From IMG/VR virus record IMGVR_UViG_3300030943_000026, positions 1 through 52,189 of that record: a DNA stretch of 52,189 nucleotides. One strand, written 5' to 3'. This document shows positions 1 through 52,189 of this stretch, piece by piece. The position numbers and the translations under genes were made by a program. Each line of letters starts with the position of its first letter. The stretch's first letter is position 1. The notes under the pieces were generated by a model. The model was not told where the DNA came from, made no database searches, and saw nothing but the letters and a program-made list of their open reading frames with translations. Source of the stretch: a virus.

Positions 1-20
1 CTCTCGGCCAGAAGGGCTGA
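1..20 (+). CDS. 3' tail of a small gene entering from the left edge, probably ubiquitin-like
   Basis: The frame beginning at base 3 reads Leu-Gly-Gln-Lys-Gly and then TGA at 18-20. An intrinsic terminator follows at once, so this is the natural end of a transcription unit. A C-terminal glycine suits a ubiquitin-like modifier that is activated by an E1 enzyme, and E2-like, JAB and E1-like genes come next. The frame is compatible with the gene that runs off the right edge (52078-52189): that gene ends with one unpaired base and this one starts with two. Joining the edges directly would give only 43 residues, so about 25-35 codons may be missing. Function is inferred from context and the glycine tail. 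Confidence 0.45.
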
Positions 21-27
21 CGCCTTA

Positions 28-68
28 CCCGCCTACCTTGAAACGCTCCAAGGTAGGCGGGTTTTTTT
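28..68 (+). terminator. strong intrinsic terminator between the modifier gene tail and the E2-like gene
   Basis: A perfect 13-bp stem (28-40 pairing with 49-61) has an 8-base loop and is followed by seven T residues at 62-68. It lies between the small gene ending at 20 and the GTG start at 93. If the upstream gene is the modifier, partial readthrough would give much more modifier than enzyme. Confidence 0.9.
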
Positions 69-92
69 ATCCTGAATCACCGAGGAATCCCA

Positions 93-980
93 GTGACCCA
101 ACGGATCGTAATCCAAGGCGATCTCGTCCAGTTGGTTGACGAGACAATCACCAAGTCCATCGCCCTCAGCGAATGGCTCCCCTCCATCGAGAGCCGCCCC
201 CCGATGCATCTGCCAGTCCTGCCGCGTGCAACTCGCGGGATCTGGTACGACCCGTCCGCCATGATCTCCCAGAAGCTGGTCATCCTCATGGAGATGGAAC
301 CCCAGACAATCACGATGGACATGGCCAGTCGGCAGTACCGTCTGGCCATCCCGTGGACGCGGTTCGTCTTCACCTGTAGCACGGTCGGGAACGTCCCCAA
401 CACCCTGAACTGGCGGATGGACGACTACAAGATCTTCTGGAGCAAACTGCGGTACACCGATGCTACCAAGGAGGACATGATCCCCGCCCTGCTCCCGAAC
501 GTCTACCGGGACGGCAGGATCTGCTTCGGATCGACCGGCGTCAACGGGAACATGACCCTCGCGGACCGCCTCGACGCCACGGTCAACCGGTTCTACTCCT
601 CCGTGTTCAACCGCGACCTCGACATCCGGTTCCCTTCGGGCACCTGCTCGACGTGGCGTCGCTGGGAGACGGCCTCCGCACGAGACCCGATGGTCTGGAT
701 GAACTGGCCCGAACTCGCAGACGGCGACACCATCTACGATCACTACTCGTGGCAGATGCTCACCGCCCACGAGGCCCTCACACCGAACACGCGGCTGGAG
801 ACGGTCGTCGCTCCTGACGGCATCCCGCCGCTCGCCATCGGTGCAACCTTCGGCCACGCCGCCGAGTGGTGGAACGCGCTGACCCCGGTGCAGCGCACCC
901 GCCTGTCAGCAGCCATCGCGAACAACCCGCAAACCCCCGTGACCGAACCTGAAACAGGCGAAGAGGAAGAGGAAGTCTAG
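93..980 (+). CDS. E2-like protein of PRTRC system protein B type
   Basis: The 295-residue product starts at GTG 93 behind a GAGGAA ribosome site. It resembles PRTRC-B, the E2-like partner in bacterial ubiquitin-like systems. Visible features are a central W-Y-D-P segment near residues 51-54, then L-P-N-V-Y and G-R-I-C-F-G-S with Cys144 as the candidate conjugating cysteine, followed by a segment ending F-Y-S-S-V-F. The C-terminus is a run of acidic residues after a Pro/Thr linker. The JAB gene begins 293 bases downstream of its end and the E1-like gene lies within 3 kb, which supports the assignment. An E2-like domain would carry the modifier from E1 to a target. Whether Cys144 is catalytic is inference. 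The tail is longer than in typical plasmid PRTRC-B proteins. Confidence 0.7.
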   Translation: MTQRIVIQGDLVQLVDETITKSIALSEWLPSIESRPPMHLPVLPRATRGIWYDPSAMISQKLVILMEMEPQTITMDMASRQYRLAIPWTRFVFTCSTVGNVPNTLNWRMDDYKIFWSKLRYTDATKEDMIPALLPNVYRDGRICFGSTGVNGNMTLADRLDATVNRFYSSVFNRDLDIRFPSGTCSTWRRWETASARDPMVWMNWPELADGDTIYDHYSWQMLTAHEALTPNTRLETVVAPDGIPPLAIGATFGHAAEWWNALTPVQRTRLSAAIANNPQTPVTEPETGEEEEEV

Positions 981-1276
981 TGGCACTCCCGCAGACCTTC
1001 GACCAACTCGTCAGAACCATCAGGAACACTTGCTACGGACGGGTCATCGTCACTCCCGTCTCCACGCCCGACGCCTACGAGAACTACTTCTCGTCACGGC
1101 AAAGGGGCACATGGGACACCATGATGTGGGGCCTCTACGCCGAGACAAACGGACTCACGCAGGGAGACCCGACTGAACCGGGGAGGCAGTTCGACAGGAC
1201 AGACTTCAACCTCATGCAACACCCCACCCACTACAACCGAGTCACACCAGCCTTCACGAACGGAACACGACGATGA
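980..1276 (+). CDS. small protein of the ubiquitin-like operon, unknown function
   Basis: The product has 98 residues. Its GTG start overlaps the stop codon of the E2-like gene (TAGTG) and its end overlaps the JAB start (ATGA), so the three are probably translationally coupled. The sequence is polar and aromatic, with no signal peptide, membrane segment or zinc motif. It has no di-glycine tail, so it does not look like the modifier itself. Position suggests an accessory or specificity subunit for the flanking E2-like and JAB proteins. I do not recognise the family. Confidence 0.75.
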   Translation: MALPQTFDQLVRTIRNTCYGRVIVTPVSTPDAYENYFSSRQRGTWDTMMWGLYAETNGLTQGDPTEPGRQFDRTDFNLMQHPTHYNRVTPAFTNGTRR

Positions 1277-2469
1277 ACATCTTCTCTGTCCTCGCCGTGA
1301 ACGAAGGCGACGAGGATAACGTCCCCGATCCCGTAGTCCCGTACTACGCGATCTACAAGGAGGGCGTCTTCCTGCACAGGAAGACGCAGATCGGGAACGT
1401 CCTCGTCCGCCAGACCTCCCTCCCGACCAACGCCACACTCGCCAAACTGGGCAACGCCAACGGCGTCTTCCAGTGGACCGGCGAGAAGATCCCCGGGAAG
1501 ATCATTGCGCAAGCAACGGACTTCTTCACCCGGATCTACGATGCCCACGGCACCGAGGCAGAGGTCATCATCACCATGCACAACGACACGGGCGAGTTCC
1601 GCCTGTTCGTTCCCTACCAGCGCGTCTCAGGAACGGGCGTCAAGTCGCTCTTCGATGCGGCGCACATCGACAAGAACTACACGGTCGTGGGGTCCATCCA
1701 CAGCCACTGCAACTTCGGCGCCTTCCACAGCGGCACCGACAGCGCAGACGCTGCGGACATGGACGGCATCCACTTCACCATCGGAATGCTGAAGAGCAAC
1801 CCCCCGCAGATCGTGGCCATGGCGGTCATGAACAAGAAGGAGTTCCACTACTCCGACCCGAACATGGTCGCAGACGTGGTCTTCACCGGAGAAACCGCCC
1901 CCGAGTGGTGGGATCGCTATGTCTTCCCGGGCACCACACCGGACACAAAGCCCAAGGGCATGAAGACCACAACCCAGCACCAGTGGGACGTGTTCAAGGG
2001 AACGATCCCGCAGCACGTCGCCAAAACGCCCACGCCCATCACCACTCCCAAGAACTACGGGCGCTACATGCCCATGGACACCGACTGGGAGAACCCGTGG
2101 GGCGACTACGTCACGCGAATGCTCAACCGCCAGCCGAACCGAGAGCAGCGGAAGCACCCTCACCCGCAGCAGCAAGTAATCCCGTTCCAGCCGACAACCG
2201 AGAGCCGCCTCTTCAACCAGAAGAAGAAGCGGAGCCGAGCAGTCGAGTTCAACCAGACTCCCGAACAACTCGCCATCGACTCCATGATCGATGAGGCCAT
2301 GAAGCAAGACGTGATCGTCGCTTCCGACTGGCTCCTCATCGACGCCGAGGAGATGGACAACATCACAACATGGAGGGAACTCCTCCTCAACAAACTCGAC
2401 ACCATCTGCGACATTCTGGAAATGGTCAACGTCGAGATCACCTACGTGGCCAAGGAGGCTACCGCATGA
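1273..2469 (+). CDS. JAB/MPN (JAMM) metalloprotease, PRTRC system protein A type
   Basis: The 398-residue product carries a complete JAMM zinc motif: His143-x-His145, seven residues, Ser153, two residues, Asp156. JAMM enzymes remove ubiquitin-like modifiers from targets or trim modifier precursors. The domain sits in the first half, after an N-terminal region like that of PRTRC-A, and includes a V-V-G-S-I strand just before the motif. The C-terminal 150 residues are charged and linker-like, ending in an acidic helix. ATGA overlaps at both ends show coupling to its neighbours. With the E2-like and E1-like genes it forms a conjugation and deconjugation set. Family call is firm; the substrate is unknown. 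Confidence 0.88.
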   Translation: MNIFSVLAVNEGDEDNVPDPVVPYYAIYKEGVFLHRKTQIGNVLVRQTSLPTNATLAKLGNANGVFQWTGEKIPGKIIAQATDFFTRIYDAHGTEAEVIITMHNDTGEFRLFVPYQRVSGTGVKSLFDAAHIDKNYTVVGSIHSHCNFGAFHSGTDSADAADMDGIHFTIGMLKSNPPQIVAMAVMNKKEFHYSDPNMVADVVFTGETAPEWWDRYVFPGTTPDTKPKGMKTTTQHQWDVFKGTIPQHVAKTPTPITTPKNYGRYMPMDTDWENPWGDYVTRMLNRQPNREQRKHPHPQQQVIPFQPTTESRLFNQKKKRSRAVEFNQTPEQLAIDSMIDEAMKQDVIVASDWLLIDAEEMDNITTWRELLLNKLDTICDILEMVNVEITYVAKEATA

Positions 2470-2921
2470 CCCGCGCAGCAACCCCCAACACCCCAGAGAC
2501 GATCAACGAGATGGTCAGGACACTGACCAACATCACGTCGTCCGAGGACAACGCACGAGGTCTTGTGGCCCCTGTCATCAGGGCCATGGGACACATCCTG
2601 TTCGCTCTGGCGGCTCTCAGCGAGACACCGGTCACGATGACAGAAGAAGAGATCCTCGATGAACTTCGCGCCGCGTCGGCTCATCTCACTGGCACCCTCA
2701 CACACAACCCCGAGTACCTCTCGGCCCCCACAGCGGGTGCAGTCACCAACTTCGCCGCCGCCGTCCGTCTCACATCTGAAGCCGCTGGCTCTTGGACCCC
2801 GGAACAGCGGATCTCAGCACTCGGCACCGTCGCAACCGCAGGAGCAGGACTCGCAACCCTCCTCGACCGTGATCTCGCCGGAATCTCCGTCCGCGACTCG
2901 TACCCCGGTAACTCGCTGTAA
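2466..2921 (+). CDS. helical protein of unknown function in the ubiquitin-like operon
   Basis: The product has 151 residues from ATG 2466, which overlaps the JAB stop. It is rich in Ala, Thr and Leu and appears mostly helical, with no cysteines and no clear membrane segment. One stretch, G-H-I-L-F-A-L-A-A-L, is amphipathic rather than transmembrane. I do not recognise it. Coupling to the JAB gene suggests a role with that protein. Confidence 0.75.
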   Translation: MTRAATPNTPETINEMVRTLTNITSSEDNARGLVAPVIRAMGHILFALAALSETPVTMTEEEILDELRAASAHLTGTLTHNPEYLSAPTAGAVTNFAAAVRLTSEAAGSWTPEQRISALGTVATAGAGLATLLDRDLAGISVRDSYPGNSL

Positions 2922-3027
2922 ACTCCGGTTCAAGGAACACGAGACCACCCACAACACTCTATGCCTTCAGTCCATCAAGGAGATTGAAAGCCTAGAGCAA
3001 GCAGGGTGGTCTCGTGAGGACTACGAG

Positions 3028-3279
3028 ATGCAGCGGCTGGTCTACGCCGACTGGAACGAAGGGGTCTGGACACACCGATGGACATTCAGCGACAACGCCA
3101 ATTGCGCCCACTGTCACTCGGACGCCCTGTGCATAACGGCAGGCAAGACGTCGTTCTGCAAAACATGCCTAACCCAGTTCCCGAACGTCCCGTGGCACCC
3201 GACAGGGGAGATCAGGGCGAAGTGGGCAGTCTTCCTGAACCACAGCCTAACGTGCCTGATCCACGGACAAGGCACATGA
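3028..3279 (+). CDS. small cysteine-rich zinc-binding protein
   Basis: The product has 83 residues from ATG 3028, chosen because GAGGA lies 7 bases upstream; the open frame extends further left without a good start. The middle holds C-A-H-C, a further Cys, then C-K-T-C, enough for a zinc ribbon or a small treble-clef fold. The last codons overlap the next ATG (3276). In a ubiquitin-like operon such a domain could be an adaptor or E3-like element, but nothing in the sequence proves that. Confidence 0.65.
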   Translation: MQRLVYADWNEGVWTHRWTFSDNANCAHCHSDALCITAGKTSFCKTCLTQFPNVPWHPTGEIRAKWAVFLNHSLTCLIHGQGT

Positions 3280-3446
3280 TTCGATCCTTGTTTCAAGGAC
3301 CAAAATCCATCAATGACCTCGTCCAGTCCGAGAAACTGAACCCGACAGCCGTCATCAACATCATCCAAGGAGCCCGTTCCATGGGGTACAAGATCGTTGC
3401 CCACCCGGGGCCTCCCACCACCTTCACCTTTGAGCCACCCACATGA
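3276..3446 (+). CDS. small winged-helix-like protein
   Basis: The product has 56 residues and starts by ATGA overlap with the preceding gene. The pattern S-I-N-D-L-V followed by a second helix, N-P-T-A-V-I-N-I-I, and a turn into a beta strand (G-Y-K-I-V-A) fits a minimal winged helix. A DNA-binding or regulatory role is plausible but inferred. The end overlaps the next ATG at 3443. Confidence 0.65.
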   Translation: MIRSLFQGPKSINDLVQSEKLNPTAVINIIQGARSMGYKIVAHPGPPTTFTFEPPT

Positions 3447-3679
3447 ACCTCCACTCCATCGAAACGACCCCCGTCCTGATCAAGAAGGTCCAGAACGAGT
3501 TCGACCGGCTCAGCGCAAACACCTACCAGATCTTCAGGAGTGAAGGCCGCTGGGTGTACACCAACAACAACTACCCGGACGACCCGCCTGTCTGGCTGTC
3601 CGACAGCGACGCTGCCTACTGGGGTCATGAATACGACACCCGAGCAGCAAGAGCAGAACGGTTGCTGGAAGCAGGATGA
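3443..3679 (+). CDS. hypothetical small protein
   Basis: The product has 78 residues and starts by ATGA overlap. It opens M-N-L-H-S-I, close to the opening of the next gene (M-N-L-H-Q-I) and of those at 4835 and 43726, so this short N-terminal motif recurs in the genome. It is aromatic and acidic, soluble, without recognisable motifs. Its end overlaps the next start by four bases. Confidence 0.7.
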   Translation: MNLHSIETTPVLIKKVQNEFDRLSANTYQIFRSEGRWVYTNNNYPDDPPVWLSDSDAAYWGHEYDTRAARAERLLEAG

Positions 3680-3900
3680 ACCTCCACCAGATCCAAGCCA
3701 ACAAACCACTCACAGATCTGGACAAGGCCATCAGAGCGATCCATCACGCTTTCCCCGGATCGTACACATTCGGTCAACCACTGGAAAACGGGGATGTCAT
3801 CTGGGCAACCGAGGAAAACTCAGGCCGTCTCGGTCTCAATTCCATCCACATGTGGGCACGGACCTACGACAACACTAATAGGGAACTCGACCATGAATAA
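3676..3900 (+). CDS. hypothetical small protein
   Basis: The product has 74 residues, starts by ATGA overlap and overlaps the E1-like gene by 8 bases. It begins M-N-L-H-Q-I, like its upstream neighbour. The rest alternates helix and short strands, with no cysteines or membrane segment. Function unknown; its tight coupling to the E1-like gene suggests a linked role. Confidence 0.7.
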   Translation: MNLHQIQANKPLTDLDKAIRAIHHAFPGSYTFGQPLENGDVIWATEENSGRLGLNSIHMWARTYDNTNRELDHE

Positions 3901-4621
3901 CTACATGATGATCGGCGCGGGCGGAACCGGGACTCACCTGCTCCACCCGCTGATCGCCTACCTCGCCTCACACCACACGGAAGGAGACTGGCTCCTCCAT
4001 GTCATGGACGGCGACACCGTCGAGACCAAAAACCTTGAACGCCAGTTGTTCACCGACCGTCAGGTTACGATGAATAAAGCGGAGGCAGCCGTCGAGCCCT
4101 TCGACAGCGGCCACGTCCGCGCCATCCCGAACTACCTGTCCGAGGAGAACATCGAGCGGATGATCATGGACGGCGATACCGTCCTGATCTGTGCCGACAA
4201 CTTCACGGTGCGCAAGCGGATCGAAGACCGCTGCAAGACTCTCGCCAACGTCACCGTCATCAACGGCGGCAACGAGAAGTTTTCAGGCTCCGTTCAGTTG
4301 TGGGTCCGAGCCATGGGCGAGGACGTGACACCCCGCATGTCCTACCTCCACCCCGAGATCACCGCCGAAGGCCCCGACCGCGCAGAGATGACATGCGCGC
4401 AGGCCGCAGCACTCCCCGGAGGCGAACAGACCATCGTCGCGAACCTCCAGAGCGCATCGTGGATGCTCACGGCTCTCTGGCGTGCCCACGCCCTCCTCTT
4501 CATCCACAGTGTCGGACAGGAACCGAGCCCCCACACGTGGACCGAACTCCAGTTCGACGCATTCACCGGGACCGTCGAACACATCGACCAGCGGATGTCC
4601 TCCCATTGGAGGGCTGCATGA
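3893..4621 (+). CDS. ThiF/E1-like adenylating enzyme, PRTRC ThiF type
   Basis: The 242-residue product starts at ATG 3893 and opens directly with the ATP-binding loop G8-A-G-G-T-G13. Further E1 hallmarks are Asp39 and Asp41 at the end of strand 2, then N47, R50 and Q51 (N-L-E-R-Q), and Lys62. A cysteine at 168 (E-M-T-C-A-Q) sits where PRTRC ThiF proteins carry one. The family adenylates the C-terminus of a ubiquitin-like protein and passes it on as a thioester. It is a compact single-domain E1, as in PRTRC loci. The next gene overlaps by ATGA. The call is firm; its modifier is most likely the gene split across the window edges. Confidence 0.88.
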   Translation: MNNYMMIGAGGTGTHLLHPLIAYLASHHTEGDWLLHVMDGDTVETKNLERQLFTDRQVTMNKAEAAVEPFDSGHVRAIPNYLSEENIERMIMDGDTVLICADNFTVRKRIEDRCKTLANVTVINGGNEKFSGSVQLWVRAMGEDVTPRMSYLHPEITAEGPDRAEMTCAQAAALPGGEQTIVANLQSASWMLTALWRAHALLFIHSVGQEPSPHTWTELQFDAFTGTVEHIDQRMSSHWRAA

Positions 4622-4848
4622 ACGTCCCCTTCTTCCTGCTGATCGTCCTCTTCATCCTCTCCCTGCTCTTCGCCTTCTCGTGGGGTGCCCGACACGAGAT
4701 GGAAAAGCACTCCGACCAATTCGGGAAGATCAGGCAGTATCTCGACTCGGAAATCCCCAACGAATGGAGCGCCTACAAGAAGGGAGTCCACGAGGGCTAC
4801 GAACAGGGCCTCCGCGACGGACAGGACGACACCGATGAACCTGCATAA
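4618..4848 (+). CDS. small membrane-anchored protein
   Basis: The product has 76 residues and starts by ATGA overlap with the E1-like gene. Residues 3-22 form one strongly hydrophobic segment (P-F-F-L-L-I-V-L-F-I), followed by a charged helical cytoplasmic-type tail rich in Glu, Lys and Asp. It may tether something to the membrane. No family recognised. Confidence 0.7.
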   Translation: MNVPFFLLIVLFILSLLFAFSWGARHEMEKHSDQFGKIRQYLDSEIPNEWSAYKKGVHEGYEQGLRDGQDDTDEPA

Positions 4849-5263
4849 CATCCGACGCCCCGGAGGCGGACTGGTCTACCTCTGGCTAGGAATGCAATCA
4901 CGAGCCACCGGGCGCAACGGGACCGCCCACGTCTGGGCCGTGACACCGAGTCAACCTCCCCCGAGAGAACCCGGTGACGACAGGCAGACCGCCCGCAACC
5001 GCTGGGAACCATTCAGCGAAACAATCAGGGACTTGGAAGACAGGACCACACGTCCGCCCGCCGCACTCTGCGGATACCGGCCCATCCGCAACTCCATGAC
5101 ATTCAGCGGGAACACATGGAACCACTGCTGGAGATGCCAAAACATGGCGACCACACATGGTATACTTGCAGAAAACAGATCAACCGCAATAAGAATGAAC
5201 ACTCAATGGATCAGGATCAGAAACGAGGACCAAGAATGGGTAACGAGGAACCGGGGCTACTAG
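4835..5263 (+). CDS. hypothetical protein with possible zinc knuckle
   Basis: The product has 142 residues from ATG 4835, overlapping the preceding stop by 14 bases. It begins M-N-L-H-N-I, the same opening as two genes at 3443 and 3676. A Cys near residue 90 and the pair in H-C-W-R-C could bind a metal. Its end overlaps the start of the nuclease gene. Function unknown. Confidence 0.6.
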   Translation: MNLHNIRRPGGGLVYLWLGMQSRATGRNGTAHVWAVTPSQPPPREPGDDRQTARNRWEPFSETIRDLEDRTTRPPAALCGYRPIRNSMTFSGNTWNHCWRCQNMATTHGILAENRSTAIRMNTQWIRIRNEDQEWVTRNRGY

Positions 5264-6111
5264 CACGCCCCCACATCAGTTACTCCCAGTTGGGGATGTA
5301 CCTCCGTTGCAGTATGCAATACTACTACGCGTACATCCTTGGCCTACGCCGCCGCCCGAGCCTGCCGATGTCGGTGGGTTCGGGAGGCCACAAGGCACTG
5401 GAGTACAACGGACGCTACAAGATCAGGACCGGCAAGGACACCCCGACCAGCGACCTCCTCGACGCAGCGTCCACCTTCATTGACGAGTTCACAGACGAAC
5501 TCACACCGGAAGACCTGAAGGGAGAGAACAAGGGAGAAGCCAAGGACAGGGCTATCGCAGCCATCGGCATCTACAGAACCCGGGATGCCATCCACGTCCA
5601 CCCGGTCGGCGTGGAGGTCGAGTTCAACCTTGACCTCAACGAACCAGACCAAGAACCGATCAGGATCATCAATGGAAAGATCGATCTGATCGCAGCCATC
5701 CCCCAGACACCAGACATCGAAGTCCTCGACTACAAGTTCGCAAGAGCCATGAAATCCCAAGCCGAGGCGGATCTTAGCCCACAACTCACACTTTACGGAA
5801 AGGTGGTCAAGAGTCTGACCGGACGGTACGCAGCCCGTACCGGACTTCAGGTCTTCACCCCCGGCGCCGCACGCAGCGCCCCCGACTCACGTCTGGTGTT
5901 GAGGGACGCCGAGTTGATGAAACCCAAGGCTCAGGAGCGGCGCTTTGCCCGCCTAGCCCACCAGTTTAGAATTGCGGAAAAGGGCATCCATACCGGGATG
6001 TTCATGCCCACGGACGACCCACGGGTCTGCTCGTGGTGCGGGTTCCGCGACCAATGCCAGTCAAGCCTCGTCACCGAGTACGAAGCAATCAAAATCAGAG
6101 GAGAAGCGTAA
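5236..6111 (+). CDS. Cas4/RecB-like PD-(D/E)XK exonuclease with iron-sulfur cluster
   Basis: The 291-residue product is taken from ATG 5236, which has GAGGA 7 bases upstream; ATG 5206 is the alternative. Nuclease motifs are present in order: His52 in G-G-H, Asp150 in G-K-I-D, and D165-Y-K167, with a Q-x-x-x-Y-like stretch after. One cysteine near the N-terminus (Cys25) and three near the C-terminus (Cys265, Cys268, Cys274) match the 4Fe-4S arrangement of Cas4 and AddB. There is no CRISPR array or cas1 here, so a role in phage DNA end processing or recombination is more likely. The two genes just downstream may be partners. Confidence 0.85.
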   Translation: MGNEEPGLLARPHISYSQLGMYLRCSMQYYYAYILGLRRRPSLPMSVGSGGHKALEYNGRYKIRTGKDTPTSDLLDAASTFIDEFTDELTPEDLKGENKGEAKDRAIAAIGIYRTRDAIHVHPVGVEVEFNLDLNEPDQEPIRIINGKIDLIAAIPQTPDIEVLDYKFARAMKSQAEADLSPQLTLYGKVVKSLTGRYAARTGLQVFTPGAARSAPDSRLVLRDAELMKPKAQERRFARLAHQFRIAEKGIHTGMFMPTDDPRVCSWCGFRDQCQSSLVTEYEAIKIRGEA

Positions 6112-6113
6112 CC

Positions 6114-6332
6114 ATGGCGACAATCGAAGAGAACATCGTCCAGATGGCCCAGATGGTGGCCAACGTCAAGAGGACGACCCACCTTCAGGAACAGACGATC
6201 ATGCGAATCGTTGACATGACCTTCGCGCTCGCGGAGCGGAACCAGCCCCCCATGCCAGAGGCTGACTTCGTCTTCCCCGAGGAACCCGAAGAGACCCCCA
6301 CCCCCGAAGAGACCGAGGAGTTCACCGTCTAA
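6114..6332 (+). CDS. small acidic-tailed protein
   Basis: The product has 72 residues: an N-terminal helix of about 45 residues that could form a coiled coil, then a Pro/Glu-rich acidic tail. It lies 2 bases after the nuclease gene and its stop overlaps the next start (TAATG). An acidic tail next to DNA-processing genes could contact ssDNA-binding proteins, but this is speculative. Confidence 0.7.
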   Translation: MATIEENIVQMAQMVANVKRTTHLQEQTIMRIVDMTFALAERNQPPMPEADFVFPEEPEETPTPEETEEFTV

Positions 6333-7159
6333 TGTCCACCCCCACCAAGGCAGTCGCGGTCGTCAACGAAGAGTTGACGCCTGCCGAACTCACCGCGTTC
6401 CTTCAGGCCAACGGATGGGCCGAGAAGTCTTCGGGCGAATCCGTCGCCCGGATGAAACTGGAAGGCTCCATGCTCACCACATCCGATGGTGGCATGTACA
6501 TCTACAACCCCAAGAACCCCAAGGTCCCGGCCATGACGGTCAGGATCGTCAAGCCGCTGGAGGAATACTGGGCGATCTACCTGAGCGAGGCCAACGCCGC
6601 GCTCATGGGCCGCTCTGACATCGGCAACACCTTCTCCAAGAAGTACCTCCAGCCCGACGCCGCCCGCAAAGTCTGGGACAGCGACGAGGCGTTCGACCAG
6701 ATCAAGGCATCCATCGGGACGCAAGGACTGGTTGACAACTACGGCAAGCCGCTGAAGCCCTCGTGGAAGGGCGACCTCCTCGTCCAGATCGTGCCCGATG
6801 ACGGGCAGATGAAGGGCGACGAGACACCCTACATCCTTTCGCTCTCGACCACCAGCGTGATCGAGTTCAAGGGTGCCTCCAAGTCCCCCGAGAAGGGCGT
6901 GGTCTCCGACTTCAACTTCATGCAGAAGTTGTGCCAGTACGCCATGGACTCCAGCGAGGACCGCTCCCGCGAGGCGCTCCAGAGGACGATCACGCAGGCG
7001 CTCACGTCCTACACGCTGGGCGGCGTGGTGGCCGAGGTCAGGATCATGAAGGCAGAGAACAAGGACATGGGGACCAACTGGTCCGTCATTGTCTTCGACC
7101 CGGTCCACGTCGAGCCGATGTTCGAAAACGATCTCCTTCCTGATGGGACCGAGAACTAA
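6332..7159 (+). CDS. replication or recombination-associated protein, possibly ssDNA-binding
   Basis: The product has 275 residues from an ATG overlapping the previous stop. It is a mixed alpha/beta protein with many aromatic strands and an acidic C-terminus (E-N-D-L-L-P-D-G-T-E-N). An acidic tail, and a place between a Cas4-like nuclease and the primase, would suit an ssDNA-binding or strand-annealing protein. I see no definite OB-fold or RecT signature, so the function is an inference from neighbours. The primase gene overlaps its end by 17 bases. Confidence 0.6.
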   Translation: MSTPTKAVAVVNEELTPAELTAFLQANGWAEKSSGESVARMKLEGSMLTTSDGGMYIYNPKNPKVPAMTVRIVKPLEEYWAIYLSEANAALMGRSDIGNTFSKKYLQPDAARKVWDSDEAFDQIKASIGTQGLVDNYGKPLKPSWKGDLLVQIVPDDGQMKGDETPYILSLSTTSVIEFKGASKSPEKGVVSDFNFMQKLCQYAMDSSEDRSREALQRTITQALTSYTLGGVVAEVRIMKAENKDMGTNWSVIVFDPVHVEPMFENDLLPDGTEN

Positions 7160-7904
7160 TCTCAGGGACGCAGCCATCTCGTACGCGGACAAGGGGTGGC
7201 CCGTCCTCCCCCTTGTCCCGCGTGCGAAGAACCCGCTCATCAGCAACGGGCTCCTCGGAGCCAGCACCGACTCCGACACCGTCTCCCGGTGGTGGATGCG
7301 CTGGCCCAACGCCAACGTCGGCCTCCGAACCGGCGTAGTCTTCGATGTCCTCGACATCGACGGCGACGCCGGTCAGATCTCCTACACGGAGATCTCTCCT
7401 GACACGTTCCTCTCAGAGGGACCAATGAGCAGGACCAAGAGTGGCTTCCACATCCTCTACAACGCAACCGGGACCCAGAACCGTCAGGGTTTCGCGCCCG
7501 GTCTGGACTGGCGAGGGACCAACGGGTACATCGTTGCTCCACCCAGCATCCACCCGTCAGGTTTCACCTACTACTGGATGGCATCACCCGAGACGCGCGT
7601 CATCCCCGACGTGCCCGACTGGCTCCAGCCCATGCTCATCGCATACAAGGAGCCGGTCGAGTACCCGGTCGTCTCACCCAACCCGCACGACCCGCTCAAC
7701 GACATCCTCGGTGCCGCTTGGGCAATCGGACTCACTCCAGAACGCAGAGGCAGCAAGTACGTGGTATCATGTCCCTTCCACGAAGGAGACAGGGAGCCAT
7801 CCATGACGCTCTTCCCCGACCAGCGGTTCTTCTGCTTCGGGTGCGGCGCATGGGGCAACGCACGTGACCTCCGTGCCAAGACACCCGGAGGAAGACGTGC
7901 CTGA
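7143..7904 (+). CDS. prim-pol type primase with C-terminal CHC2-like zinc finger
   Basis: The product has 253 residues. The N-terminal domain matches bifunctional primase-polymerase (archaeo-eukaryotic primase) proteins: K-G-W-P-V-L-P, then the metal site D68-V-L-D71-I-D73, then a serine and histidine (S-G-F-H) about 35 residues later. Residues from about 208 on hold C-P-F-H, about 17 residues, then C-F-G-C, the zinc site typical of DnaG-type CHC2 domains. The enzyme would lay primers or extend DNA at the phage fork. Fusing this zinc finger to a prim-pol core is notable. The helicase-like gene overlaps by 8 bases. Confidence 0.85.
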   Translation: MGPRTNLRDAAISYADKGWPVLPLVPRAKNPLISNGLLGASTDSDTVSRWWMRWPNANVGLRTGVVFDVLDIDGDAGQISYTEISPDTFLSEGPMSRTKSGFHILYNATGTQNRQGFAPGLDWRGTNGYIVAPPSIHPSGFTYYWMASPETRVIPDVPDWLQPMLIAYKEPVEYPVVSPNPHDPLNDILGAAWAIGLTPERRGSKYVVSCPFHEGDREPSMTLFPDQRFFCFGCGAWGNARDLRAKTPGGRRA

Positions 7905-9444
7905 AGTTATCAACGAGATCGACTGGGACCCCAAGCCCGTACTGCGCCCCGGCATGGACTTCCACGATGACGTGGCGTACTTCACGATCCCGTTGATGCG
8001 GAATATCATCGTCCCTCCCAAGAAGAAGGACGGTGAGCCAACCCGCGACAAGCAACTCCAGACGTTCGTCATCGCCTCTGACCACAGTGGAATCTGGTAC
8101 GACAAGGAAGCACTGGACGACCACGGGTTCGTCCCCGTTGCCCAGCCCTATCAGGACACCGACGTGCGCTGGTCCTACCCCAGCGCACGTGCCTTCCTAG
8201 AGGGCAACGCATCAGGCCCGACCAGCGAAGACCTGTACGACACCATTCGCGGGATCTACACCCGATACGTCGAGTTCAGCGACGAGATCTACCACGACAT
8301 CATGACCCTGTTCGTGATGTACACGTACGTCTACCGGCTCTGGGAGTCCACAGGCTACATCCACTTCAACGGCACCGCAGCCAGCGGGAAGAGCAGGAAC
8401 CTCTCCATCCTCAACACGCTGGCATTCAACCCCATCTGGGCATCGTCCATGTCCCCAGCCGCGCTCTACCGCAAACTCGCAGGCTCGCCGGGCACGTCGT
8501 GCATCGATGAGACCGAGGGATTCGAAGGAGAGCGAGGGGAGGAGTTGCGTCGCATCCTCAATGCAGGGTACAAGGATGGATCGCGTGTCCACAGGGCAGA
8601 GAAAGGCAAGGATGACAGGTGGATGTCCACGTCATACGATGTCTTCGGCCCCAAAGTTCTCGCCTCGATCAACCCACTGGAGGCGGTGATCGCAAGCCGA
8701 TGCCTTGTGGTCTCCATGCGACCCGCCATCCGAGAACTCCCAGACTTCCTGACCTCCAATCCTATATGGAATGACGTCAGGGACTCACTCTACCTGTGGG
8801 CGATGGAAAATACGAAGGACATCGCCGCACTCGCTAAACAATGGCATGATGACACAGAGACAGGAAAGAAGGCACGCCTATGCCCGCGTCTCATCGGTCG
8901 GCAATGGGAAACCACCGGCCAGTACATCGTCCTCGCAGACTATATTGGTGGCGAGCATTTCGCCGCCAAGATCATCACGTTCCTCAACAACTACTTCTCC
9001 AAGCAGCAGGAGGCGCTTGATGCTACCGACAGACTACGAACGACTCTTCGCTGCCTTCCTCGTGTCCTCGCCACCAAAGCAAGCCACGCAGGAAACCTTT
9101 ACTCCGTCAAGGACATTCACGAAGTCGTCTCCTCCTACATGGAGTCCGACTCCACCGAATACTTCAAGACCAAGCATGTCACGAAGAATCTTGATGTCCT
9201 CGGATTCAAGCACAAAGTTCGAGGAGCCGGTGGACTCCGCATCGAACTGGCAGAAGACGCTGTTCGACATGAGTTTGCCCAGCGACGAGTGGAGCCCTTC
9301 ACAGAAGACACCGACTGGCTCGCAGGCACCCGCTCCTACCAGACAGGACACGGACTTTTCGAACAGCCTATACGAACTCCCGTCTCAACCACCCCGATAT
9401 ACGGTACTCCCTTCTGGGAGACTGAAGAGGAAGACAATGGCTGA
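7897..9444 (+). CDS. P-loop ATPase, probable replicative helicase
   Basis: The 515-residue product starts at GTG 7897, preceded by GGAGGA; another in-frame GTG lies at 7864. It has a Walker A loop (G159-T-A-A-S-G-K165-S) and a Walker B end (I-D204-E205). Arginine-rich segments follow (S-R-V-H-R and A-S-R-C-L-V-V-S), as in primase-linked superfamily 3 or DUF3631-like ATPases. The 200 residues before the P-loop have no recognised motif; the C-terminus looks like a winged helix. It sits directly after the prim-pol, as such helicases often do. ATPase call is firm, helicase activity inferred. Confidence 0.8.
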   Translation: MPEVINEIDWDPKPVLRPGMDFHDDVAYFTIPLMRNIIVPPKKKDGEPTRDKQLQTFVIASDHSGIWYDKEALDDHGFVPVAQPYQDTDVRWSYPSARAFLEGNASGPTSEDLYDTIRGIYTRYVEFSDEIYHDIMTLFVMYTYVYRLWESTGYIHFNGTAASGKSRNLSILNTLAFNPIWASSMSPAALYRKLAGSPGTSCIDETEGFEGERGEELRRILNAGYKDGSRVHRAEKGKDDRWMSTSYDVFGPKVLASINPLEAVIASRCLVVSMRPAIRELPDFLTSNPIWNDVRDSLYLWAMENTKDIAALAKQWHDDTETGKKARLCPRLIGRQWETTGQYIVLADYIGGEHFAAKIITFLNNYFSKQQEALDATDRLRTTLRCLPRVLATKASHAGNLYSVKDIHEVVSSYMESDSTEYFKTKHVTKNLDVLGFKHKVRGAGGLRIELAEDAVRHEFAQRRVEPFTEDTDWLAGTRSYQTGHGLFEQPIRTPVSTTPIYGTPFWETEEEDNG

Positions 9445-9856
9445 AACCCACGAGGACAGGCACAACCGCCTCGTCCGACAAGCCGAGAAGATGCGCGCCA
9501 AGCAGGCCGAGAAGAAACAGGCCAAGGAGAGGCACGTCTGCCCTCCTGACGTTCTCGGTCGAGCCTTCGACAAGTTGGAAAAGGCGATGGCCCGATACGC
9601 ACCGGGTAACACGGCTCCGATCCCCGTCGCATTCAGTCTGGAGACAGCGGGATGCCTGCCTGACGGCAGCGATGCCCACATGACGTGGTTCGTCCTGATC
9701 CACGTCCGCATCCCCCGTGTCACCGAGTACGAGGTAGAAGCCGATGGTGCAACGCTTACCGATGCGATTCTTGCCGCGTGCAAGACCCTCGGCGCCCAGT
9801 CCAACCTCCTCAGAGGAGCCAGAGCCGACGCCACGACGTTCAGTCTCACGTTCTGA
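9437..9856 (+). CDS. hypothetical protein with basic N-terminal helix
   Basis: The product has 139 residues from ATG 9437, overlapping the helicase stop by 8 bases with GAAGAGGAAG upstream. The first 40 residues are highly charged (Lys, Arg, Glu, Gln), like a nucleic-acid-binding helix; the rest is an alpha/beta domain. No family recognised. Its last 113 bases overlap the endonuclease VII frame. Confidence 0.7.
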   Translation: MAETHEDRHNRLVRQAEKMRAKQAEKKQAKERHVCPPDVLGRAFDKLEKAMARYAPGNTAPIPVAFSLETAGCLPDGSDAHMTWFVLIHVRIPRVTEYEVEADGATLTDAILAACKTLGAQSNLLRGARADATTFSLTF

Positions 9857-10235
9857 ACGAGCAGCCCTAGCGGCAAAGAAAGAGAAAGCCCATGACCGCT
9901 ACGTCGTTCGTGTTTATGGACTTGAACCCGGAGAGTACGCACAACGTCTCGCCGCTCAGAAAGGACGCTGTGCGATCTGCCGAAAGGTCCCCCGCAAAAG
10001 ATACCTTGCCGTTGACCACGACCATCGCACGGGGACAGTACGCGGCCTTCTATGCTACTTCTGCAACTCCTCTGTTGGCACGTTCGAGTTCAGCAAGACG
10101 ACAGCAGAGAACGCAGCCGCCTACCTCCTCCGAATAGCACAAGATTATCCGCTTGTCACACAAGCGGATACCAAAACAAAGAATCCGCTCGTCACACAAG
10201 CGGATTACAAACGGGAAGGAGACTTACCATTCTAA
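9744..10235 (+). CDS. recombination endonuclease VII (HNH type)
   Basis: The product has up to 163 residues from ATG 9744, which has GAGG 9 bases upstream but overlaps the previous gene by 113 bases; no ATG, GTG or TTG lies later before the domain. The core shows C-A-I-C, then V-D-H-D-H-R-T-G, then G-L-L-C-Y-F-C-N. This is the zinc-bound beta-beta-alpha metal fold of T4 gp49-like endonuclease VII, which cuts branched DNA such as Holliday junctions before packaging. The C-terminus carries a tandem P-L-V-T-Q-A-D repeat encoded by two hairpin-forming sequences. Confidence 0.87.
   Translation: MVQRLPMRFLPRARPSAPSPTSSEEPEPTPRRSVSRSERAALAAKKEKAHDRYVVRVYGLEPGEYAQRLAAQKGRCAICRKVPRKRYLAVDHDHRTGTVRGLLCYFCNSSVGTFEFSKTTAENAAAYLLRIAQDYPLVTQADTKTKNPLVTQADYKREGDLPF
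10146..10206 (+). repeat. two tandem hairpins inside the end of the endonuclease VII gene
   Basis: The first hairpin is a perfect 11-bp inverted repeat (10146-10156 with 10160-10170) with a CAC loop. The second (10182-10192 with 10196-10206) is the same but for one mismatch and the outer base pair. They directly precede the ribosome site of the next gene and could affect its translation or mRNA stability. Confidence 0.8.
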
Positions 10236-10621
10236 AAGTCTACGTCTCCGGTCCAATGACAGGGATCGAAGACTTCAATCACCCCGCGTTCTACGCGGCA
10301 GCACAGGCGTGGGAGGACGCAGGATGGGAAGTCGCCAACCCCGCTGAGATCGAACCCACCGACGAGCCAGACTCGTATCGCTTCTACCTACGTGAGGATA
10401 TCCGACTCCTGCTGGACTGCGATGCCATCGCCATGCTCGACGGGTACCCCGAGAGCCGGGGTGCGATGTTGGAAATGAACATCGCACAGGCCCTGAAGAT
10501 CCGCGTGTTCGATGCCTTCCACCCAGCCAAGTACAGCGAACACGACTTCATCGAGAAGGGCGGTTGCGGATGCGATCTCCCCGACTACATGCATGAACCC
10601 CAGTGGTGGAGCGCAGCATGA
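10229..10621 (+). CDS. DUF4406 / nucleoside 2-deoxyribosyltransferase-like protein
   Basis: The open frame has no ATG, GTG or TTG in a suitable place. The best start is ATT at 10229, 9 bases after GGAAGGA, giving 130 residues. The opening V-Y-V-S-G-P-M-T-G and the later D-C-D-A-I-A-M-L-D-G and S-R-G-A-M-L-E motifs match DUF4406, a Rossmann-like relative of nucleoside 2-deoxyribosyltransferases. Such proteins handle nucleotides or their sugars and are common in phages. It ends with ATGA overlap to the next gene. Family call is good; the rare start codon is the uncertain part. Confidence 0.8.
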   Translation: MLKVYVSGPMTGIEDFNHPAFYAAAQAWEDAGWEVANPAEIEPTDEPDSYRFYLREDIRLLLDCDAIAMLDGYPESRGAMLEMNIAQALKIRVFDAFHPAKYSEHDFIEKGGCGCDLPDYMHEPQWWSAA

Positions 10622-10977
10622 ACGAGACCAGTCCCAACCCCTACAACCCGCCCCAGCCCAACACCTTCCAAGACGTCTTCGCCGGGATCTACAAGGAAGC
10701 CTTCGACCTCCTTGTGGAGCGCCAGAAGAAGTACGGCCCCAAGAACATCGCTGATCAGGGACTCTTCGGGATCTACACGAGGATCGCCAACGACAAGATG
10801 TCACGAGTCCAGCGGTCGCTCAACGGGACCATCGACCATGGAGTCATCAGCCTAACCATCGATGCAGAGTTCGAAGACGAGTCCTTCGAAGACGCGCTAC
10901 TAGACATCGCCAACTACGCGCTCATCATGATCGCCCTGAAGCGCGGACTCTGGGGCAAGCCCCTAGACGACCACTGA
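10618..10977 (+). CDS. nucleotide modification-associated domain 1 (DUF1599-like) protein
   Basis: The product has 119 residues from an ATGA overlap. It shows the pattern K-K-Y-G-x-K-N-I, G-I-Y-T-R-I-A-N-D-K, then a helix with E-D-A-L-L-D-I-A-N-Y-A, as in Nmad1/DUF1599 and MazG-like proteins. Members are associated with modified phage nucleotides or with nucleotide pyrophosphatase-like folds. It is the last gene of the left operon, followed by two terminators. Confidence 0.75.
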   Translation: MNETSPNPYNPPQPNTFQDVFAGIYKEAFDLLVERQKKYGPKNIADQGLFGIYTRIANDKMSRVQRSLNGTIDHGVISLTIDAEFEDESFEDALLDIANYALIMIALKRGLWGKPLDDH

Positions 10978-10999
10978 TGGACGTTCCGTAACAAGACAC

Positions 11000-11038
11000 A
11001 GCCCCTTTCCTTACTAAAGGAAAGGGGCTTTTTCTTTA
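11000..11038 (+). terminator. intrinsic terminator ending the left operon
   Basis: A perfect 13-bp stem (11000-11012 with 11017-11029) has a 4-base loop and is followed by a T-rich run, 23 bases after the last stop codon of the plus-strand operon. Confidence 0.92.
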
Positions 11039-11048
11039 CTAAGGCAGC

Positions 11049-11098
11049 GACCCCGAGTCTGCACGCTTCGCCCGTGCAGGCCCGGGGTCTCTCTTTTT
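11049..11098 (+). terminator. second, back-up terminator
   Basis: A long GC-rich stem (about 17 bp with two mismatches, spanning 11049-11089) with a TTCG-containing loop ends in TCTCTCTTTTT. It lies between the convergent left operon and the minus-strand virion genes. Its T run is on the plus-strand side only. Confidence 0.85.
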
Positions 11099-11194
11099 AC
11101 TAGAGGATGAATGAGTAGTGCCGATCCTACACATCGTCCACTACCACTTTCACACAAAGGAAAGATCCTTGGAATTGTGAAACGCCCCCCACCC

Positions 11195-12361
11195 CTACAG
11201 CGGGCGATGGTCCCTCTGCCGGTATCGCCGGGGCCAGAACTCCTGCATCTGGATGCCATCGGCAATCTGATCTGCCCGGGTACGGACACGCAATTGAGCC
11301 GCACTTGCCCACCCAAACGTGGCACCACCGCTGAGGTCGAACCGGGTGACGGTCGAGGACAGAGTACCAGACACAGACCACCCGAACGCAGAGCCCCCGG
11401 ACACGTTGAACCACTCGGCAACCGTGCCAGCGGTAGACCACCCGAACGCCGCGCCACCGCTGACGTTGAACCACTCGGCCACCGTGCCAGCAGTTGACCA
11501 GCCAAAGGTGGTGCCGCCACTAAGATTGAACCACTCGGCCACCGCCCCTGCGGTTGTCCAACCAAAGGTGGTGCCGCCACTAAGATTGAACCACTCAGCC
11601 ACCGTGCCCGCAGGAGCCCAGCCAAACGCAGCGCCACCGGACAAGTCGAACTGGAGAACGGAGATCGAGACGGTGCCAGCCGTGGCCCAGCCGAACGCTG
11701 TGCCACCGGAGAGGTCAAACTGTTCCGACAGGATGGCGACGGTAGCCCAGCCAAAGGCGGTACCACCACTGACGTTGAACCACTCGGCCACTGTCCCCGC
11801 AGTAGACCAGCCAAAGGAAGACGCACCGCTGACATCGAACTGTTCGGACAGGGTGGCCGCAGCAGACCAGCCAAAGGCAGCACCGCCGCTGACGTTGAAC
11901 CACTCGGCCACGGTCCCCGTAGTAGACCACCCGAAGGTGGCATTGCCCGAGATGTCGAACTGGACAGAGGTAGCAGAGATCTCACCAGCGGTAGACCAAC
12001 CGAAGGACGCGTCGCCAGAGACGTTGAACCACTCGGCCACTGTCCCCGCAGTAGACCAGCCAAAGGCGGTACCCCCGGAGACGTTGAACCATTCGGCCAC
12101 CGTCCCCGCAGTTGACCACCCGAACGCAGCCCCGCCGCTGACGTTGAACCACTCGGCAACGGTCCCCGCAGTAGACCACCCGAACGCCGCGCCACCGCTG
12201 ACGTTGAACCACTCGGCCACTGTCCCCGCAGTAGACCAGCCAAAAGTGGCATCGCCAGAGATGTCAAACTGGGTCGAGGCGGCTTCAAGCAGGTAGGAAC
12301 CACTACCGTCCTCTAGGAGGTAGGTACCTGATGCATCTTCCAGTAGGTAGCGGTCAGCCAT
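11195..12361 (-). CDS. FGW-repeat protein, probable virion surface or fibre protein
   Basis: The product has 388 residues from ATG 12361. It opens with three Y-L-L-E repeats, then has 16 copies of a unit of about 20 residues with the core F-(N/D)-(V/I/L)-S-G-G-x-x-F-G-W-(S/A)-T-A-G-T-V-A-E-W. The last 30 residues are basic and non-repetitive. No signal peptide or membrane segment is visible. As the last gene of the tail-spike cluster it is probably an adhesive or accessory fibre component. The DNA repeats vary, so the repeat number may change by recombination. I do not recognise the repeat family. Confidence 0.8.
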   Translation of the reverse strand: MADRYLLEDASGTYLLEDGSGSYLLEAASTQFDISGDATFGWSTAGTVAEWFNVSGGAAFGWSTAGTVAEWFNVSGGAAFGWSTAGTVAEWFNVSGGTAFGWSTAGTVAEWFNVSGDASFGWSTAGEISATSVQFDISGNATFGWSTTGTVAEWFNVSGGAAFGWSAAATLSEQFDVSGASSFGWSTAGTVAEWFNVSGGTAFGWATVAILSEQFDLSGGTAFGWATAGTVSISVLQFDLSGGAAFGWAPAGTVAEWFNLSGGTTFGWTTAGAVAEWFNLSGGTTFGWSTAGTVAEWFNVSGGAAFGWSTAGTVAEWFNVSGGSAFGWSVSGTLSSTVTRFDLSGGATFGWASAAQLRVRTRADQIADGIQMQEFWPRRYRQRDHRPL

Positions 12362-12395
12362 GAGCGGGCCTCCCGCCTGCTAGGGGTACGACGGC

Positions 12396-13007
12396 TTACC
12401 CGATAATCTCACCCTGAACAGTCGTGATCGTCCACGCAGCAGACGCGCCACCGTTGATCGAGAGACCCATGTAGAGCCCCTGCATCGCGGTGTTGTCAAA
12501 CGTGCCTGACACAACGTCCTTGCCACCACCAAGGCCAACCGGAGCAGCCACGCCGAACCCGCCAGCGACAACACCGGTCGCGGACACGGACCGGACGACA
12601 GCCGTGACCATAATGATCCCCTCGGCAACCGCAGCGGTCTGTGCGGTCGAGGACGTAAGCGCGAGGCGCGACGTATCGGCAGTAGACTGGTTGGCCCCGG
12701 TGCGAACCGTGACCACGGTAGCCGCCGTGCCAGCCGCAGTCTTGGACAGCGTGATCCACCAGCGGAACACCATACCAGCCTTCATGCCGAAGGACGGGAT
12801 CAGGAGCCCGGAGTCAGTGACGTAGGTATCGGACGCGAAGCCCGCACCCTGAGAAGCAGTAGACGTGCGGTGATAGAGCCGACCGCCAATCATGCCAGAG
12901 TCATCAACGAAGCACAGTTTCTTAGTGGTGGAGTCGAAGAACATCCGTCCCTTGCCAGAGGGTGGCGTCGCGGGAGCGGATTGGGTATCGAGTGTCAGGG
13001 TAGCCAT
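12396..13007 (-). CDS. tail fibre or spike tip-like protein
   Basis: The product has 203 residues from ATG 13007. It begins with a short adaptor-type segment that includes G-K-G-R-M-F-F-D-S-T-T-K-K-L, a pattern common in phage fibre proteins, then a Gly/Ala/Thr-rich beta domain typical of receptor-binding heads. It lies 3 bases downstream of the large spike gene, which supports a role in host recognition. Confidence 0.65.
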   Translation of the reverse strand: MATLTLDTQSAPATPPSGKGRMFFDSTTKKLCFVDDSGMIGGRLYHRTSTASQGAGFASDTYVTDSGLLIPSFGMKAGMVFRWWITLSKTAAGTAATVVTVRTGANQSTADTSRLALTSSTAQTAAVAEGIIMVTAVVRSVSATGVVAGGFGVAAPVGLGGGKDVVSGTFDNTAMQGLYMGLSINGGASAAWTITTVQGEIIG

Positions 13008-13010
13008 GGA

Positions 13011-15962
13011 TCAGTCCTTTCCGAGCAGGGTGATAGACGAATGGGGAGTGTCATCAGAGATGATCAGTTCACCAGTGCCAAGGACAGACCCGTCTGCGCT
13101 GCCCGTAAGAGTCATCGATTCAATTGCGTCATGCTGCCATCCATTGGGGAGCATGAACCCCGTAGCAAGTGACTTGGGATTTCCGATGCGTGGAAGGTCC
13201 CACGTAGCAGGGCTGTTCTCATCGTACATGTAGACCGTGGGACGCGCCTGATGGTAGATGCCATTGCTACCAGAGAACGTGTTATTCATCACGAAGATGT
13301 CCGTATGGCCCGACTCGATGTAGACACAAGTGTCAGAGGCGATATGGACGTTGCCCTCGACCCGCACGTTGTCCCAGCCGATCTGGATGTCATTGTTCCC
13401 ACCGGGCGTACTCTGGAAGATGTTGTTGGCGACCACCGCGCCCGACCCGGACCCGCCTCCATTCAACTTCACGACCGCGCCCGCGTAGGGGCCGCACGCC
13501 TCGAAGTAGTTGCCCACGATGGTCGCGTTCTTGGCCCCCGCGCTGAGCCCGATCCCGTTCCGGCAGTTCTTGATGATGTTGCCGCTGAACGTGTTGCCGA
13601 TGGCACTCGACCAGTAGCAGCCGATCCCACCCCAGCCATTGGTGCTGTCTCCAAGCAGGACGTTGTTGGAGAAGGTCGAATAGGAAGTCCCGGCCTCAAT
13701 CGAGCAGGCGTCAGACCCGCCCGACGAAGGGGACTTGATGACGTTGCCCGTGATCGTGTTGTAGAAGTTGTCGGCCAAAGAGATACCCATCTCCTGATAG
13801 ACGGCGATGGTGTTGTTGCGGACCATGCTATAGTTGCACCCATTCCACGACTCGATCCCAATCCGGGTGCATTCGATGTAGTTGTCCTCAATGTTGAGCC
13901 ACGTCACCAACTGCCCCGTGCCGTTGGAGTCGGAGTGGACGCCCATCCCGTTCTGGTTGGTGGTCGTGACGTAGACCCGGTTGCCCTTGATGAGCGACCC
14001 CGTAAGCACGGTCTGCGTGGCCGAGTTCCACGCCTGAACCGCCGCGCCCGACCCGACCCCGCTGGTGTCGAACAGGTTGTCGCGCACCGTGGCCCGGTGG
14101 CAGGAGAACAGGGTGGCGTACCCCTCCCAGTTGATGAAGTGCAGGCTGTCGATGGTGCAGTCGTCGGCCTCGGCGGTGCCCTTCTGGATGCTCACCGTCG
14201 CCCACCCGTGGGTTGACTGGTTGGCGGTGTTGCCGTCGATGATCCCGCCGCCCGTGAGCCGGATGCGGGGGGCCGACAACCTGATCCACGGCTGCCCAGC
14301 CGACCCGGTGTTCGCCTTCTCTTTGAGCGTGGCACCGGGAAGGACTTGGATCACCTGCCCGGAGATGTCGAAGTCGAGATTGCCAGCGATGTAGACCCCG
14401 GGCGGGAAGATCAGCGTGCCACCCGTCCCCGCCGCCGTGTGCGCATTTAGGATCGCGGTCGTGTCGTCGGTCGAGCCATCGCCCTTCGCGCCGTAGTCCT
14501 TGACGCTGAACACGCCGGGCGACCGTCGGGCTGCGTCGAACGTCGAAGGAGTGTTCTCGTCCACGAACGATCCGGTCGGCAAGACGTTGCCGTGGCTGAT
14601 GAGCGAGCCCGACCCGTCATACACGTTTCCGCGAACAACAAACGGGTTACCCCAGCCAGCGTTGGCATAGGAGTGGATGCCGTCAACGTTAGTATGGAAG
14701 TAGTTATCGACAATCGAGAGTTGAAGCGGGACGTTACTGTTGCCAATATAGATAGACGAGTTCCCGATACACTGGCTAAACACGTTGCTCGTGATAAGAA
14801 CACCACGAGGAGCGCCCCCGATCTCGATATCGTTCCCAAGCGGAGTGGACACACCATTCGTGAGGAAAGTGTTCCCGGTAATCGTCACGTCCTGCGTGGC
14901 AACGTTGATCGTGATGCCCTGCCCCCAGTTGCGGAACGTGTTGCCGGAAATAAGATTCCCGCGAGTAGCAGCGTTAGTGAACGCAAGCCCCGCGTGGCCA
15001 TAAGTCGCCGTGATCCCATCACTAACGTTGCCGGTATAGGTCCCACCATTACCAGAACACTCGATAGTACAGCCCCGGATGTAGTTGCCACTGATGACAC
15101 AGTTGTCAGAACTCGCAACCGAGATCCCGTAGTTGCCGTTCTCGATATGGTTGTTCGCAACGACCGACCGATGCGCTCCAAACCACAACTCAATCGGAAG
15201 GCCGATGGACCCAACGTCGCTCATCAGCCGGTTGTCCGTCACGATCACATCATACACGAAGTACGTCGGGCTCACGCCGTCGCTGAACAGGGCGATGTGA
15301 TCGTTCTGGAGCGTCGTCCCGGTCAGAACAATGTGGTTGCCACTGACACGGCCACCTTGAATATCCGCACCACTCACCTGATAGAACACCGCAGTCCCAA
15401 GACTGCCCGTCATGTAGCAGCCAGTAACCTCAACACCGCTACGATGGTTCTGGATACCGTAACCACGCCAGTTTGTCAGGCGCAGACTACTGATCCGCGC
15501 CCGGTCGCCAGCCGTCTTGACGTACACCATGCGCGGCTGGCTGGCGTTATTCGTCGCGTTGCCGTCGAGCGTCCCGTCACCCGTAAGGGTAATGTCGGCA
15601 GCAGTGATCTCGATCATCGAGGTATTGGTCGCGGCAATCTGCGTGATCGTGGCACCACGCTCAATCCGCCACGTCTGCCCGGCCACGCTCAGCGAGATGA
15701 GCGTGACCTTATACGTCCCGGGCGGGACGATCACCGTTCCGTTGGTCCCGGCAGCATCTCGCGCGGAGTGGAACGCCGCCGTGTCATTCGTGCTGTTGTC
15801 GCCCAGCGCCCCGTAGTCCTTGACGCTGAACACCCCGGTTTGCCTGACTTGGTCAAGCGTGATCTTCTTGGCAGACGTGTTGACCGCATCAACGGCAGGC
15901 ACCAGCCAAGTACCGCGAGGCGCGGTACCGGCTGTGAGCCCAGAGACTTTGGTATCTGCCAC
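13011..15962 (-). CDS. tail spike with two pectate-lyase-like beta-helix domains
   Basis: The product has 983 residues from GTG 15962. After a short N-terminal adaptor it holds two similar right-handed beta-helix units. Each opens with G-V-F-S-V-K-D-Y-G-A (near residues 44 and 480), a D-x-T-x-D-T segment and a (V/F)-P-P-G-(T/V)-Y step, then runs on in short Asn/Gly-rich rungs. Such spikes bind or cut surface polysaccharide. The second unit (about 13.0-14.5 kb) is visibly more GC-rich than the first, which suggests the two halves have different histories. The C-terminal 60 residues may be a trimerisation tip. Confidence 0.85.
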   Translation of the reverse strand: MADTKVSGLTAGTAPRGTWLVPAVDAVNTSAKKITLDQVRQTGVFSVKDYGALGDNSTNDTAAFHSARDAAGTNGTVIVPPGTYKVTLISLSVAGQTWRIERGATITQIAATNTSMIEITAADITLTGDGTLDGNATNNASQPRMVYVKTAGDRARISSLRLTNWRGYGIQNHRSGVEVTGCYMTGSLGTAVFYQVSGADIQGGRVSGNHIVLTGTTLQNDHIALFSDGVSPTYFVYDVIVTDNRLMSDVGSIGLPIELWFGAHRSVVANNHIENGNYGISVASSDNCVISGNYIRGCTIECSGNGGTYTGNVSDGITATYGHAGLAFTNAATRGNLISGNTFRNWGQGITINVATQDVTITGNTFLTNGVSTPLGNDIEIGGAPRGVLITSNVFSQCIGNSSIYIGNSNVPLQLSIVDNYFHTNVDGIHSYANAGWGNPFVVRGNVYDGSGSLISHGNVLPTGSFVDENTPSTFDAARRSPGVFSVKDYGAKGDGSTDDTTAILNAHTAAGTGGTLIFPPGVYIAGNLDFDISGQVIQVLPGATLKEKANTGSAGQPWIRLSAPRIRLTGGGIIDGNTANQSTHGWATVSIQKGTAEADDCTIDSLHFINWEGYATLFSCHRATVRDNLFDTSGVGSGAAVQAWNSATQTVLTGSLIKGNRVYVTTTNQNGMGVHSDSNGTGQLVTWLNIEDNYIECTRIGIESWNGCNYSMVRNNTIAVYQEMGISLADNFYNTITGNVIKSPSSGGSDACSIEAGTSYSTFSNNVLLGDSTNGWGGIGCYWSSAIGNTFSGNIIKNCRNGIGLSAGAKNATIVGNYFEACGPYAGAVVKLNGGGSGSGAVVANNIFQSTPGGNNDIQIGWDNVRVEGNVHIASDTCVYIESGHTDIFVMNNTFSGSNGIYHQARPTVYMYDENSPATWDLPRIGNPKSLATGFMLPNGWQHDAIESMTLTGSADGSVLGTGELIISDDTPHSSITLLGKD

Positions 15963-15965
15963 GAG

Positions 15966-16379
15966 TTACATGTTCTCGGTGAGGGTCGGGCTCGTCACAA
16001 CGTGGACCGTGGCACCCGACTGGATGGCAGTCGAGTTGATGATCAGGTCGCTCGTCGCGGTGCCGACCGTGCCGTCATACACGTTGTCGGTCACGTCCAC
16101 GCCACCGATCTTCAGCGCACGGAACCACGTCGCAGTACCCGTGGCCGCAGCAGTCACGTCAGAGATTGCGCCAGCAGTAGCGACACCGTTGGACGAGGCG
16201 CCAAAGGCCGTCGCGTTGAACCGTAGTTCAGCCAGCAGCGTGTTGCCAGAGATAGCAGTCGCCGCAGTCGCGGGCTGCGTGCCCGAGTAGATGCGGAGAT
16301 AGCCGGTGTTGAGCGTAGTCTTCCACGCATCAAGGGCAGCGTTCGCCGCCGCAGCAGTCCGCTTGGGGTTCAGGGCCAT
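15966..16379 (-). CDS. tail or spike-associated structural protein
   Basis: The product has 137 residues from ATG 16379 behind a TAAGGAGG site. It starts with an Ala-rich helix and continues as an Ala/Thr/Gly-rich beta protein with the segment Y-L-R-I-Y-S-G-T-Q-P, seen in small phage structural proteins. It is the first gene after the promoter at 16419-16448 and lies 3 bases before the spike gene. Confidence 0.65.
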   Translation of the reverse strand: MALNPKRTAAAANAALDAWKTTLNTGYLRIYSGTQPATAATAISGNTLLAELRFNATAFGASSNGVATAGAISDVTAAATGTATWFRALKIGGVDVTDNVYDGTVGTATSDLIINSTAIQSGATVHVVTSPTLTENM

Positions 16380-16418
16380 GGGGTATCCTCCTTAGATGCG
16401 GGAATACCCGCCACTTCT

Positions 16419-16448
16419 ATTATCAGGGCCAAGACACTTGACAGTCAA
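16419..16448 (-). promoter_or_regulatory. sigma-70-like promoter with overlapping palindrome
   Basis: On the minus strand TTGACT (16448-16443), an 18-base spacer and GATAAT (16424-16419) precede the spike cluster. The -35 box sits inside a 13-base palindrome, CTTGAC-T-GTCAAG, a possible operator. A small hairpin (GCGGG-tatt-CCCGC) follows in the leader. Confidence 0.6.
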
Positions 16449-16564
16449 GGCACAACCACCCGGGTCGGTAAAAGAACTGGAGACGCCCCCGGCGCAGGGA
16501 CCGTGAGGCGTGGACAACAGTTCCCAGAACCTTGTGCCCCTTGCGGGTATGCCACCAGCGACGC

Positions 16565-16598
16565 AAAAGGCCACCCCGGGTATGAGCCCCGGGGTGGC
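16565..16598 (-). terminator. terminator downstream of the endolysin gene
   Basis: An 11-bp perfect GC-rich stem (16570-16580 with 16588-16598) with a 7-base loop is followed on the minus strand by CTTTT. The rest of the 16380-16622 gap holds the spike promoter and no gene. Confidence 0.7.
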
Positions 16599-16622
16599 GA
16601 AGCGATGAGAGGAGACTCGGCA

Positions 16623-17381
16623 TTACCGGACGCGCACCCGGTCGCCAGCGTGGATCAGGTTCGGATTCTTCCTGTACTTCGCATTCTCCGACCACGCGAG
16701 CAGCCGCTTCAGCGTGATGTGATGCTCCTTGGCGATAGCGGAAAGCGTGTCACCGGAATGAACCGTATGATACGCCTTCACCGGAGGCTTCGGCTTCGGC
16801 CTCGGAACGGGCTTCGGCTTCGGCTTCGGGGCGGGGGGCTTGACCACAGGCACTTCGCCAGCGGCAAGCGTCTTCAGTTCTGCCAGCGTGCCACTGAAGT
16901 CGTCCAGATCGAGTGGAGCGCCACGGTGCTGCCAGAACTCCCAGTGAACAGTCGGCTCGTGAGACCAGTTGGCCACCCAGTTGAACTCCTGCCCAAGATC
17001 CTTGAACTGGGACTCACTGGAATACAGGCCAACCTTGTGCTTGGACGTTCGCTTGATCGTCGCGATGAACGCCCGCGCCTCGGCCTCACTCATGACACCC
17101 CGGGTGCCATCCTTCTCCCTGTCGAGGACGTAGAGGTCGGCATTGGGAGCAGAATCGAGCAGGGCATTCGCCTGCGCCTCGCCCCCAAGACCGGGCACGC
17201 CAAAACAGTAGGCCAGCACAACGGCGTAATGCTTCCGCGCGTTGGCCTCGTGGACATCGTAGGTGTGATCCTTCGTGGTCCCGTATGTTGCACGGATACC
17301 AACGAACTCACACCCGTCCATGATCCGATCATCCTGCGATGGCGCCTGCCAGTGCGAGATGTCGATGCCGTCGATAGTCAT
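16623..17381 (-). CDS. endolysin: GH25 lysozyme with C-terminal LysM
   Basis: The product has 252 residues from ATG 17381, with GGAGG 6 bases upstream. The first 180 residues are a glycoside hydrolase family 25 domain: I-D-G-I-D-I-S-H-W-Q at the start and Y-V-L-D-R-E in the middle, supplying the Asp and Glu expected at the active site. A Pro/Lys linker of about 25 residues leads to a LysM domain (H-T-V-H-S-G-D-T-L-S-A-I-A) that binds peptidoglycan. It would cut the glycan chain at lysis. There is no signal peptide, so a holin is needed. Confidence 0.92.
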   Translation of the reverse strand: MTIDGIDISHWQAPSQDDRIMDGCEFVGIRATYGTTKDHTYDVHEANARKHYAVVLAYCFGVPGLGGEAQANALLDSAPNADLYVLDREKDGTRGVMSEAEARAFIATIKRTSKHKVGLYSSESQFKDLGQEFNWVANWSHEPTVHWEFWQHRGAPLDLDDFSGTLAELKTLAAGEVPVVKPPAPKPKPKPVPRPKPKPPVKAYHTVHSGDTLSAIAKEHHITLKRLLAWSENAKYRKNPNLIHAGDRVRVR

Positions 17382-17452
17382 CAAACCCTCCGAGCGATGA
17401 AGAACACGAGAAGAACGAGGATCACGATGATCAGGATAGTCTCAATTCCCAA
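17381..17452 (-). CDS. tiny single-span membrane peptide upstream of endolysin
   Basis: TTG 17452 opens a 23-residue frame: L-G-I-E-T, then about 14 hydrophobic residues (Ile, Leu, Val, Phe), then A-R-R-V. Its stop overlaps the endolysin ATG, so the two are coupled. It resembles very small phage lysis peptides in form. A holin-like role is plausible, not shown. Confidence 0.5.
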   Translation of the reverse strand: MGIETILIIVILVLLVFFIARRV

Positions 17453-17453
17453 C

Positions 17454-17507
17454 TCAGCAACCCTTCTTGTGGGCAGGCTTCTTGTGCATGTGCTTCTTGG
17501 TTGTCAT
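17454..17507 (-). CDS. 17-residue His/Lys-rich peptide
   Basis: ATG 17507 follows GAGGTAAGG and opens M-T-T-K-K-H-M-H-K-K-P-A-H-K-K-G-C, then TGA. Nearly all residues are basic or His, with a terminal Cys. It sits 3 bases after the exonuclease gene and just before the membrane peptide. It could be a real small protein or a leader peptide. Confidence 0.35.
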   Translation of the reverse strand: MTTKKHMHKKPAHKKGC

Positions 17508-17510
17508 ACC

Positions 17511-18269
17511 TTACCTCTGAACGTTGCCGATCTGCGGCTTCAGGACGCTGAACACGTCACGAGTGACAAGGACATCGGCATCGCAATGCTCAGCAATGAG
17601 CGAGTACGCGGCTTCGTCGCCAGCCATGGCCCTGTCCCAGATCCTAACTGACAGTGGAGTCTTCCGGTTCGGAACGTCGAAATACTCGCTCACTGACTGG
17701 AGGGAGCGCCTCCCGATCCTCACACTACCACCAGTAGCCTTGTACATCAAGTCGATGTGCATCTTCGGACCAAGGGGCTCCAACCCATGAAAGATGAGCC
17801 GCCCGTTGAGGACGGGCACGTCGAACAGTTTCCCGTTCCACGTGACCCAGATGTCGTACTGCATCAGGGAATCACGGATGGACCGGACCAGTTCCTTGTC
17901 GTTCGTGATGTCAGGACCCTTTGCGAACTGGCTGACATGACCAAAGTTGTCAGCGATGGCACCGTAGAGAACGATGGGCTGGGTGCTGAACGTGGTCTCT
18001 AGGTCCCACCAGCCGACGTTGAAGCCTACGAACTGAACCGCGTCCACAAGGGGAACGAGGTCGTAGTCGAAAGCAGTTCCGCCGCCAAGATCAAGAGCAG
18101 GAACAGTGGCTGGAGAAGATTGCGTGACGCGACGGCGCTTTACCTCAAAGGCATTGAAGGACTTGGAGTACCCAGTGAGCGCACCGAACGCATGGTACGC
18201 AGCCATCCCCGTGTCGGCAGAAACCGCGTCGAGGGCGGCGAGTTCGGTGTCAGTCCACTTATTGGCCAA
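17511..18269 (-). CDS. DEDD-type 3'-5' exonuclease with N-terminal helix-turn-helix
   Basis: The product has 252 residues from TTG 18269, with AGGAG 6 bases upstream. Residues 1-50 look like a homeodomain or Myb-like DNA-binding helix set (W-T-D-T-E-L-A-A-L-D). The rest is an RNase H-like nuclease: W-D-L-E-T-T (Asp and Glu, motif I), W-N-G-K-L-F-D-V-P (motif II) and E-H-C-D-A-D-V (motif III). It would trim DNA or RNA from the 3' end. Its place in the lysis and tail block, after a terminator, is odd for a replication enzyme. Confidence 0.8.
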   Translation of the reverse strand: MANKWTDTELAALDAVSADTGMAAYHAFGALTGYSKSFNAFEVKRRRVTQSSPATVPALDLGGGTAFDYDLVPLVDAVQFVGFNVGWWDLETTFSTQPIVLYGAIADNFGHVSQFAKGPDITNDKELVRSIRDSLMQYDIWVTWNGKLFDVPVLNGRLIFHGLEPLGPKMHIDLMYKATGGSVRIGRRSLQSVSEYFDVPNRKTPLSVRIWDRAMAGDEAAYSLIAEHCDADVLVTRDVFSVLKPQIGNVQR

Positions 18270-18285
18270 GATGATCTCCTTATGG

Positions 18286-18308
18286 AAAAAGCCCCCGGGA
18301 GGGGGCTC
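18286..18308 (-). terminator. intrinsic terminator between holin-like and exonuclease genes
   Basis: On the minus strand AGCCCCC, a TCCC-type turn and GGGGGCT are followed by TTTT. It lies just upstream of the TTG start at 18269, so the exonuclease-lysis group is reached only by readthrough. Confidence 0.85.
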
Positions 18309-18312
18309 TTAG

Positions 18313-18576
18313 TTAGAGGGGCTTGGAGTCGGAGGGGATGTACGGAGCGGCCACGACTTCAGGGGCAGCGACCGCGCCAGCGATAGCGCTCTGGATCGCA
18401 TTGTCCTGACCACGGGCACCAAAGTAGTTGCCAATGACCAGACCGTTCACCGCAAGGAGGGCCTCTGGAACCGCCTGAGCAGTGGCGAAGAGGTAGAGAC
18501 TGACCGCCGTGATGGCGAGGGCGATGACGCCACGGACCGTTCCGTTCGGAAGTCCGAAGGGCTCATTACTGTTCAT
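18313..18576 (-). CDS. holin-like membrane protein
   Basis: The product has 87 residues from ATG 18576 behind AGGAGG. Two hydrophobic segments (about residues 16-33 and 39-55) are joined by a short turn, with a soluble C-terminal tail. Size and layout suit a class II holin that lets the endolysin reach the wall, and the endolysin lies about 1 kb downstream. It could also be a minor virion membrane protein. Confidence 0.6.
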   Translation of the reverse strand: MNSNEPFGLPNGTVRGVIALAITAVSLYLFATAQAVPEALLAVNGLVIGNYFGARGQDNAIQSAIAGAVAAPEVVAAPYIPSDSKPL

Positions 18577-18625
18577 AGATCCTCCTGTATGTCACCCAGT
18601 TGGGCTATCAAGATTGTACCACACG

Positions 18626-19879
18626 TCAGGAGCAGAACCGCCAATATCCAGTGCCGCTCTCATACCACAGCATCACCGCGCCACGGGGCGGGATCACGTA
18701 GTTGGCGTTGTTGGGACAGGCGATCCGGTAGCGGGGGTCGAAGGCAGACGCCGACAGGTGGATCAGCGTGATCGAGTTCACGCTGTTGATGTTCAGCAGG
18801 TGGAGGATCTGCCCCGCCCACTCGACGATCCCGTGGATGTTCCTGTTCGCCGTCGGGTTGACCATCGAGATGGCCGCAGTGTTCGTGTCGAAGTTGCCCA
18901 CATTCCCGACAAGGTCCTGGCTATTGTTATGCTCGATGCCCATCGAGTACCCGACGTTGACCGAGGTGCCCGACACCGCCGCCGCCTGCAGCGCGAGGGC
19001 AACGAGATTGGAGGACCCCGCCACCGCGTAGGCAGCCTGCTTGAATGTGACCACGCCGACATCGACCACGTCGCCCGCGACATGCTCGAACCACTGCGAC
19101 ACGGTGAGCCTAGCGCGCGCATAGGCCGACCCGGCGGGGGCAACCTTCGAGACGTCAGGAAGCGTCGTGGAGGGCACCGTCGGACCGCCCACGACGAAGA
19201 GCTGGGTCCCGCTGTTGGACAGGTAGCCCCCGGCGGCATCGTGCCAGTCGATGCTGCCGATCACGCCGGGACCGCCAACCTGCCCGGGGTCCGTCATGGC
19301 CATCAGGAGGGACATCGCGTAGTCCTGCCCGCCGGTCACGGGGACCGGGTCGGACAGCAGCACGACCACGTCCTCGAAGGCGCTGAACGTGCAGTGGACA
19401 TAGGACCCACCGGGCCACCCCGCAGCATCCACGACGGTGACCGTCGGGGACCCCGTGCGCGACACGGTCCAGTAGGGGAGGTTCTCGGTCCGCCCATCGG
19501 CCAGCACCCCGGCCACCGAGGCGCTGAACCGGCTGTTGTACAGGCCATCGGAGATGAACTCGGACCAAGAACCCGTGAACCCAGACGGGGTCAGAACCGA
19601 CTGGCCCCACTCATCCACAAGGGTAATCGCACCCGTCGCCAGTTTGGGCGTCGTGATGGACCCGTCGAGGATCTCGGTGCCCGTGATCGTCTGGGGGGTG
19701 ATCGTGGACCCGGGGATCGTCCCGTTCATGTCAGGGAACGTCGGGGGCTCGCCCGGGCCAGTCGTATTCCCGTACTGGGTCAACGAGGGGACAGTCGGAT
19801 CGAACCCCGTGAGGGTGTGCGTACTCCGGGCGACAGGAGAAGGACTCCCCGCAACGCCATGACGATTACGAACTGACAT
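18626..19879 (-). CDS. tail appendage or receptor-binding structural protein
   Basis: The product has 417 residues from ATG 19879, overlapping the nuclease gene by 14 bases. The N-terminal 90 residues contain repeated I-T-P-x-x-I/L-A-T-G-type segments, a pattern common in phage fibre shafts, and the remainder is a Gly/Ser/Thr/Val-rich beta protein like carbohydrate-binding or jelly-roll modules. It ends in W-R-F-C-S. Context is tail proteins on the upstream side. Confidence 0.65.
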   Translation of the reverse strand: MSVRNRHGVAGSPSPVARSTHTLTGFDPTVPSLTQYGNTTGPGEPPTFPDMNGTIPGSTITPQTITGTEILDGSITTPKLATGAITLVDEWGQSVLTPSGFTGSWSEFISDGLYNSRFSASVAGVLADGRTENLPYWTVSRTGSPTVTVVDAAGWPGGSYVHCTFSAFEDVVVLLSDPVPVTGGQDYAMSLLMAMTDPGQVGGPGVIGSIDWHDAAGGYLSNSGTQLFVVGGPTVPSTTLPDVSKVAPAGSAYARARLTVSQWFEHVAGDVVDVGVVTFKQAAYAVAGSSNLVALALQAAAVSGTSVNVGYSMGIEHNNSQDLVGNVGNFDTNTAAISMVNPTANRNIHGIVEWAGQILHLLNINSVNSITLIHLSASAFDPRYRIACPNNANYVIPPRGAVMLWYESGTGYWRFCS

Positions 19880-20489
19880 ACTTCTTCTTCCTCTTCTTCC
19901 TACGCTTGGCAACCACCTTCTGGGGAGGCCGCGCACGCTTTGCAAGAGCAGACCGGAGCCCCTTCAGTGTATCAGGAGCAGCACCTTCATAGAAGTTCTG
20001 GCCCCCGCCACCGGTCTTGTCACGGCCACGGTTCTTCGCGAGGTTGACCCGGTAGAACTCAGGAACGGCATCCATCAACTCGATCAGACGCTGGCGGATG
20101 TCGTCCTCCCACCAGAAGATCGGCCTCCAGCCAGACGCCTGAATGGCCGCAAACCTGCGGGCATCATGCTCAGGGGCACCGGGGAGCGTATGGAAGTAGG
20201 CCCCTTGGATCTCGATCCAGATCTTGTACTGAGGCAGGAGGAAGTCCCCCTTCACCTTACTTGGGTCGGAGCCAAGAAAGTCCTGTGTCCCCGGAACCCA
20301 GTTCACGGGGTTGTCAATGGTCGAGTGCATGAAGTAGATGCCACGCCGGACGAACTCAGCCATGACCATCTTCTCAATAGACGATCCCTGAAGCCCCGGG
20401 AACGGATCGATCCACTTGGGGACATAGACCCGGTAGGTAGGCTGGGCCTCCTTCCGAACACGCTTCGTCCGAATGTACGTGTTCGGCAT
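19866..20489 (-). CDS. VSR/DUF559-like PD-(D/E)XK endonuclease in the tail cluster
   Basis: The product has 207 residues from ATG 20489 (TAATG overlap). The core K-G-D-F, a strand with I-W-I-E-I-Q, then H-D-A-R-R and a final W-R-P-I-F-W-W-E strand match the fold of very-short-patch-repair-type and DUF559 nucleases, with Asp and Glu-x-Gln as the likely metal site. The C-terminus is a long basic tail (K-R-R-K-K-R-K-K-K). A nuclease between tail genes might be packaged or act at packaging or entry. The specificity is unknown. Confidence 0.7.
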   Translation of the reverse strand: MPNTYIRTKRVRKEAQPTYRVYVPKWIDPFPGLQGSSIEKMVMAEFVRRGIYFMHSTIDNPVNWVPGTQDFLGSDPSKVKGDFLLPQYKIWIEIQGAYFHTLPGAPEHDARRFAAIQASGWRPIFWWEDDIRQRLIELMDAVPEFYRVNLAKNRGRDKTGGGGQNFYEGAAPDTLKGLRSALAKRARPPQKVVAKRRKKRKKKYVSS

Positions 20490-22456
20490 TAGTAGGTCTC
20501 GACAGCCTCCAGCAGGGTGATCCTGATGTCACCCTCCCGGTCGGGAGCCTCGATGCTGTACTGGACCGTGGACATATCGTAGATCAGGACACCCGGACCA
20601 TTCGTCGCCCACGTTGTCCCGTCAACATCGATGAACGTGACAAGCGCGCCAGCACGAAAGAGCCCTTCAAGGTAGGCAATCAACTGGTTCGTGGTCTTGA
20701 CACCGTTCTGACCCTTGGTCTCGGTCGTCTTGTCCAGAAGTTCCCACGCGTCGGACACGGGGACCGTGAACGACCACATCCAGTTCGGCTCAGGCTGGGG
20801 GAGATAGGCGAAGATGATGCCCCGCAACACCGGGCTGACGCTGGAGTCGTTGGAGTTCATCCTGATCTGGTAGCGGATGCGCGTGGAGATCAGGCTATTG
20901 AAGTAGAAGACGAACTCCGCGTTCGACGCAGAAGGACCGGACACGGCGGCACCGGCAGAGACCCAGTGCGTGTCATCGTCAGTCACCGAATAGAACAACT
21001 GGAAGGACGTGTACGAGTTCGGGAGGTCCATGAACACCGTCGCCTTGTTCCACAACTTCTTCAGGCCCGGGGTCCCACCGTCGTACATGGACGACTTGAT
21101 CCAACCACCGACCGTAGAACTGGCCACACCCGACTTGCTCGTGTACCGGCGATGGCCGTTCATGTAGTCAAGCGGCTCGATAGGCGTGTAGAAAATCCCG
21201 AAGCCAGTAGTGGCAACAAACATCCTGCCGCCGAACACGGCCACGTCGCTGACGAAGAAGTCACGGCCAGCGTACGGAGCGCGGTCAACGAAGGAAGTGA
21301 TGTCAACGTTCTGCGCCCAGATAGAGTGACCATCCTCGACCGAGTCGTAGACAGCGACACCGAAACCGGGCTCGTACCCGAACAGGTTGCCAGCACCGTA
21401 GAACAGTTTCCGATTCCAGACGGTCATACCGCCGATGCGGGTAGCACGGGTGGGATCACCAAACCGCTTCAGTTCAGTGACGGCAGCGCCCGTAAACTGG
21501 TACAGGACACCAACGCCAACCGCAGGGTTCTCGCCAGTCTCGTAGGTAGCCACAAACAACCGGCCATCGTAGGACCGAAGGGAGACACCGACTGTGCCGC
21601 CATCCCAACTCCAGATGTCGAACGAGTTGTTCCCGTCTGTCCTGTGGATATGCCCGTTGGCAGAGAGCATGTAGAGGAAGCCAAGGTGGATCTCAAAAGC
21701 AACGATACTGTTGGAACCACCTTGGTTCACCTTATAGAAGGTAGTGGTCCCGTCCCACGTCTCATCATCCTTCATCCGCACGATGGTCGTGCCGTACGCG
21801 AGATACAACTTGCCAAGAAAGACCTTCATGGCGGTGATCTTCATGGCGTTCACGGCAGACAGATGAGGAGTAACCGCAGCCCACGTCGGAGCGGTACCGG
21901 TCCCGGTCGTCCAGTAGAGCAGCGGAGCGCCAGTGTTGAAGTTGTTCCCAGCGATAAACAACTTGCCATCGTAGGAACAGATGGACGAGATGTACATGGA
22001 GGAGGAGATCCCGGTCACACGAGTCCAGCCATCGGACCCCGCAGAATACTGGTAGAGGCGGGAAGCCACCGTGCCGTCGCCCATCCACACGACGTACAAC
22101 TTGCTCCAGATGCCGATGAACTGGAAGTTGCCAGAAGAAGTGTTCCCTTCCACGTCCCAGTTAGTTCCAGCGCCGCGCTTCAGTTCCCGACTCAGGGTGG
22201 CGCGCTCATGCTGGGTCACGTCGATCCCATCGCCCTGATCGTACATCGCGTCATCGATCCACTGGGGGGCACCAACACCACCGATCCAGCACTTCTGGAC
22301 CCAGTGCTGCCAGATCGACAGGTTGTTGTAGTCAGGATCGCCAGAAGAGATCCGCGCACCGAAGGTCGGGGCGGGACGCTTGTTGTAGGAATTGGCACGC
22401 ACCATCAAGAACTCGGTGCCGAGTTTCAGGTGGTGCGTGGTTCCAACCGCAGCCAC
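20489..22456 (-). CDS. beta-propeller tail protein (nozzle or tail-tube-like)
   Basis: The product has 655 residues from GTG 22456. It is built of repeated short beta units with the pattern Y-D-G-(K/R)-L-F-(I/V)-A and similar (S-K-L-Y-V-V, G-K-L-Y-L-A, R-K-L-F-Y-G, G-R-M-F-V-A), typical of a beta-propeller, followed by a C-terminal jelly-roll-like region. Propeller proteins of this size form the nozzle of podovirus tails (T7 gp12, P22 gp10 role). It follows the probable adaptor gene, which fits. No tape-measure gene is present. Confidence 0.65.
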   Translation of the reverse strand: MAAVGTTHHLKLGTEFLMVRANSYNKRPAPTFGARISSGDPDYNNLSIWQHWVQKCWIGGVGAPQWIDDAMYDQGDGIDVTQHERATLSRELKRGAGTNWDVEGNTSSGNFQFIGIWSKLYVVWMGDGTVASRLYQYSAGSDGWTRVTGISSSMYISSICSYDGKLFIAGNNFNTGAPLLYWTTGTGTAPTWAAVTPHLSAVNAMKITAMKVFLGKLYLAYGTTIVRMKDDETWDGTTTFYKVNQGGSNSIVAFEIHLGFLYMLSANGHIHRTDGNNSFDIWSWDGGTVGVSLRSYDGRLFVATYETGENPAVGVGVLYQFTGAAVTELKRFGDPTRATRIGGMTVWNRKLFYGAGNLFGYEPGFGVAVYDSVEDGHSIWAQNVDITSFVDRAPYAGRDFFVSDVAVFGGRMFVATTGFGIFYTPIEPLDYMNGHRRYTSKSGVASSTVGGWIKSSMYDGGTPGLKKLWNKATVFMDLPNSYTSFQLFYSVTDDDTHWVSAGAAVSGPSASNAEFVFYFNSLISTRIRYQIRMNSNDSSVSPVLRGIIFAYLPQPEPNWMWSFTVPVSDAWELLDKTTETKGQNGVKTTNQLIAYLEGLFRAGALVTFIDVDGTTWATNGPGVLIYDMSTVQYSIEAPDREGDIRITLLEAVETY

Positions 22457-22459
22457 GGC

Positions 22460-23107
22460 TTACGACCTAGAAACGGGGAACGGCATCGACAACTGGTCAA
22501 GAAGGAGAGAGAACTGGGCAAACCAGAACTGCGAGACCTGCATGATGTCATTGGGATCAACCGCACCCGGTTGCTGGGTTGCGCTGTACCGCTTGTAGTC
22601 CATCCGGTCATCAAGCGTCCGCGCGGTGATGAGCCCCATCGCATACAGGATGGGGAGTTCCTCCGTGCCGATGGGACCAGTGTACGTCTCGCTCTGGGAC
22701 GCAGCGTAGTTGGCCGCAACGAACGGGGTCATCCGGTCAGCCGTCGTGATCCTGATCTTCGCCCCGACCGGAGCCGGAAGGTTCGTATCAAGGATCACCA
22801 GCGTCGGAGCAGTCAGAGAGGGAATCAGGTCGTACCGGGTCAGCGGCGTATACCTGCCACCAGAAGGACCGTCCTCGATCTCGACCGTCAGCACCTTGCC
22901 GGTCCCCACGCCCGCTGGAAGGGTGTACTCGTAGGTATTGGAAACCAGAACGAGCGTGGCGTCCCGGTTCATCTTGAAGATCTTCGGGAACATCGCAGCC
23001 TGACCACGGTTCAAGAAGCGGACCTTCGTCGCGAAAGGGACTTGCGTGTCCGTGGGATCGGTCGTGCGGTCACGGAGGTCATCGATCATGTCACCAGCGA
23101 AAGACAT
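22460..23107 (-). CDS. head-tail adaptor-like protein
   Basis: The product has 215 residues from ATG 23107 (TAATG overlap). An N-terminal helix (M-I-D-D-L-R-D-R-T) and R-F-L-N-R-G-Q-A-A-M lead into beta strands, a layout seen in podoviral tail adaptor proteins. It lies between capsid genes and the propeller protein, the usual place for an adaptor. Function is inferred mainly from position. Confidence 0.55.
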   Translation of the reverse strand: MSFAGDMIDDLRDRTTDPTDTQVPFATKVRFLNRGQAAMFPKIFKMNRDATLVLVSNTYEYTLPAGVGTGKVLTVEIEDGPSGGRYTPLTRYDLIPSLTAPTLVILDTNLPAPVGAKIRITTADRMTPFVAANYAASQSETYTGPIGTEELPILYAMGLITARTLDDRMDYKRYSATQQPGAVDPNDIMQVSQFWFAQFSLLLDQLSMPFPVSRS

Positions 23108-23502
23108 TACGAACCTCCAAAATACTTGGAAAAGATGTCGAGCAGCACGCTCGTCGCGCCAATCAACGCCACTGTGAACAATATAACACGTTGACCCGCA
23201 GACAGGGTATCGAACATGCCACGTCGCGCAGCAGTGTTTGCGTTGACAAGCAGAGAGACCGCATCAAGTTTGACGCCTATAGCCTGAGAGGCACGGACAG
23301 CCTCCTTGGCCTCGGCGGACCCCTCCAGTTCAATCTTCCTGAGACGCATCTCGTGGTCATCGAGAGAGACACGGAGAGGACCCGTTGATTCCTTGATCAC
23401 CTTGATGATCCGCTCCTCGGTCTCACCAACCGCGCGGTATACGTCGCGCCACGAGAGCGCAGCAGTGTGGTCAAGCGAAGGGAGTCCCTCTCCGTCGCCC
23501 AT
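23107..23502 (-). CDS. coiled-coil protein with C-terminal membrane segment
   Basis: The product has 131 residues and overlaps both neighbours by single bases. A charged helical region that could form a coiled coil (residues 25-70) is followed by one hydrophobic segment (V-I-L-F-T-V-A-L-I-G, about residues 106-125). The form resembles haemolysin XhlA-like lysis proteins, but the position is within the head-tail genes, so a virion or entry role is also possible. Confidence 0.65.
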   Translation of the reverse strand: MGDGEGLPSLDHTAALSWRDVYRAVGETEERIIKVIKESTGPLRVSLDDHEMRLRKIELEGSAEAKEAVRASQAIGVKLDAVSLLVNANTAARRGMFDTLSAGQRVILFTVALIGATSVLLDIFSKYFGGS

Positions 23503-23750
23503 TAGATCCGTCCGGCCTGATCGAGGATATCAAAGACATCCTGCGGGACCATCACGCGCTCGCCCTTCTTGATCGCGAACGTGTAGTTGTTGATCTGGAC
23601 CCACTGGTCCTCAGCGCACTTGATCGACACGCGGTCCTGCTTGGCGAAGTGCTGTCGCATGTACTCGATTGACATCTTGTCGTTCTTCGCGTCCTCTTCG
23701 ACAGTCTCGTCAACAGCAGACGCGGTAGCCGGAACCTTAGCAGTAGCCAT
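23502..23750 (-). CDS. small structural protein, unknown role
   Basis: The product has 82 residues. It has an Ala/Glu-rich start, then a beta-type segment (W-V-Q-I-N-N-Y-T-F-A-I-K-K-G-E) and P-Q-D-V-F-D-I-L, a pattern seen in small head-completion or capsid-linked proteins. The start is ATG 23750 and the stop overlaps the next gene. Confidence 0.65.
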   Translation of the reverse strand: MATAKVPATASAVDETVEEDAKNDKMSIEYMRQHFAKQDRVSIKCAEDQWVQINNYTFAIKKGERVMVPQDVFDILDQAGRI

Positions 23751-23770
23751 TCATTTCTCCTCAGTGCGAA

Positions 23771-23806
23771 TGGAGGGGGGAGGGGACCAGCACCCCTCCC
23801 CCTCCA
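23771..23806 (-). other. GC-rich hairpin in the head gene intergenic space
   Basis: An inverted repeat of about 13 bp with one bulge (23771-23785 with 23793-23806) has no T run on the minus strand. It more likely affects mRNA processing or stability than termination. Confidence 0.6.
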
Positions 23807-23813
23807 GTCCGAC

Positions 23814-24296
23814 TTATGCGAACGAAGCCCGGATGGGGGCAGTGTAGGTGTAAACGAACACGACAGTCGTGTCGCCAGCGGTGCCAGCGGTCCCGACAGT
23901 CGTGACCTTGGCCTTCAGCGTACGAGTCGCAGCCAGTTTGCGCCGGTTGACCTGACCCGCAGCACCAGCCGCGAGCGTGCCACCCGTGGCGTCATTCGGA
24001 GCCACGTCGGCACCATACTTGCCACCGGAAAGAGCAAGAGAGATCGACTCACCAGCCAGAAGGTCGGTGGCCTTCAGGTTGACAGCCGTAAAGATCCCAT
24101 CGTCATCGACAGCGTCGCCAACGATAAGGATCGCGGAAGTGCCAGCGGTCCAGAGGGCGGTACCGTGGACGATGACATCGACCAGCACCGCGTCAGCGGG
24201 AACGTCGAAGGAAGCGGAGTAGACACCGGCAGCAGCACCATCAGCCTCAACGAAGCGGATGCCCTCTGCGCGGACAGAACTGGGAGTAGCAGGCAT
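23814..24296 (-). CDS. probable head decoration or virion protein
   Basis: The product has 160 residues from ATG 24296. It is Ala/Thr/Val-rich with many short beta strands and a long glycine-rich segment, ending in T-Y-T-A-P-I-R-A-S-F-A. Such proteins next to the major capsid gene are often decoration or head-fibre proteins. I do not recognise a named family. Confidence 0.6.
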   Translation of the reverse strand: MPATPSSVRAEGIRFVEADGAAAGVYSASFDVPADAVLVDVIVHGTALWTAGTSAILIVGDAVDDDGIFTAVNLKATDLLAGESISLALSGGKYGADVAPNDATGGTLAAGAAGQVNRRKLAATRTLKAKVTTVGTAGTAGDTTVVFVYTYTAPIRASFA

Positions 24297-24318
24297 TCGG
24301 TAACCCTTTCTATGGGTG

Positions 24319-24340
24319 GGAGGGCTTTGTCAGGCCCTCC
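24319..24340 (-). other. hairpin just downstream of the major capsid gene
   Basis: GGAGGGC (24319-24325) pairs with GCCCTCC (24334-24340) around an 8-base loop. There is no T run on the minus strand, so an mRNA-stabilising role is more likely than a terminator. Confidence 0.6.
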
Positions 24341-24353
24341 CCCCTAAGTCTCC

Positions 24354-25310
24354 TTACGCGGAGACAGCGGACTCGTAGCGAAGCATGAACGCATCGTTCA
24401 GGATCTTAGCACCGAACGCCACCTTCCAGCCCATGGACTGCTGCTGATCGACCGGGTCAGCGGTACCAGCGGAGCCAAGAGCCTTGTAGTAGGTCTTCAG
24501 GCTGTGCCCATCCAGTTTGATCGTGCCATAGGCATTGGCACCGAAGAACAGCGTGGAGTAGACATCGATGCCACCCTCGCCGCCGCCGATGTTGCCGTTG
24601 GCCGCGCCCGTGAAGATCATGGCCTTGTCGGTCTCCCAGAACTTCACGCCGTACAGCGTGCCAAGAGAGCCGTCGAACTGGCGCCCCGTCTGGGCGAACT
24701 GGTTCGCCGTGATCCACTCGGTGGTGCCCTGAAGATCGAACGACACGCGGGGATGGATGATCGCATGGTAGAAGCCATCGATCTTCTTGGCCCGGTTCGT
24801 CACCAGCGTTCGAACAGCCTTGCGGAGTTCAAGGATGGAGATGATGTCACCCGTGGAGATGTTCGCACGCTGAGCCGAAGCCGAAGCCGTGCTGGAGAAC
24901 ATGACGGTCGTGCCCGAGTTCAGAACCGCGCGGTGCAGTTCGTCAAGCGTCTCGCCAGCCTGCTCGCCAAGGACCGCAGTCGTCTCCGTGAGGATCGGAT
25001 CGAAGGTCGTGGTCGAGACAAGGTCCGTGAAGCCAACCGCATCAGCGTACTGAGCGATGGTGGCCGTCACGGCGGTCATGGTGATGTCCTTCAGCGTCGG
25101 GGGCACACCCTCAACGAGAGGAGTCGTAGCAGTCGGGAGACCCGCGAACTTGCGGAACTCGACAACCTTACCCGCGTGCTGCGGGATCGTCTTCACCTGC
25201 GCGAACTTGTCATGAATGAGGACCGGGAGGGTCCGCTCCAGAAGAACGCGGTCGTAGAACGTCTTCATGGTAACGGAGAGGCCAGCGCTCCCCGTGGTAG
25301 TAAGTGCCAT
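24354..25310 (-). CDS. major capsid protein, N4-gp56 family
   Basis: The product has 318 residues from ATG 25310. It shows the family's order of features: F-Y-D-R-V-L-L-E-R-T-L-P near the start, then G-K-V-V-E-F-R-K-F, P-L-V-E-G-V-P-P, a strand ending Q-Y-A-D-A-V-G-F-T-D, and L-T-E-T-T-A-V-L-G-E-Q-A-G-E-T-L-D-E. This is an HK97-like fold shell protein. The scaffold gene lies immediately upstream, as expected. The assignment is firm. Confidence 0.9.
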   Translation of the reverse strand: MALTTTGSAGLSVTMKTFYDRVLLERTLPVLIHDKFAQVKTIPQHAGKVVEFRKFAGLPTATTPLVEGVPPTLKDITMTAVTATIAQYADAVGFTDLVSTTTFDPILTETTAVLGEQAGETLDELHRAVLNSGTTVMFSSTASASAQRANISTGDIISILELRKAVRTLVTNRAKKIDGFYHAIIHPRVSFDLQGTTEWITANQFAQTGRQFDGSLGTLYGVKFWETDKAMIFTGAANGNIGGGEGGIDVYSTLFFGANAYGTIKLDGHSLKTYYKALGSAGTADPVDQQQSMGWKVAFGAKILNDAFMLRYESAVSA

Positions 25311-25322
25311 AGTGGTTCCCCT

Positions 25323-25889
25323 TTAGGATGTGAGGCCCCCGCTCATAGCGGCGTCCATCAGTTTCTTGAAGTCTTCTCGCGACATCGTGGAGAAGTCTCG
25401 ATCCTTCGGAGGGGCACCGGCACCTTCCAGTTCGGGCGCAAGCCCGTTGGCTGCCAGAGCCTTGTTCCTAGCCCGGGTCTCGATCTTCTCGTACTTGGCA
25501 ACGAGTTCCGCAGCACTCTTTGCGATTTCAGCAGGAGTGTTGCCCGAAAGTTCCGACGCCGTGATCTCGTACTCTGCAAGTTTCGGATTCTGCTGAACAG
25601 CAAACATCCGAGCCATCTCCAGAATAGCAGAGTTCACATCGCCTGCGGGAGCAGGGCTCATCGGCTCCTCATCCCCTCCGCTCGCAGAAAGCAGGGCCTT
25701 CAGTTGCTTCTCGGCCTTGTTAGCCCGAGCAGTTTCCTTGTCCTTGGCAGACTGGAGATCAGAGATGCGCTTGTCGGTAGACTTCTGGTCCTTCGGGGGA
25801 GTGGACGGGGTCTTGGTCTCGCCAGACTCGCCATCATCATCGCCAGATTCGCCATCGTCACCAAAGAATTCGTCAATCGGATCAGGCAT
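25323..25889 (-). CDS. capsid scaffolding protein
   Basis: The product has 188 residues from ATG 25889, with GGGAGG 6 bases upstream. It has an acidic, Ser/Asp/Glu-rich start, a charged coiled-coil middle (K-D-K-E-T-A-R-A-N-K-A-E-K-Q-L-K) and a helical C-terminus, the usual make-up of a phage scaffold. It sits directly before the capsid gene. Confidence 0.8.
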   Translation of the reverse strand: MPDPIDEFFGDDGESGDDDGESGETKTPSTPPKDQKSTDKRISDLQSAKDKETARANKAEKQLKALLSASGGDEEPMSPAPAGDVNSAILEMARMFAVQQNPKLAEYEITASELSGNTPAEIAKSAAELVAKYEKIETRARNKALAANGLAPELEGAGAPPKDRDFSTMSREDFKKLMDAAMSGGLTS

Positions 25890-26106
25890 CGAAGCCTCCC
25901 TCATAGCCGAGACACTCAGCAAAGAGGGCGACCAGATCTGATCTGAGAAACGCCTTCGCCTCTACCGAGTAGACCGGACTTGCCACATCGAGACGTGCGA
26001 GTCGCACTGCCCGCGCCATAAGCGCGAGGTACGGACCCGAGCCATAATCAGGCTCACTGCCAGCAGCGGTCAGAGAATTCAACTCAACCTCTTCAGCAGC
26101 AATCAC
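25882..26106 (-). CDS. small protein between the giant protein and scaffold
   Basis: The product has about 74 residues and overlaps the scaffold start by 8 bases. The apparent GTG start at 26106 is only 2 bases after AGGAGG, so the next codon, ATT, may be the true start. It is Ala/Leu-rich and helical. The 115-base gap upstream holds a hairpin (26125-26139) and a TTGACA box without a well-placed -10. Confidence 0.55.
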   Translation of the reverse strand: MIAAEEVELNSLTAAGSEPDYGSGPYLALMARAVRLARLDVASPVYSVEAKAFLRSDLVALFAECLGYEGGFDA

Positions 26107-26221
26107 AGCCTCCTCAATAGACGTTAGCCCATAAGGGCTTCCAACCCCACGATATCACATCATTGCGCTGTCAACAACTTTTGGGGCGCATAACTATCCA
26201 TTTCTTGTAGATTTATGCTAA

Positions 26222-29200
26222 TCAGACCGTGTGAATCCTGACCCACGCCGCGCTCATGCCACGGTGGGGGACCAACTTCCGGTTGACACCGTGCGACCGC
26301 TGGGGACTGTGGTCCCACTCGATAGGCTTCGGCGGGGCCTTCGTGTGCTTCGCGTTCTCCGCGTAGGACGCCCAGATCGCAGCGAGCCACTTCTGGAACG
26401 AAGGGATCATGTCAGGGTGTGCGCTGAGCGAGGCATAGACAGACTTCAGGGTCGCCTGACCCGCAGCCTCCTTGGAGAAGACCTCCGGGTACTTCTCGCG
26501 GAAGACACGGCGCAACCAAGCCTCCTCCTTCGGAATAGCCTGATAGGCAGTCGTGATCATGACCCGACGATATGCAGCAGACGTGCCCTGTGTCTTCAGC
26601 CACTTCGCGAACTGGGGGTTGGCGCGCAGATACTCAGCCCTACTCGCGTCATCAGCCGTGAAGTAGTCAGCCAATTGGCCGACCATCTTCACATTGTTCC
26701 TCAGTTTCTGCTCAGGGTGCTTCGCGTAGTACCGGTCACGGAATGCCTTGGGCATCGAATTGAAGTACGCCTTGGCGCCCTCCTCATCGCCCTTCTTCAG
26801 GAGACCGACCCACTTGCCCATGGCACGAGAGTACGGACTGGACCCGGTACCGCCACCACTGCCGCCCCCGTTCTTCATCTTGGAGTCAGGGTGGTTCAGG
26901 AAGTAGCGGTACTTCACCCACTCAGGCATCTTCGCGAAGAACGCTGCACCACCAGCGTAGTCACGATGGTTGTAGTGATCGATCCAGCGGCCCATCCAGT
27001 TCCCGTACTCCTGATTGTCAAGCATCTTCTTGGCCGTCAGCCCATGCTTCTTCATGTACCGGGCCTGCGAAGTCGGGGTCATACTCACGAAGTACCGGTA
27101 CGCTGCATCGAAGTGACCCTTCTCGATCAACTTCCCGTACTTCCCGATCTCCTTGATGTACGCGTCGTTGGCTGCCCACTCCTCACGCTTGCCGATGTTA
27201 CGCCGAAAATACTCATCGCGAAGGAACAGGTTCGCCGGGTCCTTCAACTGCTTGACGAACGAAGCCCCGAACGCGTCAGCCTTGTCAGCCTTCTTGGCAT
27301 CGGCAACAGCCTTCTTGGCGTTGGCAATCACGACCGACATACCATCACCGTACTTCTGGTCGCGCTCCATCGTCGCCCTCTTTTCAAGATCGGCATGGTC
27401 CCAGCGCCACTTGTTGAAGTCGGGGAAGATGGAGAGACGAGGCACGAGATTCTGACGGAGAGTAGGCATGCTTCCGGTCGTGGACCGAAGTTTCGCCCCC
27501 ACAGGCAGGGTCGGGAAGTCGGTCGTGGGATCGAAGTACGTGACCGCCTCATCGTTCGTCAACGTGTTCATCTCCAGTTGGTTCATCTGGTACAACTGGT
27601 CAGACAGAGAGTAGTCGTTCTTCTGCCGCGCAGCCTCGATAGCGATCCCACGAGTACCAACACGGTCGAGGACATCGAACCACTCCTGCTCCGTGTCCGA
27701 CCAGATCTGCTCCAGACTGGACCGGGACTTCAGGAGATCAGCACGAACCTGCGGGAACATCTTCAGGAACGCTTCCTGCGTCTTGACATACTGCGCCTGC
27801 GCCGTGATGAACTCGGCCTCCGTCTTGAAACCATCGGGTTCGGGCCTCGGGATCTGGTAGTACCGGCTGCGCAGAGCGTCCGTCTGCCACTGGGTGATCT
27901 GGGACTGGATCTTCCAGAGGTCAGACGTCATCGCAGTGTACTCGTACATCTCAGGATGGGAGCGGTAGAACGCGAACCGCTCCAGATTCGCCTGAGCCTT
28001 GGCATCCTCGTACCCCTGAGACCCGATCTGCTGCTGCCACATCCGGTGGTCATTCCTGCGCTCCATCTCACGCAAGGCGTCCAGATCCTGATAGATCTTC
28101 TGCTTGTAGACCTCGGTCTGCGAGTCAAGCCACTTGGTGGACGGAGGCGGGGGAGGCGTGTTAGTCAGGGGGAGAGAGTCGCGCGTCTCGCGCTTGTTAT
28201 CCGCCCAGTAGGCAAGCAGATCCTGCCCGCTCGGGGTCTTCAGGAACCGGTCGGCGGCTGCGGGATTCGCCTTCTTCATCGCCCAGTAAGCAAGGTTCAA
28301 CCCGGCCCCACGGTCCTGAATCTTGGAACCGCCGAAGAAGAGCATCTTCCCCATCAGATCGCCAAACCCTTCAAGCGTGAACTTCACGCCGCCAGCGTCA
28401 AGGTCGTTGACAAGGGGCTCAACCAGATCGGCCAGCCAGAAGGAGCCGGACAACTTGGCCTCGCCACCCCACGGGGCCTCGTAGGGAAGGATAACCTTCT
28501 TGTACCGACCAGTGGGCTGCCCGGTCACGATGTCAATGATCGGCTCCCAAGCCGTCCTGCCGCCAAGGCCGAACATGTTCAACGCGGCCATCGCAGCGTT
28601 CTGCTCATTCGCGCTGACCAGCCGGACCCAGAGGGACGTGATCTGGCCAATCGTCTTGGTCCCCTTCTGGAGATCGTAGAGCGGTTGCACACCACGAGAC
28701 ATGTCGGACAGGCTACCGAAGTCGAAGAACGTCCGGGGTGCCCACGGGAGTTCGATCATCCGGGCGCGGACATCGTCCAGCCACTCGTCAGGATGCTTGA
28801 TCGCCCACTGCTCCCGGTTGTGCTGCTCAATGGCGTTCCCGATCTGGTTGAACCAGTTGTAAAGGAACGGGTGGGAGACCAGTTCGCCAAGGAACATCAC
28901 GCGGTTCTTGACCTGATAAGAAGCGAACGGAACAATCATGTTGAAGAACCGCTCCAGAGGACCATCGCCAACGGTGGGCCACATCCGCTGGACTTCGGCA
29001 CCGATGAACTTACACGCAGCGGCATCGGCCAGACCCGGGTCCTTCAGGCGGCGCAGGGCATCAGCGAAGACACGGTCATACATGTGCTGGGCAAGCCGCA
29101 ACTTCGCAGCCGTCTCAACCACACCTGCAATCTCAGCGGAGATCTCATACACGCCAACCACGCCATCAAGGGTACGGGCGAGGTTGTCGGCCATCAAGGC

Positions 29201-32200
29201 TGGACCCTCGACAGCCTGTAGGACACGCTGAGTACCGTGGACACCACCACGACTGATCAACTGGGTCTGGTCCCCGAACCCGAAGTGCATCGGGGTCTTG
29301 GCAGCAGCCTTCTCAGAAACCACCGAAGTCCTGAACGACCGGGTCGTGAACGCAGCCCACGACTCCTTGATAACCGAGTCGATGACGTTCGACGCAGCGA
29401 ACGCCGGGTTGGACATGACCATCAGACGGACCATCGTGGCGCGCTTCCGAAGCAGATCGCCAACCATGTCCTTGTCACGACGGAGCCAGAGAGGATTCTC
29501 CAGCACATCGTTCACCACGTCGGTGCAGATCCGCCAGTATTCCTCATTCGTGATCGTCTTGCCAGCCATGGCCACGTCATCGAAGTACCGACCAAGGGAC
29601 TTGTTGATCATCCCTCCAAGCAGATCGACAGCCTCGGGGTCCTGCGGAAGGACGTGGTCAAGGGACTTGGCAGTCCGACCAAGGACGTACTTCTTCAGTT
29701 CCTCGCGGTGCATCAGCCAAGGCATCGCGATCAGGTTCCCCTCGGAGTCCTTCACGATGTCCCCGTACCGCTCCATCACGTACTTCCGCATGGCGGGAAG
29801 GTCGCGCATGGCGTGGATGTGAAGAGCCTCGTTACCATTCGCCAGCGCGCTGATCAGTTCATCGCGGGAAAGCAGACCAGTCTCGATCCGTGCATCGAAG
29901 TTCTCATTGTACCCGCCCCACTTACGAAGGGCAGCAGAGTAGATCGACTCAAAGTGCAGCGCATCGTAATACTTCTGCCCGGGAAGGAACAGACTCGGAT
30001 TAGCCCACTCGGGAGCCCGGCCATACTCGGCAATGAAGTGGTCGTACTCCTCGGTGATGCTCCAAGACGTGCCACCAGCGTCAACCACGGCAGAGGTACG
30101 AGGCGTCCACATCCCGTTCTCAACGAAGAACTCGCGCATTCCCGCTCGGTTCTCAAAAGGCGGCGTCTGGCCCTCGACAGAGGACAGGGCCTTCGCCACG
30201 GCTTCCTTGTCCCTGATGTCGGGCACGCCAAGGTAGTGTTCAACAGCCCTCTCTAGTGTGTTCCGCTGGTAGATCGAGATCTTGCGCTTCTGGCCAAGGA
30301 CGATATTCCGACTCCCGTACAGATCCTCAAACTGGCGAAGGATGTCCTCGTGGGTGTTTCCGTACGCATCCCCACGCGCCAGTTCCTCGTACTGCTTCCT
30401 AGCCTCGATCTTGGCCATCTCAGCGCGCCGACGAAGGAAGATCTTCTTGTACGTCTCGCCCCAGACCTTGTCCCACACCTTCGGCGCGGTTGTCTTGGAG
30501 TCAAGCCCCAGCCGGGCCATTTCGGCCATCGCCTCGGTGCTACTCTCACGGAGCAACTTCGCACTGGCCTTCTTGGCGACAAAACCCGAACGGAGAATGT
30601 GCGCCTCATTGTATGCGTGGAGATCAACGCCCTCACGCTTCAGAACCTCGGCCTTCGCAAGGATGACCCGGAGATCCTGCTCCAACAACTCCGCACGGGG
30701 GTCACCGGGGACATCTCCGCGCGCATGGACAGTCTGGGTCCACGTATCCGCTCGTTCGTTCCTGCCACCGGGACCATTGATCGCATCAGAGACCAGTTGG
30801 TTGATCCGCTCATACTCTTCAGCGTCGAAGTGGTCCCCACGGACCATCAAACGATCACTCATGTACTGCTTCAGACTGTACGGAACCTCGCCAGCCTTCC
30901 TACGGGAGTACCCGGAAACAAGAGACAGGCGATGATCCATCTTCTGCTTCAGCAGATCGAGCGCCTTCAGGAACTCGGGATTGTGGACAGCACTTTCGAA
31001 CTCGGACTCACCAGTGATCAAGATCAAGGGCGTCACCCGACCGGCCCACGACACGGGCAGGCCGAACGTCCGCATCTGCGCCTCGGTCATCGGCTGGTCG
31101 AACAGGGCATCAAGACGCTTCCCCTGCCGCTTGTAGAGGGAAGAGACCTCACCAGTCATCTCGACAGCACCCAGCGCCGGGTCAACCTCGGCACGGTGGA
31201 GGATCGAGTGCGCCCTGCGCCCCTGCTCATTGATCACGCCACGATAGGAGACGACAAACGGGGCGATACGCTTCGGGGCAAACGACGCAGTGACCCGCGC
31301 CTCGTTGATCGAGTAGGACACGCGGGCAAAGGACCCACGTGCGGCAGTCCCAATGAACGTCCCGTGTCCCTTGCGGACATCGATGACCTTCAACGCACGG
31401 GCCAGATCACGCAGACGATCCCGAAGGGCAACACGCTCTGCGCTCCCATGCTCCGTCTTCCTGATCGCCGCCGCCGCCTTCGCCGTCTCACGCCTCAGCC
31501 AGACCTCTTCACTCTCCTGAGCGATGGTCTCGAACATTGTCGCCTCAGACTCGACACGAACATCCATCCGGCTCGGGATGACCGGCATCGGGACGGGAGA
31601 CCCCCCAAGAGCCTCATTCAACTGAGCGGCAATCGCATCCTCGGCAGGGGTGGGGGGGATGACGGACGCAGGCTTCACAGCCCCACCGGATTCACGCGTC
31701 CCGCCCTTGGCATCCGTTGCCTTCAGGTTCTCGTCAACCATCTTCTGCTCGGCAGCCGCACGCTCAGGAGTCCCCGCAGGTGTGGCATTCGCCGCATCGT
31801 TGGCTGCCTGAATCGGGTTGACCTCGACCTTCGGAGCAACCTCGTCACGCATGGCCGCAGCGCGGTCATCGTACTTCTTGGTCACGTCCGCAATCTCAGC
31901 AACAAGAGCGTCAATCTGCGTCCGAGTGATGTTGGCCTCTTCCGGCGTCAAGGGGCGCTTCGGAAGATCCTTGGACTCAGCCTTGATCTTGCCCTCGGTT
32001 GCAGGGAACGCGATCTCAGACGTCTTACCGGCACCACCACCAACAGGTGCATCAACGATATCAGTCGCCAACTGCTTCTCGATATCGGCAATCTCGGCAT
32101 CGTTCTTATGCTTCAAAAGCAACCCCGTCTGAGTCACGGCGCTGCGAGCGTCATACTCGGTTTGACCCATGCGCCGAAGCGCATCAATAGCCAACTCCTC

Positions 32201-35200
32201 ATCGTGTGCCTTTTGCTTCTTCAATTCAGTCAGACGGCGATTGAGAACTTCCTGCAACCGCTTGTTCCGCTGAATAGATCTCTGCTGCGGGACAGGGGGA
32301 AGAGAAAGATCGTCAACCCCATCTTTCAACTGAACACGGAGATCCCTGATCTTCTCAACTGTCTTCTCTCGGAAGACACGAAGATCAGCCGTCTGCTTGA
32401 CGATCTGCGCCTCAACCTCACGCTGGGCCTCGGTCTGCTCAGCAACAGCAGCAGCGTGGCTCCGCTGCCCCTCAGTGGTCAGGCGCGTAGCAGCAGCAGC
32501 GGCCTCATCACGATCACGGTTCGTCACCGCCGTCGTGATCCTGTCCAACTGGGCAAGAGACTCAGGAGACCCCTCCTCGTGCAAGGCCGCAATCATCGCA
32601 TCTTTCTGCCGGGCAGCACGGGCGAGTTGCTTCTTCGTCAAGGCATGAGCCTCATACAACCCCTGATCCCGCATGTACTGGCCAAGACGGGACGCAAGCA
32701 GAGTCTCGCCCTGCGCGGACGCAAGACTATTCAGCAACTTCTTCCCGTCACGCAACTTCAGGACATCGGCCACGATTCCCCTCATCGCCTGCTCGCCCTC
32801 ATAGGACAGACCGGAGACCGCGTGGGTCGTCCGAACAAGGCCATGGAGAATCCCCATCAGGTGACTCGTCGCAGCACGCTCGGCCTCGTACTGCTTCAGG
32901 AGCGACCGAAGCGGCTCCGACCGCCCCTCGACAAACGCACGCCGCTCTACCGGATCAGACAACACGTTCAACCGCATGAGCGCAGGACCCATATCAGGAT
33001 ACACGCGGCGCTTGGCGGCAAGAGGAATACCGTCACTCGTAATGGCCCGGGCCGTCCGGGCGATCTGAGTACGGGAAGCGTGCTGGGTGACAAGCATCCC
33101 ACCACCCTCGATCCGCGAGACACCATCGACCACTTCCTTCATCTGCGCAAGATCGGGGTTCGGAATCGAGACCCGCTCGCGAACAACCTTCCCGTTGATC
33201 TTGACGGACTTGCCATTGATCTTCTTGATGCGGGTCACAAGAAGAACATCAGGAACAACCACGACAGGAACATCACCAGCCTCGGGGAACTCACCACGCT
33301 TAGCAAGACGAGAACCGGGAAGATCGCGGATCGTGTCAGAAGCCCACGGAGACGCAGTAAGCCGTGCTGCGAGGTCAGACCGCTGGGTCGTCAGGACTTC
33401 GATCTGGGCGCTCGCCCGTTCACGCGCCTGAAGAAGCGTCTCCTCGGTGTAGTTCGCGGCAGTGCTGTCACCACGGGAATCATTCGCCCGCGTCCAGTCC
33501 ATGAGAGCCGCGTCATCCTCTTCGCCACGCTCAATGGCCAACTTGGACTCATCTTCCAGACGCTTCGCAAGTTCCGTCAACTTGCTCAGGGCAAGATGGG
33601 CTTCAGCCTGATCCACAGTAGGAGCGATACCCGCAGCAACCCAGAAGTCCTGCACGACGGCACCAACCTCACCAGCCACACGGGCACGCTCGGCTTCAAG
33701 GACTTCGACCATCGTCTTGTTGATATTGGCATACCGCTGGGACTCAAAGATCGAACCAACAACCTCGCGACCAAGGACACCATACCCGGCACGATCCATA
33801 TGGTTGATGTATCGAAGGGCAAACTCCTGCCACTGCTGACCCTTCTGGACGGAAGAACGCTGAAGGGCGAACAGGAGCGAGAGCGTGTGAAGCCCCGGAT
33901 TGTCATGGGTGACAGCACCAGTCCAGTATGCCTTGAAGAACCGATCCCGAAGGAACGTATCGTACTCAGGAGACATGCCGGTGCGGATGTTCTTATACGC
34001 ATCAGACCCCATCATGGCTTCAAACTTGACCAGAGCAGAGTCATACGCACGGCGCTCAAACCCCTTCGGAAGCGTCTTCCTCCGGGGGTTCTTCAGGAAC
34101 CACGCGTTCTTGATCTGCTCAACCTGATCGAAAGCGAACTCCCGGCGAATCTTCTCAAACTCATTGAGCATCTCGGGATGATTCCCAAGACTCGTGCGAA
34201 CCATGTAGATACTCAGATCATGCTCACGAAGAGCAAACATCTGGCGTCGGGACAACTCACCGTACCGCTCAGCGATGTAGTCAAGAACCTGCGTGGCCGC
34301 GCGAATCGACGTACCGGGGTCCTCAAAACGACCAGAACCGATCTCCAGAATCCTAGAGAGGGCATGGTAGTCGTTCCACTGATACGGAGCGGGGGCGAAC
34401 AGGCGGGACTTCGTCTTCGGGATCTGGTCAAGAAGGTTCGAATAACCAAACCGGGTCGGCGTCTCGCGGGCAAACGGTCCATACGGGATCATAGCAAGCG
34501 CCATGTTGGGATGGAGCCCGCCAGTGAGAATTGCCGAATTCATGAACCCAGCCTCAACTACCTCAAAGTCGAGGTTGGGGGTGTTCATCCACGGAAGCAT
34601 GGCGCGCTTCTCCATCACCTGCCACATGTGCAGGTAAGGATTCATCATCTGCTGGTCCTTCTTCAGCAAGCGGCGCACCATCACGCCATACGCCTTCAAC
34701 TTCGTCATATCGCCATCGAGAAGCGTCATCGAGAAGAGGTTGAACAGCGCCTGACCATTCTCCCTGAACTCCTTGGGACCGGAGACACCCTGAAGCCAGA
34801 GATGCGTGAAGTATCGCTCCAGCCGACGAGGCTCCATGGAACGGCGAAGGGTCGTGTCGAATGACCCAAGGGCATCGCCAGCGGCGCGCTGCTCAGGACT
34901 AGACCCCAGAAGCGTGAACGTCGCGTAGTAGTCGTCAAACGCCTTCTGGTTCAACGTGCCATCAGGATTGAGAAGATCCTGCGTCATCACGTGGCCGAAC
35001 TCTAGGAGCGTGTCCCCGGGCTCATACCCACGAGTCACATCCAGAGTACCCATCCCACGGTGAAGATCGGCGTCAAGAGTCTCTTCGGCCCGCTTCAGGA
35101 TGACGGGGGTCAGATGCTTGTCAATCCAATCGTCCAACTGCTTCCGCGTAATCTTGCCGTCGATGAAGCGCTTCTGCTGGGTAGAAAACTCCCACTTCAG

Positions 35201-38200
35201 GGATTCCAGCGCGCGGAAGTCATTCCTGACCGCAATACCTTCAGCGGGAGTCCGGGCACCACCGAGACGCTCAACCGTAGCCTGATCAGGAATGAACTGG
35301 TGGGTGGACTTCGGGCCATTCGGGATCTCATACCCACTCCCGTAGAACACCCCATCTTCGCCAACGCCGCCCTTGCCAAGGGCATCGCTCCACCCCTGTT
35401 CACGTTCAACGCCTTTGAGGGGAGACATCGCGCCCTGCTGCTCAGCGCGAACACGGGCAAACGAACGAGACGCCTCCTCGCGGATCGCACGACGAGCCGA
35501 ATCGCGAACACCAGCATTCGGACGCATATCCCGTTCGAGATTCGCCAGTTCGGCCTTCAGGTGCGCAATCTCCTTGGGGTTCAGATAGTGAAGACCACCA
35601 GAACCAGCCATGCCGGGGGCAAGCGTAGAGGGATCAGAAACCCACCCACGCGCAAGAACATCCTTGATCTGCTCCATCCGGCCAGCCTTGGCCGCGTTGG
35701 GCATGTGCGTGGCGTTCAGGTCGGCAGCAAGTCGCTTTCCGCGCGGAGTCGCAAAGAACTCCGTCCCCTTGCCAAGGGCAAACTCAAACTCCTCAGACCC
35801 GCGACCAACCTCGACGGGATAAATCTCGACCGAAGAGTGTCGTCCGAACACCTTGTAGACACGACCAAGGAGCGTGTGAGAGGACTCCGGGTTGGGAGGA
35901 ATAACAGCCGCAGCAGACCGGGGCAGATTCGCTTCCTTGACAGCCGTCTCACCAAACGAACTATAGACAATCGGAGACCCATCCGCCGCAACGGGGGCTG
36001 GATTGTGAAGCGCCGCAGCACGCGCCAGAGCGTCGGAGTCTTGAATCGCCTCGACCGTCCTCTCGTGGACGACCGGGACTTCCTTGGCCTTCTCCATCAC
36101 CACGTTCGCGGCCTCAACCCGGGCAGCAGCCTCCTCTTCCTTCTTCAGGCGAACCGCAGCACGCTCAGCACGAGCCTTCGCGTTCTTCCGTTCACGCTTG
36201 GCCTCGGCCTTCGCAATCTTCTCGTCTTCGGCTTCGACCAAGATCCTCGCCCGCTCGGCCTCGTCAACAGCGGTCTTGGCCTCCTCGACCTTCTTGGCCG
36301 CAGCAGCGATCTCCTCGGTCCGGTCAGGGACCTCGACGCCCTCCTTGGCAGCAGCAGCCTCGGCCTTCTGGAGATCGATAGCCGCCTTATGCTCAGCCTC
36401 GCGCTCAGCCATCAACTTCTCATAGGAAGTCATATGCTGGTCACGAGACAGTTTCTCGCGAAGAGCATTGTGCGCGTCAACAGCCTTCATCCTGAAGTCG
36501 GCAAGAGCCTTGTCGGCCTCGTACTTGGCGAGGATCTTCTCCTGCTCGGCAGCAAAGCCGGGGAACTCCGTCTTTGTCCTCTTGAACATCGCAGCCATGG
36601 CCTCTTCGGTCATGGTCATGGCGTTCCTGCCCGAAGCCGTATTCGGGTTGATCCCCGACTCACGCAGGAACTTCGCAATCGCCTCTTCCTGCTTGTCGGG
36701 CTCGATCTTCAGGAGCGCACCAAGGAACGCCTCGCGAATCAGGGCAGGATCGACACCCTCGGCCAACTTGGATGCAGCCTCGCCAACGACCTTCTCCCAT
36801 CGCAGTTCGGGCTCCGTGACCCGCTGGAAGGACGAAAGACCCTTCCACGCCTTGGACAACAGGTTCATATCCTTGGACTGGCTCATGATCGAATCGGCAT
36901 ACTTCAGACGGGCAAGCCACGTTGTGGCCTTCAGGGGGATGGCATTCGTCGGATCAAGGATCATGGAGTACGCAAGGTTGAGGGCAATCGAGTCAGGGGT
37001 CGCAACAGCCTGCCCGTACTGGTTCAGGGCCTCAAAGACCATCATCGGATCACCACGACCGTCATTTGCCCAGATACCCTTCTCGTAGAACTTCTGGGCG
37101 AACGAGGCAGCCTCAGTCTGGATGCGCTTAGCCTCATCGGGCGTACGACCAGTCGTGATGCCAAAACCACCCGGATACTGCTTGTTGGCATCGCCCCACG
37201 CCTGTCCTTGGGGAGTCGTGAAGAACTGACGCCCAACCTCGTAGACGGCCTCTTCAAGGGCATCCTTGGTCATGCGGTTCGTGATCTCATCGGCAGTCAT
37301 GTTTCCAAGGCCCTGATACGCCTCCAGACGCGAGACATACCAACCACCCTTCTTGTCTCTCAGCAACTGAGACTGGGTCTCAATAACCTGCTCCTGCTGC
37401 TTAGACGGAAGATCGCGGAACTGGATCGTCCCACCGGACATGAGCAACTCAGCAGGCTGGCCCGCAATAGCAGACGCGACAACCTTCCCGCTCGTGCCGA
37501 AGATGCCGGGTCCGGCCCCAATCATGTTAGCGAGACCCTGAATCGGAGGAATCGCCCCGGGGACCTTTTCAAGAAGGTTCGGCGCATCAACACCCATCTT
37601 CCGGTAGAAACTCTGGTACGCCTGCTCGCGAGCGGCAAGGTACTTCGCGCGGACAGGATCGGTCGAGATAGCGCCGTACTGCATCCCAGACATGTTCTCA
37701 CGGTCAAACCCACCGGTCGGAGAGACAAACCCGGTCTGCTGGTTGAAAAGCCGCCCATACTTGGCATCCCAGAGGGACATCGCGGCATCCACGATCCTCT
37801 GCTGATCGGGGCGACTGTTGACGCCCGTCACACCGGACATCTTCTGTGCCTGATCGAAGAACGACTGCATCTCGGCACTATCGACATTCGCCGCACTATT
37901 GGCAATCTGCGAGATCACGCCAATCGGGGCACCGGCAATCGAGATCATCTGCTTCTGCGTCGAGAGAAGGAACTGCTGCTGCTGCTTGGCGATGTACTTC
38001 TGACGCTGGAAATCGACTTCCTCGTCAGGAGTCCGCTTGTGGACGAACCCATTCCTGATCTCGATCCCGGTCTGAGTGGCGGGGATCGTGTCGCGGACGG
38101 AGTCATACATGTACCGCTCGCCCGTCTGCCAGTTGACGATGGCAGATCGGGCCTCGTCGGTCTCCTTGTTCTTCTGAAGGAACGAAACATTCTGCTTGTA

Positions 38201-39073
38201 GGCCGTATTCCCCTGATTCCAGAGATACGCTCGCTGGGCAAGCGCAATAGCATCGAACGTCTTCTGAGTCTTCGACGCAGACCCATCAGACCCCTGAAGG
38301 GCTGGAGTACCCGCAACACGGTTCCATTCGGCCATCATCGCTCGATATTCAGGATCAGCGAAGAACGCGTTCCACGCATCCACCTGTTCCTTCGTCTCAG
38401 CCCGGTATTTCCCGTCCTTGCCCTTCAACTTGCCGAATTGCTTGATGAACCGCTTGTCAGCGGCCTCGACATCACTCCGAAGGGCATCCGCACGCTTCGA
38501 ATACTGCTCCTGAAGATCGATCAGGTATTGGGAGTCCACGGACGTAGGAACGTCACCAGCGGCCTCCTGACGGGCACGCGCCTCTGCGATCAACCGTTCA
38601 AGCGTACTAAGGTCCGAAGACACATCTTTGGACTTCTTCTTGGGATCGTACTTGCGATGCTTGACCGCCTCCAAGGTCGCACGGTCCGCACCGGCCTGAT
38701 GGATCTTGGAGATCAGGGAAACCACGTCAGGACTCGTCCCAAACTTCTTCGCCGGTTCAGGACGCCCGTCGAGGATCGCCATCTGCTGGGCCTGACGCTT
38801 GCGGAGCAGATCCCACAGCGCCTTGTTGGTCCTCGCCTTCGCGGAATCGGCCAACGCCTTCTGGGCCTGCTCCTTCGCAGAAGCCTCCAGCCGCGCCTTC
38901 TGGGCAGGGGTCAGCCCCGCAGGAGTCTGCGGAGGCTGGACAAGCGGAGGCCGATACGTGGACTTTGTGGAAGCGGCTGTGGGAGCAGCAGGATCTTCAA
39001 CCCAGCGCTGCTTCTTGACCGTCTTCCCGGTATCCCCGTCGATGGCGAGATAGGTCTGCCAGTGTCCGGCCAC
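26222..39073 (-). CDS. giant 4283-residue polyvalent-type protein, probable internal virion protein
   Basis: One unbroken frame of 12.85 kb, about a quarter of the window, starts at GTG 39073, 3 bases after the portal stop. Position between portal and scaffold suggests a protein packaged in the head or ejected with the DNA. Two charged regions that could form coiled coils lie near residues 885-1000 and 2140-2420. Around residue 3220 a segment N-P-A-F-A-A-S-N-V-I-D-S resembles large polyvalent-protein domain LPD38; about 170 residues later is P-F-A-S-Y-Q-V-K-N-R. Residues about 3980-4150 carry degenerate 40-45-residue helical repeats with M-P and R-Y-Y/F endings. I found no protease, lysozyme or polymerase site. 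The long plus-strand frames opposite it are shadows. Confidence 0.85.
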   Translation of the reverse strand: MAGHWQTYLAIDGDTGKTVKKQRWVEDPAAPTAASTKSTYRPPLVQPPQTPAGLTPAQKARLEASAKEQAQKALADSAKARTNKALWDLLRKRQAQQMAILDGRPEPAKKFGTSPDVVSLISKIHQAGADRATLEAVKHRKYDPKKKSKDVSSDLSTLERLIAEARARQEAAGDVPTSVDSQYLIDLQEQYSKRADALRSDVEAADKRFIKQFGKLKGKDGKYRAETKEQVDAWNAFFADPEYRAMMAEWNRVAGTPALQGSDGSASKTQKTFDAIALAQRAYLWNQGNTAYKQNVSFLQKNKETDEARSAIVNWQTGERYMYDSVRDTIPATQTGIEIRNGFVHKRTPDEEVDFQRQKYIAKQQQQFLLSTQKQMISIAGAPIGVISQIANSAANVDSAEMQSFFDQAQKMSGVTGVNSRPDQQRIVDAAMSLWDAKYGRLFNQQTGFVSPTGGFDRENMSGMQYGAISTDPVRAKYLAAREQAYQSFYRKMGVDAPNLLEKVPGAIPPIQGLANMIGAGPGIFGTSGKVVASAIAGQPAELLMSGGTIQFRDLPSKQQEQVIETQSQLLRDKKGGWYVSRLEAYQGLGNMTADEITNRMTKDALEEAVYEVGRQFFTTPQGQAWGDANKQYPGGFGITTGRTPDEAKRIQTEAASFAQKFYEKGIWANDGRGDPMMVFEALNQYGQAVATPDSIALNLAYSMILDPTNAIPLKATTWLARLKYADSIMSQSKDMNLLSKAWKGLSSFQRVTEPELRWEKVVGEAASKLAEGVDPALIREAFLGALLKIEPDKQEEAIAKFLRESGINPNTASGRNAMTMTEEAMAAMFKRTKTEFPGFAAEQEKILAKYEADKALADFRMKAVDAHNALREKLSRDQHMTSYEKLMAEREAEHKAAIDLQKAEAAAAKEGVEVPDRTEEIAAAAKKVEEAKTAVDEAERARILVEAEDEKIAKAEAKRERKNAKARAERAAVRLKKEEEAAARVEAANVVMEKAKEVPVVHERTVEAIQDSDALARAAALHNPAPVAADGSPIVYSSFGETAVKEANLPRSAAAVIPPNPESSHTLLGRVYKVFGRHSSVEIYPVEVGRGSEEFEFALGKGTEFFATPRGKRLAADLNATHMPNAAKAGRMEQIKDVLARGWVSDPSTLAPGMAGSGGLHYLNPKEIAHLKAELANLERDMRPNAGVRDSARRAIREEASRSFARVRAEQQGAMSPLKGVEREQGWSDALGKGGVGEDGVFYGSGYEIPNGPKSTHQFIPDQATVERLGGARTPAEGIAVRNDFRALESLKWEFSTQQKRFIDGKITRKQLDDWIDKHLTPVILKRAEETLDADLHRGMGTLDVTRGYEPGDTLLEFGHVMTQDLLNPDGTLNQKAFDDYYATFTLLGSSPEQRAAGDALGSFDTTLRRSMEPRRLERYFTHLWLQGVSGPKEFRENGQALFNLFSMTLLDGDMTKLKAYGVMVRRLLKKDQQMMNPYLHMWQVMEKRAMLPWMNTPNLDFEVVEAGFMNSAILTGGLHPNMALAMIPYGPFARETPTRFGYSNLLDQIPKTKSRLFAPAPYQWNDYHALSRILEIGSGRFEDPGTSIRAATQVLDYIAERYGELSRRQMFALREHDLSIYMVRTSLGNHPEMLNEFEKIRREFAFDQVEQIKNAWFLKNPRRKTLPKGFERRAYDSALVKFEAMMGSDAYKNIRTGMSPEYDTFLRDRFFKAYWTGAVTHDNPGLHTLSLLFALQRSSVQKGQQWQEFALRYINHMDRAGYGVLGREVVGSIFESQRYANINKTMVEVLEAERARVAGEVGAVVQDFWVAAGIAPTVDQAEAHLALSKLTELAKRLEDESKLAIERGEEDDAALMDWTRANDSRGDSTAANYTEETLLQARERASAQIEVLTTQRSDLAARLTASPWASDTIRDLPGSRLAKRGEFPEAGDVPVVVVPDVLLVTRIKKINGKSVKINGKVVRERVSIPNPDLAQMKEVVDGVSRIEGGGMLVTQHASRTQIARTARAITSDGIPLAAKRRVYPDMGPALMRLNVLSDPVERRAFVEGRSEPLRSLLKQYEAERAATSHLMGILHGLVRTTHAVSGLSYEGEQAMRGIVADVLKLRDGKKLLNSLASAQGETLLASRLGQYMRDQGLYEAHALTKKQLARAARQKDAMIAALHEEGSPESLAQLDRITTAVTNRDRDEAAAAATRLTTEGQRSHAAAVAEQTEAQREVEAQIVKQTADLRVFREKTVEKIRDLRVQLKDGVDDLSLPPVPQQRSIQRNKRLQEVLNRRLTELKKQKAHDEELAIDALRRMGQTEYDARSAVTQTGLLLKHKNDAEIADIEKQLATDIVDAPVGGGAGKTSEIAFPATEGKIKAESKDLPKRPLTPEEANITRTQIDALVAEIADVTKKYDDRAAAMRDEVAPKVEVNPIQAANDAANATPAGTPERAAAEQKMVDENLKATDAKGGTRESGGAVKPASVIPPTPAEDAIAAQLNEALGGSPVPMPVIPSRMDVRVESEATMFETIAQESEEVWLRRETAKAAAAIRKTEHGSAERVALRDRLRDLARALKVIDVRKGHGTFIGTAARGSFARVSYSINEARVTASFAPKRIAPFVVSYRGVINEQGRRAHSILHRAEVDPALGAVEMTGEVSSLYKRQGKRLDALFDQPMTEAQMRTFGLPVSWAGRVTPLILITGESEFESAVHNPEFLKALDLLKQKMDHRLSLVSGYSRRKAGEVPYSLKQYMSDRLMVRGDHFDAEEYERINQLVSDAINGPGGRNERADTWTQTVHARGDVPGDPRAELLEQDLRVILAKAEVLKREGVDLHAYNEAHILRSGFVAKKASAKLLRESSTEAMAEMARLGLDSKTTAPKVWDKVWGETYKKIFLRRRAEMAKIEARKQYEELARGDAYGNTHEDILRQFEDLYGSRNIVLGQKRKISIYQRNTLERAVEHYLGVPDIRDKEAVAKALSSVEGQTPPFENRAGMREFFVENGMWTPRTSAVVDAGGTSWSITEEYDHFIAEYGRAPEWANPSLFLPGQKYYDALHFESIYSAALRKWGGYNENFDARIETGLLSRDELISALANGNEALHIHAMRDLPAMRKYVMERYGDIVKDSEGNLIAMPWLMHREELKKYVLGRTAKSLDHVLPQDPEAVDLLGGMINKSLGRYFDDVAMAGKTITNEEYWRICTDVVNDVLENPLWLRRDKDMVGDLLRKRATMVRLMVMSNPAFAASNVIDSVIKESWAAFTTRSFRTSVVSEKAAAKTPMHFGFGDQTQLISRGGVHGTQRVLQAVEGPALMADNLARTLDGVVGVYEISAEIAGVVETAAKLRLAQHMYDRVFADALRRLKDPGLADAAACKFIGAEVQRMWPTVGDGPLERFFNMIVPFASYQVKNRVMFLGELVSHPFLYNWFNQIGNAIEQHNREQWAIKHPDEWLDDVRARMIELPWAPRTFFDFGSLSDMSRGVQPLYDLQKGTKTIGQITSLWVRLVSANEQNAAMAALNMFGLGGRTAWEPIIDIVTGQPTGRYKKVILPYEAPWGGEAKLSGSFWLADLVEPLVNDLDAGGVKFTLEGFGDLMGKMLFFGGSKIQDRGAGLNLAYWAMKKANPAAADRFLKTPSGQDLLAYWADNKRETRDSLPLTNTPPPPPSTKWLDSQTEVYKQKIYQDLDALREMERRNDHRMWQQQIGSQGYEDAKAQANLERFAFYRSHPEMYEYTAMTSDLWKIQSQITQWQTDALRSRYYQIPRPEPDGFKTEAEFITAQAQYVKTQEAFLKMFPQVRADLLKSRSSLEQIWSDTEQEWFDVLDRVGTRGIAIEAARQKNDYSLSDQLYQMNQLEMNTLTNDEAVTYFDPTTDFPTLPVGAKLRSTTGSMPTLRQNLVPRLSIFPDFNKWRWDHADLEKRATMERDQKYGDGMSVVIANAKKAVADAKKADKADAFGASFVKQLKDPANLFLRDEYFRRNIGKREEWAANDAYIKEIGKYGKLIEKGHFDAAYRYFVSMTPTSQARYMKKHGLTAKKMLDNQEYGNWMGRWIDHYNHRDYAGGAAFFAKMPEWVKYRYFLNHPDSKMKNGGGSGGGTGSSPYSRAMGKWVGLLKKGDEEGAKAYFNSMPKAFRDRYYAKHPEQKLRNNVKMVGQLADYFTADDASRAEYLRANPQFAKWLKTQGTSAAYRRVMITTAYQAIPKEEAWLRRVFREKYPEVFSKEAAGQATLKSVYASLSAHPDMIPSFQKWLAAIWASYAENAKHTKAPPKPIEWDHSPQRSHGVNRKLVPHRGMSAAWVRIHTV

Positions 39074-39075
39074 GC

Positions 39076-40752
39076 TTACACCTGATTCTGGGCGAGCATA
39101 GTCTGGTCAGGATTGCCAGCAGCAGCGAGAGAATCGGTGAACGCCTGCTGACCGCCCGGAGGCATGTCCCCCGGAGCGGCGCCGCCGCCCGGAGGAGGAA
39201 GCATCTGGCCCTGCATGGCACCCATCGCATCCGTCGCGGCCTTCAAGCGATCAGGATGGAACCTCGGGTCCTCCAGTTGCTGACCGATACGGTCGCTCTC
39301 GGCCTCGACATCCTCAAACCCCATCGACTCCAGATAGGTGTAGAGGCTGATCGCCGGGAACGGCTGCGCCTGCAACTGCTGAAGGAGGTTCTGGACGTAG
39401 ACCGGGTCGTCGGTCCTGATGGCACTCGGCCACTTGATCCGGTTCTTGTACCAGCCACCGATGTCCTTGCCAAGCATCGTGACATCGAACAACTTCTGGG
39501 ACCCACTGGGGGCCTGATACCGACCACGGAAGGAGATCTCGTCGCCCTTCATGAAGTCTTCCCAGAGCATGAGGATGAATTCGTTCAACTTCGCAAGCCC
39601 CGCACCCCAGACGGACTCATGGGCCTCATTGCTCTGGAGGGTCGGATTCAGGCTCAGGTTCGTCTGAATCCCGCTCTGGTTGGCCACAGTCTGCCCAAAG
39701 GCCGACCGGGGCTTCCCAGCGAGGTCAAACATGGTGTCGAGAACGAGCGTGATCTGCTCATCGATAGCCGGGACCGTTCCCTGCCAGTTGAGGAGCCCGA
39801 TGTTCCCGTCACGCCGGATCGGGATAACAGCACCCTGTGCAGCGACAGCACGCCGGATCTCCTCTGGACTCTGCCCGGAGGCGAAGTCGAGGATCGTGGG
39901 GTTGGCGTAGCGCGCGATGATGTCGGCTTTCTGGCTGACCAACTGGTCAAGGTACTGGTTCAGTTCGATCAACTGGTTGATCAGGTTCAGGGGCTCAGCG
40001 AGACCCGACTGGGGGAAACACGGGAACTCGATGAACGGCAGGGCCTTGAACGGGTAATGGAGCGAATTGTTGATCACGGCCTCGCCCATGACACGCGTGT
40101 GGCCACCATCCACGTCGAACACGTCGATGACCGTGGTCTGCCCCTTGGCGGTCGCACGGTAGGTGTCATCGTTCACAGTGAGGCTGTAATCCATCTCACT
40201 GTCTTCCTTGATGTCATCCGCTTGGTCGGGGTAGTCCTTCCGAAGCCGATCCGTGGCCCGACGCGAGATATAGACGCAGCGCCACATCTCCTCACCATCG
40301 AACTCGGGAAAGAAGTTGTCGGGCGTCACATTCTTGAACCGGACCAGTTTCTTCGCGGGGTCCCACCAGACGTAGATCAGACCGCGCCGAAGGACGAAGG
40401 AATCGAACGCGGTCTCAAACAGGACCCGCGCAACGTCGTTCGCCTGCCACGTCCCATAGAGAACGGCCTCCAGTTGCTCGGCATGGCGCCGAGAGGCCAG
40501 ATCAACCCCAGCGGGCATCACTTGGATCGCGGGCACGCGTCCGACGAGAGACTGGACCGACTTGTCAACAAACGGCTTCAGGTAGTTCAGCGTGAGCGAA
40601 TACCGGTTTGCCGGCTCTGGGTTCGTGCCATCATCCCAATGAGTCCCGTTATACCTGCTCCTAGAGAGATCGTATTCGGCGTTCCTCGCCTGCCACTGGG
40701 TTCGGAGAGATCGATAGAGATCGACCACTTCTTTCCTATCCATCGAAGCCAT
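39076..40752 (-). CDS. portal protein
   Basis: The product has 558 residues from ATG 40752, which overlaps the terminase stop and has GGAGG 6 bases upstream. It shows portal-type features: R-Y-S-L-T-L-N-Y-L-K-P-F-V-D near the start, V-T-P-D-N-F-F-P-E in the wing region, a long clip/stem helix (L-N-L-I-N-Q-L-I-E-L-N-Q-Y-L) and a Gln/Pro/Gly-rich C-terminus. The dodecameric portal carries DNA in and out of the head. Its place right after the large terminase confirms it. Confidence 0.88.
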   Translation of the reverse strand: MASMDRKEVVDLYRSLRTQWQARNAEYDLSRSRYNGTHWDDGTNPEPANRYSLTLNYLKPFVDKSVQSLVGRVPAIQVMPAGVDLASRRHAEQLEAVLYGTWQANDVARVLFETAFDSFVLRRGLIYVWWDPAKKLVRFKNVTPDNFFPEFDGEEMWRCVYISRRATDRLRKDYPDQADDIKEDSEMDYSLTVNDDTYRATAKGQTTVIDVFDVDGGHTRVMGEAVINNSLHYPFKALPFIEFPCFPQSGLAEPLNLINQLIELNQYLDQLVSQKADIIARYANPTILDFASGQSPEEIRRAVAAQGAVIPIRRDGNIGLLNWQGTVPAIDEQITLVLDTMFDLAGKPRSAFGQTVANQSGIQTNLSLNPTLQSNEAHESVWGAGLAKLNEFILMLWEDFMKGDEISFRGRYQAPSGSQKLFDVTMLGKDIGGWYKNRIKWPSAIRTDDPVYVQNLLQQLQAQPFPAISLYTYLESMGFEDVEAESDRIGQQLEDPRFHPDRLKAATDAMGAMQGQMLPPPGGGAAPGDMPPGGQQAFTDSLAAAGNPDQTMLAQNQV

Positions 40753-42287
40753 CAATACCCTCCAAGGATCTCGCCGCTGACGCCCACAGGGATGCGGACC
40801 ATATCCACCCGTTCCAGAGTAGCACGCCGAGAACTCTGTGTCTCCTGTTCTGCGGACCAGTACATTCCACCGATGAGCGGGGCCGAGACCCCCTCCATCT
40901 CCCGGGCAAGGTCCACGACCAGCGCAAGGGCCATAACCGAGTCGGTGAACGGGATGTTCTTATCATCAATGCTATAGATACCCATCTCATCCATCAACTG
41001 CGAAATGCAGGGCAATCTGATCAATCCCCAGTTGCCGTCGCCGGGTTCCTCCAGAATCGGGTGATGCTGGACCGATCCGTTGTCATCGACACTATCCGCA
41101 ACGCCGATGACCTTCCGCCCCTCATCCAAGGCACTCTGGAGCCCATTGATGATGTCCAACTTGGATGCACGGGTGGATGTCTTGAATGCGTCCACCTTGA
41201 TGCCCCGCTTGGTCATCTCCTCCTCGATCACGTCGCCAGCAGGTCCCGTGGCATCGATCCGGGCGAATCGCATGTGGTATTCCTTAGTCACGCGATCAAT
41301 CGTCGCGTAGATCTCCTCCCACGCGACCTTGTTCAGCCGCGTGAAGGAGACGACCTTCCAAGGCTTGGTCGTGACGTCCAGCACGATCCCAACCGTAAAG
41401 TCCGTCTGTCTACCGAGATCGAACGCCGCCCAGTAGCGGTGTCCGGGGATATACCCCTCGTAATGCTCCAGATGGGGGTCGAACGCGTTATCCCGCTGGT
41501 CACGGGTAAAGGCGAGCCCGCTGAAGTCAACGAACTCGCCTTCCAGCACCTGTTTTCTGATTTTCGGGTCAGCGGAGGCGAGGAGTCGGTCGCGCATCTC
41601 GATATCCTCTCGCGGGAGGTACGGATTGTCATAGATGCTGCCACGTTGACTATAGTACCCGGGAGTGCCTCGTTGCCCTCGCTCATAGTAGAAATAGAGG
41701 TCGTTGTAGCCTTTAGGCGTGCCGATGAGGTCAATCTCGCCTCCTCCAGCCAGTCGCATGACGATGACGTTGGTCATCAGGCTCTTCAGGTTCGGAATCC
41801 ACCCTGCCTCATCGATGGACAGATACCGGTAAGCGTGTCCGTCGATGTACTTCCCGTCATCATGCGCTGAGCGGCAATGAAAGACCGCCCCGTTCGCGAA
41901 GATGATGTGAGGAAACGGCGTAGATCGCATGGCCTTGACCAGAACGCGAAGTGGAGAGTCTTTGAGGAGTTTCTTTGCTTCCTTGAAGACAATCGCCGCT
42001 TGGTCTGCCGACATTGCGACCGAGATTGTTTCATACTCCGCTGCCTTCCATTCTGCCTTGGTCTTGGCCTTCAGACCATGCTTCGAGATACAAGCCCAGA
42101 TGTGTTTTTCCGCGATAATGGTACTTTTGCCCCACCGGTTGCCGGGGACGAGCGTATTGATCGGCTGAACCGACATTCGTAGCCAAGTCTGCTGCCCGGG
42201 ATGGGGCTTTTTAGGCAAAAAGGTTTGGGCGAAAAAGATAGGGTCCTTCATCGCTCGCGCCCAGATCGCACGCCCCGCGGGAGTCAA
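40752..42287 (-). CDS. terL: terminase large subunit
   Basis: The product has 511 residues from TTG 42287, overlapping the preceding TGA. The ATPase part has Walker A P-G-N-R-W-G-K-S-T near residue 50 and Walker B Y-L-S-I-D-E-A. The nuclease part has A-F-D-L-G-R-Q-T-D, a second acidic site in R-I-D-A-T-G-P-A-G-D and a late Asp in F-T-D-S-V-M-A-L-A. This enzyme pumps DNA into the head and cuts it. All expected motifs are present. Confidence 0.95.
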   Translation of the reverse strand: MTPAGRAIWARAMKDPIFFAQTFLPKKPHPGQQTWLRMSVQPINTLVPGNRWGKSTIIAEKHIWACISKHGLKAKTKAEWKAAEYETISVAMSADQAAIVFKEAKKLLKDSPLRVLVKAMRSTPFPHIIFANGAVFHCRSAHDDGKYIDGHAYRYLSIDEAGWIPNLKSLMTNVIVMRLAGGGEIDLIGTPKGYNDLYFYYERGQRGTPGYYSQRGSIYDNPYLPREDIEMRDRLLASADPKIRKQVLEGEFVDFSGLAFTRDQRDNAFDPHLEHYEGYIPGHRYWAAFDLGRQTDFTVGIVLDVTTKPWKVVSFTRLNKVAWEEIYATIDRVTKEYHMRFARIDATGPAGDVIEEEMTKRGIKVDAFKTSTRASKLDIINGLQSALDEGRKVIGVADSVDDNGSVQHHPILEEPGDGNWGLIRLPCISQLMDEMGIYSIDDKNIPFTDSVMALALVVDLAREMEGVSAPLIGGMYWSAEQETQSSRRATLERVDMVRIPVGVSGEILGGY

Positions 42288-42769
42288 GAAACCCCACCAT
42301 CCTCGTCCTCAACGTCGGGAACGGGAACCGAAGCCCCATCCACCGCTTCAGGATTCTCGTCTCCCATCCCCGCGCTCGCCAAAGTGTCAAGTAGTTCATC
42401 AAACGGATTCCCCTGTGTCAGTCTAAACCACATGTCCATCGCTTTCATCGTGTCGCTGATCGTGGGCTTCCAGTTCTTCCTGTTCTGGAACCCCTTCGCA
42501 ATGATCGCCTCTAGAATCTCGATATTGCTCGCCTTCGGCCCGGTCGGAACCTCCTCCTCCTCGGGGAAGTCCTCGATGATGTGCTTGGAATGCCGAGAGA
42601 GCGTGGCGATGTTGGTCGTGATCCCCTGCTGGGCAGCAGCCTCAACGACAACCCGGAGAGACCGCCCCTGCGCAAGCAAGCCGGAGACCCGGTCGCTATT
42701 CGGCGTACCGGGTCTGAACGAGCATTGATCGTGGCATTCAAGATGCCAGTATGCCTTGATCCTAGCCAA
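42284..42769 (-). CDS. probable terminase small subunit
   Basis: The product has 161 residues from TTG 42769 (GAGGAG upstream); GTG 42781 is the alternative. A helix-turn-helix-like region (S-L-R-V-V-V-E-A-A-A-Q-Q-G-I then A-T-L-S-R-H-S) is followed by an acidic Pro-rich linker, a helical part and an acidic tail. Small terminases recognise the packaging site. The gene overlaps terL by four bases, which supports the call. Confidence 0.7.
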   Translation of the reverse strand: MARIKAYWHLECHDQCSFRPGTPNSDRVSGLLAQGRSLRVVVEAAAQQGITTNIATLSRHSKHIIEDFPEEEEVPTGPKASNIEILEAIIAKGFQNRKNWKPTISDTMKAMDMWFRLTQGNPFDELLDTLASAGMGDENPEAVDGASVPVPDVEDEDGGVS

Positions 42770-42950
42770 CGGGCTCCTCACTTCCCGGGATGGGCCTCCC
42801 GACCGCACGGCAACAGTCCGCGCATCGGGGGTTCCCGTTCCCGTCAACCGAGAAGAGCCCGGTCTTCCTCGTCTTGCACGTGTAGCACATCTGGGGTTTC
42901 TCGGTGAGGTTGGTCGTGGTCGTCCCCTCACGCTGAACCAGAAGCGGCAT
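42762..42950 (-). CDS. small zinc-ribbon protein
   Basis: The product has 62 residues from ATG 42950. C-Y-T-C and C-A-D-C, about 20 residues apart, form a zinc ribbon. It overlaps the terminase small subunit start and the preceding stop. Its role is unknown; such proteins near terminase genes may help DNA recognition. Confidence 0.7.
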   Translation of the reverse strand: MPLLVQREGTTTTNLTEKPQMCYTCKTRKTGLFSVDGNGNPRCADCCRAVGRPIPGSEEPVG

Positions 42951-43165
42951 CAGGGCTTGGTCTTCTTGGCCTGCTTCAGCAGGTCATTCACGCGGGGGTT
43001 GGACTTGATCGGCTTGAACGTCTGGGAGGCGGGCTTGACCCTCTTCGCCGGGAGCGTGAGCCGCACGAGTTCCTGATGGACAGGCTGCGACACCTTGGGA
43101 CGGGACTTCGGAGGCGTCTTCCGGGCAACCCCACCGTCCGCAAGATTCCTACTGTACGTTGCCAT
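42950..43165 (-). CDS. small basic protein
   Basis: The product has 71 residues from ATG 43165. It is rich in Lys, Arg, Pro and Ser and probably disordered, with K-T-P-P-K-S-R-P-K-V near the start and K-Q-A-K-K-T-K-P at the end. A DNA-condensing or binding role is likely by composition only. Single-base overlaps couple it to both neighbours. Confidence 0.6.
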   Translation of the reverse strand: MATYSRNLADGGVARKTPPKSRPKVSQPVHQELVRLTLPAKRVKPASQTFKPIKSNPRVNDLLKQAKKTKP

Positions 43166-43344
43166 CAGACACACCCTCCACAGAGACGAGCAACGACCGA
43201 CTTGGTCTTCTCGTCAACCTCGACCGAGACCTCACTTTCAGGATACGCCGCACCGCATCCATCACACAAGACCGTCTTCCCCTTGGGCCGTTCGGCCTTC
43301 ACCGGCTTCTCGTACTTGTCGCGACTCGTCTTAGACATCTTCAT
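43165..43344 (-). CDS. small zinc-ribbon protein
   Basis: The product has 59 residues if started at ATG 43344; ATG 43338 and TTG 43347 are alternatives. After a Lys-rich start it has C-D-G-C and, at the end, C-G-G-C, a simple zinc ribbon. It is the second such protein in this block. Confidence 0.65.
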   Translation of the reverse strand: MKMSKTSRDKYEKPVKAERPKGKTVLCDGCGAAYPESEVSVEVDEKTKSVVARLCGGCV

Positions 43345-43726
43345 CAACCCCCGGATAAAGTTGCACCACGTCTACTCCCCAGACACGAACCCGGGTAGGA
43401 CCACCAAGCATGGGACGGTACTCGACATAACGCGACCCCACCACCTGAAGAAGATCATACATCTGGCGGCGCGACACGTGGTACCGCAGATCCTGCAACC
43501 GCTCACCACGAAGCATCCTGTCATTGGCCCAGAACTGGATGTTCCTGATAAGGAGGGCCGCTTCAGTGGGGACGGACGGGGGCGTCTCATCAAGGCGGGG
43601 CCGCCGCATCGCCCGCTCGACACGGTAGAGGTCATCGACAGTGAAGGTGTCAGAGGAGCGGCGGAAGATCGGGGCGGTGGCGAACATGGCGTCATCCCGC
43701 TTCACCTTGATGCTGTGGAGGTTCAT
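43331..43726 (-). CDS. hypothetical protein, possible DNA-binding
   Basis: The product has 131 residues from ATG 43726 (ATGA overlap). It opens M-N-L-H-S-I, the same six residues as the protein at 3443. A helical region with R-R-Q-M-Y-D-L-L could be a helix-turn-helix. Function unknown. Confidence 0.65.
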   Translation of the reverse strand: MNLHSIKVKRDDAMFATAPIFRRSSDTFTVDDLYRVERAMRRPRLDETPPSVPTEAALLIRNIQFWANDRMLRGERLQDLRYHVSRRQMYDLLQVVGSRYVEYRPMLGGPTRVRVWGVDVVQLYPGVDEDV

Positions 43727-44286
43727 GACAGGTCGGTCCACGCTCCACGGGCACTCGGGCACTCGACCAAGGGCGAAATCAGCGCCTTGGGCCTGTTTCC
43801 AGCCGCACGAGCGGACATTTCGACCTCCGTGGCCTTGTAGAGGTCTTCCCGAAGCGCCAGAGCGGCCTTTGCAGTGGTCTCAGACCGGTGAATCCGGTAA
43901 AAGGCGCCTCTCCAGTCCCTCCCGCGCTCCAGAAGGCCCATTTTGGCCCCAAGGACGTCCTCAAACGTGTCGCAGAGGTCGCTGATCACCTTTCCGACCG
44001 TCACAGAGTCCCAGACCATCCTATAGGGCCGTGACTGGAGGTACTCGACCAGTTTGTGAGCCCTCAACTCGATGTCGGCATCGATGTTCATCAGCGCATC
44101 GAGGACGAAGAGGTACGTCATCGGGTCGTAGCACCCGTTGGGGGTCGCGTACACCCAGTGGGAACTCGCCTCCCAGCGAAGAGCCTGCCGGGTGCCAACG
44201 GTATCGGGCGCCTCGTCCTGCATCCAGCGGACCCCAGCGGGTAGAATGTCCTCGACCCCACTGAAGGGCCTGCGCGGTCGTGCCAT
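43723..44286 (-). CDS. hypothetical protein, first gene of the virion operon
   Basis: The product has 187 residues from ATG 44286, with AGGAG 9 bases upstream. It is helical, with W-D-S-V-T-V-G-K-V-I-S-D-L as a possible helix-turn-helix and basic segments near both ends. As the first gene leftward from the divergent region it may be regulatory or packaging-related. Not recognised. Confidence 0.65.
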   Translation of the reverse strand: MARPRRPFSGVEDILPAGVRWMQDEAPDTVGTRQALRWEASSHWVYATPNGCYDPMTYLFVLDALMNIDADIELRAHKLVEYLQSRPYRMVWDSVTVGKVISDLCDTFEDVLGAKMGLLERGRDWRGAFYRIHRSETTAKAALALREDLYKATEVEMSARAAGNRPKALISPLVECPSARGAWTDLS

Positions 44287-44388
44287 GGTGGTCATCTCCT
44301 GTCGTCGGGGTGGTTCCTCGACCTCTAGGAGGACTATATCACACTTCTGGAGACGGCGCTCTAATATCACACAACGTCTTGTAGTGAT

Positions 44389-44541
44389 GATAGATGGCTC
44401 TCAACAACCGAGTTCTACAAACGGGTCGGCACGCACGGCCTCTGCACGAAGTTAGGGTGTCATCTTCTGAAAGTCCGTCCGAACACATCGGTAATGGGCT
44501 GGGGGTGTATCCAGAAACTCGGTTGTTGAGAGCTAACTATC
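44389..44541. repeat. long inverted repeat with 96-base loop
   Basis: GCTCTCAACAACCGAGTT (44397-44414) is matched perfectly by its complement ending at 44533. With outer bases (GATAG at 44389 and CTATC ending at 44541) the arms reach about 28 bp with two mismatches and a bulge. The loop shows no gene. It could be a structured RNA, an origin element or a miniature mobile element. Confidence 0.8.
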
Positions 44542-44638
44542 TTCATTCCCGACAGCATTCGCCTATCATTCTTCTTCTTTTCTATAGATAAGATGATAGA
44601 TAGATAAGGTATTCCCTGTGTGGAAGAGCCCTAAAAAA

Positions 44639-44691
44639 AAAGTGACGTGTTCGGACGACTTTTGAGATTCGAACACCCAAACTATCACTTT
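44639..44691. repeat. two-tier hairpin with an alternative upstream pairing partner
   Basis: AAAGTGA pairs with TCACTTT (44639-44645, 44685-44691) and, inside, GTGTTCG pairs with CGAACAC (44647-44653, 44670-44676). GTGTTCGGACG at 44647-44657 is also a perfect complement of 44476-44486 in the loop of the upstream inverted repeat, so two exclusive RNA folds are possible. Confidence 0.7.
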
Positions 44692-44760
44692 ATGAGAAGC
44701 GTGCAGATGCTGTGCAGGTTTCACACCACTGACCTGTGAGGCTATCCCACCCATTCTAGG

Positions 44761-44781
44761 GGGCCACACGGCCCTTTTTTT
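44761..44781 (+). terminator. short terminator-like hairpin
   Basis: GGGCC (44761-44765), acac, GGCCC (44770-44774), then seven T residues. It would end a plus-strand transcript coming from the inverted-repeat region, which hints that this region is transcribed as an RNA. Confidence 0.65.
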
Positions 44782-44782
44782 C

Positions 44783-44875
44783 ATGCCTATCCCACACAAA
44801 GTCAGGAACACCCTCCCCTGCCCATCGTGCGACACCGGTTCGGGGCGTGTTACGGGTTACATGTGGCACAAATAG
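44783..44875 (+). CDS. possible 30-residue zinc-knuckle peptide
   Basis: ATG 44783 opens a frame with C-P-S-C-D-T-G-S-G-R-V-T-G, close to a DnaJ-type zinc repeat, and stops at 44875. No ribosome site precedes it because it follows the terminator directly. The motif is suggestive, but expression is doubtful. Confidence 0.3.
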   Translation: MPIPHKVRNTLPCPSCDTGSGRVTGYMWHK

Positions 44876-44960
44876 GAGGTACCCACCACTCCACACGCTC
44901 TACACTGCGACCACCCCCGCCCCACTACGCACAACCCCACCACGTGGCCTCACGCCCACC

Positions 44961-45063
44961 CCCCCCGGGGGGACGTGGGACTGCGTCCCACCTCACTCAC
45001 GTGAGTTGACCTGATCCTCACGAATCAGGTCAAACGGGCAAAGAGAGCGTATCGACGCTCTCT
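44961..45063. repeat. cluster of five palindromes
   Basis: In order: CCCCCCGGGGGG (44961-44972); GTGGGAC-tgc-GTCCCAC (44975-44991); ACTCACGTGAGT (44995-45006); TTGACCTGAT with ATCAGGTCAA (45006-45015, 45024-45033); AGAGAGCGT-atcg-ACGCTCTCT (45042-45063). All are perfect. This density suggests protein-binding sites, an origin or a strongly folded leader for the downstream gene. Confidence 0.8.
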
Positions 45064-45184
45064 CTGCACTCTCTTCTCTCTTGCACGCCCTCACGGGGAA
45101 GACGGGGTGTTGATGCTTCGCACCGTCTGGAGGGTGAGAAGGGTTGCATCTAGCGCCCTCACGCTAAAGTAGGAGTAGATCGCA

Positions 45185-45433
45185 ATGACCGCCACCGCTA
45201 CCGCGCGCATCAACGTCGTCAACCACATGTTCGTCGCGACCGACACCAACCGCTGCGGCGCCAAGGGCTGCTACGCGGGCATCAAGCACCACGCCGACTA
45301 CGTGACCGCCGTCTACAACACGGTCTACGCCGCCGCCGTCACCGGCCTGCCCGGCGCCGTCTCCGTCGGCAAGTTGGTCGCGTGCCACGCCTTCGCCGCC
45401 AAGCGGGTTGCCGAGATGTTCAACGTCCGCTAA
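45185..45433 (+). CDS. small early-type protein
   Basis: The product has 82 residues from ATG 45185, with GGAG about 10 bases upstream. Two Cys-containing turns (R-C-G-A-K-G-C near residue 23) precede a mostly helical Ala/Val-rich part. It is the first gene of the right operon. Function unknown. Confidence 0.7.
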   Translation: MTATATARINVVNHMFVATDTNRCGAKGCYAGIKHHADYVTAVYNTVYAAAVTGLPGAVSVGKLVACHAFAAKRVAEMFNVR

Positions 45434-45442
45434 GGGCGCCAG

Positions 45443-45490
45443 CCGCTAGTCGCCCTTCGGGGCTTCTAGCGGCATGGGCCAACCTAGGCC
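45443..45490 (+). promoter_or_regulatory. repeated leader element, copy 1
   Basis: A hairpin CCGCTAG ... CTAGCGG (45443-45449, 45466-45472) encloses GCCC-ttcg-GGGC. It is followed by GCATGGGCCAACCTAGGCC (45472-45490), CTAAAGGAG and a GTG start. The same arrangement occurs at 45662 and 46396. Confidence 0.8.
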
Positions 45491-45509
45491 AAGGCTAAAG
45501 GAGACCGAC

Positions 45510-45650
45510 GTGTCCAACACCGTCCACACCTGTGAAGGCATCGGCTGCTTCGCGACGATCCGTCGCGGGAACCAGTCCTTCTTCGCTGGCAAGTGGCGCT
45601 GGCTCTGCGCCGTCTGCCGGTACTCACCGTCCACCAAGGTCTGCCGCTAG
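45510..45650 (+). CDS. 46-residue zinc-ribbon protein
   Basis: GTG 45510 follows CTAAAGGAG. The product holds C-E-G-I-G-C and later C-A-V-C, with another Cys near the end, and an aromatic middle (F-F-A-G-K-W-R-W). A small metal-binding protein is likely; function unknown. It is expressed behind the first copy of the repeated leader. Confidence 0.65.
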   Translation: MSNTVHTCEGIGCFATIRRGNQSFFAGKWRWLCAVCRYSPSTKVCR

Positions 45651-45661
45651 GCGGACACCAA

Positions 45662-45707
45662 GCCTAGGCGCCTTCGGGCGTCCTAGGCGCATGGGCCAAC
45701 CTAGGCC
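45662..45707 (+). promoter_or_regulatory. repeated leader element, copy 2
   Basis: Hairpin GCCTAGG-CGCC-ttcg-GGCG-t-CCTAGGC (45662-45688) followed by GCATGGGCCAACCTAGGCC (45689-45707), then CTAAAGGA and the GTG at 45734. Confidence 0.8.
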
Positions 45708-45733
45708 GCGTCTAAAGGACAAGGAGAACTACA

Positions 45734-46102
45734 GTGGCTACCGCGTTCGCATACATCCCCGCCACGTCTGACGGCTGCACGGTCCTCGCCCCCATGGCCG
45801 ACCCGGAGAACATGACCCAGTTCTGGGCCGAGAACAACGATTGGCACCCGTGCAGCGCGTGCGGCCCCGACTCCAGCCACGAGGACATCAACTGCGCCGC
45901 CCAGTCCTACGACGAGATGCCTGACGGCTACGGCGGGTTCGGAGCCGAGCATTGCGCCAACTGCGGCGAGTTGGCGTTCAACTGCGCAGGGGCCTGCGAG
46001 ACGGTCGAGCCCGAGTTCGTGCCGCTCGCCATCCACCACTGCGAAGCCTGCGGCGACACGTACAACTCGTGGATGTCCTGCCTCTGCGCCCTTGCGTTCT
46101 AA
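45734..46102 (+). CDS. cysteine-rich zinc-binding protein
   Basis: The product has 122 residues from GTG 45734. It has four cysteine pairs: C-S-A-C, C-A-N-C-G, C-E-A-C-G and C-L-C near the C-terminus, plus further Cys and His, so two zinc sites are likely. It is acidic and has no membrane segment. Part of a run of small Cys-rich genes; function unknown. Confidence 0.7.
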   Translation: MATAFAYIPATSDGCTVLAPMADPENMTQFWAENNDWHPCSACGPDSSHEDINCAAQSYDEMPDGYGGFGAEHCANCGELAFNCAGACETVEPEFVPLAIHHCEACGDTYNSWMSCLCALAF

Positions 46103-46111
46103 CACTCATCC

Positions 46112-46130
46112 CACTGCGTCCCAGCAGGAG
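46112..46130 (+). promoter_or_regulatory. repeated ribosome-site element, copy 1
   Basis: CACTGCGTCCCAGCAGGAG precedes the GTG at 46137. The same 19 bases recur at 46811 and 47343 and, with one change, at 47592. Confidence 0.8.
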
Positions 46131-46136
46131 AATAAC

Positions 46137-46391
46137 GTGATCGGTGATCCCCACGTCCCTACTATCGCCGTCCCCAAGATGTATGCCAACGAAGAAGACC
46201 GCTGCGACCTGCGCTGCCTCGCCACGCAGCATGGCCGCATGACTGGCAACGACCTCGTTGCTGTCCTCCTCCACATGGCTGCTGACCCTCACTGCGCCCA
46301 CTGCGCTAACATCGACCACAGCGTCGAGGCCGTCTACTCGTACATCGCCCAACTCGTCACCATCGCACGCACGTCAGGCCCCCGCGCCTAA
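46137..46391 (+). CDS. small Cys/His-containing protein
   Basis: The product has 84 residues from GTG 46137. It has R-C-D-L-R-C and H-C-A-H-C, a possible zinc site, and otherwise helices rich in Ala, Val and Leu. Function unknown. Confidence 0.65.
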   Translation: MIGDPHVPTIAVPKMYANEEDRCDLRCLATQHGRMTGNDLVAVLLHMAADPHCAHCANIDHSVEAVYSYIAQLVTIARTSGPRA

Positions 46392-46395
46392 CACC

Positions 46396-46447
46396 ATGCG
46401 CCTAATGCTGCCTTCGGGCGCCCTAGGCGCATGGGCCAACCTAGGCC
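46396..46447 (+). promoter_or_regulatory. repeated leader element, copy 3
   Basis: A 9-bp stem ATGCGCCTA with TAGGCGCAT (46396-46404, 46424-46432) has an inner TTCG loop. GCATGGGCCAACCTAGGCC (46429-46447) and CTAAAGGAG precede the GTG at 46469. Confidence 0.8.
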
Positions 46448-46468
46448 ACGCGACTAAAGGAGAACATC

Positions 46469-46804
46469 GTGTTCGTGAACAGTGACGGTGAGCGGTTCAC
46501 CAGCGGCATCCGGCACGTGCCGCTCAGCATCACGTGCAGCGGTTGCGGGCAGCCGAACACGCGCATCACGACCGGCTGGGCGCTGACCCCGCTGACCAGC
46601 GACCTCGACAACGACGTGCGCCACCAGTTCGGCGGTGATGTCATCACCTGCCGCAACTGCGACGCGCCCTCTGCGCCCGAACGCCCGTCCGGGTCGGTAG
46701 ATGAGGACTGGAACAGCGTGGCCGATCTGGACACCTTCCTCGACAAGGAGTGCCCGGCCTGCCACTTCCTCAACCGGGATTGTCTCTGCGACTTCCCGTT
46801 CTAA
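46469..46804 (+). CDS. cysteine-rich zinc-binding protein
   Basis: The product has 111 residues from GTG 46469. C-S-G-C-G, C-R-N-C, C-P-A-C and C-L-C supply four Cys pairs, so two zinc ribbons are likely. It resembles the 45734 product in layout and ends in the same kind of C-L-C-x-x-x-F tail, so the two may be paralogues. Confidence 0.7.
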   Translation: MFVNSDGERFTSGIRHVPLSITCSGCGQPNTRITTGWALTPLTSDLDNDVRHQFGGDVITCRNCDAPSAPERPSGSVDEDWNSVADLDTFLDKECPACHFLNRDCLCDFPF

Positions 46805-46810
46805 TCCCCC

Positions 46811-46829
46811 CACTGCGTCCCAGCAGGAG
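46811..46829 (+). promoter_or_regulatory. repeated ribosome-site element, copy 2
   Basis: CACTGCGTCCCAGCAGGAG before the ATG at 46835, identical to the copies at 46112 and 47343. Confidence 0.8.
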
Positions 46830-46834
46830 AGACC

Positions 46835-47329
46835 ATGCACACCATCGCGTTCACCGGGCACCGTCCCAAGGACATCCCCGGCATCGGGTTCATCGAGTTT
46901 GCGGCTGCACTCGATGCGCTGGTCAAGGGCCGCACCGATCTCCACTTCGTCGTGGGCGGCGCGCTTGGCACCGATTCGTGGGCCGCGACCTACGCGCTCA
47001 CGCGCAACATCCCGTACACGCTCGTCACGCCCTTCGACTTGGACGTGATGACCCGGTTCTGGACCGACGCAGCCAAGAAGTCGCTGCGCACGCAGCGCAA
47101 CGCGGCTGAAGCGCACATCGTGATCAACCCGGGCGCATACGACGTTCGCGCCTACCAGACAAGGAACGAGGCCATGGTCGATCAGGCCGATGTCGTCTTC
47201 GCCGTCTACAACGGCAAGCGCGGCGGCGGCACCTACAACTGCATCCGCTACGCCCTGAAGGCGGGCAAGCCCGTCTACAATCTCTTCCCGCTCAACGGGC
47301 GGATGCGTCAGATCGCCGCTCTCGCCTAA
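46835..47329 (+). CDS. SLOG-family (DUF1273/YpsA-like) nucleotide-binding protein
   Basis: The product has 164 residues. It opens T-I-A-F-T-G-H-R-P-K-D, then V-V-G-G-A-L-G-T-D-S-W-A, then D-V-V-F-A-V-Y-N-G-K-R-G-G-G-T. These are the glycine-rich loops of the Rossmann-like SLOG fold found in YpsA/DUF1273 proteins. Such proteins bind nucleotides or related ligands and often occur in phages and defence islands. The ligand here is unknown. Confidence 0.85.
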   Translation: MHTIAFTGHRPKDIPGIGFIEFAAALDALVKGRTDLHFVVGGALGTDSWAATYALTRNIPYTLVTPFDLDVMTRFWTDAAKKSLRTQRNAAEAHIVINPGAYDVRAYQTRNEAMVDQADVVFAVYNGKRGGGTYNCIRYALKAGKPVYNLFPLNGRMRQIAALA

Positions 47330-47342
47330 TCCCATCCCACCC

Positions 47343-47361
47343 CACTGCGTCCCAGCAGGAG
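47343..47361 (+). promoter_or_regulatory. repeated ribosome-site element, copy 3
   Basis: CACTGCGTCCCAGCAGGAG just before the GTG at 47368. Confidence 0.8.
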
Positions 47362-47367
47362 AATGTC

Positions 47368-47583
47368 GTGAACCTCAACGAAATCGAGATCACACCGGCC
47401 ACACGCACCATCTGGGAAAACGAGTACATCCAGATCATCGCTGACAACGATGAGCCGTGGCGCTGTTACGTCTACACCGATCCCGACCGCACAGGCAAGT
47501 TCGACTCGTGGGCGGGCAACCCGCGCCTGTCCGAGATGGCCGACATGGCCATGGCGATCCTAGCCGAGCATCTCGCCCAGTAG
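47368..47583 (+). CDS. hypothetical small protein
   Basis: The product has 71 residues from GTG 47368. It is acidic and aromatic, with the pattern W-R-C-Y-V-Y-T-D-P near the middle and a C-terminal helix. The opening M-N-L-N-E-I recalls the M-N-L-H-x-I openings elsewhere in this genome. Function unknown. Confidence 0.7.
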   Translation: MNLNEIEITPATRTIWENEYIQIIADNDEPWRCYVYTDPDRTGKFDSWAGNPRLSEMADMAMAILAEHLAQ

Positions 47584-47591
47584 CCCCATCC

Positions 47592-47610
47592 CTCTGCGTC
47601 CCAGCAGGAG
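47592..47610 (+). promoter_or_regulatory. repeated ribosome-site element, copy 4 (variant)
   Basis: CTCTGCGTCCCAGCAGGAG differs from the other copies at one base. No normal gene follows it; only the broken frame at 47616 does. Confidence 0.75.
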
Positions 47611-47615
47611 AGACC

Positions 47616-47648
47616 ATACACACCCTCGCAAAGGAGGCACGTCGCTAA
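47616..47648 (+). pseudogene. vestigial gene start with ATA in place of ATG
   Basis: After the ribosome-site element the sequence reads AGACCATACACACC, one base from AGACCATGCACACC at the start of the SLOG gene (46830). The frame runs ATA-H-T-L-A-K-E-A-R-R and stops. It looks like the remnant of a duplicated leader and gene start. Confidence 0.4.
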
Positions 47649-47670
47649 CCTGCCGAGGAATTGGGGGGAT
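47649..47670 (+). promoter_or_regulatory. GCCGAGGAA element, copy 1
   Basis: CTGCCGAGGAATTGGGGGGAT matches the elements at 48648 and 51745 in its core but lacks the C-rich left stem arm that they have. It lies 29 bases before the GTG at 47699. Confidence 0.55.
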
Positions 47671-47698
47671 AACCGCCTCAATCAAGCAAGGAGATCGA

Positions 47699-48646
47699 GT
47701 GAACGCCATCAACATCCTGCCGGGCTTCGGCCCGTCGCTGCCCATCGGCATCCGCAAGGAAGCCGCAGCACGGGTGCATGTCGGCAAGGCCGACCCCATC
47801 TGGGGCACGCTGTTCACCACCAAGTTCTCGCGCAAGCCCAAGGCTGACGCGAAGATGGTCACGCCCATCGGCGCCCAGAACGTGATCGACCGGTTCGTCA
47901 GCCGTGCTGCCGAACTCGATTACCTGATCAACACGCAGCACAAGGAACTGGCCACGACGCAGCAGACGCTGAAGGCCAACGGCATCGCCTGCATCTCCCT
48001 GTCGCAGTCCTTCCAAGAGGACCACGACCCCACCGAGATCACGGACGCAATGCTGGCGATCATCGACGTGATGATCGACCCCACCGCGCTCGCGACCATG
48101 AAGCGCAAGATCGAGTGGGAGCAGTCGATCTGGAACTCAGGCCCCGTCCACGGTGCCAAGTTCGAACCCACGCCTGACGGCAAGTTGGGCGTGGCCTACA
48201 TCGGCGCCAAGAAGTTCCGCGACTCAGCAGAGGCGCTGGCAGTGCGCAAGGCGCTGAAGTACGACTGGCTCGACCGGTTCGGCGTCTTGCCGACTCTGGA
48301 CGAACTCGACCAGATGCACGCCTTCGCTGACTACTACGGCGGCAAGACGGTCATGGCGCGCATGACCAAGGAGGAGTTCGACGCCGACACGAACTCCCGG
48401 CGCTTCGGCACCGAAGACCCGGACCCCGGGCGCATCGTGTACCACGCGGAGAACCCGCGCACGGTCGTCTGGGAAGAGGACCGGATCGACGGCGAGCCGA
48501 ACGGCATGATCACTGCCGACCTTCCGGGCGGCATGATCGACGTCGGCTACGCAGGCCCCAAGGGCTTCCTTGGGTTGGACGACGAGTTCGTCAACCTCGA
48601 CGACGAATTCGAGTATTTCGCAGGTGACTCGTATTCGATGGACTGA
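47699..48646 (+). CDS. hypothetical 315-residue protein
   Basis: GTG 47699 follows AAGGAG. The protein is soluble and mixed alpha/beta, with an acidic C-terminus rich in Asp, Glu and Phe (D-D-E-F-V-N-L-D-D-E-F-E-Y-F). A middle part (residues 80-200) is helical and charged. I do not recognise any motif. It is the largest gene of the right arm. GCCGAG elements lie on both sides. Confidence 0.75.
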   Translation: MNAINILPGFGPSLPIGIRKEAAARVHVGKADPIWGTLFTTKFSRKPKADAKMVTPIGAQNVIDRFVSRAAELDYLINTQHKELATTQQTLKANGIACISLSQSFQEDHDPTEITDAMLAIIDVMIDPTALATMKRKIEWEQSIWNSGPVHGAKFEPTPDGKLGVAYIGAKKFRDSAEALAVRKALKYDWLDRFGVLPTLDELDQMHAFADYYGGKTVMARMTKEEFDADTNSRRFGTEDPDPGRIVYHAENPRTVVWEEDRIDGEPNGMITADLPGGMIDVGYAGPKGFLGLDDEFVNLDDEFEYFAGDSYSMD

Positions 48647-48647
48647 A

Positions 48648-48674
48648 CCCCACAGGTCAGCCGAGGAAGTGGGG
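48648..48674 (+). promoter_or_regulatory. GCCGAGGAA stem-loop, copy 2
   Basis: CCCCAC (48648-48653) pairs with GTGGGG (48669-48674) and the loop carries AGCCGAGGAA. It starts one base after the stop codon of the upstream gene. Confidence 0.7.
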
Positions 48675-48687
48675 GAATAGGTACAGA

Positions 48688-48732
48688 GGGTGACAATCAC
48701 CCCCTGACCCAGTTAGTGTCAAAGGAGACACT
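48688..48732 (+). promoter_or_regulatory. leader hairpins, one presenting the ribosome site in its loop
   Basis: GGGTGA-caa-TCACCC (48688-48702) is followed by AGTGTC-aaagga-GACACT (48715-48732). The loop of the second plus the first stem base form the AAAGGAG ribosome site of the GTG at 48734, so folding would directly affect translation. Confidence 0.65.
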
Positions 48733-48733
48733 C

Positions 48734-49132
48734 GTGAAGACCAAGATCGGGCAGAAGACCACCATCTCGCTGCCGAACGGGCTCCGCTGGCCCTTCATCG
48801 TCCTCACGGACGAGACCACGACCAAGACCGAGGTCGTGAACCGCCAGACCAACGCGAAGGTCGTGATCGACGTGACCCGCGTGGACGGCATCTCGTTCCG
48901 CCAGACCCGCGAGGGGGCCGACTACCTCGCACTCACGTCCGAGGTCGTCCAGTACGGGTATCGCCCCGTCATGGAGCCCCGGTTCTCGACCATCGTCGGT
49001 CTCGACGCCACCGAGGACGGCGAGAAGATGAGCCTCCAGACGCTCGTGGAGCGCCACGGGGCCGCGTACGGCGCGTGGCAGGAGGAGAACTTCGCCAAGC
49101 GCGCCGCAATCGTGGACGCAGAGGATCTCTAG
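48734..49132 (+). CDS. hypothetical protein
   Basis: The product has 132 residues, started at GTG 48734 because AAAGGAG lies just upstream; an in-frame GTG at 48716 is the alternative. The first half is beta-rich, with many Thr, Lys and Val, and the C-terminus is helical and acidic. Function unknown. A strong terminator follows 100 bases later. Confidence 0.7.
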   Translation: MKTKIGQKTTISLPNGLRWPFIVLTDETTTKTEVVNRQTNAKVVIDVTRVDGISFRQTREGADYLALTSEVVQYGYRPVMEPRFSTIVGLDATEDGEKMSLQTLVERHGAAYGAWQEENFAKRAAIVDAEDL

Positions 49133-49234
49133 TCGTCCACCATCCAAACTCGTAACCGAGGTCTACGGTGTAGCGTTCTTTCGCTCCATCGCAACTCAAT
49201 AACGCCGGGGACAACGGCGCACACGACGAGGCGC

Positions 49235-49274
49235 AACGCCCTCTCTTCCCTTCGGGGGAGGGAGGGCGTTTTTT
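49235..49274 (+). terminator. strong intrinsic terminator
   Basis: AACGCCCTC (49235-49243) pairs with GAGGGCGTT (49262-49270), with an inner C-rich stem and TTCG loop, followed by T residues to 49274. It ends the first part of the right operon. Confidence 0.92.
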
Positions 49275-49318
49275 GCTTGGAACGAGCGGAGTCGCGCTCA
49301 CGCGCTCCTCTCTTTTAC

Positions 49319-49416
49319 CCGGGGGTTTGCCACCCCCGGACCCCGGTGTCTCACGACAATTCGATGCCCCGGTAGCACCGCTGCTCAGAGAGAGCAGGGG
49401 CGCGGAGACTTTTTTA
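49319..49416 (+). other. hairpins between terminator and RNA promoter
   Basis: CCGGGGG-tttgcca-CCCCCGG (49319-49339) and CTGCTC-agaga-GAGCAG lie here, and GTCTC and GAGAC near the ends precede six T residues, so a second terminator is possible. No gene is visible between 49133 and 50025. Confidence 0.5.
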
Positions 49417-49434
49417 CGAGAGAGGACGAATGAG

Positions 49435-49467
49435 TTGACGTATCCCGTTGATAGAACGTGATACAAT
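49435..49467 (+). promoter_or_regulatory. probable promoter for the structured RNA
   Basis: TTGACG (49435-49440) is followed, after 18 bases, by TGATAC (49459-49464), which overlaps TACAAT at 49462-49467. It lies just upstream of the densely folded region that has no gene. Confidence 0.55.
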
Positions 49468-49473
49468 CAATAA

Positions 49474-50010
49474 CGGAATCATCGGTTCCCGGGAATAACG
49501 AAACGTGACCCACCCCCCCAACGGGGAGAACGACAGCCACACATACGATGAGTCTCCAAGGCTCTGCGATAGGCGCACCGGTACCGGTGGGAAGCCAAGG
49601 TAGCCCTTGGGACAACAGGCGGTGAGGTAACGGGCTGATCACCCAAGTCGTTCTCCCCGATGCGGGGATGATGGCCCGTCAGAGATGACGGTAGAACTGC
49701 ATCACTGGGATGACTGGTCGAACTTGTTGTACGATCAACCATCCCGAACCACACGAGGAGGAGTGCGGCTCAGCGGGCACCCGGAAACTGGCTAAAGGCC
49801 ACACCCCGGGGTTGACGCGGAACGACAACACACTCCTCCTACCACATGAGACCCGGGGACAACCGGCCCATAAGCCCGCCCCAACCAGTCTCCGAGGGTT
49901 CGTCCAAGAATCACCAGTGGCTTATAGGCCCGGGCCGAAAGCCGAAAACAGGACACCGCTCGACGGAGCGGAAATGTGCGATATGCGTGTGCGCACACCC
50001 TCGATTTTCC
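49474..50010 (+). ncRNA. candidate large structured RNA of about 540 nt
   Basis: No plausible gene fills this span, but nested pairings do. CGGGGAGAACGAC (49522-49534) pairs perfectly with 49647-49659 around smaller hairpins: the palindrome CACCGGTACCGGTG (49576-49589) and CCAAGG-tagc-CCTTGG (49595-49610). Then come CCGTCA-gaga-TGACGG with a GNRA loop (49676-49691), GGGATG with CATCCC (49707-49712, 49740-49745), AGGAGGAGTG with CACTCCTCCT (49756-49765, 49831-49840), and a 12-bp long-range pair with one mismatch (49865-49876, 49919-49930). Size and ornateness are in the range of phage ROOL and GOLLD RNAs; identity with either is not shown. Both ends are approximate. Confidence 0.6.
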
Positions 50011-50025
50011 ACAGAAAGGAATACC

Positions 50026-50274
50026 ATGAAGTACCGGTTCCACACTCTCAGCGCTGCCATTTACATCATCGACACAGCAACCATGACATGGGAGCGCCGC
50101 GCACCAAACCCCCGAACTCCCGACCACATCATCGGCATGACCGAATCAAAAGGACCCCTTACGACGGTCCCCATCGTCCTGATCGGCACACGCGCCAGCC
50201 TGCGGTTCGGCCCCAACTTCTACGACACCATCTACACCACCCCCGTCCAGCGCATCGAACTCTTGGAGGAATGA
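50026..50274 (+). CDS. hypothetical small protein
   Basis: The product has 82 residues from ATG 50026, with AGAAAGG upstream. It is beta-rich at the start (Y-R-F-H-T-L-S-A-A-I-Y-I-I-D) and ends in an acidic helix. It is the first gene after the structured RNA. Function unknown. Confidence 0.7.
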   Translation: MKYRFHTLSAAIYIIDTATMTWERRAPNPRTPDHIIGMTESKGPLTTVPIVLIGTRASLRFGPNFYDTIYTTPVQRIELLEE

Positions 50275-50278
50275 TCCA

Positions 50279-50431
50279 GTGGGAAACCACAAGACGCGCC
50301 ACGAGGCAAAAGTCAGGAACCAGTTGATCTCCAAGCAGGAGAACGTCAACTACTACCAGAACTCGTCTAACCAGAAGTCCCCCCGCTCCGACCGCGAGCG
50401 CACCGAAGACCGGAAGATCGAGGCCAAGTAA
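50279..50431 (+). CDS. 50-residue highly charged protein
   Basis: GTG 50279 opens a frame rich in Lys, Arg, Glu, Asn and Gln (M-G-N-H-K-T-R-H-E-A-K-V), probably disordered or helical, possibly nucleic-acid-binding. GGAGG lies 12-13 bases upstream. Function unknown. Confidence 0.55.
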   Translation: MGNHKTRHEAKVRNQLISKQENVNYYQNSSNQKSPRSDRERTEDRKIEAK

Positions 50432-50470
50432 TGGTCTGGGCACACCAATGCGACAAGAGGTACAGGCGAA

Positions 50471-50782
50471 ATGGCATTCAACCTGTGGGGACGGAACCCG
50501 GAGGGTTTGCCGAAAGCCTACATCGGGCACATCAGTCACCCATCAAGACCCGAATGGGAAGCGAAAGCCCTGAGCGAGGGCTGGACCGATCTCATCTGGG
50601 CGTCCGACAGGGAGACCGCATCACCGTCACCGGCCACTACCGATTCGGATTCGGACAGGCCGAAGGCCCCATCACGACGGACAACGAAGGCATCTGGCTC
50701 GTCATCTTCGACAACGGCCAGAGCGAGTCGTTCGACTACGACCTACTCAGAAAGTCATTCAGCGTCTAAGGAGACACCATGA
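50471..50782 (+). CDS. small protein, possibly frameshifted; N-terminal part convincing
   Basis: ATG 50471 gives a convincing first 45 residues (M-A-F-N-L-W-G-R-N-P-E-G and on to W-T-D-L-I-W), after which the frame turns into Ser/Thr/Arg-rich sequence typical of an out-of-frame reading. The protein-like continuation lies in another frame (see 50554). A -1 shift near 50600 would join the two. Whether it is an error, a programmed shift or two genes cannot be decided here. Confidence 0.5.
   Translation: MAFNLWGRNPEGLPKAYIGHISHPSRPEWEAKALSEGWTDLIWASDRETASPSPATTDSDSDRPKAPSRRTTKASGSSSSTTARASRSTTTYSESHSASKETP
50554..50769 (+). CDS. small beta-rich protein overlapping the previous frame
   Basis: ATG 50554 gives 71 residues; the convincing part is G-V-R-Q-G-D-R-I-T-V-T-G-H-Y and the beta-rich segment to D-Y-D-L-L-R-K-S-F-S-V. 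It may be the natural C-terminal half of the 50471 product. An in-frame ATG at 50431 is possible but its first 40 residues look random. Confidence 0.5.
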   Translation: MGSESPERGLDRSHLGVRQGDRITVTGHYRFGFGQAEGPITTDNEGIWLVIFDNGQSESFDYDLLRKSFSV

Positions 50783-50853
50783 CCATGATCCTCGTCATCG
50801 TCATCAGCGCCCCGTTCGCGGGGCTCATGGTCAGGGGTTTCCATCGTGGCTGA
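50779..50853 (+). CDS. 24-residue membrane peptide
   Basis: ATG 50779 follows AAGGAG and opens M-T-M-I-L-V-I-V-I-S-A-P-F-A-G-L-M-V-R-G, one short hydrophobic segment with a basic end. Its stop overlaps the next gene's start. Small but well placed. Confidence 0.5.
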   Translation: MTMILVIVISAPFAGLMVRGFHRG

Positions 50854-51556
50854 TGGTCCGCTCACGGAACCGGGTAAATGGCTACTCTTCGAGTACGCAA
50901 GAACACCGGGCGATCCCAAGTGGTTCCCCGGCATGGGCCTCGAAACGACCATCATCGCCATCGAAGACGCCGCCGCAGGCGTCACCCTCGACCCCCGTGG
51001 CCCCGAGGACGGGCTGCGCGAGGCGGCAGAGGCGGTCGTGGATGCCTACGAGGGGCACCCGCTGCCGATTGGATGGCTCGTCACGGGTCGCATCGCCGCC
51101 CTCCGCGCCGCCCTCCGCTCCACCCCTGCCGCCCCCCATGAGGTGTTGGTCAAGGACGAGGGCTACTGGGCCGGGTACAACGCCGCGAAGCGTGAGTTCA
51201 CCCCTGCGCCCCCCCAGCCCGCCACCCAATGGGCCTGCACCGTCGCGCACTTCGACGGTCAGGGCAACCCCGTCCCGTGCCCCGGATACCCCCACTACGC
51301 CGCCCTCCAGCCCACCGGGGACGCCGAGGGGCTGACCGAGAAGGCGCGGAGCCTCATCGCGGCCGAGGTCAGGGACCGCACGGCCCTGCTCGATGCTCGA
51401 CTCGTCGAGTTGCGCAAGGCCGCGCAGACGGTCGTTGACGACTGGTTCGGAACCTACGACGCCAAGGTCCGACACGTAACCGCGAACACCGACATCGCTG
51501 CTCTCGACGCCGCCCTCCGCTCCACCCCTGCCGCCCCGAAGGAGAACGACCGATGA
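50846..51556 (+). CDS. hypothetical protein with repeated A-L-R-S-T-P segments
   Basis: The product has 236 residues from GTG 50846. Helical regions (E-A-A-E-A-V-V-D-A-Y and later T-E-K-A-R-S-L-I-A-A-E-V) each lead to A-L-R-S-T-P-A-A-P, near residues 92 and 225. The DNA for that segment repeats almost exactly. Between them is a short Cys/His stretch (W-A-C-T-V-A-H and C-P-G-Y-P-H). Function unknown; its end overlaps the next ATG. Confidence 0.65.
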   Translation: MADGPLTEPGKWLLFEYARTPGDPKWFPGMGLETTIIAIEDAAAGVTLDPRGPEDGLREAAEAVVDAYEGHPLPIGWLVTGRIAALRAALRSTPAAPHEVLVKDEGYWAGYNAAKREFTPAPPQPATQWACTVAHFDGQGNPVPCPGYPHYAALQPTGDAEGLTEKARSLIAAEVRDRTALLDARLVELRKAAQTVVDDWFGTYDAKVRHVTANTDIAALDAALRSTPAAPKENDR

Positions 51557-51738
51557 CGAAGGACTGGATCGACCGCTACACCTGTGACCGATGCGGCGAG
51601 CGTGTCGAGCAACTGCACTCGGATGAAAAGTGGCCGGAAGGCTGGAAGAACGTCGGCATCACGGGCGACGCGCAGCGGCTCATGTGCCCGGCGTGCATGG
51701 GCTTCGTTCGCGCCGCCCTCCGCTCCACCCCACCGTAA
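51553..51738 (+). CDS. small zinc-ribbon protein
   Basis: The product has 61 residues. C-D-R-C-G and C-P-A-C, about 33 residues apart, suggest a zinc ribbon. It ends V-R-A-A-L-R-S-T-P-P, the third copy of the segment repeated in the upstream gene, encoded by the same 20-base sequence. Confidence 0.7.
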   Translation: MTKDWIDRYTCDRCGERVEQLHSDEKWPEGWKNVGITGDAQRLMCPACMGFVRAALRSTPP

Positions 51739-51744
51739 CCGCAT

Positions 51745-51773
51745 CCCCCGCAGTTCTGCCGAGAAAGTGGGGG
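51745..51773 (+). promoter_or_regulatory. GCCGAGAAA stem-loop, copy 3
   Basis: CCCCCGC (51745-51751) pairs with GTGGGGG (51767-51773, one G-U) around a loop containing CTGCCGAGAAA, matching the element at 48648. Confidence 0.7.
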
Positions 51774-51925
51774 AATTGATCAGAAGAGGTTGGACCTCGC
51801 CCGACCCGGGGAGACTCCCCTCACATCGCTCACCTTTTGAGTATGCGATGGAGGGACTCCACGTCATCCGACGAGCCGAATCTTCAAAACCGACTGGGGA
51901 ACCAACCCCGTCCGTCTAACCGGTA

Positions 51926-52008
51926 GGCTAGACCAAATGGTCTAGCCCACCGCCAACAACAGTAACTGGACCCCTGCAATCAGGATTCACGCTCTGTTGT
52001 TGGCGGTG
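51926..52008. repeat. hairpin followed by a 15-bp inverted repeat
   Basis: GGCTAGACC-aaat-GGTCTAGCC (51926-51947) is followed by CACCGCCAACAACAG (51948-51962), matched perfectly by its complement at 51994-52008 around a 31-base loop that itself contains CCTG-caat-CAGG. The arm includes CCAACAAC, similar to the TCAACAACC in the arm of the 44397 inverted repeat. Confidence 0.8.
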
Positions 52009-52077
52009 CGCACCAGCCTAGGCGACACCAACTGACGTCCGACCAGTAGCGCGGACAGCACTCTCAGGAGGAACCCG

Positions 52078-52189
52078 ATGGCGGGTACCAACACCCTGAT
52101 CAGCGGGCCGACGCGGCTCACCGGTCAGACCCTCACCGGCAGCACGGTTGCCGAGGTTCGCGCGCGCTTCGCGGATGCGCTCAACATCC
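52078..52189 (+). CDS. 5' part of a probable ubiquitin-like modifier gene, cut by the window edge
   Basis: ATG 52078 follows AGGAGG and opens 37 codons before the edge. The product begins with a Thr/Gly-rich strand pair (L-I-S-G-P-T-R-L-T-G-Q-T-L-T-G) and then T-V-A-E-V-R-A-R-F-A-D-A-L-N-I, the strand-strand-helix start of a beta-grasp fold as in PRTRC-C and other ubiquitin-like proteins. The window start carries an in-frame tail ending in Lys-Gly. It would be the missing modifier for the E1-like and E2-like enzymes. Confidence 0.6.
   Translation, partial: MAGTNTLISGPTRLTGQTLTGSTVAEVRARFADALNI

Follow-up and report, generated by a model that had tools for sequence, protein, structure and literature searches.

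The phage in the IMG/VR virus record IMGVR_UViG_3300030943_000026 likely codes for a self-contained pathway that attaches a ubiquitin-like modifier to proteins and removes it again (probability about 0.8). The sequence analysed comprises positions 1–52,189 of the record, and this whole stretch of 52,189 nucleotides is called the window. Its four parts would be a modifier, namely a beta-grasp protein of 72 aa that ends in a free Gly, two enzymes of the E1-like and E2-like types, and an isopeptidase of the JAB family. The assignment is based on homology, gene order, predicted folds, and the conserved catalytic residues and tail. Conjugation is inferred, and activity was not assayed. Every chemical step, the mutual specificity of the four parts, and the targets are likewise inferences.

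Leave-one-out profiles, which contained only other viruses, plasmids, and genomes and excluded this phage, singled out all four proteins among 902 ORFs. The E-values were 3.3e-9 for the modifier, 2.9e-16 for E2, 1.5e-41 for JAB, and 1.9e-47 for E1, and the second-ranked ORF for each profile had E > 1. Matches of this strength indicate that the E2, JAB, and E1 assignments are not due to chance. The original prediction, made from the sequence alone, was that a phage operon holds a conjugation module of the ubiquitin type. The evidence supports this, and the modifier gene and some hundred four-part viral loci make the case stronger.

Bacterial ubiquitin-like conjugation is known mainly from plasmid cassettes of unknown role and from anti-phage defence. 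An earlier account of a complete phage-borne pathway was not found in the literature searched on phage ubiquitin pathways. If our reading is true, the retention of the full pathway by about a hundred viruses, some of which also have poly-modifier genes or precursor tails, means that phages themselves use protein tagging. The role of PRTRC-type systems would become testable in cultured lytic phages such as Salmonella phage Arash, Vibrio phage D69, and Bacillus phage KLEB27-3, and the simplest relatives bearing on the origin of eukaryotic ubiquitin would include viral proteins.

Layout of the module and its four proteins

Table 1. Features of the module in the window.
Feature	Position	Strand	Remarks
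Modifier gene, 5′ part	52078..52189	+	residues 1–37 of 72
Modifier gene, 3′ end	1..20	+	...LGQKG, then TGA
Intrinsic terminator between modifier and E2 genes	27..62	+	perfect stem of 14 bp with an 8-base loop; T run reaching about base 69
E2-like conjugating enzyme (putative), Prok-E2_D type, 295 aa	93..980	+	GTG start; candidate catalytic Cys144 in PNVYRDGRIC
98-aa ORF between E2 and JAB	980..1276	+	no homologue found
JAB/JAMM peptidase, 398 aa	1273..2469	+	H143/H145/S153/D156, E95
Five small coupled ORFs between JAB and E1	2466..3900	+	no homologues found
Small ORF 1	2466–2921	+	
Small ORF 2	about 2917–3279	+	Cys-rich zinc-ribbon-like motif
Small ORF 3	3276–3446	+	
Small ORF 4	3443–3679	+	78 aa
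Small ORF 5	3676–3900	+	
E1-like (ThiF-fold) activating enzyme, 242 aa	3893..4621	+	GAGGTG, NLERQ, K62, candidate Cys168

The contig is circularly permuted, and its ends split the modifier gene. The 87 bases between window positions 52189 and 1 are absent from the window and were recovered from an overlapping contig (L002), where the full-length gene occupies 8530–8748 and the terminator 8755–8790. The original prediction had placed the module near a likely modifier gene without specifying it; the true modifier gene spans the contig ends. It was discovered by reading the overlapping contig and not through a family search. A strong Shine-Dalgarno sequence (AGGAGG) lies upstream of its ATG, and its third-position GC is the highest among the module genes.

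The E2, JAB, and E1 genes had been predicted within 93–4621, with Cys144, HxHx7Sx2D, GAGGTG, N-x-x-R-Q, and Lys62; all three ORFs exist on the + strand at the positions in Table 1, and the residues held. The E1 ATG lies within an ORF beginning at 3794. The module had also been said to lead a replication operon. The modifier gene precedes E2 with the strong terminator between them, and genes for a PD-(D/E)XK exonuclease, a Prim-Pol, and endonuclease VII lie 3′ of the module, which is situated in an early DNA-metabolism operon on the strand opposite the structural genes. JAB and E1 are kept apart by five unrelated small genes. The 98-aa ORF may belong to the module, which is unproven. It was rejected as the modifier, having no Gly end and no homologues, as were the remaining small ORFs on the same grounds. 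The 78-aa ORF, the sole small ORF ending in Gly, was rejected for lacking a KG tail and homologues.

The AlphaFold model of the modifier had a pLDDT of 82, and its top Foldseek matches were archaeal Ub, ubiquitin, and NEDD8 (prob 1.00, E 2e-3 to 1e-2). The protein is thus predicted by the model to have the ubiquitin (beta-grasp) fold with a flexible Gly-terminated tail. The tail ends in KG, not GG. No match to Prok_Ub (PF14454) was found in the window or the overlapping contig, and PRTRC_C gave E = 0.72 against the profile of window-type modifiers. The nearest modifiers resemble ThiS below the cut-off (20.5 bits, a clade-I modifier).

The E2-like protein scored 23.3 bits (E = 6e-5) against Pfam Prok-E2_D, with a curated cut-off of 25, and 14 bits against PRTRC_B, with a cut-off of 131.5. 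Cys144, N136, and G146 are invariant among 42 E2 homologues. The model, of moderate quality (mean pLDDT 73), shows the four-strand meander at 59–117, the Cys144 loop, and then helices, and the protein has an acidic, disordered tail. Its best PDB match in Foldseek was an E2, yeast Ubc2 (prob 0.82, E = 0.03), which is weak and not significant; the viral E2 homologue of ME3 likewise matched. The E2 profile recovered no E2 among PDB sequences, and a direct tblastn search of phage genomes with the E2 gave no match. The active-site His typical of eukaryotic E2s is absent from the protein. So is the downstream His of type-6d E2s: no His occurs between Cys144 and position 217, and FTHPN of PRTRC_B corresponds to FNRDL. 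The PDB match, although weak, is to the right kind of protein, and the protein is a putative E2-fold enzyme, with the fold predicted by model and catalysis inferred. The lack of any structural match to an E2 fold would have refuted the original prediction, and this was not the case.

The JAB protein scored 29 bits against Pfam Prok-JAB (cut-off 25) and 34 bits against PRTRC_A (cut-off 101.8). E95 is the candidate general base beside the HxHx7Sx2D site, and the catalytic residues are invariant among homologues. Its profile is closest to the deubiquitinase Rpn11 (E = 0.006). The E1-like protein scored 70.6 bits against PF00899, and its invariant residues are G8xG10G11xG13, N47xxR50Q51, K62, D39, D41, D102, and C168. 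By itself it matched the biosynthetic ThiF model at 62 bits versus 51 bits for PRTRC_ThiF (cut-off 144.8). A JAB/ThiF pair better suited to cofactor synthesis would also have counted against the original prediction. The ThiF model does score slightly higher, but the E1 has neither the CxxC zinc motif pairs of MoeB/ThiF nor a rhodanese, and JAB is nearest to Rpn11, so this condition was not fulfilled. In the E1 tree, the window E1 falls in a separate, nearly virus-only clade. The E1 match in MT835529 (L005) was rejected as a relative: it is a common bacterial gene of the MoeZ-like kind, and a long-branch effect was held responsible for its grouping with the window E1 in the tree.

Related viral loci

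A total of 140 related viral loci were gathered from a public virus collection with JAB or E1 queries, and 105 of them contained modifier, E2, JAB, and E1, mostly in two fixed gene orders. Because JAB or E1 served as the query, the joint presence of E2 and modifier does not depend on how the loci were found. Single-protein scans of viral sequences gave no match beyond the overlapping contig. Across the loci, the catalytic residues are conserved, as is the Lys-Gly end of the modifier tail, and the module is scattered sporadically over very different phages.

Nearly all modifier tails in these loci are xKG. Some carry extra residues beyond the Gly, including precursors ending ...KGC in related phages, as in ubiquitin and SUMO precursors. 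Poly-modifier genes with 2–6 head-to-tail copies occur in some loci, and gp199 of Bacillus phage KLEB27-3 has four Prok_Ub domains above the Pfam cut-off. In the nearest relatives, the modifier is fused to a Rho_N/SAP-like nucleic-acid-binding domain, and RNA polymerase beta′ and SbcC-like genes are neighbours. Two E1 genes occur in the window's own clade, along with another, short protein that is E2-like and has the canonical eukaryotic HPN-x8-C motif. Profile comparison of both phage E2 types showed similarity limited to the Cys loop (prob 0.2%).

Proposed mechanism, targets, and rival explanations

In the proposed mechanism, E1 would adenylate the C-terminal Gly of the modifier and hold the modifier as a thioester, with Cys168 as the candidate residue. 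The modifier would be handed to Cys144 of E2, which would attach it to lysines on the targets with no recognisable E3 taking part, and JAB would remove it. In related phages, JAB may first trim ...KGC precursors or split tandem poly-modifier chains. The terminator 3′ of the modifier gene may raise modifier output above enzyme output. The likeliest targets are proteins of DNA replication or transcription, whether from the phage or from its host, although our confidence in this is low and it may well prove wrong. They are favoured because of the module's place in an early DNA-metabolism operon and because of the Rho_N/SAP-like fusions that the nearest relatives carry near SbcC-like and RNA polymerase genes. 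A bolder reading is also possible, in which many lineages of tailed phages have complete ubiquitin-like signalling systems dedicated to the virus. These would include polyubiquitin-like genes and, in the window's own clade, a nucleic-acid-tethered modifier (Rho_N/SAP-like), and would control phage replication or transcription proteins, much as SUMO and ubiquitin act at eukaryotic replication forks.

The roles first suggested, namely tagging host or phage proteins, blocking defence, or modifying virion proteins, remain possibilities without functional data. The same conjugation pathway could possibly act on virion proteins, so that the phage, while it assembles, tags or processes components of its own capsid or tail. 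In Salmonella phage Arash, both the E2 homologue and the E1 homologue are annotated as 'structural protein', and many of its genes share this label in the manner of a virion proteome. In 24 of the 30 clade II loci, the facing strand carries a terminase gene. Bacterial Bil and lambda TAPI/TAPK both connect phage tails with ubiquitin-like proteins (PMC1779556; Hoer et al. 2024, cited in PMC12987554). However, the Arash record gives no basis for its label, and the window module lies in the early DNA-metabolism operon, on the strand opposite the structural genes.

Counter-defence or host takeover seems unlikely; here, immune or regulatory proteins of the host would be tagged, or JAB would strip tags placed by host systems of the Bil or CBASS type. 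Bacterial defence employs the same chemistry (PMC10097602; PMC11153139), and the sporadic spread of the module would suit such a role. Against it, PADLOC gave no match for the window E2, JAB, or modifier, and tag stripping needs JAB alone, yet the whole forward pathway is retained. We regard as very unlikely a ThiS/MoaD-style sulfur carrier for cofactor, nucleotide, or RNA modification, with a modifier that is never conjugated. It is favoured by the ThiF score of E1, the weak ThiS match of a clade-I modifier, and a radical SAM gene close to the module in 50 of the 76 clade I loci, and a minimal E1 of this kind also serves sulfur carriers. However, an E2 with an invariant Cys is found throughout, the tail is KG rather than GG, E1 lacks the CxxC pairs, and no sulfur-acceptor gene was seen near the module. 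Tandem poly-modifier genes fit conjugation, which remains the preferred reading.

Relation to known systems

The gene set of modifier, E2, JAB, and E1 is shared with Bil (BilABCD). Bil differs in that BilA has two ubiquitin-like domains, BilD is a larger E1 with two adenylation domains and a Cys domain, and the system serves host defence. The CEHH motif of BilB (C, +6 E, +8 H, +13 H; PMC11354881) is absent from the window E2, which has C144, V150, G152, and A157 at those positions. CBASS type II Cap2/Cap3 and Bub operons share the E1, E2, and JAB chemistry. CBASS Cap2 fuses E1 and E2 parts, whereas the window E1 and E2 are separate proteins. The E1-domain similarity to Cap2, BubCD, and PADLOC E1-E2 models is weak, and no CD-NTase was seen near the module. 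TAPI and TAPK of lambda/T1 also combine a phage ubiquitin-like domain with a JAB peptidase, but they have no E1 or E2, TAPK carries NlpC/P60, and they lie in the tail operon. MoeB/ThiF activators have paired CxxC zinc motifs and a GG-tailed partner, unlike the window E1, whose partner ends in QKG.

The original prediction had called the E2 a PRTRC-B protein, which held only in part: homology was confirmed but membership was not. The PRTRC cassette is operon type 6d of Iyer, Burroughs and Aravind 2006 (PMC1779556). It shares with the window a homologous E2 (PRTRC_B/Prok-E2_D), JAB (PRTRC_A), and E1 (PRTRC_ThiF), a small modifier with a C-terminal Gly in the cluster, and the relative order modifier-E2-JAB-E1. 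The window proteins all score far below the NCBIfam cut-offs for PRTRC_A/B/ThiF. In addition, the window modifier is not Prok_Ub/PRTRC_C, the E1 belongs to its own clade, the module is phage-borne, and the His downstream of Cys in type-6d E2s is missing. No TIGR03734, TIGR03742, or PF02195 match, for ParB and the alpha-helical F, was found in the record. The window module is therefore a variant homologous to the PRTRC enzymes and not a PRTRC member. The proteins at the F position in Arash/D69-type phages, an additional protein where PRTRC F sits, showed no similarity to PRTRC F. The viral E1, E2, and JAB profiles matched ThiF, B, and A of the PRTRC on plasmid pMOL28 at 2.9e-21, 2.7e-9, and 9.6e-13, and the C-F-B-A-ThiF gene order on pMOL28 is the order in the Arash and D69 phages.

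The modifier gene and the genome ends

The overlapping IMG/VR contig IMGVR_UViG_3300031918_000108 (L002) was identical to the window over 5,386 bases at its start, showed 2 differences over 8,641 bases at its end, and joined the end to the start via 87 bases. Because L002 matches and bridges both ends, the window, a virus contig of 52,189 bases, is essentially a whole genome, circularly permuted and approximately 52.28 kb long. The 87-base bridge completes a 72-codon modifier gene directly before the E2 gene, with the product MAGTNTLISGPTRLTGQTLTGSTVAEVRARFADALNIPAGASVTVNGVSVADSQVLVDGEEIIFAKALGQKG; the original prediction, restricted to the window, could not read the whole gene. The modifier gene has a strong ribosome site, the highest third-codon-position GC among the module genes, and a 14-bp intrinsic terminator downstream. 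The gene-free stretch upstream holds two strong inverted repeats, one with 15-bp arms around a 2-base loop and the other with 18-bp arms separated by 31 bases; they are possibly an operator or terminator.

The AlphaFold model of the modifier (pLDDT 82) showed a beta-grasp with a flexible tail. Its top PDB matches in Foldseek were archaeal ubiquitin, ubiquitin, a molybdopterin-synthase chain, and NEDD8 (probability 1.00). The modifier homologues of the nearest viruses (loci L014–L018, L028, L058, L060, and L061) are encoded directly 3' of E1 and end in ...PAGRKG or ...GKKGC; G59, F64, G69, K71, and G72 are invariant. A profile built without the window modifier recovered it from 902 ORFs at E = 3.3e-9 (next best 2.1). 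In L014 and its clade-I homologues, the modifier carries a fused Rho_N/SAP-like domain at its N-terminus (PF07498, 32 bits).

Coordinates of the features discussed
Feature	Sequence	Position	Strand
Modifier gene	window	start 52078, end 20	
E2-like	window	93-980	+
JAB	window	1273-2469	+
Cys-rich ORF	window	2917-3276	
ThiF/E1-like	window	3893-4621	+
Inverted repeats	window (L002)	51921-52011 (8373-8463)	
4283-aa ORF	window	26222-39073	-
Rho_N-modifier fusion	L014	8903-9376	
Short HPN-x8-C protein, clade I	L060	9646-10011	
Short HPN-x8-C protein, clade I	L014	10962-11351	
Short HPN-x8-C protein, clade I	L018	10848-11204	
Four-copy modifier gene (gp199)	L006 (KLEB27-3)	712-1416	
Five- to six-copy modifier gene	L048	1722-2840	
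Five- to six-copy modifier gene	L082	2598-3704	
Modifier, annotated gp251c (WGL32702)	L004 (Arash)	50-304	
Split JAB gene	L007 (ME3)	2727-5837	

The three enzymes of the window

The original prediction of E2-like, JAB, and ThiF genes held: all three ORFs are present at the predicted positions, and Pfam and NCBIfam profiles matched the assigned families. The E2-like match to Prok-E2_D was slightly below the Pfam cut-off, the JAB match to Prok-JAB exceeded it, and the E1-like match to ThiF greatly exceeded it. PRTRC_B, PRTRC_A, and PRTRC_ThiF (NCBIfam) gave weak yet consistent matches. The predicted catalytic residues also held, namely Cys144 (E2), HxHx7SxxD (JAB), and GAGGTG, NLERQ, and Lys62 (E1). 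N136, C144, and G146 of the E2 were unchanged across 42 sequences, and C168 and the ATP-site residues of the E1 were invariant among homologues. A separate ORF with a Cys-rich CxxC...CxxC motif lacks a clear start after the stop of the preceding gene, and may reflect a frameshift or unusual start.

The E2 model (pLDDT 73 overall, ~90 in the core) showed a four-strand meander, then the Cys loop, then helices. Its best PDB match was yeast Ubc2 (probability 0.82), followed by Ube2g2 (0.63) and Rad6, all at E ≥ 0.03. In a viral library it matched ME3_136, assigned as E2 beforehand. The predicted E2 fold is likely, but unproven.

Related viral loci and PRTRC

The E2, JAB, and E1 genes occur in common order in Vibrio phage D69, Salmonella phage Arash, Bacillus phage KLEB27-3, and Acinetobacter phage ME3; in ME3, the E2 assignment rests on its motif and on the structural match of the window model. 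Viral-contig scans gave 140 viral loci; doubly found identical contigs were removed, and some near-identical contigs remain. All four parts were present in 105 of the 140, a count that covers only loci gathered with JAB and E1 queries and includes several near-duplicates. The main orders were E2-JAB-E1-modifier-E1' (53 loci) and modifier-E2-JAB-E1 (36 loci). Viral modifiers end in xKG nearly throughout, some extending one or a few residues past the Gly. The modifier gene of D69 has three copies and that of KLEB27-3 has four, while the single Arash modifier is annotated in the wrong frame; its likely true product has 66 aa and the tail RRTGTKG. Such polyubiquitin-like genes encode four near-identical head-to-tail modifiers in KLEB27-3 and five to six in L048 and L082, each with a KG end.

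About 45–56 clade-I loci encode, after a second E1-like gene, a short protein (~115–180 aa) with invariant HPN-x8-C, the canonical eukaryotic E2 motif (e.g., PHPNANPKNGNFCIP). Its best PDB profile match was weak, to a ubiquitin-conjugating enzyme (E2-21 kDa, 5nkz; E = 0.37). If true, two E1-E2 pairs within one virus would be remarkable. The window has no gene for this short protein. In ME3, the JAB gene is split exactly within the catalytic MDIH|SH motif; the inserted segment, possibly an intron, is annotated with tRNA-Met and contains ORFs resembling homing endonucleases. Oscillospiraceae, Lachnospiraceae, and other Bacillota genomes (L105–L175) carry a separate clostridial clade of E2-JAB-E1 clusters, mostly without a recognised modifier.

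Viral profiles significantly matched the PRTRC B, A, and ThiF proteins of plasmid pMOL28 (ParB-E-C-F-B-A-ThiF), an arrangement corresponding to operon type 6d of Iyer and colleagues (PMC1779556). However, ParB and PRTRC F were not found in the window record, the window modifier is not PRTRC_C, and the window E2 lacks the downstream His of type-6d E2. In the E1 tree (rough bootstrap), the window fell in a well supported clade with 38 viral loci, one locus from a metagenome-derived genome, and one MoeZ row; plasmid PRTRC and phages Arash, D69, and KLEB27-3 lay on a branch apart. The window module is therefore related to PRTRC but not classed as PRTRC. The MoeZ row was rejected as a misplaced long branch. 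The features of Bil are not met by the module, and PADLOC gave no match for the window E2, JAB, or modifier. No earlier description of complete phage-borne pathways was found in the literature searched, subscription papers being outside our reach.

Putative chemistry and targets

A conjugation-deconjugation cycle would require just such a gene set, with its invariant residues, Gly tails, precursor extensions, and poly-modifier genes, though none of these features demonstrates activity. We infer that the pathway chemistry is likely conjugation (probability approximately 0.8). The window module lies among early DNA metabolism genes (PD-(D/E)XK exonuclease, Prim-Pol, endonuclease VII), and clade-I loci have RNA polymerase and SbcC-like neighbours. 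These settings, with the Rho_N fusion, suggest DNA or RNA transactions. Targets in DNA/RNA metabolism are inferred from these observations and held with low confidence. Alternatively, the targets may be virion proteins; the 'structural protein' labels on the Arash module homologues and the terminase neighbours in clade II point that way.

Among named records, the major head protein of the window was nearest to those of Bacillus and Streptomyces phages. A single 4283-aa ORF, very large for a 52-kb phage, lies between the major head protein gene and the portal/terminase genes.
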